Shown here: one piece after another, positions 1 through 64,000 of the stretch
Position numbering within the stretch: the first letter of the stretch is position 1
How the letters are laid out: each line of letters starts with the position of its first letter
The notes under the pieces: generated by a model
What the model was told of the DNA's origin: nothing
The model's input: the letters and a program-made list of their open reading frames with translations, nothing else
The model's database searches: none
Source of the DNA: Sweltsa coloradensis
Lineage: Eukaryota > Arthropoda > Insecta > Plecoptera > Chloroperlidae
Assembly: GCA_024449915.1 (NCBI GenBank)
Contig: JAMZAV010001050.1
Location: forward strand, 213,497-277,496
Reading direction: 5' to 3'
DNA: 64,000 nt
Made by a program: the position numbers and the translations under genes

Positions 1-517
1 TAAAATGGACAGGATTTTTTTTGCGTATTTCCTCCGGGATTCTGTTAAATATCCTGAGTCCTTTTGTAAATATTGATTTATCTTGCACTTTGTTTATTGA
101 TCTTTGAACATGAATATTAGCGGCTCTGCGTGTGTGATAACTGTGTAGGTTCTTAACCTGTACAAATTTATTTTGAAGGTGTGTAGTAGTAAGTCCTAGA
201 TAGGTTTTTTGTAAAAAAACACAAAGTATTTAGTAGGATTCTGTGTTTTACTTGTAGCCACCCCAGTGCATTGCACATTTTAACTATAGACGTACTTCTT
301 TTTACTCTAAGAATACTTCTCATTGCCTTATTTTGTAATTTTTGTATTTAGTCATAATTTCATTTTGACCAAGTAAAAACAGAATTGAACTACAGTAATC
401 AACATGTGGAGATATAATGGCTCTGTATAACATTACTTTAGCATCCAAGGACACATGCCCGTGGATTCTCATGAATAAACCAATTTTTTGCCATCTTTTT
501 AATAATTTGGTCACCAT
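1..517 (-). mobile_element. Non-LTR retrotransposon fragment, reverse-transcriptase C-terminal part
   Basis: On the - strand an open stretch (517-320) encodes VSLDAKVMLYRAIISPHVDY, the typical 'LYxAlIxPHldY' block of non-LTR reverse transcriptases. Further translated pieces towards position 1 give HSYHTRRAANIHV and FTKGLRIFNRIPEEIR (the H-x-TR and kG-x-N-x-(L/I)P blocks) in shifted frames. It is a decayed fragment continuing beyond the window edge. Confidence 0.75.
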
Positions 518-544
518 GAGGTTTAAAAGTCAGGTTATCAGGTT

Positions 545-648
545 ATTCTTTTACGAGATCCCTGCAGTCACCGACCAGGTAAGCTGTTGGATTCCCTTTC
601 CACATCCCTACTTAACATTAACTAGCCGTTTGGCATCTCCTATCTAAC
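545..648 (+). mobile_element. 3' terminal fragment of a Penelope-like element
   Basis: This about 100-bp piece (acgagatccctgcagtcacc onward) is almost identical to the 3' ends of the larger copies at 40118-40187 (+) and 58430-58500 (-), which carry GIY-YIG-like coding sequence. It is severely 5'-truncated. Confidence 0.6.
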
Positions 649-650
649 CC

Positions 651-765
651 AAGAACTGATAGACTTGAGTCCAAATTAGTTAAAAACTTCTTCCTATAGC
701 GGGTATCGAACCCTTGACCTTCTGTATCAGAAGCAGAGACTTTAACCACATGACTAACGAGTCAA
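651..765 (-). repeat. tRNA-derived SINE copy
   Basis: On the - strand a tRNA-like head has a B box (GGGTTCGATACCC) and a hairpin resembling an anticodon arm (TCTGCTTCTGATACAGA). The tail (AGTTTTTAACTAATTTGGAC) matches a second copy at 7901-8024. Confidence 0.6.
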
Positions 766-1306
766 TGTTCCGGTTGTATTTTGTTTGTTGTAGAACTTAA
801 TTTGATATTCTATACCCTAGGCCTATGTATGGAAAGATGAAGGAATAAAGCTTCTTTGATAGAAATACTCAACCTAAAATGCTCATCCATCAACGTACTG
901 AATAAAAATATGCGAAGTGGGCTATTTATGTGGGCAAGAGTCCTGTTGTCAATGTATAATAAAAAATAACACCCTCTGCTATGCCCTTTTGCTACCACAC
1001 TTGTCATTGTATTAAGGTTTCTTCTCTTCTCAAGTTTTTCTTATAGTATAGTAAATTAGTAATAGTGAAATACGGTAGGGTATGTAGCAGGTAGGTCTAA
1101 TATGAAAGAACATTTTGTAGGGAGGAGCTCTCATCCCTACATGTAAACAAATGAATATCACCTTTGCTTGTAATTTGTATACTACTGGAATAAAGATTAT
1201 TACTATAAGGCCTACTTTTTTTGTTTAATAAACCGTACCTGGTACATGTATATTGTACCCACTAGGTATTTAGGGCCCTCCTTTGATTTTTATGTTTAAT
1301 TTTCAG
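766..1306. other. No gene recognised
   Basis: AT-rich sequence before the first recognised UTP25 exon, presumably an intron of that gene. No conserved coding block or repeat family was identified. Confidence 0.5.
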
Positions 1307-1932
1307 GAAGTCGATGAATCTTCCGACCCGTTTGCTCAACACTTTTACAATGACATGGATGATGTCTTGTACGAGAGCGTCTCACAGGAGCCGCCTCACG
1401 TGGAAACTTCTCATCAAAACTGGCCAGTTCTTGGACAGATTCTGGTCCAGTTGCCAAAGCTACCAGATCCATCAGAACTGCCAGTAAAAGTACCAGCTGT
1501 AAAAATGGCCATTGTTGAAGAGAAAAAGTTTGCTGTACGTGGAACTATTCCTACAAGATTAACTTCTCTTGACTGGTCAGAGCTGCATATCAAACCACAG
1601 ATTAGTAATAACATATCCAAAGCAAACAGTGGCAATATGCTCTTGAAAGAGAAACAACAGAGCCCCTTGACACCGCTGCAAAGGGAATTGTTGTCCTTGA
1701 TACGGAACTATCAAGATGTGTATTTTCCATATCGAACTCTTGCTAATGGAGAAGAAGTTAGATTTATCTACTGCCTTCATGCAATAAATCATGCCTTGAA
1801 AACAAGAAGCAAAATCATTCATCATAATGCAAAGCTTGCCAAGAAAGATGACGTTCCAGAAGAATTTCGGGATCAAGGATTAGTAAGGCCAAAAGTTGTA
1901 ATTCTGGTGCCTTTCCGAGAATCAGCTTTGAG
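1307..1932 (+). CDS. UTP25: UTP25 exon a (acidic region and motif I block)
   Basis: Acceptor tttcag at 1301-1306, phase 0. The start is acidic (EVDESSDPF) and the 3' part carries the strongly conserved [10 protein letters not shown] and VPFRESALR. The reading frame stays open to 1957, but the junction at 1932 (donor GTTGGT) recreates [11 protein letters not shown] with the next exon, matching the family, so 1933-1957 is intron. Confidence 0.93.
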
Positions 1933-4900
1933 GTTGGTAGATCCAACTTATATTTAGTTTGGAGTTAATCTCACTTAAATTATTTACGAATTTAATCTTG
2001 CAAGGAAATTGGTTCTGACTCGTAGGCCTACTGCATATATGTCTACATTTGTAATGGCTCCAGAGTCCAGACGCACCTACTTCATAGACTAACAGTTGCA
2101 AAAAATGAAGTTAGGGCCTAGAAAAGCTAGATTTACACATCTGCGTAGCCAAGTCCTTAAGGGGCTATTACCCATAAAAATTATTTTCCACCACATAATG
2201 TAGCCTATAGCATCATACTACACTAAAATGACCGTTTAAAAAATTATGTCTCTTTACTGTGATTTTACACCAATTTTTCAATTTTTTTTAATCCAGAAAT
2301 TTTCAAAAATTAAATTGGTGTTTTGGGAAATTTCTTAACGGCTTTAACCTCCTTCTTTTTTGTTCCGCATAGATACTAGAGCATCTTACCAATCTAAAAT
2401 GGCCCTTTACAACATCCGGTCTTGAAACTATGCACAAATATACACTCAAACACACAAAAATAATAAAATATGCATTCCAAAATCAAACCCCTTCTTGGTA
2501 ATCAGCATATTTTGACCAAACCACTTGCCCAAATTACAAAACAAAATATAGAGGATTTACAGAAATAGCTGTCAAATAGGCCCCAATGTCATTGTCAATA
2601 ATGGCCACTATTTTTTTGGGTCAAAATCCTCCAAGGTCACAGGGCATAAGGATCGTTCCCATGCTATTTCGGACTTAAGGGAGATTTTTGCCGATGGGAC
2701 CAAGCTCGAAAATTGTGGTGGACTCAATATTTTTTTGTTAATTTCTAAATTCATAGCTAGTTTGCCTGAATGAAAAATAATTACATATTGAGTTTAACAG
2801 GTGAATGGCATACCCCTTTAAACCAAATTTTTGAACAAAACACTACAGACTTATTGAAATCAAAATATTTACCATCCAATGCCTTTTGTCTTTTGGTAGT
2901 ACTTTTTGACCTTTTTTTTAAAAGAACCCTGTAAATGTAGGCCTACATTTTATAAGTAGGTAGGAAGTACTAGCTAACCTATTTAATTGTCATTCAAGAC
3001 TAGCCGTCAGATGACTAATCTTTGCCGTCAGCACCAGAACTTCAATGAACGTTTATTTCTCGATTTGGTTTGTTGGGAAACACTCTATAAGGTGTAGAAT
3101 TGATAGGTCTACTTTATTAATTTTCTGGATTGTATAAAATATTTTGCACCGTTTTGAGTGAAAATGCCTGCTTCAAGACTCCAGTGCAAAGATAGGGTAT
3201 AATAATATCAGATCTTTATTCCAACATGCGTCGGGTCGGGGGGTGACGAGTCACCATTTTCTCGGAATACGGCTTATCATTGCTAAATTACTTTTTTGTT
3301 AGCACTAGAGTAACCGTCAGTCCCCTTCTTTCTTCTTCCACATAATTCATAAATTGTTGACGAATTATCTTGCAAAGCAGCAAACTACAGAGCCTATACA
3401 AGATTCATCCTAAATTTTAACTGATTACAAAGAATCTTCATTCAGGTTTTTAGTAGGTAATGTTGGTTACTGGTAATTTCAATTTCCTCCATTGTTAAAT
3501 TGCCTCCTCTGTAATGTTAACTTCCGTGTGCCGTCCAGAGAAACTCCAGAAAAATACCTAAGTGCAGAGTTAACGTCCACATACTCATTGCCTGAACCGA
3601 ATTCAAAGAACTTATCCATAGCATCAAAAGAAATAGACATTCATAATATGAACCTAAGGGAATTCAAAACCGCTTGTATTACATTCTGTGACAACTAAAC
3701 TCTCATGTCCACACTCCACACACACACATATGCACACACGCACACGCACTGATCATGTATTTAACTGTAGGGTATTTTATACTCATTTTATGTAATGTAC
3801 TCTTATCAATTTAATCTATGTGTTATTACTTATTATAAATAGTGTAAGCTTATGTATTATCCTATTTATTATATTTCACTACGTAGCTAATAACGTTGCT
3901 TATAAAGATTTAATAATAAATGTACGTACACACCATAGGTATCCCTATGTAGTGATTATCTTATTACTGGATGGTCAGACTGTTTTCTAAGTGAAATGTT
4001 TTTTATTTGTAGGGTGGTAAGAATGCTCATAGCTATTCTCTTTAAAGAAGAGAAAGGGAGTGTTATGCACATGAAGAGATTTGTTGAAGAACACAGTGGG
4101 GAAGAGATATCTATGCCGAAGAAGAACCCTCGGCCTGAAGACTATGAAGCGACTTTTGCCGGAAACACCGACGACACGTTTAGAATCGGAATGACGGTTA
4201 CTAAGAAGAGTTTGAAGGTTCGTGCATCTCTTGTTGGTGGCGTGTCCACCATGCAAATGACATAGAGGACTGTAATGCGCTGAAATCACTTGCCTACTGT
4301 TTTCTTTGCCTTCATTACCAAGTGCGTAACTTACTCGCACGTTTCTGTAATATTTTGTTAGCACCAGCTTAACTTATTTTACTAACTTACGTTACTGGTA
4401 CGGTAGGTCTACCTAACTCATAGTTTTAAGTAGGTCGTAAGTAATTAGACGAGTGAGCGCAGCGAACGTAGTCTTTCCTAACGCTATACTCGATCGGGCC
4501 TTGGCCGTGAGCATTGTCCAATGTATGTATGTCTGTCTGTCCGGGCTCATACGGCCGAACGGCCAAATAGATTGAGCTGAAATTTTAAACACACATCCAT
4601 GACCAGGTAACTGAGAACTGCTAACAAAATGAGCAGTATCCATTGCAATTTAAGCTCACAAGAAATAAAATTTGAAAAATTTAAATCTAGATTGCAAATG
4701 TTTAAAATACCCATTAGTAAAATAGAACACAGCCTGTGAAAGTTTGCAATCAGTAGTATCTATGAGATGAACCAAGTCAATGTTTATTTTTTTGTTTTTA
4801 ATTTTTGTTATGCATGGCTTCTGTCATTCTGTAAATACGTAATGCTGGCTCTCAACGCTTCCGTTTGCCTAAGCTGTGCATATTAGAACCTTAAGCCAAG

Positions 4901-7900
4901 AACATGGCTCTGTATACTAATCGTTGAGGTAAGGCGAGGAAGAAAGAGACGTATTTTATCTCGCAAACATCAGCTGGTAAGTAAGGAAGTATATTAGTTC
5001 CCGAAACTAGAATGCGAGCTCTGGCAGTCGTCGTCGGGGACCCCCCATATTCTCTGACGACCTTCCCAACGACGACGAAAAGGACAAAACGAACGATGAC
5101 AAAGACGATGACGACTACGACGAGAGAACCCTCCCTTTTCTTTCGCCTTTAAGTCTTTAATTTTTCATACATTCACGCTGGAGGAAGTACCTGTTCTAGG
5201 GGTCATACACCGGCCGTTCCATTTAGCCTGGGGTGTAGCCTATCTGGTCAACAAGGGTCTGTGACCACAAATGTTTGTGTAAAGATTATACTAGGGAAAC
5301 ACCAAAGTCGTTGTTAGACGAGTGAGTGAGCCATGTGTTTTCAACATTACTTTTCTTCCCCCTACCTATAGGCCTCCCTAGCCTATCATAGGCTAGAGTG
5401 GTGCATTATGGCCTTACAGTTGATGTGTTCTTAGCCTATACAAACTAAACTTAAAAACACTATTATTTATACCACAATATAATTATCAAACTTAAATGCA
5501 AATGTTCCCGGGTACTCAACACATGGCTCTCTCACTCGTCTAACAACGACTTTGGCGTTTCCCTAGTAGTATAAACTGTATAGGCCTAATAGAGGTAATG
5601 TCAATTGATGGCTAATGAAATACAATATTATGGGATAGTAAATATCCAATGAAATAAAAATTTGACAGTGGGTATACACATGGGTAGGCCATACAGTAAA
5701 AAACTACAATTGATTATCACAGAAAATATAACCAGTTTAACCAAGTTTAACCAGCCACTTCTCTTAAGAGTATAAAACTGTCAATGTAATAGGGATGACA
5801 TCCGGTACCGTACCGGTACAGTCAGTCTAAATAGCACGATTTTGTATAGTGGACATAATTTGTCTAGATCTAACTATGAAAACCCAAAATCGTTGTTAGA
5901 CGAGTGAGCGAGTCATGTGTTGAGTAGGGCCTACCCGGTTACATTCAATTTCCTCCCCCTACATAAGACTAGATCTAGCATGGGTCTTTCCTCCCTAACC
6001 TATCATAGGCTAGAGTGGCGCAATATGATCTTACAGTTGACGCACACTTAGGGCCTATTCCAACCAAACTCAAAATCCTAACATCAATCAACTTAAATGC
6101 AAGTGTTCCCGGGTACTCAATTCATGACTCGCTCACTCGTCTTACAACGACTTTGTTGTTTTCCTAGTCCAGTTGGTTAAGGCGCCTCTTTACTCGGGAT
6201 GTTGGAGATCCGGGTTAAAAAAACAGTTGGAATAGATTTTTTCTTGATTATTTTATTATTTCTGGAAAATTATAGAACATGTTTTGAAAATATGATTATT
6301 GCAAGGTTTCCTCAATCTCAGAGTGAAATTTTGGGTAACCTTGAGCGTGCATCATTTTATACACTTTGGTCACTGCATGTAAACAGGATTTGAAAATGAA
6401 TGATTTGTTCATTGATGAAAAACATGCTCGTTAATTAAATTAAATCTGACATTCTCAGCCTAGTTTCAATTTATTATTTATTCTGAGTTTAAATCGTAAC
6501 GGATTTTGCTCAGAATGTTAACTGCACCATGAGGATTGGTACCAGATGTCTATTTAAAATTTCAGCTCAATCTGTTAAGCCGTTTGTACGTTCTGTAGCG
6601 AACTCACTCACTCACTCACCGACAAAAACCCAGATCTTGTACCGTTTGACTTATGTTGTAACTAAATAGTACTGTACAAATGAATCAAATTAAATTGAAC
6701 TGGAGGACAAACGCTTCACATCTAGGGGATGTTGTTTCACCTGCACCTTGTTTGTACTCTAGCTTTACGCAGACTTCTACTCGGCCGACATCATCGTAGC
6801 ATCTCCGTTGGGTTTGCGAGTGATCGTCGGCGCCGAGGGAGAATCAGAACGAGACTTTGACTTCTTGGCTTCGGTTGAGCTCCTGGTGCTCGATCAGACA
6901 GAGCTGTTTCTTATGCAGGTACAAGATTTGTTCAGAGATTTAGTAGTGGCAAGTACCTACCCAACTAACAATAAACACACAAGAACACTCTTGTATTGTT
7001 GGCTCTACATCATTTAAATCGAGAGTCAGACATGGCATTATGTTGACCAAGCACTAGAAAATCTATTGAGGGAAACTCCCTAACTGATAAACTTGTAAAA
7101 TGTAAACATTCACCATCTCTTTTTCCTGTCAACTCTTCTACAATCCAAACTCTTATTATTATTGAGTAAATGAAAACCTGCCCTGGTCCAACAACAACCA
7201 AGGAGACCACTTCTCTCTTGTTGCCATGGGTCACAGTTTGAATCCAGGTGGGTTGTGGATTTTCTACCACCTGAGCACTTGAGTTTTTTAGTGAAGCCTG
7301 CTTATTAGTTGTCTTCTTAATATATATATATATATATCTTGACCCCTTTTCCAACGATAAATCGGGTTGGGGGGAGCAGTATCACACTACTCCGTTTCTT
7401 GGGCTAACATCTTCGTTGTCGGCTAGCCAGGCCTGACACAATCATGTCCTCAGCTTCTTCTTTGCTTGCCTCCTCCACTACCAGAGGTCTGTTTAAAAGC
7501 TCCCTCCATCTCTCCCGGTTTTCCCACAGTCTTCCTGCTTCCACTTTGTTCCATGCCATTCCTCTCTTCTCAACACTGTCTTTAATCTGCTTCAATAAAT
7601 AAATAAATAATAAATTGTATTTAGAGTCTACCCACTCAGTTATATAACTGATTTTCAGTGGGGGACTTTAAATCAAAGCGACTAAGCCTACCGTGTAGGT
7701 CCCGACGCAATCGGCGAGAGAGCGATAACCAACCAAAGATCGTTATTTGTAATAGGAAATATAGCAATCGGTGGTATGGACAGTGCGAACACCCGCGGAT
7801 CAACGCCAGAATCAACAAGGCCGATTCAGAACAACTCTGAATTTATTATGTGCTTCGTTGTTAGGACGGCTCCAAAGTCACCGTTTACAAACTCCAAAAA

Positions 7901-10900
7901 CAAGAACTGATGGACTTAAGTCCAAATCAGAAGTTAAAAAACTTCTGACTTTGGCGGGAATCGAACCCTGGACCTTCTGCATTGGAAGCAGATACGCTAA
8001 CCACAAGACCAACGAGCCACACAACTTCTTCTTCTTCTTCTTTGCCTAGTTGCTCAGTAAAGGTTTACCACATATTTCCTCTTGTCCATAATTTTCTTCC
8101 CCATAACCATGTTCCCTTCCAGTTTTTGGGGGAACACATGTTGCTAGATGGTATGGGCATGTTCTTGTATCAACCACTTTTATTTTGCCTTTAATGAAAA
8201 TAGTAAATTAAACTCTGAGCCAAGTAGGCCAACAGTGTAACATGTGGATCTGAGAAATAACCATTAGTTTGGCTCTAGCTCTCCACGTTTACGAGGAAAA
8301 TGCCAAGTAGGCAAAGAGTGTAACATGTGTTGTGCTCTGTAGAACTGGGACCACCTGCTGCACGTGTTGGATCACTTCCACCTGCAGCCGAAGGAGGCTC
8401 ACGGCACGGACTTCTCCCGCGTGCGCTCGTGGGCGCTCAACGGGTGGACCCGCTACTACCGGCAGACTCTGGTCTTCTCCTCGCTCGTGCTGCCCGAGAT
8501 CAACTCCCTGTTCAGCAAGAAGTGTCACAACTACGCGGGGAAGATTCGCGTGGTCAATCCCGTCTCGCAGGGCACCATCTGCCAAGTAGTCGTGCAGCTG
8601 CCACAGGTTTGTTGTTCACAAGAAGCTCTAGTAGAATTAGTTAGGACCTTAGTTCCTCTAAGTTCATGTGAACCTAAAGTAATCTTAACCAGTTAACTAG
8701 TCAGCTGCCATGTCTTTGATCCCGCATATGACGTCGATAGACGTCCCCGTGGTCTCTTCACAGCTCTACAATGCCGGTGACGTGTACAGCCACCGTACTT
8801 TATATCGAGATACTGGTCTAGGTCTATCGTCCGTGAAAAAATGCATCATCCTGGAACAAAAAACTGTAGGCCTACTTTTTTTAAGTTTTCAAGTAAGCGG
8901 GGTAAACAAGAGAATGCACCTAAGCTCTGTTTACATTCCCTGTTGGCTAGTGTTTGTTCTCAGTCTACTGGTGGTAAACCTGCATGTGCTGTACAATATA
9001 GTCAATAGACTGATATTTAGGTGATAATACGTTAGTGAAAACGTGTTACATTTTCAACTTTGTTACGAAAACATTAACTTTACTCTGGTTACGATGCCAG
9101 ACAGTTACAGATTCTGTGAATGATGAAGGCTGAAGCAGTGAAGATAATTCCCCACCACCAGAGCCACGTTGCGACCAGAAAGTACCCAGTTTTAACTAGC
9201 TTTGCCTTTACTAGGCCATCATGCATCAAACCGTGTTCTACCCACTAGAATACAAAAGTACATGCTTACCAAGTGTTTCAAATAAATAAACAATGCCGAG
9301 AAGACTTGTACACGCTAATGTGTTCTGCTGTTTGCCCAGGTGTTCCACAGATTCAACGCTGCCTCCGCAACCGAGGCCATCGACGCTCGCCTGGACTTCT
9401 TCGTGAAGAAGATCTTGCCTCAATTCAAGGACTCCATTATGAGCCACACCATGGTCTATGTTCCCTCCTACTTTGACTTTGTCCGTCTTCGGAACTATTT
9501 CAAACGAGAAGATTTGGGCTTTGTACAAATCTGTGAATACTCCAAGGTACGGAATGCAACATTGCTCTACAAATTAAACTTCAATACAACTATAACATAA
9601 CATAACACTTCTTAACACTTCTTAAGGTTACTAATGGGCCCTTCCGCCCGGTGGCAACTACTCACTCCCCCCAGACCTAATTACTGTCCCCCCTAAAAAC
9701 GATCTAAATTCCCTCAAAGACCCACTAGCTACAATATTCCCCGGCAAGTCATTCCACTCCCTAACAGTCCTTTCCAAGAAACCATACCAACCCAGATCCG
9801 TTCTTACTACTTGACTCTGGAACTTCCATGAATGATCCCCTCTTCCCCTGTAAAGCCCCTCCTGCAGCCTATTGCGGATGTCCACCCACCCCCTACTTCC
9901 CCTAGCCGCCCTTTACATATTGCACAACCTAACCTCCCTTCTTCTTCCCTCTAATGACTCCCACCCCAACTCTCCTAACATTGCAGTGACACTGTCAATA
10001 CCCTCTCTACATTCCCCTTATCATCCTCCTCCCACAGCCAACGCCTAACCTTCCCCGTAACCCTTCTTGCCGCCCTACGTTGGACCTTCTCTACCTCCAA
10101 CCTATCCTCCTCTACCTATCTAAAAGTGCAATCATCATCATCATTCGATGGATTTCAATAAAGAAAATTCCCATCAAACTGCTCATCTTACGATTTACCA
10201 AATGAACCTGCTCGTTCACATTGTTTTAAACGTTGATATCTAGTATGAAAGTTTGCGTTTAAAAAATCTGTTCACGCTTGTTGTTGTTGTAATGTTATGT
10301 TGTTAATAAGATTTGAGTTATATTCTCTACCTATTTGGAACACCTATTATTTCGTTTGGCATTTGAAAGAGTGTTTATGGTTGACATTGAATGACCAATG
10401 TCGGCTAATACTCTTTGCTAAATCCTAGGAATGTTCAAGTTTACATTTTTCTTGCTTCTTGTTGAGATGCAATGTACCATAAACAGTATTTCCTTCAGCT
10501 CTTGTCGTGGGGAGAGAATGTAATGTAAGTAGATCATTAGGGACACAGTATACATTTGCCTCATGTCCTGTCCTTCAGGAGGGTAAGGTGGCTCGAGCGC
10601 GAGACATGTTCTTCCACACGGACGCACACTTCCTGCTCTACAGCGAGCGGTTCCACTTCTTCCGTCGGTTCCGCATCAAGGGCGTCCGCCACCTGATCTT
10701 CTACCAGCCGCCCACGTTCCCGCACCTCTACGGCGAGATGTGTAACCTGATGCACGAGGCCAACCAGAACAAGTGGTCGGGCAACGAGAGCAACATGTCC
10801 GTCACCGTGCTCTACTCCAAGTACGACGTGCAACAGTTGGCGGCCGTGGTCGGCACGGACCGGGCCAAGAGGATGGTGTGTTCCGAGAGGAGCGTTCACA

Positions 10901-10926
10901 TGTTCATGACGGGAGAAGCAGACTGA
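1307..10926 (+). CDS. UTP25: UTP25 / digestive organ expansion factor homologue, 5'-incomplete, six exons
   Basis: Exons 1307-1932, 4013-4217, 6763-6918, 8343-8606, 9340-9546 and 10579-10926 join in frame (1806 nt, 601 residues plus TGA). The family is a nucleolar SSU-processome component needed for 18S rRNA processing, a DEAD-box-like protein with degenerate helicase motifs. Visible blocks in order: [16 protein letters not shown] (motif I region), [23 protein letters not shown] (motif Ia region), LLVLDQTE in place of [35 protein letters not shown], and [14 protein letters not shown] near the end. Human UTP25 is about 750 aa, so roughly 150 acidic N-terminal residues are missing; they should lie before the window, because exon 1307 opens with a phase-0 acceptor (tttcag). 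The donors of the first two exons (GTTGGT, GTTCGT) are weak, but only they keep family-matching residues and frame. The gene is convergent with the ligase gene at 16.4-25.4 kb. Confidence 0.95.
2161..2817. repeat. MITE-like dispersed repeat, TTAA-flanked (copy 1)
   Basis: About 660 bp flanked by TTAA (2157-2160 and 2818-2821), with inverted ends GGGGCTATTACC and GGCATACCCC. A second copy in the same orientation lies at 35289-35952. A TTAA target suggests a piggyBac- or Kolobok-like family; no transposase is seen. It lies in the first UTP25 intron of the window. Confidence 0.6.
3492..3698 (+). mobile_element. Possible retroelement C-terminal remnant
   Basis: A short open frame ending [16 protein letters not shown] resembles the very end of non-LTR reverse-transcriptase ORFs (FKxxL tail). 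It is followed by a (CA)n run at 3714-3752. There is no upstream domain, so the assignment is weak. It lies in a UTP25 intron. Confidence 0.25.
4013..4217 (+). CDS. UTP25: UTP25 exon b
   Basis: The acceptor is ttatttgtag. The first base completes an Arg codon, followed by [15 protein letters not shown] and [19 protein letters not shown], a hallmark block of the family. It ends KKSLK at a weak donor, GTTCGT, and continues as [10 protein letters not shown] in the next exon. Confidence 0.93.
4443..5160. repeat. Dispersed repeat B, copy 1
   Basis: It begins gacgagtgagcgcagcgaac and contains gagctgaaattttaaac and later a cgtcgtcggggac / gacgacga-rich part. The same order of blocks recurs at 62710-63370. 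An inverted fragment of its early part lies at 6475-6625. It sits in a UTP25 intron. Confidence 0.6.
5291..5566. repeat. MITE family A, copy 1
   Basis: Long terminal inverted repeats of about 45 bp run from ctagggaaacaccaaagtcg to its complement ending at 5566, including the core gttgttagacgagtgag. Internal sequence is noncoding. Copies 2 and 3 lie at 5874-6167 and 63558-63753. Confidence 0.75.
5874..6167. repeat. MITE family A, copy 2
   Basis: Same inverted ends as copy 1 (cgttgttagacgagtgagcg and complement). Immediately after its right end (6168-6215) comes a tRNA-like A box (agttggttaaggcg) with no intact remainder. Confidence 0.7.
6475..6625 (-). repeat. Inverted fragment of dispersed repeat B
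   Basis: On the - strand this matches the early part of the repeats at 4443 and 62710 (gattgagctgaaattttaaa and the following tract). It ends in the (actc)n stretch at 6602-6616. Confidence 0.5.
6763..6918 (+). CDS. UTP25: UTP25 exon c (ASPLGLR and VLDQ motifs)
   Basis: Acceptor tgtactctag, 52 codons, donor CAG/GTACAA. It encodes [19 protein letters not shown] and then [18 protein letters not shown]. The helicase motif II position reads LDQT rather than DEAD, as expected for this catalytically degenerate family. Confidence 0.94.
7190..7256 (+). repeat. tRNA-like SINE fragment, second family
   Basis: Contains ctctcttgttgccatgggtc and a B-box-like cagtttgaatccaggtg. The same order occurs in two copies at 27317-27368 and 27480-27570. 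A (TA)n run follows at 7320-7337. Confidence 0.45.
7404..7595 (-). mobile_element. Non-LTR retrotransposon ORF2 tail fragment
   Basis: On the - strand a short open frame encodes [10 protein letters not shown] and [10 protein letters not shown], the 'G-x-(S/A)W-x-V ... DRxRWRxL' pattern typical of the C-terminal tail of endonuclease/reverse-transcriptase ORFs. The 3' end is followed by a short (AAAT)n run. Only the tail is present. Confidence 0.4.
7630..7875 (+). repeat. Dispersed repeat, pair with 20753-20955
   Basis: Blocks actgattttcagtggg, cggatcaacgccagaatc and gttgttaggacggctcc recur in reverse orientation at 20753-20955. No coding potential was recognised. Confidence 0.5.
7901..8024 (-). 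repeat. tRNA-derived SINE copy, same family as 651-765
   Basis: The - strand head has a perfect anticodon-like arm (TCTGCTTCCAATGCAGA) and B box GGGTTCGATTCCC, but acceptor ends do not pair, so it is not a tRNA gene. The tail matches the 651-765 copy. Confidence 0.6.
8343..8606 (+). CDS. UTP25: UTP25 exon d
   Basis: Acceptor tgctctgtag, 88 codons, donor CAG/GTTTGT. It encodes [19 protein letters not shown], then [20 protein letters not shown] and ends VVVQLPQ. It is markedly more GC-rich than the flanking introns, which is why long spurious reading frames occur on both strands across it. Confidence 0.94.
8607..9339. other. UTP25 intron, no element recognised
   Basis: Between exons d and e. 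Open frames here run on from exon d or lack conserved blocks; nothing supportable was seen. Confidence 0.5.
9340..9546 (+). CDS. UTP25: UTP25 exon e
   Basis: Acceptor ctgtttgcccag, 69 codons, donor AAG/GTACGG. It encodes [40 protein letters not shown] and [17 protein letters not shown], matching the start of the second RecA-like domain of the family. Confidence 0.94.
9620..10125 (-). mobile_element. Non-LTR retrotransposon 3' end, copy 1
   Basis: On the - strand it encodes [17 protein letters not shown] and [13 protein letters not shown], the standard 'fF-x-RtixxWNxLP' end of non-LTR reverse transcriptases. The same element lies at 13890-14445 (+). The tail is a (TTATG)-like short repeat at 9590-9615. 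It is inside the last UTP25 intron. Confidence 0.75.
10579..10926 (+). CDS. UTP25: UTP25 terminal exon
   Basis: Acceptor tgtccttcag. It encodes [57 protein letters not shown] and a C-terminal HMFMTGEAD before TGA at 10924-10926. It aligns with the known C-terminus of the family to within a few residues, so the gene ends here. Confidence 0.95.
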   Translation, partial: EGKVARARDMFFHTDAHFLLYSERFHFFRRFRIKGVRHLIFYQPPTFPHLYGEMCNLMHEANQNKWSGNESNMSVTVLYSKYDVQQLAAVVGTDRAKRMVCSERSVHMFMTGEAD

Positions 10927-10989
10927 GACATGAGGATTCTACTCAATTGTAAATATAACAAGTATTTGTATTTTATATATTGTTTTTTT

Positions 10990-11429
10990 TAGGGGTGTGC
11001 GAGTACCCGAAATTTCGAGTCGAGTCGGGTATTTGGAATTCGACTCGAACTCGAGTATTTGGGATTCGAAATCGAGTCTAAAAAAATAATAAAAATAAAA
11101 TGAATTTGGTGGAGGTGCCGGGTCGCGGCCCCGCGAGCGAGTGCAAAAACGATAAAATCGTTGCCTATTTTTTGCACTACCTTACCAACTCTGATTAGTC
11201 ATAATAGTAGCCTCAGTCTTTTGATACAAATTTGTATTCTTCTTGGAAGTTTTGACCTTTTTTTGCACAAATAATAAAAATATGTCACTATAATGTTTGT
11301 ACTATCAACATTTGCGGAAGGTACTGTGTACGCCTACTTAAGACTCGGACTCGAATTGGACTCAAAATCGAGTAATTTTTAGGACTTGGACTCGACTCGA
11401 ATTAAAAAATCAGGACTCGCACATCCCTA
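10990..11429. repeat. hAT-type MITE with 8-bp target duplication
   Basis: Ends TAGGGGTGTGCGAGT and ACTCGCACATCCCTA are inverted repeats, flanked by GTTTTTTT (10982-10989 and 11430-11437). The inside is made of tcgagt-type short repeats. It starts only 63 bp after the UTP25 stop and contains an AATAAA at 11094-11099. Confidence 0.8.
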
Positions 11430-11890
11430 GTTTTTTTTTTTTGTATCGTCAACCTTTCTCTCCACTTGTTTACCAGGATAAAACTAGCTTCAGCACGTGA
11501 TAGTGTTGTCTCTCCAACCCAACCTGGTCCAAGTGTTCGCCAGTCCTAGGCATCGTCAAGTAAACATCTATTCACCAGAACTTACCTCTCAACAGCATAT
11601 GCTAAACAATGTTAATTGTAGGTATCGTTAAGTAAACATCTATTCAAGAACTTACCTCTCAACAGCATGCTGAACAATGTTTCTTTCAGTCATCCCATGT
11701 GCCTAACCACTTCTCGGAGAGAATAATATTCCCAGTTGTTTGATTTTAAGTTGATAGCCAAGGCAATACTGTAGCTAACATTGAAGAAAGTGTGCCAACA
11801 TTACAATGAGAATATTGCCTGGCTTTTTTCCAGCTTACGGCTACCAGAATTAAATAATCAATACCATATATCTAATAGAATAGTGATACA

Positions 11891-12558
11891 TAGAGTTAAT
11901 GAAAAATGGTGATATAAAAACGCACATTTCGTTTTTAAAAAACCCAAATTTCGCGTTTTTCGCGATTTCCCTTAAGTTAGGGATGACAAAAAAACAAAAA
12001 ACAAAAAAAAAAAAAAAAAAAAACGGAGCCCCTTAAGTTAGGGATGACATCGATTACAAAAAGTTAGAATCGATCATTGTGACCTAAAAATCGATTCAGA
12101 GTCGATTACCAACAAAAAATAAATATTTGTATGCACTGTTATTTTGGTGGACTATTTCCGCGGAGCCATATACGCGCCGTTATTTCCGCGGTCTATTTCC
12201 GTGAAGCCCGTGACGCGCGCGTTGCATTGACTGTTTGATGACTGTACCGCCTACCGCACGCGTAATATTCAGTCTGGACCGGCACCTCCACCAAAACTGG
12301 ACCGGCACCTCCACCATCCCTTACATTTTGCACTCTAAACGGTTCAATTTCGCGAGTTAATTCGCGTTTTGACCAGTTTCATACAATTTCGTTCGTTATT
12401 TCGCGCTATACACGAGATTTCGCGAATTTCGCGATTTCAAAATGTGTTTTTTCCATCTCTAAATGATGTAATTCGTCGACAATATTACATTTTAGGCACT
12501 AAAAAGGACATTTAAAAAAATTCGCGAATTTTGTTATCACCATTTTTCACTACCTCTA
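11891..12558. repeat. hAT-type MITE with 8-bp target duplication
   Basis: The inverted ends are TAGAGTTAATGAAAAATGGT and the complement of the sequence before 12558, with target duplication GTGATACA at 11883-11890 and 12559-12566. The interior holds ttcgcg-rich stretches, a poly-A run and a second TAGGGATGACA-type end (from 12038), suggesting nested insertion. Confidence 0.75.
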
Positions 12559-12624
12559 GTGATACAATATTCCCCCGTGATACCAATATATTTACTCTCA
12601 ATTGTTTGTTAGCCTTGTGTAATT

Positions 12625-13790
12625 GAATCGCTAGTTTCAGAAAGGGCCTAAGTCCACTTTTGGCCAAAAATGTGGTTGGTACATTTTTTAATCTGTGAAA
12701 ATAGACACATCTTTTAGTGTTGAAAGGGCACTTGTCCACATACTCTCTCCATATTTTTAAGGCTGTTAAAATATTGGTTAGTTTGAGAAAAGGGCCCAAG
12801 TCCAGGACATAGGCCCTTTCTCAACCTTACACATACATTCAGTGAGGTATTATTTATTATTTGCAAGGCTGTAGACTGTGGTTTTATTTACCTACGGAAC
12901 CATGGCTGATGAATGAATGTATTGATTGAATGAATGAAGACGAAGGTAATTACCCTGTAACACCACAAAAAAGAAAAGTAGGAGTGCGTTCCTCTGAAGA
13001 ATATCAACAAAATGTGATAAAGAAAGCTAGAGTGAAGGGATTGGCCTAAACAAGCTATAGCGGTAAAGCAATACCCGCACGAAAAATAAAAAAATACAAA
13101 AAAAATGTCACTTCAGTTGAAACTTCACGGAAAGAGGTCCCAAAAAGTCAGAAAGTTATGTTTAATGTATCCAAGTTTCACTACTTTGAACATTCTGCAG
13201 AAAAGCCAGGTGTTGTCACCGCTGCGCCATTCATTGGAGGATGTATCTCACATAATTTTGTTCTTCGTGTCCCTGGACAACGCAAGCCATCAATGCCCGA
13301 TAAGAAAGCGTATATCAGCATGAAAGTGCCAATAAACATTAACAAAATTCAGGATCTTCGCAAAGTGGCGAGTTACATTCCAGAAGAATGGAAAACCTTC
13401 TACGAAGAGATCTACAAATGGCCGACAAATGCTAACCAAGTTGAAGATGACTAAATCAAGAGTGAGTTAATGTAAAAAAATAATGTAAAATTGATAATGA
13501 TTAAAATAAACAGTAAAATAATCAATGAACATGGTAGTATTTTGTATTGGTATTTTGGTAAGTTTCAGAAAGGGCCTATGTCCATGACCTTAGATAGGTC
13601 AAAAGTACCACTTGGAAATATTTTATGTCAACCACATTTTTGTCAAAGAACTTAGTGGTTAGGGTCTTTCTGCCAACACATAAGTCTGACACTGATTTTA
13701 ATTAGATATTGATTGAAACAGTTTTTATTGATTATCTCAGAACTATGTTTTATGGACTTAGGCCCTTTCTGAAACTAGCGATTCAATTAA
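12625..13790. mobile_element. DNA transposon with decayed transposase
   Basis: Inverted ends include gaatcgctagtttcag and cagaaagggcctaagtcc at left and their complements at right (13745-13790). Related internal copies of agaaagggcct lie at 12784-12822 and 13563-13580, so subterminal repeats are present. The enclosed frame 13158-13454 (+) encodes KVPININKIQDLRKVASYIP and EEWKTFYEEIYKWP, resembling the C-terminal tail of invertebrate DDE-type transposase-like proteins. The rest of the transposase is missing. Confidence 0.6.
13158..13454 (+). pseudogene. Transposase-like C-terminal fragment
   Basis: Open frame of about 98 codons inside the 12625-13790 element, with FIGGCISHNFVLRVPGQRKP, a 'VPIxxxKxxDLxxLxxYIPxxxxxFY' pattern near the end and an acidic C-terminus. 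The pattern is my recollection of transposase-associated ORFs, not a database match. The frame upstream is closed. Confidence 0.4.
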
Positions 13791-13889
13791 TTGTAGGTCG
13801 CACATAGAATTATATAAAACTGGGGTGCAACCTACATCCGCATACAAAGCTTTTAACCTCCAACCCGGCACCTTCCAGCCGGGGAGTTA

Positions 13890-14445
13890 AAGATCCGGCG
13901 TATAAGGTGGTGGTTAGACCTGTCCTGGAGTATGGGGCGGCGGCATGGGATCCGTATAAGCTGGGGGAGGTAGAGAAGGTTCAATGTAGGGCGGCAAGAA
14001 GGGTTACGGGGAATGTTAGGCGGTGCCGGTGGGAAGAGGATGATAAGGGGAATGTAGAGAGATGGTATATGACAGTGTCACTGCAATGTTAGGAGAGTTG
14101 GGGTGGGAGTCATTAGAGGGAAGAAGAAGGGAGGTTAGGTTGTGCAATATGTACAGGGCGGCTAGGGGAAGTAGGGGGTGGGGGGACATCCATAATCAAT
14201 AGGCTACAGGAGGGGCTTTACAGGGGAAGGGGGGATCATACATGGAAGTTCCAGCGTCAAGTAGTAAGGACGGATCTGGGTCGGTATGGTTTCATGGAAA
14301 GGACTGTTAGGGAATGGAATGACTTGTCAGGGGATATTGTAGGTTGTGGGTCTTTAAGGGAATTTAGATCGTTTTTAGGGGAGGACAGTTATTAGGTCTG
14401 GGGAGAGTGAGTGGTTGCCACCGGGCGGAAGGGCCCATTTGTAAC
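13890..14445 (+). mobile_element. Non-LTR retrotransposon 3' end, copy 2
   Basis: It encodes VVRPVLEYGAAAWDPYK and [15 protein letters not shown], the 'vRPxLEYaxxxWdPy ... vQrrAaR' blocks of reverse-transcriptase C-termini, then the WNDL block in a shifted frame. The 3' end (gggcggaagggcccat) matches copy 1 at 9620-10125. Confidence 0.8.
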
Positions 14446-14498
14446 CGTTAAGAAATGTTATGTTCACCATTGCAGCATCTTTGATTGTGATTGAGCGT

Positions 14499-15860
14499 TA
14501 ATAATAACTAGGAAACGCTCAGTTGGACGCGTTGATAAGCGAGCACGTGCTATAGCTAGACCCACTTTGCACATTTTTTGTAAATTTTAAAATTTGCGAC
14601 GTTTGCTGTCCACGGGGCCATGTTTCCAATATTATTTATTATTGCCAAGGTATTTGGGTAAACCCGTGGGTTAACCTTTACTTTGTGGATAAAATCCACC
14701 GCCATCTAGAAGACCTTGACATCGTTTCCTTGGGAAAACTATTTTAACTCTTTAGTTACAAATAATACACTGCTTCCTCGATAGTATTTTGATAACTTCT
14801 AGGTGGCACTGCATAGTGTGAATTTTCGTTGCCATGGTAACGATACTTTTGTTATTATGTAATTTCCATCTACACTACTTATCGGATCAAAATCAAATTA
14901 ACATATTCGTGACCGGACGGACATTCTAAATAATATGGCCACCTCAGATTTTGTCGCCGTTAAGTTTGAAAAAAAAAACTTTCGATTAACTTTAATGTAA
15001 CTTTGTAACTTTTTGGACGATTTTGCCACAAAACTAATGGCATTCAATCGAGAACGAAGCTTGCGGATGGTCAAAATTTCAACTCGATACGAGCCTCCAT
15101 TCGACCGCTATCATGAGCCAAAAAAGCTGCACGACTTTCCGTTGCCATGGTAACCGTACTTTGTTATAATGTAATTTCCATCTACACTACTTATCAGAGC
15201 AAAATAAAATTAACATATTCGTGACCGGATGGACATTCTAAATGATTTGGCCATCTCAGATTTTGTCGCCGTGAAGTTTGAAAAATAAACTTTCGATTAA
15301 CTTTAATGTAACTTTTTAACTTTTTGAACGATTTTGCCACAAAACTAATGGCATTCAATCGAGAACAAAGCTTGCGGATGGTGAAAATTTCAACTCGATC
15401 CGAGCCTCCGTTCGACCGCTATCATGAGCCAAAAAAGCTGCACGACTTTCCGTTGCCATGGTAACCGTACTTTGTTATAATGTAATTTCCATCTACACTA
15501 CTTATCGGATCAAAATAAAATTAACATATTCGTGACCGGACAGACATTCTAAATGATTTGGCCATCTCAGATTTTGTCGCCGTGAAGTTTGAAAAAAAAA
15601 CTTTCGATTAACTTTAATGTAACTTTTTAACTTTTTGAACGATTTTGCCACAAAACTAATGGCATTCAATCGAGAACAAAGCTTGCGGATGGTGAAAATT
15701 TCAACTCGATCCGAGCCTCCGTTCGAACGTTATCGCGAGACATACAAACAAAAAAACAAACAAACAAACAAAAAAAAAAAAAAAAAAAAAACAAAACCAG
15801 TGACTAATTTTTCCGGCAGAGTCAAATGGAAACGCTCGCTTCGCTCGCTTAATAACTAGG
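14499..15860. repeat. Tandem-repeat element, three units of about 311 bp
   Basis: Units begin at the gttgccatggtaac word at about 14828, 15141 and 15452. Each includes ttcgtgaccgga, cagattttgtcgccgt and aaaactaatggcattcaatc. Element ends share taataactagg and gaaacgctc (14505-14525; 15828-15858). A (CAAA)n plus poly-A run lies at 15747-15791. Noncoding. Confidence 0.7.
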
Positions 15861-15997
15861 TAAGGTATAAAGAATGCAAACAAGAAACAACATCTTATCT
15901 TCTATCTTTTGAAGAGGAAAATGACAACAATTGATTTAGGTTCAATTTTTCTTTGTGCATTTTAGCTTGTAGCCTTGTAGTGCTCTGCACACCTTGC

Positions 15998-16003
15998 TTT
16001 ATT
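15998..16003 (-). terminator. Candidate polyadenylation signal of ligase A
   Basis: AATAAA on the - strand, about 390 nt after the ligase A stop codon. It sits upstream of the 14499-15860 repeat block. Other A-rich hexamers exist nearby, so this is only a plausible site. Confidence 0.3.
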
Positions 16004-16389
16004 TAATATTAATTTCTTAGGATTACATCGGCATCAGGCATTCATATGATTATGATAACTTAATGTACATACACAATTGCACATATGTAGGGTAACTTTC
16101 ACTTATTAGTCTGTGCCAGAATCTACTGAGGGTGCTAGGCCTCTTCCCTTCTGTGCTGGTAGCAGTCTTAACGCAAGGTTCTTGGCTGAGCGTGCGTCGT
16201 GGATTGGTGCGTAGTCCTACCAACTGGAGGAATATGATAGCCAAGTTTAAGGGAATATGTGTAGGGGGCCTACACAAATCAAACATTGTACAATTAATAA
16301 TTATTCAATATTGTATAAAATATTTTTATGTTAAAAAAATACTTTTCTATTTGTAACATGTTTTTGTATCAACTACAGTAGGATGGTGA

Positions 16390-16505
16390 TCACATGTTGT
16401 ACATGTCCTTAAGAACTCGTCGGAGTATCTTGCCGTTCCCAGTCTTTGGTATTTCTTCAACAAACTTCACTCCCCCGTAAAGTCTCTTGTGGGGGGAAAC
16501 TTCCG
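16390..16505 (-). CDS. Ligase A last exon (catalytic Lys, no PTS1)
   Basis: Acceptor CTTTCAG. It encodes [28 protein letters not shown] and ends VLKDMYNM then TGA (16392-16390). The Lys in GNGK is the adenylation residue of the family. The C-terminal tripeptide YNM is not a peroxisomal signal, unlike AKL of paralogue B. Confidence 0.93.
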
Positions 16506-19500
16506 CTGAAAGAAGAACATCAACCTTGTCACATGGCTAGACCAGTATAACTTCAAGCGGGTCAGACTTGTGCGTGTACAACCAGATTATTAACTTTCTC
16601 AAACCAATAACAATAAATTGCTCAAAGAAATAAAACTTACTGTACACTCTACAGTAGTAAGACCATAGGCCTATCCCTAAAACTCCCATGTGTTTTCAAA
16701 CTAGTAGCTCTATCCTTCCGCCACTTTGAAAGATACAACAACGCATCACTGTGATTCGTTGACATCAATGTAAGAATCACAAGTGTTTCACCTCAATATA
16801 CCTCTGTCAAGCAGGCGACAGACAATAAATGACCGAAATGTTGCCGTTATTGAATAGGGGCCCTGAGGAGCTAATTTTATTAAATCTACTATTTAAACCA
16901 GATTATGATATTGATTCACATCAACAGCATGGGTGTCGAAATTGTTGAATTATTGTTGTCATAATTTTAATAATGCTTGTTTAAAATCCTATCCGATTTA
17001 AATTGCTGCTTGCAGAAAGATACACACTTTCCAAGGTGTTCACACCCAACAATAGATAGATGGAGTGATGATTATTGATTACAGTTGCAATTATTCCTCC
17101 TAGTTAATTTAAATATCATAGCTTCAAAAGCAAGTTCAGATTTTAATTAATCTTAAAATTTCCCCCAATAAGATTAAAGTTAGTGGTGCGCACCTGCTAG
17201 AAAGTCTTGTATCTGTGTGGCGGTGACTTCTACGCCCGCCTGCCTGACGACCAGGGCCTGCGGCAGTTCCCCCAGTAGGTCGTGGGAGATCCCGATGACG
17301 GCCACGTCCTTGACCCCTGCGTGCGTAATGAGGATTGACTCCAGCTCGCTGGGAGACACCTGAAGACAGATGTCACACACTTAGCTCTACGTTGGCCACT
17401 CACTCGACTGCCGTCACGCTAACTAAGATGAAATCCTACTCTGCTCAGTCTTGAACCGGCTGTTTTAGACGGAAAGAGTAACTTTTACAACTATACCTAG
17501 TCTTTCCAAACTACAAAGTGATTTCTTGTTATATCAGGTGGGTGGTTGCTACTTGAAAACAGCTAAGCTATATAGGCCTACACAAACAAAACTCACTCCA
17601 CCTGTGACGGACACACACGCATGTTACGTTCAATGTACTTGTGCCTGTGATCTTCCAGCCGTCTCACCTGGTGTCCCTGGTACTTGATGAGCTCCTTCAG
17701 CCGATCAACAACGAAGAAGTAGCCGTCCTGGTCGTAGTAGCCGAGGTCGCCCGAGTGCAGCCAGCCGTCGGGGTCGATCATCTCTCGCGAGGCCTCGTCG
17801 TTGCCCTTGTAGCCCGACATGAGGAGCGGTCCGCGAAACCACAGCTCTCCCTCGCAGTCGACTCCCTGTCGCTGGCCATTCTGCTGGCTCACCACCTGAT
17901 ACGGTACACCGCCACTGTATCTACCTTCTTGTTTCACCTTCAATGTTAATTATGTATCAATTAAGTCACAAGGACTAACAAAAATTACTAATAAATATTA
18001 TGTAAATAGATTCTCATCAAGCCACGTACAACTTGCAATGTAGTTGAAAGTTTTGGATGAATTAGACAAATCTGTAACAGTTCAGCATTGAGTGCAACTT
18101 GATAACTTATGCAATTGTAATTTAAAAAGTTAATCAAATCAAAATAAAATTTCTTTGAACAAATGAACGTTTAATAATTTGTGGCTTAAATTAAATGCCC
18201 GCTTTGTGATTTCCTCCCGACAAAGAGAAACTGCTATGTCCCAGTGAAGTTTCCTGCCCCATCGGTGAGCGTGCAGTTGCACTGGTCTTTATTTCAATGT
18301 ACAATACCTCAACCGGGGAAACATTTACAAATGAATGTGATATATAGGCTAGTATTTTCAAAAGGGTTAAAACGTTTAAAACACATTAATTAGGGTTGCT
18401 TCAATGCTTATATTGGACGTCCCTATTTGCTTGGGAGAAGTAAATTGAACAAACAATTGTACTGATGAATTAATTAAAAGTAGTAAAATATTAATATCGA
18501 CTAATTGATAAGTGTAAGCTTCCCTACCACGCATTCCATGCCGGGCGTGAGTGTTCCGGGCGAGCCCAGCTTGTCCGGCCTACACTCTCCGTTGAACATG
18601 GTGAAGGTCGTCTCCGTCATCCCGTACGAGTGGTGCAGCGTCGCGCGGCCCAGGAGTCTCGTCATCCTCTCCTGTAGCTTCCCGCTCACGGGAGCAGCGC
18701 CCGTCCAGATGTGACGCACCGAGCTGAGCTCGCCGAAGGTCGGGGTTCGGTGCTTGGATAGCAATGCCAGGAGCGACGGTACCAGGTACAGGTTGCTCAC
18801 CTGTAACAAGATACATACGCGTTTCATTTCCCTCAATCTCACACAAATCACATGGAAAAAGTAGTTTATTTCCTAGACTCCCTGATAGAAGCAAATTAAC
18901 TAATAACAAGTGAGATTATCCTGCAGATGATAATAGTTACTTATTTACCATGAAGCAAAATTCTTATGCAACTACAAATACTAATTACAATTTCATACAT
19001 CTTTCAGTAATAAACAGAACTTCTTTTGGAAAATCAATTTACCGTATTTACTCGATTGTAGGTCGCACAAGGAATTGAAAATTGAAAGGTCTAAAAGTGG
19101 GGTGCGACTAACAATCGCATGCAAACATTTTGAAAAAAAAAATCGGCGGTTTTCAATAGATAATGATGTTCCCAAACGAAAACTTCATGTACACTAAGAC
19201 GTGCGGGGTCAGCTAATCACAGAACAATTACCACTTGACGCAAATACTCTCGTAACTGTAGACGTAGGAATTCGGAAAATGTGTTTTGAACGGTCTGTAG
19301 TACGAGCGAAAACAACTTGCCGGCCGGCTGCAGCGTCCGACAAAGGAGATGCGCGGGCGCCACGTGACTGGGCGGGCCGGCCAGCCGGCAAGTTGTATTC
19401 GCTCGTACTACAGACCGTTCAAAACACATTTTCCGAATTCAAACGTCGGGCGGAAAAGTTCTTGGAAGTAACCACACTATTTCACACGTAAATTGACTGT

Positions 19501-22500
19501 AAAGGCATAGATATTCTTTCGAATTACGAAAAAAAGAGAATTTAGAATAAACAGAATCTAATAGACCTACACTGTTAAACCCTATACTGATCTTCGGGAC
19601 CGATGTTTTTGTTCGAAATACAACATTTTTTGAAGTATCTGAGTTTGAATTAGCAAAGGTTTTACTGTAGTCCTACCACTGAACAAGACTTACCAACTGC
19701 ATAATATTTTGGCAGCATCCTAGAACTTCTTTGGACCCAAGGCTGATGGGATGTTGATGTTGAGGGGTTACTTAACTTGTCCTTTTTTATTTTACAGTGT
19801 AAATAATTACAGGGCATGTCTACCTGCATATTATAATAGTGCGACCTACATTCGCATGCAAACCAGCTTTTCAATTTTAGACATCTCAAAACTGGGGTGC
19901 GACTTACATTCGCGTGCGACTTACATTCGAGTAAATACGGTAATTTCCCTTTTAATCAATAATTTTGGCTATCAACCACCTCTAGTTATGATTTACTGTT
20001 TTTAAATTGCCCATTTGTTTTTCATGGGCTCTTATTATAAAGTAAATATTTCAACAACTCGGTCAACTAACAACAACAGTCCAATTATTATTCTCGCAAC
20101 TGTGGGATCACAAATATAGACTTCTTTAGGATCGCTTGAGTAGTGTGATGATAGGGAAGAAAGTGGGAGTTGAGAGCCTAAAGTTCTAGACGGGGAACGA
20201 TGGACTGAGATGCTATGGACACATATTGCAGTAGAGGAGGGGAGTGGGGAGCAAGTACAGCAGGTGCGGAGGAGAGAGAAGGATGGTGAGAGGACAGGAG
20301 AATGAGCTTGGCAGTTCGGCGCTGATTCGGTGATGCCCAAGATCAATGGTGGATACACCCCTTTACCAAACTAAATAATTAATATTTAATACAACCCAGA
20401 AATTACAAAATCCATACCCCGATCGCGATAAACGATTAAAATACTAACAATTCCACTTACGGGAGTGTTTCCGGACTATCCAAATCGAGAAACTAAATAA
20501 TGTTGGAACAAAGTGTAGCAATACAATATATTATAGCCATTGTTTATTTTACCTTGTACTTCTGAATGGTGTCAATGAAGTGTTCAACGGCAAACTTCCT
20601 CATGACGATTACGCACGCTCCTTCGCACACGCACATGAGCATAAGAACGAGTCCATACGCGTGAGAGAACGGCATGAGACCCAATGCTATCTCGTCGCTC
20701 TTGACGTAGTTTTGCCTGGAAAGAGAATGTTTTCTCTAGTACTCGGTGACATTGGAGCCGTCCTAACAACGAGGCACATAATAAATTATAACATTGCTCC
20801 GAATTAGTCGTTGATTCTGGTGTCGCCCGCGGGTCGATCCGTGTGCAACTTGTTTGGTCGGAGTTTCCTTTATAAATAAAATACCGATTTGAAGTTGGCC
20901 ATTGTTCATTCGACAGGTTGGCTACCCACTGAAAATCAGTTATGTGACTGAATCAGTATGGGAGACCGTATGACAGAAGCGGTGCTGTTCAACAAATCAC
21001 AGTCTGCCCCTTCATTCATACATGAAATTGTTTTGTTGTGCAAATAAATAAGGCTGCGAGACGGCTAAATCACAACCCCATGCGCGAGTCGAGCGCTAGA
21101 CTGCCTACAGTCATCAGACATTCTTTTCTTTTTTGTAAACTTAGCTTATTGTTAAATTATAACACACAACACTGATGCATCTGTTTTTTAACTACAAAAC
21201 ATGTATTGAATAATGGTTATTGTTACGATATTGAATTGCGAGACAACAATACGAACAAACATGTGGCTGTTCTAAGCACAAATGTGAGGTAAGTGAACGT
21301 GATCACTCACAGCGCCCTCTCTCTGTCATACGGTCTCCCATTGACTGTAAATACCGAATTATTAATTAATTTGTTATGCCCATTTAGGTTATGTTTGACT
21401 TATTTAGTTACTCATTCACTCTTTGGGATGATGGATGGAGGTACCTCCGATAGCTGAGGATGGATAAAACGTGGTTGGGTCAGGCCAACCAAGATTACTG
21501 CACTGCTCCCCCCAACCCGACTTAATGCTGGATACGAGATCAAGGTATATAAGTTTTCACTCTTTTCCTTATTCTTTTTTGCCATTTCTACTGACCTATC
21601 TTTATTTATTATTAGATCAATATTTATGTTTTTATTTCTAATCAATAAGTAAGTATAAAATAATTCTTATAAATAAGTTAATTAGATACTTTGTATATGT
21701 ACTGTATGTATAAACATTGTGTTTCAACAAACAACTAGTAGACAGAATTTAATTTGTTGTCTTCATAGCTCAGTTGGTAAGAGCATCTGCCCGGACAGCA
21801 AAGGTCCCGGGTTTGATCCCCGGTGGAAGCACTTTTTTATTACTGTCTATAATACCAGCATAACAATAAGAATACTTTGAAGTTTTACCTTACTTCCTCC
21901 ATTGTACGGTACTCCTAACGCCTCTACACAACAATTATATTGGAGTCACCTCAAGTCCTCTGCATTCACAATCTTACCCCGTGTGCAGAGCTGCGACCAC
22001 GGCTTTATTCGACAGCATGACGCCCTTGGGGAGTCCGGTGGAGCCGCTGGAGCTGAGAATGAGAGCCGTGAGGCGGGCAGCAGACGTGTCTAGGCTGGAC
22101 AAGGTCTTGGGTGCGCGTGGCGCGTCTGCTAGCACGGCGCACAGCGGGCGGAACTTGGGGGACAGGGGCGTGTCCTCGGGGCAACCCCACACCCACACCT
22201 CCTCCACCCGGGCATCGCGCACAAACAGGTCGGCCGGACGGGTGCCCAGCACGTGTTCGCACATCGCCACCGCGTACGAACAAATCACTATCCTCGGCTG
22301 CGACACAGAGAAGTTGTACTGGATTTCCCCTGCAACATGTTCCCATGCTAATTGACCAATAGCCTTCAATGACCTGAGTTACATCCAGTGAAAGGATAAT
22401 CAAGGAGTTAGTGGAAATTAAAATCATACCTTATTTTATACAAGTTTAATGAATATAATAATATAGAGTGGCCTATCGCTATTGGCTGAGTTAATGAAAG

Positions 22501-23664
22501 AGTGGAGAAAGGAGAAAGGATTCCAACAGCTTAGGGCCTACCTACAATAATTTTCAGATAAGCTGGTGAAATCTTTTCCCCACTCATTCACTAATTTAAG
22601 TGTAAATTTGACATGTTATAATTTCAATTTGGAAGATGATTTCTTCTTTATATTTGCATTACTTTGGTGTTTTATCTTGTGGATACTAAATATAAAACTT
22701 AATTACTATTCTCTGTACGAGTTTTGTTCAGATCGACAAAAGTCACGATACAAATTGCACCACCCATCTTTGAAAGTCTCCAGGCACCGGAAACTTGCAT
22801 TAAACAGTTACGGGACGGTAGAGATTTACCTATTTGCATCGATACCATTGCAGTGTGAAGCTAGCATACGTACGTGGTGTGTGGGCAGGGTTGTGCGATG
22901 TGAAGCTAGCATACGTACGTGGTGTGTGGGCAGGGTTGAGCGGTGTGAAGCTAGCATACGTACGTGGTGTGTGGGCAGGGTTGAGCGGATGAGAAGCTAG
23001 CATACGTACGGGGTGTGTGGGCAGGGTTGAGCGGTGTGAAGCTAGCATACGTACGTGGTGTGTGGGCTGGGTTGAGCGGTGTGAAGCTAGCATACGTACG
23101 TGGTGTGTGGGCTGGGTTGAGCGGTGTGAAGCTAGCATACGTACGTGGTGTGTGGGCAGGGTTGAGCGGTGTGAAGCTAGCATACGTACGTGGTGTGTAG
23201 GCTGGGTTGAGCGGTGTGAAGCTAGCATACGTACGTGGTGTGTGGGCAGGGTTGAGCGGTGTGAAGCTAGCATACGTACGTGGTGTGTAGGCAGGGTTGA
23301 GCGGTGTGAAGCTAGCATACGTACGTGGTGTGTGGGCAGGGTTGAGCAATGCACTGCAGGCCTTCGCCTTGAACACCCCCAGCAGTATCCACACGTACTC
23401 GATACAGTTGGTGGTGATTATAGCCACAACGTCACCGGAAGTCACCGGACTGTGGCGGTTCATAAGCGCCGAGCACAGTTGGTCACTGTTGTCGTGAAGT
23501 TGCTTGAATGTAAGAGTTGTGCCCGTCTCGGCGTCGATCTGCAATCAGTCCAGAGGAAGGAAGCGTTACAACATTTTATCTTGACACAACTCATAGTACC
23601 GGTCGGTATCTGATAGAATATTGAGGTGCAGGCTGCAACCTGAACTTTACTCTTACACATATAT

Positions 23665-23696
<32 letters not shown>

Positions 23697-25402
23697 TTCG
23701 AGTTTCGTTTTAACATCACAGATGTATGAAACATGTCATGAACATAATATAGGCAACTAGGCCTAAAAATTATTACAGAACTATTCCTAATACATACATA
23801 CACAAATAATAAATACATACACAACACACATAATACATAATTTCATAGCTATACATGGAGTCTGAAATCAATTTAAAATTTAAAATACAAGCTTGGCTTA
23901 CTGGTTAAAATATACATGTTTGAACTTGTGTTCCTGTACATAATCATCAACTTGATAATATGCTTTCCCAATTAGGTAATTTTTAAGTGAGCTTTTAAAT
24001 TTATCTATGTCTGCAATTTCTTTTATGTTGCTTAGATAAATTTAAAAGCTCACTTCACACAGTATTATCTTCTTTTGTATTCGTAGAGTTACGTTATTGT
24101 ACCCACCTTCTGGCAACCGCCCACTGTTCCAGTGCCCTCTCCATCTCAGTAGGAACTAACATCTAGAGACCAGAGCCCTTACAAATTGCAACAACAACAA
24201 AACTCAAGGAAATTATATTTCTTGGGATGAGCATGAATTATCAATTTTCTATGTGTAGAGAAATATTCAAAATGGTAACGTTATTTTAAATTACAAAAGT
24301 ATATGTTTGTCAGGGCACCTAACAAATACCTATTAATTTAAATGATTTTTATATTTAATTAGCCACCTTTTGCCATCTGTAACAGTATAGAAGGGTTGCT
24401 ACTGAACCAAGATCTTGCAATTATTTGAGTGGTATTTTTTCTTCACGGTTATAATAATTTAGTGTGGATAGTTACACACTTGATATAGACTTGGTCGCTG
24501 CTTTTAACTCTTTCACCTTTGGTATCTAATACAATGTTTTATAATTTTTTTTTTAAACTTGAGAATGTAAAATGGTTGCCATTTTTTTGGTTTTTGTTTT
24601 CTTAGTAGTGACTAGTGCACTTGAAATTGAAAGTTGGAGCATAACTTTGGAATTTTGACCCTGATAAAAAATGTCATGAGGTAATATTGTAGAGGAATAA
24701 AATTTCCAAGACAAAGAAATTTATTTCACAATCAATAGTTCAAAATTTTGACTTTATGATTCAAATTTACCCAACCCATTTGAATAATTTACATTCCCTA
24801 CCACAAAAGTAGCCAAAAATCAAGATGATTTTTCCTACAGTTTTTTTTTTTATAAAATAGGTTTTGTCTTTTGTGGTGTATTTTTTAATTCTCAAAGTTT
24901 TTCCAAAATACTCAAATTTAAAATATATATATATATTGGATAGAGATTCAAAATAGATACGTTACTTCAAATAAATCTCTAATTTCAAAATTTCTAGGCC
25001 TAAAATTTAAAAAAAGTAGTAGGCTTACTTTACGAGTTACCACTTCAGTAACTGCCCGACTTATACGTCCATATCACACAGCGTGGACCTATTAGATTCG
25101 TTCCAATTATTAACAAACTTGACATTTTATTTACGATAACACTGGATATGAATTTAGACCTTTTTTAATTGTATATTATAAATTCATGGTTAAATGTTAT
25201 TTCTTGTGTCTATTATTTTGTAATTTCTTATTCAACTAGTTTTCACTCGACATTCTGTTCTCGTGAGCTGGTGGGATACCCATAGACACTAACTAACCTG
25301 AGCAACTCGGTCGCCGTAGCCCCTAGTTTTCTTGGTGATGTACTCGCATAGCAGCTCAGTCTCGTCGAAGTATAGAGCAGGTCCCGTCTGACAACTCTGC
25401 AT
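16390..25402 (-). CDS. ANL-superfamily acyl-CoA ligase (luciferase / 4-coumarate-CoA ligase-like), paralogue A
   Basis: Coding exons in transcript order: 25402-25298, 23538-23325, 22329-21978, 20715-20553, 18800-18528, 17895-17668, 17359-17194, 16505-16390; 1617 nt, 538 aa, all phases compatible. The family activates a carboxylate as an acyl-AMP and usually transfers it to CoA; the natural substrate cannot be told from sequence. Motifs: [11 protein letters not shown] (residues about 199-209), SHAYG (about 241-245, the firefly-luciferase His245 position), SYGMTE (about 336-341), [12 protein letters not shown] with the ribose-binding Asp at about 419, [10 protein letters not shown] hinge, and PKTGNGK with the adenylation Lys at about 526. 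Length and motif spacing match firefly luciferase closely. It ends KDMYNM, so no PTS1. The start ATG at 25402 is inferred by comparison with paralogue B; the exon stays open five prime to 25434. No defect is seen. Confidence 0.92.
16510..17190. other. Last intron of ligase A, no element recognised
   Basis: AT-rich sequence between the last two ligase A exons; no repeat family or conserved coding block was seen. Confidence 0.5.
17194..17359 (-). CDS. Ligase A coding exon 7 (C-terminal domain)
   Basis: Acceptor TGTCTTCAG, donor GCAG/GTGCGC, 166 nt. It encodes [20 protein letters not shown] and [13 protein letters not shown], the start of the mobile C-terminal domain. Paralogue B exon 8 is also 166 nt with the same phase. 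Confidence 0.92.
17668..17895 (-). CDS. Ligase A coding exon 6 (ribose-binding Asp and hinge)
   Basis: 228 nt, 76 codons, with acceptor GTATCAG and donor CAG/GTGAGA. It encodes [37 protein letters not shown] and [13 protein letters not shown]. Length equals paralogue B exon 7 exactly. The hinge between the large and small domains falls at DRLKE. Confidence 0.93.
18528..18800 (-). CDS. Ligase A coding exon 5 (YGMTE motif), undivided
   Basis: Acceptor TGTTACAG, donor GTG/GTAGGG; 273 nt, 91 codons. It encodes [30 protein letters not shown] and SYGMTETTF. Paralogue B encodes the same span as 135 + 138 nt with an intron between; the sum is exactly 273. Confidence 0.93.
19041..19941. repeat. MITE with ACCGTATTTACTCGA ends and nested palindrome
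   Basis: Ends ACCGTATTTACTCGA and its inverted counterpart, flanked by AATTT (19036-19040 and 19942-19946). The inside holds a second inverted repeat: gaattcggaaaatgtg from 19268 against its complement ending at 19440, arms about 63 nt with a GC-rich spacer. A second, short element with the same ends lies at 57838-58024. It is in ligase A intron 4. Confidence 0.7.
20553..20715 (-). CDS. Ligase A coding exon 4 (HAYG motif)
   Basis: Acceptor TTTCCAG, donor AAG/GTAAAA; 54 codons with [13 protein letters not shown] and [11 protein letters not shown]. The His of HAYG occupies the luciferase His245 position. This exon is the intact reference that exposes the extra base in paralogue B exon 4. Confidence 0.92.
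20753..20955 (-). repeat. Dispersed repeat, pair with 7630-7875
   Basis: Starts ggagccgtcctaacaacgag only 38 bp upstream (transcript sense) of ligase A exon 4 and ends near cccactgaaaatcagttat. It is an inverted match to 7630-7875. It lies in an intron. Confidence 0.5.
21766..21837 (+). tRNA. tRNA-like sequence, probably pseudogene or SINE head
   Basis: Cloverleaf parts are recognisable: D arm GCTC/GAGC with agttggtaa loop, T arm CCGGG-TTTGATC-CCCGG, and an acceptor stem GTCTTCA/TGGAAGC with one mismatch. The anticodon stem has a mismatch and position 33 is C rather than T, so a working tRNA is doubtful. It lies in ligase A intron 3. Confidence 0.45.
21978..22329 (-). CDS. Ligase A coding exon 3 (P-loop motif)
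   Basis: Acceptor ATGTTGCAG, donor GG/GTAAGA. It encodes [17 protein letters not shown] and, near the end, [19 protein letters not shown], the AMP-binding signature. A second AG at the frame-compatible TGTCGCAG would drop 11 conserved codons, so the upstream acceptor is preferred. Confidence 0.92.
22850..23350 (-). repeat. 45-bp minisatellite made of 11 copies of an exon-intron junction
   Basis: The word ctagcatacgtacg recurs at 22861, 22906, 22951, 22997, 23042, 23087, 23132, 23177, 23222, 23267 and 23312: 45-bp steps except one of 46. On the - strand each unit holds the last 22 nt of ligase A exon 2 (from CTCAACCC), the donor GTACGT and 17 more intron bases. Units differ by point changes (gggcagg/gggctgg/taggc), so the array is not a simple assembly stutter. 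It lies directly downstream of the exon 2 donor. Confidence 0.95.
23325..23538 (-). CDS. Ligase A coding exon 2, ending at the first of 11 tandem donors
   Basis: Acceptor TGATTGCAG, then [14 protein letters not shown] and [11 protein letters not shown] to [20 protein letters not shown]. The donor at 23324 reads C/GTACGT; the single leftover base C joins GG of the next exon to give Arg-Glu, the same RE pair as in paralogue B and firefly luciferase. Ten more copies of this junction follow downstream in the 45-bp array. Confidence 0.9.
23655..24035 (-). mobile_element. Non-LTR retrotransposon 3' end in ligase A intron
   Basis: On the - strand it encodes [20 protein letters not shown] and [10 protein letters not shown], the typical 'FKxxLKxYL ... 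fYsvxEfl' tail of reverse-transcriptase ORFs. It ends in an (ATTT)n run (plus-strand 23659-23693), the expected 3' tail. A hairpin (gcttttaaatttatcta at 23987 and complement near 24050) overlaps its left side. Confidence 0.6.
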
Positions 25403-25434
25403 GCTTGTCACTGATTGGTCGAGGGGGAATATTG
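25298..25434 (-). CDS. Ligase A coding exon 1
   Basis: Acceptor TTTCCAG, donor CAG/GTTAGT. The likely start ATG is at 25402-25400 ([12 protein letters not shown]), giving 35 codons ending RGYGDRVAQ, matching HGNKLAQ at the same junction in paralogue B. In-frame codons continue upstream to 25434 (IFPLDQSVTS), so a coding upstream exon is possible. Confidence 0.8.
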
Positions 25435-25714
25435 CTGGAAACATATGCCACATTAGGAAAAACCACTTGATCTATATTATAAGATTATAGTATTTGTACC
25501 TTTCCCTGAAAAGTCCAAGAGATGTACCTCTTTCTTACTTAAAATGTATTAAAAATAAAACTAGTGCTTTCTCTCAAAAAGTAAAGTTCACTTTCACCCA
25601 ATCTAAAAACCTTTGTTTGACCTGTCAATTATTTGATCGTATTTATTGTAAAGATAAATCCCAATGCTACTTGGGCTCCACTGACGTTTCTTTACTTCCA
25701 TTTCATTGTTGAAT

Positions 25715-25880
25715 TACTTCTACCTTAATATTAAATACAATTATTCACAAATTTAAAATTCCATCCTGACCGGGGTTCGAACCCGGGTCGGGATGTGTTT
25801 TTATTTCTGAATTGTATTCGATTTACTATTCCACCTACAGGAGAGTACTACCCGACTAACCAAACCAATAAATACTTGTA
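25715..25880 (-). repeat. Short repeat with B-box-like palindrome
   Basis: Contains ggggttcgaacccgggtc, and its flanks match the repeat at 51505-51690 (ctgaattgtatt, gttagtcggg, caggtgga-like blocks) in the opposite orientation. Probably tRNA-derived. Confidence 0.4.
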
Positions 25881-25899
25881 TGTACTACTAGGCTAGTCG

Positions 25900-27300
25900 A
25901 CCGCGCACAAAAAAATACGCTTTGTATGTATGATGTTCTTTAGGATAAGCAGACCATAAGATAGGCAAGTCTTCTGCTGCACTAGAAGGAAGGAGTGATT
26001 TCCATCCACACACATTGCAAAAGTTTTGTTTCTTGTTTACACATATTACAGGGTCAACTTTTGAAATATGATGGGAAATAACTTTAATTTGCAGTTTAAT
26101 TAGTAATTAAATTTACATTTACTTATTGTGTAAGTTGTTTATAGTGTTTATTGTTATTGTTTATTGTATACAATACATAGATTTTTTAACCTTAGCACAA
26201 TAAAATAGTATTAACATAAAAAAAGTTGTGGAAAAGTGATTGAATTACATTAAACTACTTTTAAAAGGGAGGGATAATCGCGAAATTAAAACCACGCGAA
26301 ATTATATTTTTTCGTAATATCTCGAGAACGATGCAAAATATCTAAAAACTGATTGCAGACAGCTCTATGGTTTTGTTAGAACAATATAATGCGAGAAGCA
26401 ATATTCATATATTGTAATCGGTGCGGTTTGTATAAGATATGCATTTAATTAATTAAATATGTCACATAAAAAACTTAATTACCATCACATTACAATTTTT
26501 TCTCACAAAAAAACTGTAATTTCGCGACTGTACCTCCCTCAATTTGGTCACAAAATATGTGGCTGTCAATAGCAGCCTTTCATTCCATTCCAATCAGCAA
26601 TTTGAACTAGAACTAGATAAAAAGATGTTAACCTCACTCCAGACAACAGCAGTTTTCAAAACCAGGCTTGAAACTGTATTTACCTTTGCTCTTTAGTGAT
26701 ATTCTATAGTTATTATTTGTCCTGTCACTAGTGGGTAGGCCTCAAACCTTCTTATTGTCTCCGATATCCACGTAGCAAGATATTAGGTTTAATTTGTATA
26801 TTCAATGCATATTACAACTTTTGATTTACTATATACATTGAATGTTGGACAAGATAATAGATGAAGGTTGTAAATGTTACTAAATGAGCTAAGTGCTGGC
26901 AAATAAATTGCATAGCCCTACGTAGTATTTATAATCTATTATATTCTAATCATTATTACATTCCAGTTAATAATTAATTTAATTGGTTAAACTGTCTGAA
27001 TGACAAGAATGTTAATGTTTACCTCGTCCATTTGTATGAAGATTTTATAAGTTTACGACCTTGAAATGTTTATACCGGTAATTAGGAAAGTGGCGGTTCC
27101 AGAAAAAATCAATGAGGGTCAGAGCAGGGCAGGGCTCGTGTAAGGTGGACACCAGACATTTAAACTTGACTGGGTGACAAATTGATAAATACAATTAATT
27201 TTGTTATTTACATTGATCATCTCTACATTGATCAAGAGCTAGCACATATGCCGGTGCCATAGCCAAGAGCTTGCAACTTGTAGTCTTTTCCTTTCGTTTT
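25900..27300. other. 5' intron of ligase A, nothing recognised
   Basis: AT-rich sequence between ligase A coding exon 1 and its putative 5' exon. No conserved coding block was seen. Confidence 0.4.
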
Positions 27301-27316
27301 CTGATCCCAGTCACAA

Positions 27317-27570
27317 TTAGTAGGGCAGCCTCTCTCGTTGCCACGGGTCTTGGTTCAAATCCAGGGTAAGACATGGTTCTTTTGTCGCCCAAGCACCAGA
27401 GTCTAGGAGGGAAGCCCCCTCACTGGCTGTGCTGTTATGTGACTTTCCACCCTTCCTATCTCTAACCCTTTCTCTAAGTATGAATGAAGAGGCACCCTGG
27501 CCGAGCAACAACAGAAGGGGCAGCTTTTCTCTTGTTGCCAAGGGTCCTGGTTCGAATCCAGGGTGAGTCA
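27317..27570 (+). repeat. tRNA-like SINE, two adjacent copies
   Basis: Two copies of gttgccacgggtcttggttc / gttgccaagggtcctggttc, each followed by a B box (ggttcaaatccaggg; ggttcgaatccaggg), about 200 bp apart. A further copy is at 7190-7256. Confidence 0.5.
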
Positions 27571-28708
27571 TAAATAAAAATAAAATAATAAAAACAACTT
27601 AAAAAACATATGCGAGTCGTGAACAGTGCAGAAACACCCACGTCTCTAATGTTATGCTCGTCTGCAGGGTCGGCTTGGACGGCTTTAAATGTAATGTCCT
27701 ATACTGAAAACAGAGGCGGATATAGGACAGAATCATGGGGGGGGGGCGATTTGCGCGTGCATGTACATCCGTGGGAAGGGGACGAAGCACGGGGGACATG
27801 AGGGACAGAGCCCCCCATTCTTAGCGCCGCAGGCGAAAAATTCTGAAAACTGTTTTTAGTGCATTTGGTGCGTTTTAGAAAAAAGTTGTCTGAATGCAAT
27901 ACCGAAACAATGTAGTTTGTGTGCGTCAATTTGTTTTGTCGTCATGTCGAGCTTACTATAAACAATGCATTTAACATTAAATTGTGTATATTATAGTCCG
28001 TGATTCTAATGAATAATGTAGATTTTTGTGAAAAAGATTAACAAGACATATTAAACGTCAACATCAAACGTCAAATTCGCACAATCACACAAAATTGGGC
28101 GCTTTCGCGCTTAAGTTCGGTAACGACTCCACTTTCAATAAAAACTATCAATAAAATAACTGAAATATCACGTCTCTTTAATGACGAATAAATAATGATT
28201 ATACAAAATTTTAATTTTTCTTTCATGGTCATGGGGTTGGGGGGGGGGGGCGGTTGCCCCTCCCGCCCTCTGACTGAAAATCAGTTCTGTGGGGTGTGGG
28301 TAGACTCTAAACACGAATTTATTTTATTTACATATTGCTGCATGTTTAGTGGGGAAGGGATAAGCTCAAATGTTCATTCTCCCAACTTTTGATAGAAATG
28401 TAGCCCTATCGTGTAAGTTCCCCTAGAGCGAGGCGATTCTTTTGTTTTTTGTAACGTATGATGTAGTTAGTAGTTGTAGTAGTTTTAGGTTGTTTATAGT
28501 ACTGGGATAGATAATACAGCTCCGTATAGGTTCTCCATGCAGTGGTGCGGGCGTATGGGAGGAACCAGTCATTCATCTCACGACAACGAGTTACGTAACA
28601 ATGCAATCCCAAGGCCGATCTACTTAAATACACTCGAGCACTGTCAAAATATTACGCAGGCTCGGTGAAACGTGTGCATGTAGACACCCATGTGGTATAA
28701 CTAATAAT

Positions 28709-28730
28709 CCCCCCCCCCCCCCCCCCCCCA
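28709..28730. repeat. Poly-C run
   Basis: Uninterrupted run of about 22 C. Similar G or C runs occur at 27739-27747, 28241-28250, 30621-30633, 58679-58708 and 63820-63829. Length is unreliable in sequencing. Confidence 0.8.
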
Positions 28731-28914
28731 GTATAAGAACTCTGTATTAAACTACGTTCTCCGGAGATTTTAAGAAAAACTTACACCTTACGACTTGGGA
28801 CGAGTTGAGCGCGTACTGGTTACTATTGAAATACATAATCGGCAACACAAACAACAACAAAACTCATTACGATCAACTGTATCACATGATAGACAATAAG
28901 GAAACAACATGATG

Positions 28915-29055
28915 ATGATTTATGTTGTTTAACGTCTCTATTAATGCACTAAGGCTATTCGAGACGTTGATGGGCGGTTACAAGCACCCATGCCTTATGC
29001 GTGATTCGAGTTAGAGCCATACGCTCCAGGCCGTAGTTATTTATAATAGGATCTT
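28915..29055. repeat. SINE-like repeat, copy 1
   Basis: Shares taatgcactaaggctattcg and the flanking acgtctc block with 31065-31258. The tRNA-like B box is degenerate here (gtgattcgagttag). Confidence 0.45.
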
Positions 29056-30774
29056 TGCAGACAAGGTCTCATAATAATTTCACCTGTTGTATCGTTGAGA
29101 TGCGCTCGAATTAAAACAGCCCGCGCAATCTTGCTAAGTGCACGCGTGAAGTAGGCCTATTAGTTCTGGAATGTATGATGCATGCACTGACTGGTTACGG
29201 TCTTCATAGTCACGTTCTATGATTGAATACTAGCATCGCATGTAAACAATACATGTACCCGATGGGTATGAAATGCATGGCAATATCCCCGCTTTTAATT
29301 TTTAATTTTGAAATTCTAAATATTGTGGGCCTGCTTGAAATTTAACATTCTAGTACTGAGACGATTAGATGAGCTCAAGCCAACTTTTTTATTATGTTTT
29401 TTTCTTCAATAAAAATTATTTGATCGACAAATCTATAACAGTGAACTTCACATACATTCTGATTCTGGACCAATTTTGTACCTCTAGTTTTCTTCCAAAT
29501 TGTTTTGCAACTTTAGTATATTGATTAGGAAGACATGCGCATGATTTTTAGCAGACAATACAATTTATGTATCTTATAGCTACATAAGCGTAGCAAAGTA
29601 ACAACAATCTCAAATTTCAAGTCATTAGGCCCTAGGGTGAAAGATTACTGATTAGTGGTCCAAATTGAAATGTAAACAAAGATTCTAAATAAAAACATTG
29701 CAATAATTAACTACAAAATATTGTTCAAAGAGAAGTCAATAGAGAGAAACACATCAATAACATTTGTCAATAAGTGGTCGAGGTGAAGGTGACAACGCGC
29801 ACAAGTTCGGCACACGTGGAAAATCTTTCTGTGTTTTGACATAATATGCGGCCGGTTGATGTGTTAACATTTTGGATGTTTCCCGGAAATGTGATCATAT
29901 TCGGAGTAATCCAGAATACGAGGGGTACGGGGCGAAAAAAAGCACAGAGACATGCAAAGTTTTATATTTGTTTTCAGTTGACAGAATTTCTGTCCTTACA
30001 ATTTATTTAGGGTGTTTTTCAAGCATATCACAACATGGATTTGCTAAAATATTATACCCCCCAACGTCTGCTTTTATCGATTCGAATAAGGTAAAATGGA
30101 ATAGTATAATCATTGAATATGTTCCATACTCAGTGGTATAATATTCCAATGCCCGAGCTCAACTTTTCTCCACGAATTAGCTACATGAGAACATCGTGAG
30201 AAGAACATGAGAACTACATGAGAACATGCAGTAGTTAATTTCAGGGCGGACTCGTCCGCCCACTCTTTTTGTGTAAAAAGGTTTTCTGATTTTTGCAATA
30301 CACAACGATAGTATTTCGGTATTGCATTTAGTCCCGTATTTTTTGAAAAGCTCAAAAATCACTCTAAAAATCCTCATTTAAAAATTTTCGCCGGCGGCGC
30401 AGTGGTTGAGGGGCTCGCCCCCCAAACCCCCTGCTGTTTTTGCCTGAAATCGCTTGTCCAGCAAACTTCACTTGGAAATATGGTACCCTATCCACGACCT
30501 CGCCCTCCCCCCTCCCCGAGGAAGAAGATCGTCAAGCGTCCACCCACTTATTATTTTAGAAATTAACCACTGAGAACATGGAGTGTCAGTTAACACTGTT
30601 GTTGATACAACTATCCCACAGGGGGGGGGGGGGGCAACCCAGTAACACTCCCTCTAGTCCATACTCCCACTGGACTTCCTCCTAGGCCCTAGGGTTAGTT
30701 AATAACGGTCCGGGTTGCCCACAACCACCCCCAACCTGTGGTCTACAAGGTAATATAATAATGTTGTCCCTTAC

Positions 30775-30870
30775 CTCTGGTAATGCTCGCCGAGTATATC
30801 CACACGGCACTGTCTATGTGTGTACACTGACTGACTGACTGACTGACTGACTCAACGCTGGCTGGCCTGG
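30775..30870 (-). promoter_or_regulatory. Possible 5' noncoding exon of ligase A
   Basis: On the - strand the sequence ends in CCAGAG/GTAAGG, a strong donor with phase compatible with the acceptor at 25434. No in-frame ATG is seen (a TGA precedes in the (GACT)n stretch at 30827-30851), so it would be UTR. The 5' limit is a guess; weak support. Confidence 0.25.
30827..30851. repeat. (GACT)n microsatellite
   Basis: About six gact units next to the putative 5' exon of ligase A. Confidence 0.8.
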
Positions 30871-31064
30871 CTGCAGGGTCCGACCTGGCTACGATACCAC
30901 CTCACCCCTCGCACTCTTATCGCCTAGAGACTAGAGATGCACACGGGTCATCGACTAAAACAGGGGACAGGAAACAAAGCTAGCTGGCAGTAACATTTTT
31001 AAAATGTTGAGATGCTTTAGTTTAATCAATTAGTTTACAAAACAGGATACCACATAGTTTCATG

Positions 31065-31258
31065 ACGACGACGATGGTGATTTTTATTGATTAACGTCTC
31101 ATAGTAATGCACTAAGGCTATTCGAGTCGGTGAGTGGTGATATGACGATAAAGGACGATTACAAAAAAACATGCCCTAAGTGGGATTCGAACCCACGTCC
31201 TCGTAGGGCCTTACCCTTCCTTCGGACCTGCACCCTAATCGTATGAGCCACCACGGAC
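31065..31258 (-). repeat. SINE-like repeat with tRNA-like head, copy 2
   Basis: The - strand has T arm GTGGGTTCGAATCCCAC and an A-box-like GTGGCTCATACG. The body contains taatgcactaaggctattcg as in copy 1. Long spacing between the boxes argues against a tRNA gene. Confidence 0.55.
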
Positions 31259-31351
31259 AAAATATACGTTCATGTAACTTATTTGTATTTGTTTTTATTC
31301 ACAGATGTTTGTTTACAAATTGTACCTTCGAATAACTAATGCATTCCAGTG

Positions 31352-31432
31352 TTGGCTCGAGCGTTGAGCGCGAGATTATGATTCGGGAGGTCCCGGGTTC
31401 GAATCCCCCCGAGACCGGCAATCCTGACTCAG
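31352..31432 (+). repeat. tRNA-like sequence (SINE head)
   Basis: A-box-like ttggctcgagcg and T arm CCCGGGTTCGAATCCCCC are visible. The acceptor stem does not close and no clear anticodon arm is present. Confidence 0.4.
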
Positions 31433-31449
31433 TGTTTTCCTCAGTCGTT

Positions 31450-34400
31450 GTGCGAATGCAAGGGATTGAGTCCTAGGACATAGGGGCATGCATTGCACCC
31501 TGGGCAAGTTAAACAAGACAAGAGTATCGGAGCTATCTATAGACATAATCTCTGTTTGACGTGTGACGCGTACAGAGGCCGTGCGCAGTGGCGCGTGCCT
31601 TGTGTTTGATACCAGTGCTGAAGAAGTGAGCGACGAATCTTCTAGTTAGGAAAGGTACACATTTATATTTCTTTCTTTCTTACCGATCATTGTAAGAAAC
31701 TAGTTGTGTCTGTCGGTTTCTCGTGGCACGTAGCGATACGTGTACACTTACTAATGAATGTCCCCACCGAATAGCAGGTCCGTTTATATCTGAGTGGTGG
31801 GTAGACTCTAAATACGAATACTATAGATTTATTTGCGTAATGTATACTCTTCCCATGTAGCATTCCCATTTAACAATGATCATAACATCAATATAATATA
31901 ATATCATCACGTTCATTGCTGACAAATGTTGCATTAATCGTACTTTTGATTAGTTTGTGTTCACAAGTAGGTCACTTGCCACGACGGAAAGGAGGCATCG
32001 TCCATTGACAGGTTAACAGGATACATTTTTATAATTATATTGGGAATGTATGTGATAAATGATGAATGGTGGTTGTTTGGATTAATATCATAGATTGATT
32101 GACTACAACGAATTAGTTAAATGAGCCCTAATATCATTGAGTACAGACAGAACATGCAGATGCTAATATGTTGCTGGTAACAAAGGTGCATTCGTCATCG
32201 TAATAGGAAGTTACTTATTAATAGCCACTTTAAACCGGGCCTAAACGCCTCATCAGATAATCTTTTTGAAGTAATTAATCCACGAAACAATTTTAATAAA
32301 TAAATTACCGACCTCCCGAATCAGAGTCGTGTGCGTTATGCTTGAGCTACATATCTTTACGTCTTTAAAGAAAATAATAATGTGTAAATGTTGAGCTAAA
32401 ACACATACAATCATGATAACGAAAATAATTTGCAGGCCTTGTAAGGAAGACATGAGAAAAGTAGGTTGAAAATTGCCGCCGAATAAATTGTTTCCCAACT
32501 TTTGTTGGAACTGCGTATGTATTTCGCGGTCTTCTCGCCCACGCCACGCCCCAATCAGCTGTTGGCCTGTTGCTGTCTTCAGGCAAGGCGGTTGTTTACT
32601 TTCGTAATCTGTGTTGTGTTTTACAATAACAATAATTTCTTACGTATTATTTGCATAACGTCGGGTAACGTATTTATCGGTAAGATTATCCAAGCACGTT
32701 TGTCTTTTGCAAAACGAAAAGAAGGCGAAGGCCTGGCCCAAAACCAGTTCCTAATAGCCTAGGGCCTAGGGAACCTCATAACCTCATCTTTGATGTCCAA
32801 AATTTGAGCGTGGTTGGCGGAACTTCTTCTGTAGCTGTTGCTGTCGTCTTCTGTAATCTATCTTTGCAGGTTTTGGCAGGTTTTTCTTTATTACTTTTTC
32901 CTTTCCTCCGCCTAAGCATTAGTTCGGCTGCGTGGGACGGGGGTTGGGGGGGGGGGGCACTGCATGGTGGTCACAGTCCGTCACACTAAAAGCCAAGGCT
33001 AACTTGTTCAAGTTTTAGTCAACAACAAAAGTGGATTGAGGTAGGTAGGAATAGGATGTTCAAACACCTTGTTAAAGCGGGGGCCAAACAATCAATAGGC
33101 CTATAGTTACCCAACTTTGTTGTCAAACGATGTTGCTTGGAGTTGGTGTGCATTTATTCTTTAGCCTTTATTCACCTTTTCACCTTTTTTTTCGCCTTTT
33201 TTCACCAGTGCAAATATAATCCTAGGCCTAGGCCTAGTACAAAGATAAACACAAAAATACATTACAGATAACATGATGCATATTGCTGGCTGCCCGTCAG
33301 ATGGATTACGTAAGGCCTACATATCACACGGTGGTGGTACAGGATTCACGCCATCCATTTAGCGCCTTGGTTGAAAACCCCTTCAACGATATCGATTTGG
33401 GATCTGCCCATAGGCCTATAACGTCACGATGAAGCGCGTTCTTCCAAGCCGGTTGCTAAGTGCAGAGTTTAGACGGCAGTGACTTTCCTCTGCCACTAAT
33501 GTAATGATGCATATGCATATGCATACCGGTAGGCCTACATATTTATTGGATAGCTATGATTGAAGAATCAAGCTTTCGGCATAGGAAAAAAAAATACCAA
33601 AAAATGATGCAAATTAGGCTAGGCCTAAGTAGCCTAAAATATTTGGTTTTTACATGCTTTCAAAATTGATTTTCCTTATTTATTTTTTTAATTTTTTAAG
33701 ATAGCAAATCGATGTTGTATCGAAAGTCAATTTTGCTTGGACATCGATGTTGAATTGAATAATCGATGTCAAGTCCCAACCCTACCTAACCTAAGTCACA
33801 TTATTATTAAACATAGTTAACCCGGTAGTAGTCGCACGTGGTCATTTAGCCCGGCTTTTTTTTCCAACAGTTGGCATCTGTAGGCCTACTCCATCTAGCC
33901 TACATTTCTAACAAACCTATCACCAGTGACTGACAGTAAAACGAGTCAGTGTCCGTGTTCAGAAGAACTTCAGCAAGAATAATAATCCCTGTGTTCAGAC
34001 GCCCGGTCAATTCGACTGCTGCACGACTACTAAGGTTAGGTAGCAAAAATATGAGTGTGCTCCACCATTATCCTCAATGGTGTGATTAAAATGATGCGGC
34101 TTATAAATCAGAGTACATATGTCCGAAAATAAATATGTTTGATGTTAATAAACCACCAGGACTTGTTAACCGGAGAATGATAATAAAACTGATAAACTGA
34201 ACAAAACACGGTTAAAAATTAATGCACAGCACTCACCCGCTGCGTAATATTTCGGTGACATCCATCACCTTCCTCGGACGCGAGGGTTTTATTATGTTTG
34301 ATGTTACTATAACAAGCTAAAACAAAATTTTGCCTGTCTCAACATTAATATCATCAATGAACTGTGGTACATAGGCCTACCCTATTTAGTAAATCAATAA

Positions 34401-34780
34401 TCACTTAAGTGTTTCAATGATCTCTTTTAGCCTATGTAGGTAATATGCATTTATATCAACCAATAAACATGATCATACTTATGCCTGATTCATTATTAAT
34501 CTAAGGATAGCATTGATAAATAAAACATCAATGTCAACATATTTGACAATAATAGGCCTACATACGTCAGTCTAAATGACCGCGCGCGACTACTAACGTA
34601 ACAAACAGGGGCGCGACTACTCTGGGGTTAATGGGCCATACGGTAGGCCACATGCTACTTGCATGTTGCTGCTATTGCATGTCTTTTCTGCTCCATATTG
34701 TTTAGTATTAATGTAGGCTATATAGGCCAAGGCGTACAAGGATGCTGCTGACCTGTTTGTGTTGTGAACTAAAACTAAAA
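31450..34780. other. Divergent intergenic region between the ligase paralogues
   Basis: No coding exon was recognised. It holds scattered TAGGCCTA words, a G-run at 32946-32956, short cgatgtt-type inverted words at 33707-33770 and the candidate promoter piece at 32530-32679. It probably includes the 5' ends of both ligase genes. Confidence 0.4.
32530..32679 (+). promoter_or_regulatory. Possible promoter / first noncoding exon of ligase B
   Basis: A CCAAT box in a locally GC-richer stretch (about 32548) is followed by a good donor, ATCG/GTAAGA, at 32680. Ligase B needs a noncoding exon upstream of its acceptor at 35105. No RNA evidence is available and other choices are possible. Confidence 0.2.
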
Positions 34781-34782
34781 CT

Positions 34783-35042
34783 CTAATGTTGAACTGTGTT
34801 CTCTATCACAGTTCACCTTAATGTTGAACTGTGTTCTCTATCACAGTTCACCTACTTGTAATGTTGAACTGTGTTCTCTATCACAGTTCACCTACTTGTA
34901 ATGTTGAACTGTGTTCTCTATCACAGTTCACTAATGTTGAACTGTGTTCTCTATCACAGTTCACCTACTTGGCACCCACAACATGCTAATGTTGAACTGT
35001 GTTCTCTATCACAGTTCACCTACTTGGCACCCACAACATAAT
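34783..35042. repeat. Hairpin-forming tandem array upstream of ligase B start exon
   Basis: Six copies of a unit containing tgaactgtg-ttctctat-cacagttca (9-bp stem, 8-nt loop), starting at about 34783, 34819, 34859, 34899, 34932 and 34986; the spacing varies (33-54 bp) with the length of the cctacttg/ggcacccacaac linker. The array ends 64 bp before the acceptor of the ATG exon. Confidence 0.9.
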
Positions 35043-35105
35043 TCCTAATTCAACTGAATAATGTTTCTGATATATTTTATGTTAATGTTCAATCAACTTG
35101 TTTTA

Positions 35106-35249
35106 GATAACGGTGGTGACTTTGTTTGAGTCATGAGCTTGAGCAGGAACGTACTGAGTGGGCCGGCGGAGCGGCAACCGGCACCTAACATTTCCCTTGG
35201 AACGTACATGCTGAGAAACATGAGCAGTCACGGCAATAAATTAGCCCAG
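35106..35249 (+). CDS. Ligase B coding exon 1 (start codon)
   Basis: The acceptor is cttgttttag; 27 nt of 5' UTR precede ATG at 35133-35135, so a noncoding exon upstream is implied. Thirty-nine codons encode [15 protein letters not shown] and [18 protein letters not shown], typical of the N-terminus of this family. Donor CAG/GTAATT, phase 0. Confidence 0.88.
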
Positions 35250-38200
35250 GTAATTAGGCTAAAGGCCCAATGATGATGTCTTGTTTAAAGGGGCTATTAG
35301 CCCCAATTATTTTTACCCACATAATCTATAGGCCTAGCATAATTCTACACTAAAATGACTGTTTAAAAAATTGTATCATGTAGGGCCTAGAACTGTTATT
35401 TTACACAAAGTTTTTTGATCCTGAAATTTGCACAAATGGTCCTTTTGGGAAATTTCTCGGCTTTAACCTGCAAATTTTTTGTTCCACTTAGATAAGTCTG
35501 GCTAGAGCAAATTTACCAATCTAAAACGGCCCTTTACAACATCGTGTCTTGAAACTGGGAATAATTATGCACTCAAACACACATAAATATGCATTCCAAA
35601 ATCACAACCTTGGTAATCAGCATATTTGACCAAACCATTCGTCCAAATTACAAAATAAAATACATCAGTTTTACAGAAAAGGCTATCGAGTGCATCAATA
35701 TTGGCCCAATATTATTTTGGATCAAAATCCTCAATGGTCACGGGGCATCAAGATCGTCCCCATGTTGTTTCTTATTGGAGATTTTTGCCGATGGAACCCA
35801 GCAAAATTTACCAAGTTTGGCAAAAAAATTAAGGACATTGTGGGCACAATAATTTTTTATTGCTTTCTAAATTCATAACGAGTTACCCTTCAGTTCAGAA
35901 TGAAATATATTTTTTCAGTTTATCGGGTGAATAGGCCTAGGCCTACCCCTTTATTAACCACTAGGTCCTATTTTTGTTGGGGGAGTTGAAGGTGATCAAG
36001 TCATGGTACGAGATAAGGGATGCGGCATGCCCTGGCTAATATGTGTGACGTATGAGTACTAAATGTGTCTTTAGACTCAAGTTCCCACAGGATGTAAATA
36101 CCCCTTGTTCCCAAATTCCTCTGATTTGTTTTGCCCATTTAAAGATGTATTCACTATTCTTTACTTTAAAGCAAGATAATGCCATAAATGTATTGTAACC
36201 ATGGACCATGTGACCAATCAGCATGGTAAATCAGTGTAGGGCCTAACTCAACATGAAACTCGGTAGGGCCCAGTCAACACCGACAGCTAGGCCTATTAAA
36301 TGTTACCTTGCCCGGTGCCCGCTATTGGACGTTGACGCTTAGCGGGTATCAAGTGTTAAATTTTTGTACTACATATTTAATGTCTCAAAGCTGTAGCCTA
36401 CATGTTGAGCCCCTTGTTCGCAGGTTCACAGCGTGACTGGCGAGACGGCCACTTACGAGGAGATACTGGTAAAGAGCCTGAGCACGGCAGAGTGGCTTAG
36501 AGCGCGGGGCGTCAAGAGCGGAGACGTGGTCGGAATCTGCAGTGAAAACAACCTCGAGTTCTGCCTTCCGATGCTCGCCGCGTCGTTTGTCGGTGCCACC
36601 TGTGCCACATTCAGTCCGGTCTACACAAAACGTTAGTACCTGTGCAACATTCAGTCCGGTCTACACAAAAACGTTAGTAGGTGCCACCTGTGCAACATTC
36701 AGTCCGGTCTACACAAAAACGTTAGTAGGTGCCACCTGTCACACATTTAGTACGGTCTACTCAAAACGTTAGTAGGTGCCACCTGTGCAACATTCAGTCA
36801 GGTCTACACAAAACGTTAGTAGGTGCCACCTGTGCAACATTCAGTCAGGTCTACACAAACGTTAGTAGGTGCCACCTGTGCAACATTCAGTCTGGTCTAC
36901 ACAAACGTTAGTAGGTGCCACCTGTGCAACATTCAGTCTGGTCTACACAAAACATTGCCACCTGTGCAACATTCAGTTCGGTCTACACAAAACGTTAGTA
37001 GGATCAGAAACTTGCGGAATGTTTTGCAAGCATATAGTCAAGCGGATTAAAGGAAAATACAAGAACAATTAGGGGTTTTGTGGTAGAGGGCTGAATTTTG
37101 GACTGTATACTCAGAACAACATTATAAGAAAATTGCCTCGAGGAGCCATGAAAAAATGCCATCCGGTTAAGGGGGTGGAAGTGGGTGAAAAAAGGGCATT
37201 TTTCAAGTATAAAAAAATTCAAAAATCAAACTAAATTTGATCCTAAGATTACAAAATTATTACATATTGTAGATAAAAGTCCAAATTTAATAAAAAAAAT
37301 ATATATCACCATACATGTATATATAACCAGATTTTGACAACTTTGTCTTTTTTTCACAAATTTATCCACTCTGCTGGGAGGATTAGCCTACCAGTTACGG
37401 GTTAAGTGATAGGGCCGTGAATTTTGTCTAAAACAATCAGAAGAATGATCTCAAAAAATTGCCCGAGGAGCCCTCAAAAAAGGTTGCTTGCTTATAGGAG
37501 AAAGGGGGGGTGTACTAAAAGGGGTTGATAAAACTAAAATAAAGAAATCCGGTATTCAAATATTATATTTACAACGCCATATTAATGTGTATTGTAGATT
37601 AAGGTCTAAACTTTAATTTAAAAAATTAAAATTTCACCATATATGTAAATCTGGTCAGATTATGCGCCCTTTTCCCATTTTCATAAATTTCCTCAATATT
37701 ACGAAAGTGTATCGTGCGACCACTCTTTTTGTCACAAATTCTCCTAATATTACGAATTAGGACGAAAACAAGATTTTGTGATGCTTTGGGTACATTTTTA
37801 CTCAATGGACTTTGATCTCATTTTAACAAATTCACTCAATTTTAACGAAAGTGTATCGTGTGACCACTCGATTTGTTCAAAATTATGCCTATTATAAGAA
37901 AAATTATAAAAAGTATGTATGCCTTAGGTAAGTTTTACTCAATGGACTTTGCCCCATTTTAAAAGTATGTATGACAAAGTGTATGACAAAATCTTATTTT
38001 CGTCCTAATTCGTATTATTAGGATAATTTGAGACAAAACGAGTCATCACATAGTTTCTTAATATTGATAAATTTTAAAAGGGGAAACCATTGAGTAAACT
38101 GTACCTAAGGTGTTAAAAAAACTTTTTTTATCCTTTTTCTTACTATTGGCATAATTTTGAACAAAACGAGTGGTCACACGATACACTTTCGTTAAAATTG

Positions 38201-41200
38201 AGTGAATTTGTTAAAATGAGATCAAAGTCCATTGAGTAAAAATGTACCCAAAGCATCACAAAATTTTGTTTTCGTCCTAATTCGTAATATTAGGAGAATT
38301 TGTGACAAAAAGAGTGGTCGCACGATACACTTTCGTAATATTGAGGAAATTTATGAAAATGGGGAAAAGGGCGCATAATCTGATCAGATTTACATATATG
38401 GTGAAATTTTAATTTTTTAAATTAAAGTTTAGACCTTAATCTACAATACACATTAATATGGCGTTGTAAATATAATATTTGAATACGGATTTCTTTATTT
38501 TAGTTTTATCAACCCCTTTTAGTACACCCCCTCTTTCTCCTTTAAGCAAGCAACTTTTTTGAGGGCTCCTCGGGCCAATTTTTGAGATCATTCTCTGAGT
38601 GTTTTAGACAAAATTCACAGCCCTAGAGCACTTAACCCGTAACTGATAGGCTAATCCTCCCAGCACAGTGGGTAAATTTGTGAAAAAAAGACAAAGGGTG
38701 CAAAATCTGGTTATATATACATATATGGTGATATATATTTTTTTTATTAAAATTTGGACTTTTATCTACAATATGTAATAATTTTGTAATCTTAGGATCA
38801 AATTTAGTTTGATTTTTGATTTTTTTTATATTTGAAAAATGCCATTTTTTCACCCCCTTCCACCTCCTTAACCGGATGGATTTTTTTCATGGCTCCTCGA
38901 GGCAATTTTCTTATAATGTTGTCCTGAGTATACAGTCCAAATTCAGCCCTCTACCACAAAACCCCTAATTGTTAGGCTAATCCGCCTAGCTAATAGGGAA
39001 GTTACAGAGTAGGCCTATCTTAACAATATGATACTTTCACCCTAACTGGCTCGACTCGGAACTCTAGTTACTGCGCGGAGCAGTTTGTTTTTTATGTTTC
39101 CTCCTGGGGCTTAGAATCAGTATCTACATTTTTAATTCATGAGAAACGATTGGTCTACCTAGTAGCCACAATCAACTATGAAACGTAATTCATTAGATAG
39201 ATATAGGGCTGGGTCCAAGCTAGTTCAACTAACTACTACTTGCAGCGCTAGCGTCGTATCAAGGCCGTGTCGGTACAAATATTGAAAAATGGCGTAGAAA
39301 TGTTTACATTTGAGCCAGACACGGCGTTGTGGCATCATGAAGAGGAACAGTCATCTGCTGAACACCTCGACCCTGACCAAAAACCTCAACATCCCGCGGG
39401 TAACATTCAAGCGTCCCCCAACATCCAGGACTTGTTGGTTAAACGCAACCCCCGGAACAGGACCGACACACCCCAAGTAGCCCTACCACCTGGCTCCTAC
39501 CCCTGTGACAGCGCTCGCTGTAAAACATGCCAACTCAATCTACCCACCGAGTCGTTTACAGCGAGAGCCACGGACAGAACATACGCCATCCAGGGACACA
39601 ACACATGCCAAAGCACCAACGTCATTTATCAGTTGAGGTGCAGTAGATGCCCAGCTGAATATATAAGCCTTACTACCAACGCCTCAACACACGAATGAAT
39701 GGCCATAGACACAATACCAAGGCAGGCAACATTGAAAAACCAGTGGCCCTACATGCTGCATCTCACAACCTGCCCTTTCAACAAATGCTACCAGGCCAGT
39801 GTTGTGAGAGCCCTACCTGCCCACTGCAATGAACATGAATTGAGGAGGTGGGAGCTGGCTCACCAGTGGATTACCAACTCGAGGCTTCTCCCTAACCTCA
39901 ACATCCGTTAGGGTGTACTCCACTGCTCCCCCCCCCTCCTAGTTCTCCTGCACTCCACCCCCACCCAACAGCGCCACTGGCGTGACTTGTAAATAACTGT
40001 ATATATCTGTACAAACCTAGTTTAGTTAACTCTCCGCTCTCGTCGAGTGAGCAAGGCCCTGTTTGGCCGAAACAGTTTCGACGTTTTCTTGTATTATGTT
40101 TATTTATTTGTGTCTTTCTTCTACGAGACCCTGCAGTCACCGACCAGGTAAGCTGTTGGGTTCCCTTTCCACACCCTACTTAACATTAATGTCTACTAAA
40201 GAAATTTTAACAGAAGACGATGTCCAGAGGCCAAATTGGACATCTGCAACTTACACTCGTGCAGTAGTAATGTGCAACTGAAGAGGTGGCTGAAATGTCG
40301 GCTGCAAGCTAAGGCTGGCGCGCCCACAGCTGACGTTGTATTTTGCTCATGCTTGACGTGAAAGTCGATGTCAGTAAAATTGTTTTATCTTTGTCACTGT
40401 CACTATAAAATTGCCGCAATCACAGTGTGAAAGGCCGACTAATGATTCGTTCAATAATAAGAAGCCTGGCCGGCCTAGCCTATAGGCTAGGACTAGGCGG
40501 GGTACCGACGAGACTGGGGCCTACAGAAGGGGAAATGTCATGTCCTGCGATTGTGATAACGAGTGTAGTGTTAGCCTGTAAAAGTACTTTTAACTTTCGG
40601 CTCTAAATTATGTGATAAGCGAGGCCTAGCCTAGGTTACATATTTTGATTGTGTTTTTCATGGGCTAGGTCTAGGACAAGGCCTGGGCTCATAGTCAGAC
40701 TAGCAAACAAAGCCTACAAACTCGCGGTAGGCCTAGGCCTAGGCCTATAGCTAGCTGGGCTTGGCCGTAGGCCTACTTCAGGGTTTTTATTGCAAATGTA
40801 TTGTATTTGTATAGGATTATTGTTTCAACGTTTTGCACAAGGTGCCCAGCCTGGAATAAAGTTGTGGCATTCAAATACCTAGCTAGAAAAAGCCCCTACA
40901 CGTATTGATAAAACACTAGGGCTAGGCCTAGGGAAGACCTAGATCAACCAAATAGGTCGCAAAACCTATGGCTTAGGTCCTATGGCTGCATGAGGGACTT
41001 AATTTCAAGCAGAAAGTCAAAATTACTGCTAACACTACACTCGGAAGGCCTATCACAATCGCAGGACATGACATGACAGACAGATGACTGTAGGCCTAGG
41101 CCGCGGCCAGGCGTAATTACATTTTATTGATGAACGATTAGTCAGCCTTTCAGACTGCGATTGCGGCAATTTTATAGTGACACGGACATAGATAAAACAA

Positions 41201-44200
41201 ACTATTGTTTTGATATTACTATCATCTCCAACATAATCACGGACGTAATGATATATCGACTTTCACGTCATATGGAGGCAAGTTGACAGATGTCTGCCTC
41301 ACAACTTCGGCAGTTATGCAGTTGATTTCGCCCGACTTAACTTCCGTCACGTCTAACACATGACCTGCTTTGGCCAGTGCCAATCCTTTTTTAAAACAAT
41401 TAGGTGCATTGAAGCCCGCACGCACACTTTTAAATCCATATTTTTTATGATTATATCGGGACGCTCGGACATAGGGCCTACCATCCATCGTTGACACTTG
41501 GCTAGATCCACTGTTGGTTTGGGTAAGGAAATAAAAAATACGCCGGCCATATGGGGCCTATCTTTGTACCTGGAGTCTGAGTTAAATAATCCATAACAAC
41601 AAGCCCATGATTATCGCCAACAGCGGAGTAAACAAAAGCGTTGTTCGCCTGTCCACCACTAGTGCTACACTGTTTTACACGTGCACTGAGCAGTGTACGG
41701 CGGAAGTACTTCTTTTTAAAGGAAACAGTAGGGTTTGTCAGTGTAGCCCGAGTGTTGCCACACAAAAAAACACACGCAACACTTTTAGTGTTGTTTCCTC
41801 CTACACGACCAAAATAGCCAGTGTAATCTAGTGTAGCACTGGCAGCACTAGTGCTACACTGAAGGTACAGAAAAACGACCACATACAAACTACACTGACT
41901 TACACTGACACAAAAAAACAGCCATTCGTCTACACTGACTTACACTAGTGTAAAGTGTTGGACAGGCAAACAAAGCTAAAGTGAATAAAATGTGACAGAA
42001 CGTCTCTTCAAACGGTTAGTCATATGGGAGCTGTCACCTGTAGCCCGAAAGTTTGTACTGACGCACGCGCTGCCATCTCTCGAGCAAACATTAAATTAAA
42101 GTGATGACGTCAATTGGAACCAGCCCTATACTGTATAGTGTATGGCTAGAGATGTGCAAATATGTTTTTTTAAAGTTTAAAAATTTGCGCATTAAAAAAA
42201 AATCGCGCATTTCGTTCTCATCATTTTTGCACATTTCTACGTATGGCTAAAGCGGCCGTTTTACTGGAGTGTGTAATGTAAACTGAAGAAGTATTTTCTA
42301 AATCATATTTAAAACAACACATTGTTAACGAAGCAACATGTCTTGTACTAGCCTATTCAATTACGTATCTATTTTTCAATAGAAAATGAAGTTAAATGAC
42401 TATAGACTAATAGACGACCGATAGAATCGAATATGAATATTTATAGGGTTCAAATTTTTACATTTTGATGACAGTCATTTTATATTGTATTTATTACCCT
42501 TCTTTGTGGCCAGACTTAGTGTTTGGCCCATGTACATGTATCGTATAGACCTTGAATGGGTTCGGTGTAACAGCTATCCAAGGCAGTTCACTTATCATCA
42601 ACTCAAGTCCCCGTCTCATGCGTCCGACTGTCTGTCACTTGTAGGAGAACTCAAGTCCCCATCTCATGCGTCCGACTGTCTGTCACTTGTAGGAGAACTC
42701 AAGTCCCCATCTCATGCGTCCGACTGTCTGTCACTTGTAGGAGAACTGCTGCACTCGCTAAACATCTCGAAGCCGTGCATTGTGTTTTGTTCGCCCCTCA
42801 CCGCCGCCAGAATGGGCGAGGTTGCTCGAGAACTCGGCTACATCCGTGACATCGTGGTGTTTGGCTCGGGTTCCGCCCACCCTCACATCGCGATGTCCTC
42901 GTTGCTGAGAAACAAGACACCCCCTCGCAAGTCATTCGACGAGGGATCCGACAAGGTGGCCGTTCTTCTCTGCTCCAGCGGGACGACTGGTCTGCCCAAG
43001 GGAGTGATGCTGACAGACAAGAACATCCTGACGTGCCTGGCACATTTGAAGTGAGTAGTGAACCTGATGTACACTAGCCTGCACCAGTGCACACAAGTAG
43101 ACCTAAGGTTAGGTTCTTTTTCCATGGAAACAAGATGATATGGTTTTAGAATTATTAATTTTGACTTTGAAGCCAGTCAGGCCTATACCGTACCTACTTT
43201 TTACAAACAATCTGCCTATTTATTGTTAATTTATGTTTAATTTTGTATTTATTATATGTATATGTATAATATTGGGTCCAAAAAGTTCAAACCGGTTCCT
43301 ACACGTCGGAACCGGTTCGGAACCGGTTTTTTGAAGATCAATTTTTGTGTAATGTATCAGCCTTACGTGCGTGTTTTTTGGAAGCGACTGTACGGTCAGG
43401 AGTGAGCTGGCTTCAGCGCCCGCGCTTTGTTACGTACGACTGCCGACAGTCAAGTGTCATGTAGCAGCCTCGTGCATCAAGGCCGGTCGAGTGCTTGATG
43501 ATCGGCAAGCGAGGAAGGATAAGGTAGCCAGCTGCGTCATCACGGGCTCCGTGGAAATAGACCGCACGGTGCATAGAATTACCATTTGTGCGGAAAAACA
43601 AGTCCGTGAAGTTCACCGTTTTACAGTATAACTTGAAAAAAAAATTAAACCGGTTTGAAAAGTCAGAACCGGGTCGCTATAGAACCGGTTTCCGGGTACC
43701 CAATGTTGATCACTATTTAGTATTTTGTATGTGTCTTGTCATATCTCATCCGCTAACCTTTCCGATCGGCTGTTCCTCTTGTAACCTGTTACCTCCAAGT
43801 GCAAAGATTGAAATCCGTGTTTTCCTCTCCTAACAGGGACCCAAGTTTTGGAGCTCTGTCTGCGGGCGAGGTGTACATGGGAATCCTGCCGTTCTTCCAT
43901 GCGTATGGCTACATCATCCAGCTCTCCACTCTCTCCCTCGGGAATGACCACCATCGTCATGCCCAAGTTTGAGGAGGAACTGTTTCTCAGGACCATTCAA
44001 AACCACAAGGTGCAATACTAGCAACAACGTCTTGGACTAAACTGGCAGCCTTGGATGCGCTGCCTGTAATTCTTCATGGACAAGATTTCAAAATATATTT
44101 ACTGGCCATTGATACACGTATTCAATTTAAGATTCTTTGTGTGGCACATGTCATGGCAAATCATTCGATCAGTGTAGGTCTAGGCCAGCATGTGCCATCA

Positions 44201-47200
44201 ACAAATTAAAAAAAGGCCACTCAATTGTTATTGGAGCCCCAGTTAGTTAAAGGGGCCGCTGTCTTATATATAGCACTGGCAGTGGCTATAAAGATCACTG
44301 TACTTAGAATCTCATATAGTCCTAATAGTTTTTGATTTCTCTATTAGGCTACCGTATACGTATAGGGTTGCTAACCGGCCATTTCTTTCGTTGTCAGAGT
44401 AGGTGTAAAGTGTGTAAAACCAAACAATTTTGATCTTTAGGCCTCCACTGTATTCAATTTTGTTTTTTTAATTTATGATGAACCCTTGACCCCTTCCTCT
44501 TACAGTAAATAAACTTATTATTATGGAGATACCTTAATTGCTGAAACTTAACATGTTCTGTAAAATACTGTACCCGTAGGCCCTATAGAAAAAATAGGTC
44601 AGTGCAAATGCGGGTATTCGATTAATTCGAATCTAATATAAAATATTTTCAAATCAAAAGTTTGAGCAAGGGCCTACCTATTGAATAAGGCAGATCTTCA
44701 AATCATTGTTGTTTACATTTGTTAACACAATATTCTTAAATAATATTGCTGGTTGACCATTGGTTGTTTGTAGCCGCTTCTAAGAAACAAGTTTGGAACA
44801 AAGTGGGCAGACTCTAAATACAAATGTATTTACCGATGCTTTGTTAACTGTCCCCAGGTGACCCTGCTGTTCCTGGTGCCTCCGCTCCTTGTCTTCCTGG
44901 GTAAACACCCTCTGGTCGACAGCTACGATCTCACTAGTATCAACTGTATCTGGTGTGGAGCGGCGCCACTACGTGAGGAGGTCCAGTCTCAGGTATGTGT
45001 GTGTCTAGGGTGGCTCCTTGTCTTCCTGGTAAACACCCTCCGGTCGACAGCTACGATCTCAACTAGTATCAACTGTATCTGGTGTGGATAGGGATTTAAA
45101 AGGTACCAATTTTCCGGAAATTTTGGAAAAAAACCGTGTTTTTTTCCGTTTTTTTTCCGGGCACGTCGGAAAAATAGGAAAAATTGGAAAAAATGAAAAA
45201 ATTGGTTTTAAGGTGCATAGGATAAATAAAATTGATATGAATGTAGTAATGATTATTTTTATCAATAAGGTAGCCCAATTACATATCTCACAGTTTTTAA
45301 TTCATTATTTTAATAGTAAAATGAAAGGTAAATGCCTTAGTTGTTCTTGTTAGGTTAGACTAAAATTATGATTGGAATTCTCATTTCAAAGACAGTTTTG
45401 TGACCATATTGAAAAGTAATAGGGCATGCCGTGGGAGGGACTAAAGCTTAACATAGTATATCTATAAACAGGAGTCAAATTAATGCTCGCCCGAGGCTAG
45501 TGAAACTTTGCTCGCGCTAGTAAAATCTAATTACTCTAGTCCGACAGGCGAGTACTTTTTCCAGAGTTCCCAATTGCCGTTCAAAAAATCTCAATTTTTC
45601 GCAACAATAACTTAACGAGTTTCCAGTAGTAGTGCACTACCTAGTATGGAAAATTGTTGTAAATATGCAAACAAAATAAAAAATCGCTTAATTTAGGATT
45701 ATTAATATTATGGTTAAAATTCGTTCCGGTTGCTCCTAGTCCCCCCTACACATAAGTCAAACCCGGCAAATATGTGATTAAAACATTCACAATACCCTAT
45801 TATTGTTTTACATCAATATAACCTATTTGATTGCCGACTGTAAAAATGCTCTTGGGCTAGAGGACTATTGTTGCCATTAACCGAAGTGCTAGTTGCAAAA
45901 AAAGTTAATTTCGACCCCTGGCTATAGGCCTAAATAGTAATAATTGCAAGGGATTTTGGAAATGCTAGATGTAGTATTGCTGCCATTTGCTGTCATTTAT
46001 AAACATCAAAGTAAACACGCGTACGTAAACACATGAAAATAAACTAACAATTAATAATCTTAATTTATAATTTACCATAAAGATGCCATTAATCTAAAAT
46101 GAACTACGAGGAAGTATTAAACTTTATGAAAAGTAAAGAAAATTCAATTTTTCCAATTTTTCCAATTTTTCCGGAAAAAAACGGGAAAATATCCGTTTTT
46201 TTCCTCGACTTCAATTTTTCCGGAAAATTTCGAACCCTAGGTGTGGAGCGGCGCCACTACGTGAGGAGGTCCAGTCTCAGGTATGTGTGTGTCACCGGCT
46301 TTCATTGCCCTTACAATGTTTAATAGCTTCCTCCACTAACGTTTCCCATATCATATTAGATTGCTACATATTAAATGGTTGCAACATACCTGCCAACTTG
46401 TACAATTTGGTCGTACAACGTACGAATTTCGATGGTTTTGTACGATTGTACTATTCACCATCGAAATTGTACGATTTTTTCAGTTTTTGTATTTGCCTCA
46501 CAGTTTTTAGGCTAATTCACCGGTTTATTTTATGCGCTAATCGATGCAGTCTATCCCGCGGAGCCTGCCCGCTGGCTTAAGAGTTACACGAGTCGGCAAC
46601 AGAGCGCGTTGTAAGCTGACACGTGCTTCCGTCCGTCTGTGCGCCCAGCGATGGTAGTGCCCATGCCTACGAGTGAGTGCAAGAGAGATAGATGCGGTGA
46701 TATATCTCGAGCGCAGTCATGCATTGCGCGAACTAGGTGCGCGTTCGGTGCAACCAACTTACACAGCTCAACTGACCAGTATGTGTGGAACAAAGATGGT
46801 AGTATATAACCGTCGGTGTGGAAGAAGAATTTCGTTGCGACCATGTTTCAACCGATTTACGAAATTTCGTAATCATGACGCATTGGATTGTTATTCCTGG
46901 GCTGATCTTTCTTTCCCAGGCTTATTTTGCGACAGAGCTTCAGCGCGGGCGATAGTAGTTAAAGATTTTCTCACATGCATGCGTGCTTTCCCCTGCTTTC
47001 TGGGCGTAGGCCTACGCCTAAGCCATGTATGACGAGTTACATGAAGATCATTGCCTGGTTATGAACGCGATTCTTTATTTGTGCAAGATTACATAGGCAC
47101 TGGTGAGTGGTGAGTCTATTCATTATTTAGCCCTATACTACCAACAATGCCTGGGAACAAACAAACAAACACTTAACTAACTAACTACTCCAACTAATGA

Positions 47201-50200
47201 TGACATGAAGTGATCTAAGTAGGCCTCTAAATTATCTAAAACCTACCAAATTGAATCTAAGGGCAAAAAAATTCGGGGGGCAAGTCCCCCCCCCCGGATC
47301 CACCAAAATGATCCCTTCCGCACATATTGGCTTTTTGGGACCAGTATTTATTCCTTTAAGTATTGTATGATTTTTCATATTTGTAGGTTGGCAGGTATGT
47401 TGCAATCAACAGTGTAGGTTCAACGTATGCCAGCCCCAACTATACAGTAGTCAAATGAATTCAGAACTTTTCATTATTACTTTACTTATTAGGTAGGCTA
47501 CTGTTACTTTGTTACCTTGCATTTATTTTATGTCTTAATGTTGAAATCAAAGTTGTACGAGTTTTGGGTTATTTTGTTTTGTCTCGAGTAAACTTTCACT
47601 TGCCGGTACTTCGAGGTTTTGTTACCACTGTGGATAACATATTCGTGAGAACTGAGGCTGATGATTTATTATTAGTTATTTTATGTTTCCTGTCAGTTTA
47701 CGTAGTCTTATGCGTATTTCCACCGGGACACCACACCAGTGTCTGATTGGAGCATTCTTCCTGGGTCCTGCGCTGTCTGGCCTAGTCACTGCGCTGTGAC
47801 CTACTTGATGATAGGGTCACACTGACCGGGTAGTTCTGTGCATCCCACCCCTCCGGTGTTGTCACAAACACTAGTGTCCGTCTCAAGTGTCCCAGTTTGT
47901 AACAGTCCTTAGATACAAAGACAATCATAACTATTCCCCAACAGTTAGACGGATCATTACAACTATTATTTAAAAACCTTTGATAGTAGGCTACCGGTAC
48001 CTATGTTACATACATTCAGGCAGTCTTGGGGAGAAACGCGTTCCTAGTAACGCGTTCCTTTTTCAGGAACTTTTGTGGGAACGCGTTTCTTTTCTTAGAT
48101 CAGGAACTTGTAACGTCAAAGTTACTATTTTGTGGGAACTTGGAACGAATTTAACGTTCTTTTATAACTTCCTTTCGCCGTTGTAATCCTGTCGAACTCC
48201 AGTACCTGATATCGAAAACTGCAGTATAAAAAATATTTTGTGACATCTTGTGTTTTCGAAAATGGTGCCACCCTCGTCAGATGGCCTGGGACTCACTTTA
48301 ATAAATAAAAGTAATGATAAATTAACTTCTGTCACATTTATTATTATTTAAATCAGTGATTGTATAAGGAACGTGAGAGGAACTGAGTTCGTTTTTGAAG
48401 AGCGAGGAACGTTTCAGTTCCTTTTTAGGCAGAAGTAACTCAACTTTTCAAAGTTCCTTTTTGGGGAGAACGAGCCCAAGACTGCATTCAGGCATACATG
48501 GGCTATGAATGCCTACATACAGTAAAATGTTATGTGTTGGTTCCTTTCAGGTTACCAAGAGGCTAGGTCTGAAACACATCCGCCAAGGGTACGGGATGAC
48601 GGAAACCACGCTAGCAGTGCTGCTAACCCCGCCAGACTGGAACAAGCACGGCTCGTCAGGACAGCTGGCTCCGGGGACGTACTGCAAGGTGAGTGAACCC
48701 GCCACGGACACTGAACAAATGGCTGCTCTGTCCGTACTTAGTGCAGTGCGCATTTAACACTACCTGACCTCGTAGCGGTTGAGAACTGCAAGTGCACTCC
48801 ATGTCGAATACGCTACTAGAGGCGGTGGACTCAGTTACAAGAACAGATTTACAGTAAAACTTATATTTAAGTGGCTCCATTGATTCAATTATCGATTGAC
48901 GTACAAATCGTTGATAACTATCGATCGGTAGTCGATTGCATATGTCCGAACCCAAGGGACCGAGCCACAACTGTGGTCTACATGGTGCATCGATACAGAC
49001 TTATTAGTTTTGTTGTTGTAGGTGGTAGACCTGGAGACGGACAAGCCTGTGGGCCCCTACGTGAGCGGGGAGTTGTGTTTCAAGGGGCCCCTGATTATGA
49101 AGGGCTACTGCGGTGACCTCCAGGCGACCTCTGCATGCACGGACCAAGATGGCTTCCTACACACCGGGGACATCGGCTACTACGACAGAGACGGCTTCTT
49201 CTTCATAGTCGACCGACTCAAGGAACTCATCAAATACAAGGGATTTCAGGTGGAGACGATGTTACATATTTTGTTTATATAATAGAATAGGGCATGCTGT
49301 CATATAAACCATTCCTTAGCACAGAGTATCTTACACATTTATATCTGCAGCTGTAATAATTAGTCTCTCAGAGATATCCATAAGGTCCCCTCTTTCTTTC
49401 CTTGCAAACTTCTCCTAGTCTTCTGCCTTCTCTTTGTTGACCGTTCTTTGTGCTTCCCTATTTGCATTTTTGGAAGCATCTTTCTTAGCTCATCTGATCT
49501 GTCTTTCGTGTATTCCCTGCATGTTCTGTACCTGGCCATCCCACTAAAGTCCGTCCACCCTTGAGGTACAATGTTACCAGTGACTGCCAAGACAGGTATT
49601 GGTCGCCCCCGTCCATTGTCTGCCTGCTGCTAAACTTTTCATTCGCAACCCTTCTCGGGGTTTAGCGGTTGGTACCTGATACAGGGTGACCAGTGGCCAG
49701 GAGTGAATTTCGGGACACTCTTCCAGGTGAAAACAGCAGGGGGGGTTTGGGGGGCTCGCCCCCCAACAACAGCGCCGCAGGCGAATTTTTTTTAAATCAG
49801 GGTTTTTGGAGTGATTTCTGAGCGTTTCAGAAAAAATATCGAACTGAATTTAATACTGAAATACTGTCGTTTGTGTAGTCAAAAACCAAAAAACCTAAAT
49901 GAAATCGAACGCTGGCGAAAATTATTAGGTATTGAGTTTTGGGGCTTGGAAAGTTGGGAGTAAGTAAGGGATTTTTTTTACAAGATATAAATTCAATAAC
50001 AGTTTATTACAAAATAAACTCAATATAATTAAATGTTAAATAATCATGATCATTATAATAATAAAGGTAACATCGAAGTAAAGAAACTCTTAAAATATTT
50101 TGAAATACAATTTCGTAAAACTTCAATTATTCATTCATTCATCACATCACATCATATCACAATTAAACATATTTTTAGAGCTTTTTACTTTTTCAGCACA

Positions 50201-51946
50201 TCTTCTCGGGAAAGAGTAAAGTTATAAAACTCTTGGCACGTGAATTATAAGTTTAAGCTCAAGTTTTATTTCATTGCCAATTAACTCTGGCAAGCCTCGA
50301 TTTCGAGAATCAGTCCATTTGTTCTTCATTAGCGAAAATGCCCTTACTAAATAAGCATTAGAAACGGGAATGCTAAGGACAAAATGAAACTAGCTGCTTT
50401 GGGGGACCATCCGCTGCAGCTACTACTTGACGCTGATTGAAATATCTTCAGCCATTTCTTGTCCGGACTTTCTTTACTTGATATAAGTTCTATAAATTGC
50501 TTTTTTGTTTTTATTTTCTAGTTGAAATTTCTAATTTTCTAAGTTTTTGAAAAGCAAATAAAATAAAATTGTGAATTTACCGATTTCGGGACAAAAGGCG
50601 TCCCGAAACAAATCGGGACTGTCCCGCAACAATTGCGTCAAATTCGGGACTGTCCCGCATTTTTCGGGACGTCTGGTCACCCTAACCTGATACCTGTGTC
50701 GTCCGTCGATAGTTAGCTTGTTACCATCTGTTGTCTTGCCCGACAGATCTTCTATGTTGCCTGCACCACTAATAACAATACTAATACTAAGTGCTCCCCA
50801 CTCTTCCTCCGTACTCTTGTCTCACTGGTGTCTATGATAGGGTGCATTCAGCTTGTTCTCAGTGTACTCACTTCTCTTAGGTATACTTCATTCTATTTGG
50901 ATATTGTATTCACTAACATATTTTAATAACCTATGGTCCCCATCTAGCCTAGTCCCACACTTGTGATGACTTTAGCCTTCTTCTTTGCTCCCACATTATC
51001 TACTTGTGTTCCCCATTTCAACTATACCTTACAATTCTGTGGCTATACCTTTTCTGGAACTTTTTCCGTACCCATTGTATTGATCCCACTTCCCTGCTGC
51101 AAGTGTGTGACAGAAGAGGGACCGCAGTGATGCCAACATATTACTTGTATTATATTCAGCCGATGTCCTGTAGGTCCCCCCTGCTGAACTGGAGGCGATC
51201 TTGTTATCCCATCCTGGAATCAAGGACTCTGCGGTGATCGGCATTGCTGATGAAAAAGCGGGTGAACTTCCGCTGGCGTTTGTTATAAAGCAGCCCGGGG
51301 CCAGCATCACCAAGCAAGAAGTTATCAAATACGTAGAGGGTAGGAACACATTTACTACTTTCCTTGCTTACACGTTGTAGAGCTTTTTTCACTCTTGTAG
51401 GTAGCCCTATAGTTAAATTACTGTGACAAGGATGCATTAGAAGAATGTCTGGCCTTGTGCTCTTAAAGTGACAAATATAGACTTGATTGATGTAATTACG
51501 TATATTGGTTTCTTTCTTGATTTGGTTAGTCGGGAAACACTCCCGTAGGTGGAATTGTTATATTTAATACAATTCAAAGTTAAAAAATCCATCCCTTGGG
51601 GTTCGATCCTACCTGGAATGTGGAAGACGGGTTCGAACCCTGATCAAGATGGATTTTTTAACTTCTGAATTGTATTAAATATTAATTGTATTGGTGTTTC
51701 CATAATGGAATCTAACATCGCAAGCACTCATCTCTTAACCATAACGCAAGGTTTCATAGATACACCAAGCTACCAGTGGAGGTGTAAGTAGATTACAAAG
51801 TCGTAATTGTTGTTTTTCTAGGCCAAGTTTCGCCTCACAAAAGATTACACGGCGGTGTGAGGTTTGTGGACTCGATTCCTAAAACTGCGAGTGGGAAAAT
51901 ACTAAGAAGAGAGTTACGGGCCAGTATGTTGAAGGCCAAGCTGTAA
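35133..51946 (+). CDS. ANL-superfamily acyl-CoA ligase (luciferase / 4-coumarate-CoA ligase-like), paralogue B, with a one-base frameshift
   Basis: Coding exons: 35133-35249, 36424-36631, 42741-43050, 43837-44009, 44858-44992, 48551-48688, 49022-49249, 51174-51339, 51822-51946. The product is 532 aa if one extra base in exon 4 is discounted. Motifs: [10 protein letters not shown] (residues about 187-196), FHAYG (His about 233), GYGMTETT (about 327), [11 protein letters not shown] (Asp about 410), [12 protein letters not shown] and PKTASGK (Lys about 517). It ends LKAKL; AKL is a recognised PTS1 variant, so a peroxisomal location is inferred. Similarity to firefly luciferase is strong at [12 protein letters not shown] and KFEEELFLR, but luciferase and fatty-acyl/coumaroyl ligase activities cannot be separated by sequence. 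As it stands, translation would hit TGA soon after the frameshift in exon 4. Introns are long and full of transposons. The gene lies head-to-head with paralogue A. Confidence 0.9.
35289..35952. repeat. MITE-like dispersed repeat (copy 2 of 2161-2817)
   Basis: Same orientation and order of blocks as copy 1 (aaaatgaccgttta/aaaatgactgttta, ccctttacaacatc, ttgaaact). TTAA precedes it at 35285-35288. It lies in ligase B intron 1. Confidence 0.6.
36424..36631 (+). CDS. Ligase B coding exon 2, ending at the first of about 9 repeated donors
   Basis: Acceptor ttgttcgcag. It encodes [30 protein letters not shown] and [10 protein letters not shown]. The leftover C joins GA of exon 3 to give [11 protein letters not shown]. 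The donor C/GTTAGT is followed by tandem copies of the exon end plus donor. Reading through gives an immediate TAG, so only this first donor keeps the frame. Confidence 0.92.
36590..37005 (+). repeat. 46-48-bp minisatellite made of about 9 copies of an exon-intron junction
   Basis: Copies of the end of ligase B exon 2 (gtgccacctgtgcaac ... gtctacacaaaac) plus the donor gttagtag follow one another. Donor positions are 36632, 36673, 36721, 36768, 36815, 36861, 36907, one lacking the donor near 36953, and 36994. The second copy is shortened, and point differences distinguish units. Confidence 0.93.
37041..38987. repeat. Foldback element of about 1.95 kb, nearly a full palindrome
   Basis: The left arm from agcggatta (37041) and gaacaattaggggttttg matches, in inverse order, the right arm ending caaaacccctaattg ... 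taatccgcc at 38987. Arms run close to the centre at about 38000. Internal shorter repeats (gtatcgtgcgaccactc and relatives) occur. No ORF of note. It lies in ligase B intron 2. Confidence 0.85.
39250..40190 (+). mobile_element. Penelope-like element fragment with GIY-YIG-type C-terminal region (copy 1)
   Basis: Frame 39267-39698 encodes [18 protein letters not shown] and [20 protein letters not shown], the Cys-rich and 'nvIYxxxCxxCxxxYiGxT' blocks typical of the nuclease part of Penelope-like ORFs. It then shifts to the frame 39699-39911. A near-identical copy is at 58430-59300 (-). The 3' end matches 545-648. It is broken and 5'-truncated, in ligase B intron 2. Confidence 0.7.
40347..41275. 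repeat. Inverted-repeat element of about 930 bp
   Basis: The left arm (gacgtgaaagtcgat ... attgccgcaatcac, 40347-40445) is repeated inversely at 41150-41275 (gcgattgcggcaatttt ... atcgactttcacgtc). The middle is rich in TAGGCCTA words. It lies in ligase B intron 2. Confidence 0.65.
41237..41497 (-). pseudogene. Unidentified protein-like fragment
   Basis: An 86-codon open frame on the - strand with [20 protein letters not shown] and [13 protein letters not shown], reminiscent of transposon-associated zinc-finger proteins with a 'GHV' motif. It overlaps the right arm of the 40347-41275 element. I do not recognise it with certainty; a further open frame lies upstream (41888-41502). Confidence 0.25.
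41643..41972. repeat. MITE with cactagtg-rich inverted ends
   Basis: Left ttcgcctgtccaccactagt and right cactagtgtaaagtg-ttggacaggc are inverted. The interior carries several more gtgtag/ctacac words. No target duplication could be fixed. Confidence 0.55.
42147..42239. repeat. Very short hAT-type MITE (93 bp)
   Basis: Ends TAGAGATGTGCAAAT and ATTTTTGCACATTTCTA, with flanks tgtatggc (42139-42146) and cgtatggc (42240-42247), a 7-of-8 matching target duplication. It lies in ligase B intron 2. Confidence 0.65.
42597..42744 (+). repeat. 48-bp triplication of an intron-exon acceptor junction
   Basis: Three copies of ctcaagtcccc-a/g-tctcatgc, gtccgactgtctgtcacttgtag and gagaa follow in 48-bp steps, so AG acceptors end at 42644, 42692 and 42740. 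Copies 2 and 3 are identical; copy 1 differs at one base. All three acceptors are in the same frame without stops between them. Confidence 0.95.
42741..43050 (+). CDS. Ligase B coding exon 3 (P-loop), preceded by three tandem acceptors
   Basis: The acceptor used here is tcacttgtag at 42731-42740; identical acceptors lie 48 and 96 nt upstream. It encodes [18 protein letters not shown] and [19 protein letters not shown]. Donor AA/GTGAGT. Use of an upstream acceptor would add 16 or 32 residues in frame. Confidence 0.92.
43270..43707. repeat. Inverted-repeat element with aaccggtt-rich ends
   Basis: Left ttgggtccaaaaagttcaaa with ggaaccggttcggaaccgg, and right gaaccggtttccgggtaccc. A TTGGGT.CC terminal inverted repeat is visible. 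No target duplication is evident. It lies in ligase B intron 3. Confidence 0.5.
43837..44009 (+). CDS. Ligase B coding exon 4 with one-base insertion
   Basis: Acceptor tcctaacag. It encodes [35 protein letters not shown], then the frame breaks at 43943-43944 (gggAAtg): one extra A. After it the +1 frame reads [20 protein letters not shown] to the donor AAG/GTGCAA, which is itself weak. Without the extra base the exon is 172 nt and phases agree with exon 5; the segment then has exactly the same residue count as paralogue A. Confidence 0.88.
44858..44992 (+). CDS. Ligase B coding exon 5
   Basis: Acceptor actgtccccag, 45 codons, donor CAG/GTATGT. It encodes [19 protein letters not shown] and [16 protein letters not shown]. 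Most of this exon plus its donor is duplicated immediately downstream. Confidence 0.92.
45003..45088 (+). repeat. Partial duplicate of ligase B exon 5, left part
   Basis: Copies exon bases from gctccttgtcttcctgg onward, 129 bp downstream of the original, with small indels (one g lost, one a gained). It is interrupted at ggtgtgga by the element at 45089-46239. The copy resumes at 46240-46295 and includes the donor caggtatgtgtgtgtc. Confidence 0.9.
45089..46239. repeat. hAT-type element with 8-bp target duplication, inside the exon duplicate
   Basis: Ends TAGGGATTTAAAA and TTCGAACCCTA are imperfect inverted repeats with ttttccggaaa just inside both ends. Target duplication GGTGTGGA (45081-45088 and 46240-46247) is exon-derived sequence. 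1151 bp, no transposase recognised. Confidence 0.85.
46385..47399. repeat. DNA transposon derivative with CATACCTGCCAAC ends
   Basis: Inverted ends CATACCTGCCAACTTGTA and the complement ending at 47399, flanked by TTGCAA on both sides (46379-46384, 47400-47405). About 1.0 kb, no intact transposase recognised. It lies in ligase B intron 5. Confidence 0.7.
48021..48484. repeat. hAT-type MITE with 8-bp target duplication
   Basis: Ends CAGTCTTGGGGAGAA and GAACGAGCCCAAGACTG, flanked by CATTCAGG (48013-48020 and 48485-48492). The interior holds ggaacgcgttcc-type palindromes. It lies 66 bp before ligase B exon 6. Confidence 0.85.
48551..48688 (+). CDS. Ligase B coding exon 6 (YGMTE motif)
   Basis: Acceptor gttcctttcag, 46 codons, donor AAG/GTGAGT. 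It encodes [20 protein letters not shown] and [10 protein letters not shown]. The Glu of GMTE contacts adenine/AMP in the family. Confidence 0.93.
49022..49249 (+). CDS. Ligase B coding exon 7 (ribose-binding Asp and hinge)
   Basis: Acceptor gttgttgtag, 76 codons, donor CAG/GTGGAG. It encodes [35 protein letters not shown] and [16 protein letters not shown]. It is 228 nt, exactly as in paralogue A exon 6. Confidence 0.94.
49683..50684. repeat. DNA transposon derivative with AGGGTGACCAG ends
   Basis: Ends AGGGTGACCAG and CTGGTCACCCT are inverted, flanked by ACCTGATAC (49674-49682 and 50685-50693). Subterminal gggactgtcccg words are visible on the right. About 1.0 kb, no transposase recognised. 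It lies in ligase B intron 7. Confidence 0.8.
51174..51339 (+). CDS. Ligase B coding exon 8 (C-terminal domain)
   Basis: Acceptor gatgtcctgtag, donor GAGG/GTAGGA, 166 nt as in paralogue A. It encodes [20 protein letters not shown] and [20 protein letters not shown]. Confidence 0.93.
51505..51690 (+). repeat. Short inverted-repeat element with B-box-like sequence
   Basis: Left tttaatacaattcaaagtta and right aacttctgaattgtattaaa are inverted, with gacgggttcgaaccctg between. Related to 25715-25880. It lies in the last ligase B intron. Confidence 0.5.
51822..51946 (+). CDS. Ligase B last exon with catalytic Lys and -AKL terminus
   Basis: Acceptor ttgtttttctag. It encodes [29 protein letters not shown] and ends SMLKAKL then TAA at 51944-51946. 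The terminal AKL fits the PTS1 consensus [SAC]-[KRH]-[LM]. Confidence 0.94.
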
Positions 51947-51949
51947 CAC

Positions 51950-54940
51950 GAAGAGGCAAAATGTCCAGGGGTTCAGTGTTTTAAAGTCATTCACACCTAG
52001 TCCAACTATGTATCCAATTCATCATGCTCCATGAGATTGGTACATAGAGCCAAATGTTACGTCAGATGAATTAAGGTGCACCCACCGGTACCTAGAAACC
52101 TGATGCAATTGAATGTCTTTTCGTTCACTGCGTCGTCAGTCAAACTAGAGATTCATACAAGACTGCGGGTCTTAGTCCCTGTGTTGGAGGCGGAATGTTT
52201 GGCCTCTCCCCTGGTAAAATAGGTAAGTCGGGCACCACATGTGCCGCAGGTTTTATACTTACCCATCGGGTGCACCCATCTCATTCCGCACGATATTACT
52301 GACCAGTGCCAATATGTTTTATGTTGATATTTGACAGATCTCTGGTGAAATCAAATGACCAAGTTGTAACTTCCAAAGTCAGTGTAAAACTGATAGTGTT
52401 CATATACCAGCCTGAGCTTTAAAATTACTGATGCTAGTACTCGTATCTAATCCATTTGAGAGAGGAAGGGCGGAACGTTTACGTTAGGCCTACATTATTT
52501 TATGCAGTTGTTTGTGTGGGCCCTTTTAATTTTCTCTGGACTAGATTATCCAACTTTGTAAAATGTGGCATGTGATAGGAATCAGTAGTCTATTGTCACA
52601 TCTCAGGAAGTATCTTTTTGCAAGGACCTTTAAAAATCAGATCATCAATTTGAAATTCTATTTTCATCTAGATTTTGTTGAATTTCTGATGATACAAAAT
52701 TTAACTAAGTTTCCTAGACGTTTTCGGTTTACCTGGGACTTTACAGACAGTTGAACATGTAATTTCCTCTCCTCTGTCAACAAGAAATGATCTAGGCCTA
52801 ATACCCCTGCGTGGGTTACGAACACGTGTGTTGCTAGGTCACGTCTCTATCTACGTAGATTGTAGTCGGATGAGTGGAGCGAAGCCTCAAGTTGTGTACC
52901 ATACCCATGCATAGTAAGTTAGTCAGCTCGGTTGTTCGTTTCCCATGCTGGTTGGAGATTCAGATCAACACTCTACCATAACCTACACACCCCACTTTCT
53001 ACTGAACCTTTCCTATAGTCAATGCTCAATTGTAATTACTAGTAATTACTAATTAAATAACATTTTTATTGAATGATATCTAGTGTAGGCCTGCCGGTAA
53101 ACTGAGTTAGGTGATTAGGCCTTCAGGTGGGGGTTAGTACAACAACCTATTCTCAAAACATTTGATAAATATTTTACTGCTTTTTAATTTTTATACAAAA
53201 GATCAAACTTCTCTGTTGCTTAATCTTAACATTTTAATGTTGTACTGAACTGGTGCTCTATATTTTTATCTTTTAATGCCTGCAGATGGTGGATATATAT
53301 AATATCTATGTACTAGTAGTCATTGGGTGTGTGTGATGACAAGGTAATCAAACTTGGAGATAAATCACCAATATAAGCAAATGTATTTGGTGTGTTTATT
53401 TATGTATTTAGATGGTGACATAACACAAACGTTGATCTGCATCCACTGCACACGGTAGGCTAGTATATCTCTACGTACTAGTGCCATTGCTTCAAGCGGT
53501 GTGGATATTTTTTCTATTTGATAATACTCTTTTTAAAGCTAACTTAATTGTAAGAAATAGAAATAGGAAAGGGTACTTGGTACCTCTGGAAGCCAATCAA
53601 CTAGTGACAATGTCACCGGATCGGGTAAACCAGGTGGTCCGTACACTCTCGACCAGAAGTAATTGACTGCTTGATTTACTAATGGTCGATGTGTACGTAC
53701 ATGAAACACAACTATGTATTCACTTGCTGAAGATGACTGCAGGCAGCTCATTCAAAGTTTATCTTGAACCCTGACGTGTTTTGTCCTTTTGGATGATGTT
53801 CTCTTAAAGATTTATTGTAAGAAGTATAGACTCCACTATTCTAATACTAGTAGCCTACGGTACAGTACAGCACAGTACAGTGCAGTACAAGGTATTTTAT
53901 TATTTTACTTCCTATCCATGGTATAGTGGTCCCAACGAAAGAATGCAGATGGCTCGAAATTGTTTTCCCAACATAACAACTTTGTCAATTCTATTCACCC
54001 TAGCTCAGCGTGAATCTTGCACACGGAGGAAACCTGTGCTCTAGCACAGATAATTTTTGCTTGCGTTGGTAAAAGATATTTCTCTTTCATTCACAAAAGC
54101 AACATTCCTTTTACCGCGCATTCAATGTACTCCCACCACTACAAACCATCTGCATTCTTTTGTTGGAGCAAGTATAGTGGCTTACCTTCCAATTTATTAT
54201 TGTTTTACATTTGTCTGCAGGCCTAACTTTCTATTGAGATGCAAATTTTAAAGATATAAATGCTTAATAGTTAATTAGTGAATTGGCCAAAACTTGAAAG
54301 CTACTTACCTCAAATATTACACCCGGAGTCAGAAGTAAATCAATGGGCCTCCTTGTGTCTAGAATACCCAGCTCTTGATTTACTTCTGTTGCCAGGTGTA
54401 CATGTTGCACATATTTTACAGGCAGTAAACTGTGTTGCATGTATTTCACATGCTTGATATAGCCCAGTAAGCAAAAAATGTTCGCATATGAAAAGAAGAA
54501 GACATTTTGTGTAATTTGTTTATATTAATTGCATTGGCGCTGCTCTGCACATGGTCATACTCAAAACAAATATCTTTCATTTTATCCGCATATCTTGTGA
54601 CCATAACTGTATTCCCTAGTGTTTTAACGTTATGTATGTTCAATTTCCCAAGATATTTCTTTATGTGATGCAATACTAATTTTGTACACTTTGTCAACCA
54701 AACATCTCATATTTAGTAGGCCTTATCATCTAGTATGTTGTCAATATAATTTTTTGGTAAATGGCAAGAAAATTAAGAAAGACATGGTTTAGTTTCTCGT
54801 GCTATGGTTTTGGGTATTTTAACTTTTCATGGTGGTGATGGGGAAATGGAGGTTTTCTTGTATTTTAGTATTTATGCTTAGCCTGTTTAAGTCTACAGTA
54901 TGTGTATAGTATAGTTTATTATAAAAAATGAAACTATATA
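51950..54940. other. Downstream of ligase B, no gene recognised
   Basis: AT-rich sequence with short unlinked open frames that lack conserved blocks. No repeat family was identified beyond a gtacagtacagcacagtaca stretch near 53860. Confidence 0.45.
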
Positions 54941-54951
54941 ACAGGTAGTAA

Positions 54952-57822
54952 CGTTATAAATATAAATCATTGGACTTTTTCACTGTTAGTTAACAAAATA
55001 TTTATTTAAATGTGATATTTTGATTTCTTTACAGAAATCTTTATCAAACAAAATTAACAAAGAAAAAAACCAAATTATTAACAAAAAAGTTTATTATGAA
55101 TAAAAATAAAAAAACAAAAAACAGAACATTAAATTGACAAGTTGGACAGTTATTGATGTATGAAATAAAGCTATTGATCTAGTGATGAAATTGATGGACA
55201 GAAACTTTTCCAAATGGCTGGATAATTAACACTAGGCACACTGATTGTATTGGCCACACATGAAATCAAACCAGCTTCCTTAATTTTCCGTGTTGTGGCA
55301 TTAGACTCATGTGAAACAAAATAAGATTGATACTTCAAAACTCGCAGAACATGTTTATGAAAATCATCATCATCATTGGGAAGACGCTTCAATCCTTGCA
55401 CATGAGTCTAATGCCACAACACGGAAAATTAAGGAAGCTGGTTTGATTTCATGTGTGGCCAATACAATCAGTGTGCCTAGTGTTAATTATCCAGCCATTT
55501 GGAAAAGTTTCTGTCCATCAATTTCATCACTAGATCAATAGCTTTATTTCATACATCAATAACTGTCCAACTTGTCAATTTAATGTTCTGTTTTTTGGTG
55601 TTGAGACAGAACACACACCCCGACGACTAAAATAAAGGCCTCGTTGGCCCGTCACTGAAACGGAACAGCCTAATTTGACTACGCTACTGTAGCCCTAAAA
55701 TTCGCAATCTCACTCGACTAGTGTTCTATGTACTGGTATCTCTGAACAGACTGTACTTGCATCCTAGCCTTCGAAGAACCGACCGGATTATTGTTATTTA
55801 CGCACGCATAGGCCCTCTCGGGGTTAGGCCTATGTTGCTCCACGGCTACGCTTATGCAAATTATACAAAGATAAGCTCTCCTAACTAGCTCAGGGGGAGG
55901 CCCTCTCATTCGGCGGGAAAACTCAAACAAACACAGTACCCTAGCAGAACATGGTAGACATAGGTGGTGATGACTATGAACCGGTGACCTGTTGAGCACG
56001 GCTCCCCGTTTAGGAGTGTACCCAACCTTACCCAGTGCGCTAGCGTTGAGCCTCGCCGCTGGAGCTCCACGTCCTCGGATCAGCTGGGCGGTCCACACGT
56101 TCTTAAAATTACCACTATGACTAAGAAGTACGCTTGTGCGTCAGAAATATGTGACGAGCTGAAGGCCGTGCATAAATTGAAATGTTGAGGTTGTGAAATG
56201 ACTTGGGATTGAAGGTCGTTAGCATGCCCCTGATGAATTGAAAGTGATTAATTCGGATATCAAAAGGTTGCTTTAATGACTCTAATTTATGCAAACAAGT
56301 GAATAGAAAAATGCAATTAGTATTGAAGTTTGGATCCAAAACAAAAATTGAATATGAAATTACCGTGAACATTACATAAATCGATACAATAAGTCTTACT
56401 CTAAATCAAACCAAATTTAGTACTCAACGATATCTTGAGGTACGAAACTGTAGTAAAGTGGGGGTGGGACGATGCCCTCTACTTGGCACGTTCGATGGTA
56501 GCTTATGCGCGCTGTAGGCGCCTCGGACCCTCAGGGCGAATTCCGCAGTGGCGGATTGACCTGCTTCCCATCTTGGCATCCTGGGTGGACCTGGAAGTGT
56601 TGTAGAAATGGTACTTACTCAGCCTGTAGACAGGGTAGGCAAGATATATTAACGCTGAATTCGGTACTAATAAATAATGATTTGGTTGATTCGATGCCTA
56701 GCCACGACTGGACCACGTGGTGTACGAATTATGGTTCGACGTGTAAAATGCCCTCAACTTAGGGATATTCATTTAGTTGCATGTAGATTGCCACTCCCGA
56801 ACTAATAAAAACTGTGAACTTTTAATAGAATGTCCATTGTCTCGCTGGTGTCGTCGACTGCCCGGTGGCGTCGGTCGTATTGTAGCTACCACATACTGGT
56901 GGGTCGCCAAAAACACTCCCGATTTCCCGAAATGGTGTTAAGTTAAGTAATGTTTAAATCAATGCCGAAATCCTAGCATATGAAACCGCTCTCTTGCACG
57001 TGGAGAGGCGTGTGGTTCCATTGCCCTAAATGCCTGGCTTCGCCTGCTTGATAGGCCCGCACTCGGAAGATACTTTGGAAGCAACTTGCTCGTCTGAAGG
57101 CTTGTATCTCAGTGAACGAGGCACTGCTCGTGTTTCGTCGCAAAATCTCCCTGTTCTGCTGGCCTAGGCGGTGACGTAGGCCATTGTCCTTGGCTACATC
57201 TACCCCGTTCTGATCGCTGATTGGTCGCCGCTTGGAGAAACCAACCATCTCACTCGGCCAACTCAGGCTGCCAGCCCGCATTCCGATGGAGACCTACCTC
57301 GTTTTGCACAGATTTAGACACACAAAACTCACCCCGTTGGTACAGCAAATAACATTGCTGACCATTAGCCACTTTAGACTTATCGCACAAGCCCAGGCTA
57401 TTTCCATATGACCTTAGCCATGATCACTAGCTTTCCTATGAGGACAAGCTTAATTTACATAGACATGTAAATTATGCAAAAATTATGTAAAACTTGAAAA
57501 TTATTAATTATGCAAATTTGAAAAATATGTAACTTTTAGGTTTCAAAAACTGAAAAATAGGGACCAATATGGCCGCCCAGGGCTGTACAGTCACAGTTTT
57601 TTATTTTTATTCATAATAAACTTTTTTGTTAATAATTTTTTACTAATGCACAGCCATATTTATAATAATTTGTGAAATGTTTTTTGTCCTGTCTGTTGTG
57701 GTTTTTTAATTGTTAATTTTGTTTGATAAAGATTTCTGTAAAGAAATCGAAATATCACATTTAAATAAATATTTTGTTAACTAACAGTGAAAAAGTCCAA
57801 TGATTTATATTTATAAAGTATA
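54952..57822. mobile_element. Penelope-like remnant in inverted arrangement
   Basis: Outer arms 54952-55110 and 57597-57821 are inverted copies (tcattggactttttcactgt and complement; tttctttacagaaatc and complement). Inside the left arm a near-perfect palindrome (55117-55597) encodes the same C-terminal peptide on both strands, with ESNATTRKIKEAGLISC, resembling the 'E-x-RxIkEa' tail of Penelope-like GIY-YIG regions. About 2 kb of unrelated, more GC-rich sequence (55600-57300) lies between. Confidence 0.55.
55171..55541. pseudogene. Two opposite-strand copies of one retroelement C-terminus
   Basis: Frames 55311-55541 (+) and 55401-55171 (-) end in the same 48-residue stretch, including TISVPSVNYPAIWKSFCPSI, because they lie on the two arms of the palindrome. 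The + copy begins with AEHVYENHHHHWEDASILA, which fits the 'aeHxxxxxHxxdWxxaxil' block before the nuclease tail. Confidence 0.5.
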
Positions 57823-57837
57823 GTTTATGTTTATAGT

Positions 57838-58024
57838 ACCGTATTTACTCGATTATAGGCCTACTTCAAGTAATGGCCGCACCCACCCTTATTTTGACCA
57901 CTCAAATTTTAAAGAGTTGCGTAATTATTATTGGCAAATGGCTTCACATAATGGATGGCCACACCACTTTTTGAACTTGATAATTTTAAATATACCCGAG
58001 GTCTATACTCGCGTAAATACAGTA
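57838..58024. repeat. Short MITE with ACCGTATTTACTCGA ends
   Basis: Same left end as the 19041-19941 element and an inverted right end, tactcgcgtaaatacagt. 187 bp. Confidence 0.6.
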
Positions 58025-58429
58025 TATTGACAAGCTCGGATCAAACTTTGGTGGAAACTGGCAGCCATCCAGCTAACATTAGGCAAACTAAACTAGGCAA
58101 TATTAAAACCAGGACCAGTTGTGATACTCGTCGACTAGCGGGAAGCGCTACAAGCCTTGATTGTTGTTGTGTATGGTATTCTGAGAAGACTGTATTTAAA
58201 ACATGTATAATATTAATGTCAAAGTGAAAAGTAGGTAAGATGCATTATAGATATAGGCCTAGTGCTACAGCCATCAATTGTAATAACTAATAATACTTCT
58301 TTTATTTCGCACAGCTTGGATATAAACTTCCTAAAGAGAAGGTAAGATAATGTTGGGATGACTTTGATTGATATCAACATGTTATGGAATAGTTTTATTG
58401 ATAGATAGGAGATGCCAAACGGCTAGTTA

Positions 58430-58676
58430 ATGTTAAGTAGGGGTGTGGAAAGGGAACCCAACAGCTTACCTGGTCGGTGACTGCAGGGGTCTCGTAGAAG
58501 AAAGACACAAATAAATAAACATAATACAGAAAACGTCGAAACTGTTTCGGCAAACAGGGCCTTGCTCACTCGACGAGAGCGGAGAGTTAACTAAACTAGG
58601 TTTGTACAGATATATACAGTTATTTACAAGTCACGCCAGTGGCGCTGTTGGGTGGGGGTGGAGTGCAGGAGAACTG

Positions 58677-58707
<31 letters not shown>

Positions 58708-59300
58708 AGCAGTGGAGTACACCCTAACGGATGTTGAGGTTAGGGGGAAGCCTCGAGTTGGTAATCCACTGGTGAGCCAGCTCCCACCTCCTCAGTTCAT
58801 GTTCATTGCAGTGGGCAGGCAGGGCTCTCACAACACTGGCCTGGTAGCATTCGTTGAAAGGCAGGTTGTGAGATGCAGCATGCAGGGCCACTGGTTTTTT
58901 CATCGTGTCTATGGCCATTCATCCGTGTGTAATGTTGCCTGCTTTGGTATCGTGTCTATGGCCATTCATCCGTGTGTTGAGGGCGTTGGTAGTAAGGCCT
59001 ATATATTCAGCTGGGCATCTACTGCACCTCAACTGATAAATGACGTTGGTGCTTTGGCACGTGTTGTGTCCCTGGATGGCGTATGTTCTGTCCGTGGCTC
59101 TCGCTGTAAACGACTCGGTGGGTAGGTTGAGTTGGCATGTTTTACAGCGAGAGCTGTCACAGGGGTAGGAGCCAGGTGGTAGGGCTACTTGGGGTGTGTC
59201 GGTCCTGTTCCGGGGGTTGCGTTTAACCAACAAGTCCTGGATGTTGGGCGGACGCTTGAATGTTACCCGCGGGATGTTGAGGTTTTTGTGTATTGTGTAT
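58430..59300 (-). mobile_element. Penelope-like element fragment (copy 2)
   Basis: Frame 59233-58919 (-) encodes [38 protein letters not shown] and [14 protein letters not shown], the GIY-YIG-like region, with 'YIGLT' intact where copy 1 reads YISLT. The frame then breaks; 58918-58724 continues out of frame. A duplicated 55-bp piece (tatcgtgtctatggccattc) occurs at 58899-58975. A G-run of about 28 sits at 58679-58708. Confidence 0.7.
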
Positions 59301-59309
59301 TGTGTATAA

Positions 59310-62300
59310 AGGGGTTGTTTATAGACACACAGTAAAGACTAGAGAATATACTTGAGTTGAGAGCAAAGTGGTGTGAGGAATACATGAAGCAGGTATGTGT
59401 TGCTGAGACCGGATTGTATTTGTAATTGTAACCACATTCTTAATTCTGGAACCTGTTCTAAATATATTCAAGTAGGGTAGGCTATACTACTCGAGCTGTG
59501 GCAGGTATCTTCAAGCGTCTTGAGCATTCAACTGACCTGCCGTCCGAGTCTTAATACATACTACGTAACTTTCTAAAGCATGACTGTCTGTGCTTGTTTT
59601 GAATATAGTATCTCTCAGATGCGGCCTAGCTTTGTTACCTATTTATTTGTAACACTATCTACTTGTCTTGTTTTACATGTGAGAACGTAAGTTGTATTCT
59701 TTGCAATGATTGTATTTCCAAAGTTTTATCAAGTTTTTTTTACACGAATCTCAATTTCGTTGTAGCCCAACGTTTGTATTTTTCCAGTTTGTGATCTACA
59801 CAGTTGCACTTGGCTTGCATTACCTGTGATTTTAGAGTGCTACCTCTGTTGTTACTCATTAACATGCTTTTATTATTATTATTTTTGTGCCATTATTATT
59901 TTTTACCATAATTTACATGGATCAACAGTAAGTACACGAGAGATCAGCCAGATCAGATGTACAGACAATGGTCATGAAATACAGAGAACAGTAAAGCTTA
60001 TAAATCTAATATACATAAATACTAAATAAATAGATAATATAATCATAGTCATGAAGTTCAGTTTCAGTACAGTTCATGAATCATGATCACACTCATATTA
60101 TTTTATGCTTGTATTCAATGTTGTGTTTTTCAATACCCATGTACTAATTTAATGGCTAATTAGTAATAAAACAATACAATACAATAATATAAGAGTTAAG
60201 AATTTATATATGAAACTATTTACTATAATAGTCCTTTTTTAAACTCAATTCCTTGGGACCCTAAAATTCCCCGTTTAAATTTAAAAAAATGATAATTAAC
60301 AGAATTTTAATTAAAATCTCTATGTATATTGTTTATACCCAAAGGTTTTTTAGGGAATTCATTGCTATTTCGAATTGATGGGGTTTACTAATTACTGGTT
60401 TGATTATTTTTGTTTTGAAAATAAATGTAGGCCTAAGAATACAATGATTCAGTTCTTGAATGAGCGATGCACACAAGGAGTCGAAACTGTAGCTATTTGT
60501 TACTAACACGTCGTTGTGAAGCAGCATGCAGAGTGCAGAGCATGGTTAAGCATTGCCAGGCCTACAACATAATATTCTACTAGTTACAACACAATAAAAC
60601 ACATTACATTACATTCATTAACAAACCTTACATACCTACTTGGAATGTCGAACATTATTTTCATATAGTATTTTAAATTCCAAAGAGAGATGTTAAAATT
60701 TTTAATACTAAAAGCTTCCTACAGCATTCAAAATTTTATTACGGACGAGGGATCAACCTAAATGGTGATTTAACAAACCTGCATATTGTTTTCACTTTAG
60801 TATTGCATATTTTTTCTATCCTAGTTAATCATTTTAGTTTTCTTTGTATTCTTATTTCCTACTAGCATATATTATTATGTAAGTGATATATGGACTATAC
60901 AGTGGAAAAGGTTACGTTAATAATGCGTTGTCGTTGTGGACGTATCTATTACGATGTTGACAACAAAATGAAATGTATGATAAAAGTATGACTTGAGAAA
61001 TACAGTTTGGAGTCACATTGTTGTGAATTGTTATGCCTTGAATACTGGGAATGGGAATGGTAATATAGTATTAAGAACCCATGTGTTTTTAACCACAATA
61101 GGTACTAATTTTTCCATACTACTACGTATTATAAGTTAGTAAGTTACATTGTGTCCTGTTTCTAGAAATGTCACAATATTATAAAGCTTGTGTTCATTAG
61201 TACAGGCTATAATGTTACGTAGATGGAAATGCACAGCCTTCTTTAAACAATGAAAATACTATGGACTGGCGGTAATCTCGAAGATGGCCTATGTGTGTCA
61301 ACGTGATATTGCTCGGTGGTCGGCTGCCTGAAGATGAAAAGTGTTCCTGGTCCCTTCCACAACCGCGACCTGCATTGGAAGCAGGGACTATACCTCAGAT
61401 CCAGAGTATTAGCTATACATAACCAAAGGGTAGGTCCTAGTAGTCTGTTTTAGTAAACAACGATGGCTTGAGATGAATTATACGTTTAAACCACCAACTT
61501 ATTGACTTCCAGGGGGAATAAAAGAAACGTACGGCAAATGAAAACGGAGGTGAGCAATTAATAATACTGTGATTTATTGTAAGTCTGTGATTGTGAAATG
61601 TGTGCCTAGCTGCATTGGCTTAAAAATGTTTGGTCTTACATTTTTGTCTCTTATCCTTTACTTTCAGAGCTGATATGATATTTCCTGTGCTAACATGGCT
61701 GTTGCACATCTTCTGCGACTAACACTCATTTAGCTGGTTATCACGACGCTCGAAGTACCTTGATGTGGTTCCCGTATGACGCCCACGCTTGCTCTGAGGA
61801 TTGGAGGACTGAAGGTATGTACGTCTTACCCACCCCAGATGATCAGCACCTGATGCTAAGCGTCCCTGCTTTAAAACGCTATTCGTGCCTTTTATTATGA
61901 ATCCGAATGGGTTTGAATGGGCTCCAACCTGCTCCCAACGAATTAAAAAAGGATTTATTTACAACCGGTCACCACTGTCACCTGCTACTACAGTAACTTA
62001 AATCTCAAAATTGTTTAATAGCACTTTAAAATTGTATTCTTCGTGGAAATCTGTCAAGAGATTCATGAATTCATTGACGGCGGAGAGTGTTGATAGCTCT
62101 CTTATCTCAACTATTGAAAAACATGTATTGTCACAACCTCAAATTTTATCCCGGGCGGGGTGCACAAAATAAACTCGCTGATAAGCCGGAGTGAAAGATT
62201 CTTTGCTGCGGGAGAGAGGGGAAGGACTGAAAGTGGAAGGGTTTGGCAGAGGTAGGTACTTTGAAACCAAAACGTGGATATAGATTTTTGGATTGTTAGG

Positions 62301-62700
62301 TTTAACCCCTTTTCTGTTTTAAATTCCAAAGAATAATTTGTTAAAATTTGGCTTTGAATTATTTAATTATAGTTGAGGTGCCGCATATCTTAAAGTGAAG
62401 TTACACATGGTGGAGGTGCTGTGTATAGCCAGCTCTGGGCCAGGGCCTACAACTTCAATATTTATGCTATGTGTACGTAATGTATAGGGTCGATACACTA
62501 AAATTACTCATCCATCAACGCGACTGTCAATAGTGTTTGTAAAGCCCGGGTGATATTCGACGAATATGTTTTGAGAGTGTATATTATGATATTTAGATGA
62601 GCATTGCAGAGTTTTTATTTTACTACCCAGGCAAACACTGCTCCCGTGTTTTTGGTTTACGTTGCCGTCTGTTTATTTTCTCTACCGGACAAATGGCTAC
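59310..62700. other. No gene recognised
   Basis: Strongly AT-rich sequence with short open frames lacking conserved blocks. Nothing supportable was found on either strand. Confidence 0.45.
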
Positions 62701-62709
62701 TCGGTGTCT

Positions 62710-63370
62710 AATTAGACGAGTGAGCGCAGCGAACGTAGTCTACAACGCCGGTCGAAAAAAACGGCACTCACTGTGAAAGCTGTGACTCTGTCTGTCCGAT
62801 GCCTAACGGCCGAACGGCTTAACAGATTGAGCTGAAATTTTAAACATGCATCCGCTACCAGTTAACTGAGAACTGCTAAAAAAAAACTGATCAAAATCCG
62901 TTGCGATTTAAACCTACAATAAAAAAAATCTTAAAAATTTAAATCTAGATTGCAAATGTATTTGCCATACGTATAGAAGGCCACAGCCATGGTTATATGA
63001 ATTAATTAAAAACAATGATTTCGGTGACGGATAAAAAGTCAACAAGTCGGTGGTCATCACCACGTGTTTTGGTTTTTGTTTTCTTAAATGTCGATGTCAT
63101 GCGCTAGGATGTATAGGCGTACGCTTCGGTAGGCCTGTTAGGACATTTGGCCAAGAGATGGCTCGCGCCTAAACGAACTCCATTTCACAAACGTCAGCTG
63201 GTAAGTAGAGTATTACTCCTCGAAACTAGAGGCGAGCTCTGGTAGTCGTCGTCGGGGACCTCTCCTCCTTCACTGACGACCTCCCCAACGACGACGACCA
63301 TAACGACACGAAAGTAGACAAAGACGATGACGACCACGACATGAGAACCCCTCTTTTCCTTTCACCTACT
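62710..63370. repeat. Dispersed repeat B, copy 2
   Basis: Same order of blocks as 4443-5160: gacgagtgagcgcagcgaac, gccgaacggctt, gagctgaaattttaaac, gtcgtcgtcggggacc and the gacgacga-rich tract. Confidence 0.65.
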
Positions 63371-63557
63371 TGTAGCTGACACTGATCTACATGGGGTTTT
63401 CTTTCCTATATCCCCTAGGCTAGAGTGGCGTATTATGACCTAGCGGTTGACGCGCTCTTAATCCAAATCAACTTAACCTCAACTATGTCAAAGCCTCCTT
63501 TCAGTACGAAGACGGCGACAACGACTACATCATTGGTTGACGCCCTCTGAAACCATA

Positions 63558-63753
63558 CTAAGAAAACGCCAAAGTCGTTGTTAGACGAGTGAGCAAGCCA
63601 TGTGTTGAGTACTCAGGAACATCCCTTTTCCTCCCCAAAACCTAAGGTTGAATCTAGCTAGCATGGGCATTTCCTCCACAGTATATTAATGTTCCCGAGT
63701 ACTCAACACATGGCTTGCTCACTCGTTTAACAACGACTTTGGCGTTTTCCTAG
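63558..63753. repeat. MITE family A, copy 3
   Basis: Ends ctaagaaaacgccaaagtcg and inverted ...ggcgttttcctag, with gttgttagacgagtgagcaa inside. As at 4443-5566, it follows repeat B, so the two travel together or insert near each other. Confidence 0.7.
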
Positions 63754-63817
63754 TGCTTATTGACTGAGCAAGAAGTGTTGTTTTCACTCCTAGCTGTATA
63801 AACATTTACGACATATC

Positions 63818-64000
63818 CCCCCCCCCCCAACAGCCCCTGTGAACAGAACGCAAGGGCTTGTACTGTCGAGGTCGTCGGTTCGATGCTAGCCACGAGCGAT
63901 TTTTCTTCTTCCGAACACCGTGACATCTGAAGCGGCCCAAATAGCCCCCCCACCCCCAACAGCCCCTGTGAACAGAACCAAGGGGTGTACGTCGAGGTCG
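63818..64000. repeat. Direct repeat at window end
   Basis: caacagcccctgtgaacaga followed by gtcgaggtcg occurs twice (63829 and 63957), each preceded by a C-rich run. The first copy is followed by a B-box-like ggttcgatgctag. It continues beyond the window. Confidence 0.6.

What the first reader, a model, noticed from the sequence alone, without database searches (positions are those of the whole stretch)
36590..42745. Both splice sites of one ligase intron are tandemly multiplied, and the paralogue multiplied the same junction independently
Seen: in ligase B the donor of intron 2 is repeated about 9 times (46-48-bp unit) and the acceptor of the same intron three times (48-bp unit). In ligase A the homologous donor is repeated 11 times (45-bp unit). 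Both donor units combine exon end plus intron start but use different boundaries: 22 exon and 23 intron nt in A, about 37 exon and about 10 intron nt in B. Inference: separate births at one homologous exon-intron border, pointing to a local process (replication slippage, R-loop or repair-linked duplication at splice junctions) or to selection for redundant splice sites. I know of no described system like this in ANL ligase genes.
Basis: partly seen in the sequence, partly recalled or inferred. Interest (0 to 1): 0.85.

Follow-up and report, generated by a model that had tools for sequence, protein, structure and literature searches.

The report
Repeatedly multiplied splice sites in insect ligases
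In an insect genome, several related enzyme genes have each separately gained extra copies of the same intron start signal; the repeats look real and independent, and are probably tolerated mutations of a kind already known in a human gene, with an unproven hint that they occur where the signal is weak.

Summary
Ligase A (minus strand, complete 538-aa AMP-binding enzyme) carries 11 copies of its intron-2 donor (45-bp unit). Ligase B (plus strand) carries 9 copies of the homologous donor (8 keep GT; mostly 46-48 bp) and three of the acceptor (48 bp). Both introns split the same Arg codon in phase 1. Unit boundaries differ, and copies are 90-99% alike while A and B proteins are 41% identical, so births were separate. 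Also: B's intron-5 donor is duplicated, and two more paralogues in the same genome (contigs C5051, C1658) have duplicated the same intron-2 donor with other units: 4 of 18 genes. But this genome is rich in local repeats (7-9% of random points), so the excess over chance is only suggestive; without A and B it is 2 of 16. Multiplied donors are weaker than the others by U1 pairing (p=0.003, post hoc; 0.057 if one donor is read differently). A close precedent exists: human CBS has a 31-bp VNTR across an exon-intron boundary and a duplicated intron-exon junction. Most likely: ordinary tandem duplication, tolerated because an outer site still gives the normal mRNA. Selection for redundant donors stays open.

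The parts
16391..25402 (-). Ligase A coding span, 8 coding exons (25402-25298, 23538-23325, 22329-21978, 20715-20553, 18800-18528, 17895-17668, 17359-17194, 16505-16391), intact 538 aa
   Evidence: Pfam AMP-binding 2e-71 and AMP-binding_C 1.1e-17
22853..23347 (-). Array A: 11 tandem copies of exon-2 end plus intron-2 donor GTACGT, 45-bp unit
35133..51946 (+). Ligase B coding span, 9 coding exons (35133-35249, 36424-36631, 42741-43050, 43837-44009, 44858-44992, 48551-48688, 49022-49249, 51174-51339, 51822-51946); frame lost by +1 in exon 4
   Evidence: AMP-binding in the N-terminal part scanned
36592..37002 (+). Array B donor: 9 copies of exon-2 end plus donor GTTAGT (8 intact)
42600..42747 (+). 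Array B acceptor: 3 copies of intron-2 end plus first 3-7 nt of exon 3, 48-bp unit, open in the exon frame
44884..45005 (+). Exon-5 end plus intron-5 donor of B, source of a further tandem duplication
45013..46293 (+). Second copy of the intron-5 donor segment (45013-45088 and 46240-46293), split by an insertion of 1151 bp with 8-bp target repeat GGTGTGGA

Best explanation
These are young minisatellites and short duplications that happened to take in a splice site. Each began with a tandem duplication between short matching stretches on the two sides of the junction (read by eye: AACT for the B acceptor, GG for the B donor, TGC with one mismatch for A), then grew by slippage or unequal exchange. 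They survive because an outer copy still gives the normal mRNA: the first donor in B, the first donor (or, in frame, any of the first eight) in A, any of three acceptors in B. Shown: the copies, their boundaries, homology of the intron, frame consequences, presence in other paralogues. Inferred: birth mechanism, tolerance, which copies are spliced. The weak donor at this Arg codon (C at -1), either through looser constraint or through a gain from extra donors, may explain why this junction recurs.
For: Different boundaries and units: 45 bp (A), 47 bp (B), 83-bp core at +150 (C), 183-bp core at +371 (E). Within-gene copies 90-100% alike, A and B proteins 41% identical and each closer to its own insect relatives (A-Anabrus 54%, B-Schistocerca 59%). 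The neighbouring 100 kb gives 22 TRF rows with unit of 25 bp or more, some overlapping, and 50 of 700 random points there lie in local copies. Isoform table: A donors 1-8 of 11 keep the full frame (538 to 643 aa), donors 9-11 stop early; B donor 1 is open to the end of exon 3 with all three acceptors, the other seven GT donors meet a stop after residue 109. C's duplication appears on two contigs, so it is not one assembly slip.
Against: More of the window's direct-repeat families cover a splice site than random placement gives (0.0001 to 0.002 according to which families are counted; post hoc). The multiplied donors are the weak ones. Donor hexamers are kept in 11 of 11 (A) and 8 of 9 (B) copies, though few changes occurred at all. 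No RNA data.
Confidence: 0.6

Rival explanations
1. Donor multiplication is compensation. The intron lies inside an Arg codon, so the last exon base must be C (or A) and U1 pairing is poor; tandem copies raise the chance that U1 binds somewhere and are kept by selection.
For: Of 18 homologous intron-2 donors, the four multiplied ones (U1 duplex -1.5 to -3.5) are weaker than the 14 others (-3.4 to -11.5), p=0.003; recalled weight matrix p=0.011; C at -1 in 3 of 4 against 1 of 14, p=0.019. Within A and B these two donors have the weakest U1 pairing of 15.
Against: Post hoc, related genes. With gene E dropped and twins merged p=0.007; with E's other possible donor p=0.057. By the weight matrix A2 and B2 rank only 3 and 1 of 15. 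L014, L016, L017, L022, L023 lack G at -1 and are single. B's intron-5 donor is strong (-10.2) yet duplicated, B's weak intron-4 donor is not. In B the added donors lead to early stops; so, read by eye, does C's. In human CBS more repeats go with lower activity.
Confidence: 0.2
2. A junction hot spot: a local process (transcription-linked or repair-linked) duplicates DNA at this exon-intron border more often than elsewhere.
For: 4 of 18 genes with donor-spanning copies at the same homologous border, 0 of 21 loci at the intron-1 acceptor of the same exon; Fisher p=0.052 when taken as 18 against 18.
Against: Against a 7-9% random background P(4 or more of 18) is 0.03-0.07; without the discovery pair 2 of 16, P 0.31-0.43. 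GC skew is wrong for R-loops.
Confidence: 0.13
3. Decay: B and perhaps C are degenerating genes in which anything is tolerated.
For: B has a +1 shift in exon 4; C's exon 3 match contains a stop and gaps.
Against: A is intact. The other modelled exons of B are open. Contig C4711 shows many single-base losses against C5051 (read by eye), so the shift may be an assembly error.
Confidence: 0.15
4. One ancestral array inherited by the paralogues.
For: Same homologous intron.
Against: Different units and boundaries, young copies against old paralogues; 14 of 18 genes have no donor-spanning copy.
Confidence: 0.03
5. Assembly artefact.
For: Noisy second contig for C.
Against: Copies carry distinct substitutions and unequal spacings; a whole-genome search returned array A at one place only; C's duplication is on two contigs.
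Confidence: 0.03

Closest known systems
Human CBS 31-bp VNTR, c.1444_1467+7(16_21), exon 13/intron 13 boundary
   Same: Tandem 31-bp unit; the notation reads as 24 exon and 7 intron nt, 16-21 copies, so the donor region itself is multiplied (PMC2630376, passages; boundary and lower activity with more repeats, PMC5188458 passage; PMC1395315 passage)
   Different: One human gene, not the homologous border of several paralogues; different gene family
Human CBS 844_845ins68
   Same: Duplicated intron 7/exon 8 junction; the splicing machinery strongly favours the more distal of the two sites (PMC2630376, passage), comparable to B's repeated acceptor
   Different: Two copies only, 68 bp, polymorphic
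Intron gain by tandem duplication (potato RdRp, ATP2A1, fission yeast 24-bp AGGT arrays)
   Same: Tandem duplication supplies extra splice sites, in potato across an intron-exon boundary (PMC4974935, abstract and passages)
   Different: There a new intron appears; here an existing intron keeps its place
Dual-specific splice sites in tandem repeats (UBC, VCX3A)
   Same: Splice sites repeated once per tandem unit, stochastic use (PMC10809524, abstract and passages)
   Different: There one AGGT serves as both donor and acceptor in coding repeats

Membership tests
VNTR spanning a splice site (CBS type) | Tandem unit contains both exon end and intron start | tested here: met
VNTR spanning a splice site (CBS type) | Copy number varies between individuals | not testable with these tools
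   one assembly; array A returned once
VNTR spanning a splice site (CBS type) | Copies offer usable donors | not testable with these tools
   only sequence: 11 of 11 GT in A, 8 of 9 in B
Intron gain by tandem duplication | Intron absent in the paralogue without the duplication | tested here: not met
   read by eye, intron 2 lies at the same place in the loci without duplication
Dual-specific splice site array | Intron embedded in the repeat, its length a multiple of the unit | tested here: not met
   intron 2 is 995 nt in A and 6109 nt in B and runs beyond the arrays
ANL superfamily acyl-CoA ligase / luciferase-like | AMP-binding and AMP-binding_C domains | tested here: met
   A: both above cut-off; of B only the N-terminal 247 aa were scanned, AMP-binding

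The most novel reading that the evidence does not exclude
Donor multiplication is a recurrent, selected repair of weak donors: where a conserved codon forces a poor last exon base, gene after gene has independently built an array of donors (45 bp x 11, 47 bp x 9, 83-bp core x 2, 183-bp core x 2 with (GTAT)46) that raises U1 capture, and the in-frame array of A also gives a ladder of protein lengths.
Probability: 0.17. Interest if true: 0.8.

Novelty: new variant of a known kind. Interest (0 to 1): 0.48.

Why it matters
Tandem duplication at splice sites is proposed as a route to new introns and alternative isoforms, but few natural cases are known. Here one homologous junction offers several independent, differently aged cases beside single-copy paralogues in one genome, so that the question whether donor copy number compensates a weak donor can be tested directly with RNA reads or minigenes.

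Tried and rejected
R-loop origin by GC skew: wrong sign. The palindromic array at 34784-35040 as a repeated acceptor of B's 5' intron: a better acceptor lies at about 35106, so rejected by eye. Dual-specific (AGGT) reading of the B unit: no second role needed. Transcript evidence through proteins: among the best 120 listed for A no relative exceeds 57% identity, so the species itself is probably not in that collection. Of 221 aligned rows (219 of the 231 proteins listed by the two searches, kept by length apart from P0006, plus A and B; the searches themselves found 2387 and 7977) 218 have no insert at the junction, 2 (both Timema) have 37 and 13 aa, 1 lacks the region. In-frame bias as evidence of selection: A and B-acceptor units are multiples of 3 and open, B donor units are not; too few. 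Variable columns: 1 of 22 in the intron part and 4 of 23 in the exon part of array A, too few to read as constraint. Papers: seven searches on this theme, judged by titles and the starts of abstracts, listed no case of multiplied donors at one border of several paralogues; passages of PMC12783039 (earthworm metallothionein) were seen and are not such a case. Lievers 2001 and Gao and Lynch 2009 are not held (known here only through citing papers). Rows dropped before counts: of 24 exon-2 matches, L019, L032 and L034 are second copies of an exon already counted, L033 did not read as this exon (by eye); A was added because that search did not return it. L013/L015, L020/L021, L026/L027 were merged as probable twin contigs for the count of 18. 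Locus D (L020/L021) has a 22-nt exon piece copied 64 bp downstream without the donor and was counted as not multiplied. The first version of the chance estimate left out seven spaced direct-repeat families; one search puts them back.

Full report
Setting. It holds parts of UTP25 and two luciferase-like ANL ligases head to head. Relatives of A over most of its length with the highest identity are Anabrus simplex (54%) and Periplaneta (49%); B's are Schistocerca and Bacillus rossius (58-59%): an insect, probably polyneopteran (inference). A is intact, 538 aa. B is open except for one extra base in exon 4.

The arrays. A: 11 donors in 45-bp steps, one of 46. B: 9 donor copies, 8 with GT, and 3 acceptors in 48-bp steps. 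A's seven introns have phases 0,1,2,0,0,0,1. B's first three are 0,1,2; after the shift in exon 4 its later phases, read in the downstream frame, are 0,0,0,0,1 (exon lengths 135, 138, 228, 166). So B matches A with one intron more: A's exon 5 (273 nt) equals B's exons 5 plus 6 (135+138). Intron 2 splits an Arg codon in both, so the borders are homologous. B's extra intron 5 has its donor duplicated as well, 77 aligned columns at 96% and 54 nt at 100%, the copy split by an insertion.

Consequences. Splicing A at any of the first eight donors keeps the frame and adds 0 to 105 aa; donors 9-11 give early stops. In B only the first of the eight GT donors is open; any of the three acceptors keeps the frame, adding 0, 16 or 32 aa up to the end of exon 3. 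The border is one where 218 of 221 aligned rows have no insert, so long inserts are unlikely to be the normal product (inference).

Other genes of the same genome. A search with B's exon 2 gave 24 matches, from a capped first look of 30 candidates. Read by eye, the exon ends at the homologous place in the 20 loci kept. C (C5051, and a noisier contig C4711) has an 83-bp core (67 exon, 16 intron nt) copied at +150, identical; on C4711 the offset is 144 and the copy 94% alike over 52 nt. E (C1658) has a 183-bp core copied at +371, 98.4%, and its first copy runs straight into (GTAT)46, that is, overlapping GTATGT hexamers. Three of 19 loci pass the detector; with A and B (slightly different settings) this makes 5 of 21 loci, or 4 of 18 genes after merging probable twin contigs. 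Intron-1 acceptors: 0 of 21 loci (places approximate in some loci).

Is it more than chance? The genome is rich in local repeats: 50 of 700 random points in 100 kb upstream and 63 of 700 in the paralogue loci pass the same detector; such points overstate the birth rate because grown arrays cover more ground. With 7-9% background P(4 or more of 18) is 0.03-0.07; with an assumed 3% it is 0.002; for the 16 genes other than A and B, 2 hits give P 0.31-0.43 (0.08 at 3%). Inside the window, 3 of 6 TRF arrays (P 0.0012) or 4 of 14 direct-repeat families (P 0.0018) cover a splice site; introns do hold other local repeats, such as those within the foldback element, and shorter-unit arrays. The window was picked because of A and B, so the recurrence is suggestive only.

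Weak donors. By U1 duplex energy the two intron-2 donors of A and B pair worst of 15 in these genes (-3.4, -3.2; next -5.3); by a recalled weight matrix they rank 3 and 1 of those 15. Across 18 homologous donors the multiplied ones are weaker (p=0.003 and 0.011; 0.007 without E and twins merged, 0.057 with E's other donor). The position is Arg in 106 of 221 rows, which excludes G at -1. This was noticed after the fact and the genes are related. Against it: B's intron-5 donor is strong and duplicated; five single donors also lack G at -1.

Known kind. The CBS gene has both a VNTR over an exon-intron boundary and a duplicated intron-exon junction (PMC2630376, passages; PMC5188458 and PMC1395315, passages). 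Thus the kind is known; recurrence at one homologous border of several paralogues, and the tie to weak donors, are what seems new, in so far as the listings of the named paper searches show.

Verdict. Real, independent, probably tolerated duplications; new variant of a known kind. Compensation of weak donors is the reading worth testing.

Noticed in passing
45089-46239: Insertion of 1151 bp in the copy of B's exon 5, with 8-bp target repeat and TAGGG/CCCTA ends, hAT-like (label recalled).
   Followed up: partly
44858-48688: B has an intron (5) that A lacks: A exon 5 (273 nt) equals B exons 5 plus 6 (135+138); gain in B or loss in A unknown.
   Followed up: no
37097-38941: Nested foldback element (long inverted arms, mostly 87-96% complementary) in B intron 2.
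   Followed up: no
39252-39698 and 58919-59338: Two ORFs on opposite strands share nearly the same peptide; looks like a Penelope-type element tail (recalled), no Pfam match for the first.
   Followed up: partly
about 43940: One extra base in B exon 4 breaks the frame; may be an assembly error since another contig of this genome shows many single-base losses.
   Followed up: partly
L018 (reverse complement) 1687-1870: (GTAT)46 sits at the donor of gene E's first exon-2 copy: a microsatellite made of the donor motif GTATGT.
   Followed up: partly
L020 and L021, about 1650-1760: A 22-nt piece of exon end lies 64 bp downstream in the intron; on L021 the exon matches that piece better (95% against 86%), as if converted by it.
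   Followed up: no
34784-35040: Six copies of a unit containing a palindrome (GAACTGTG...CACAGTTC) upstream of B.
   Followed up: no
P0006 and P0134 (Timema): Two predicted stick-insect ligases have inserts of 37 and 13 aa at the intron-2 border.
   Followed up: no
21759-21832: tRNA-Ser(GGA)-like gene inside A's intron 3, perhaps a short retroelement head (inference).
   Followed up: no
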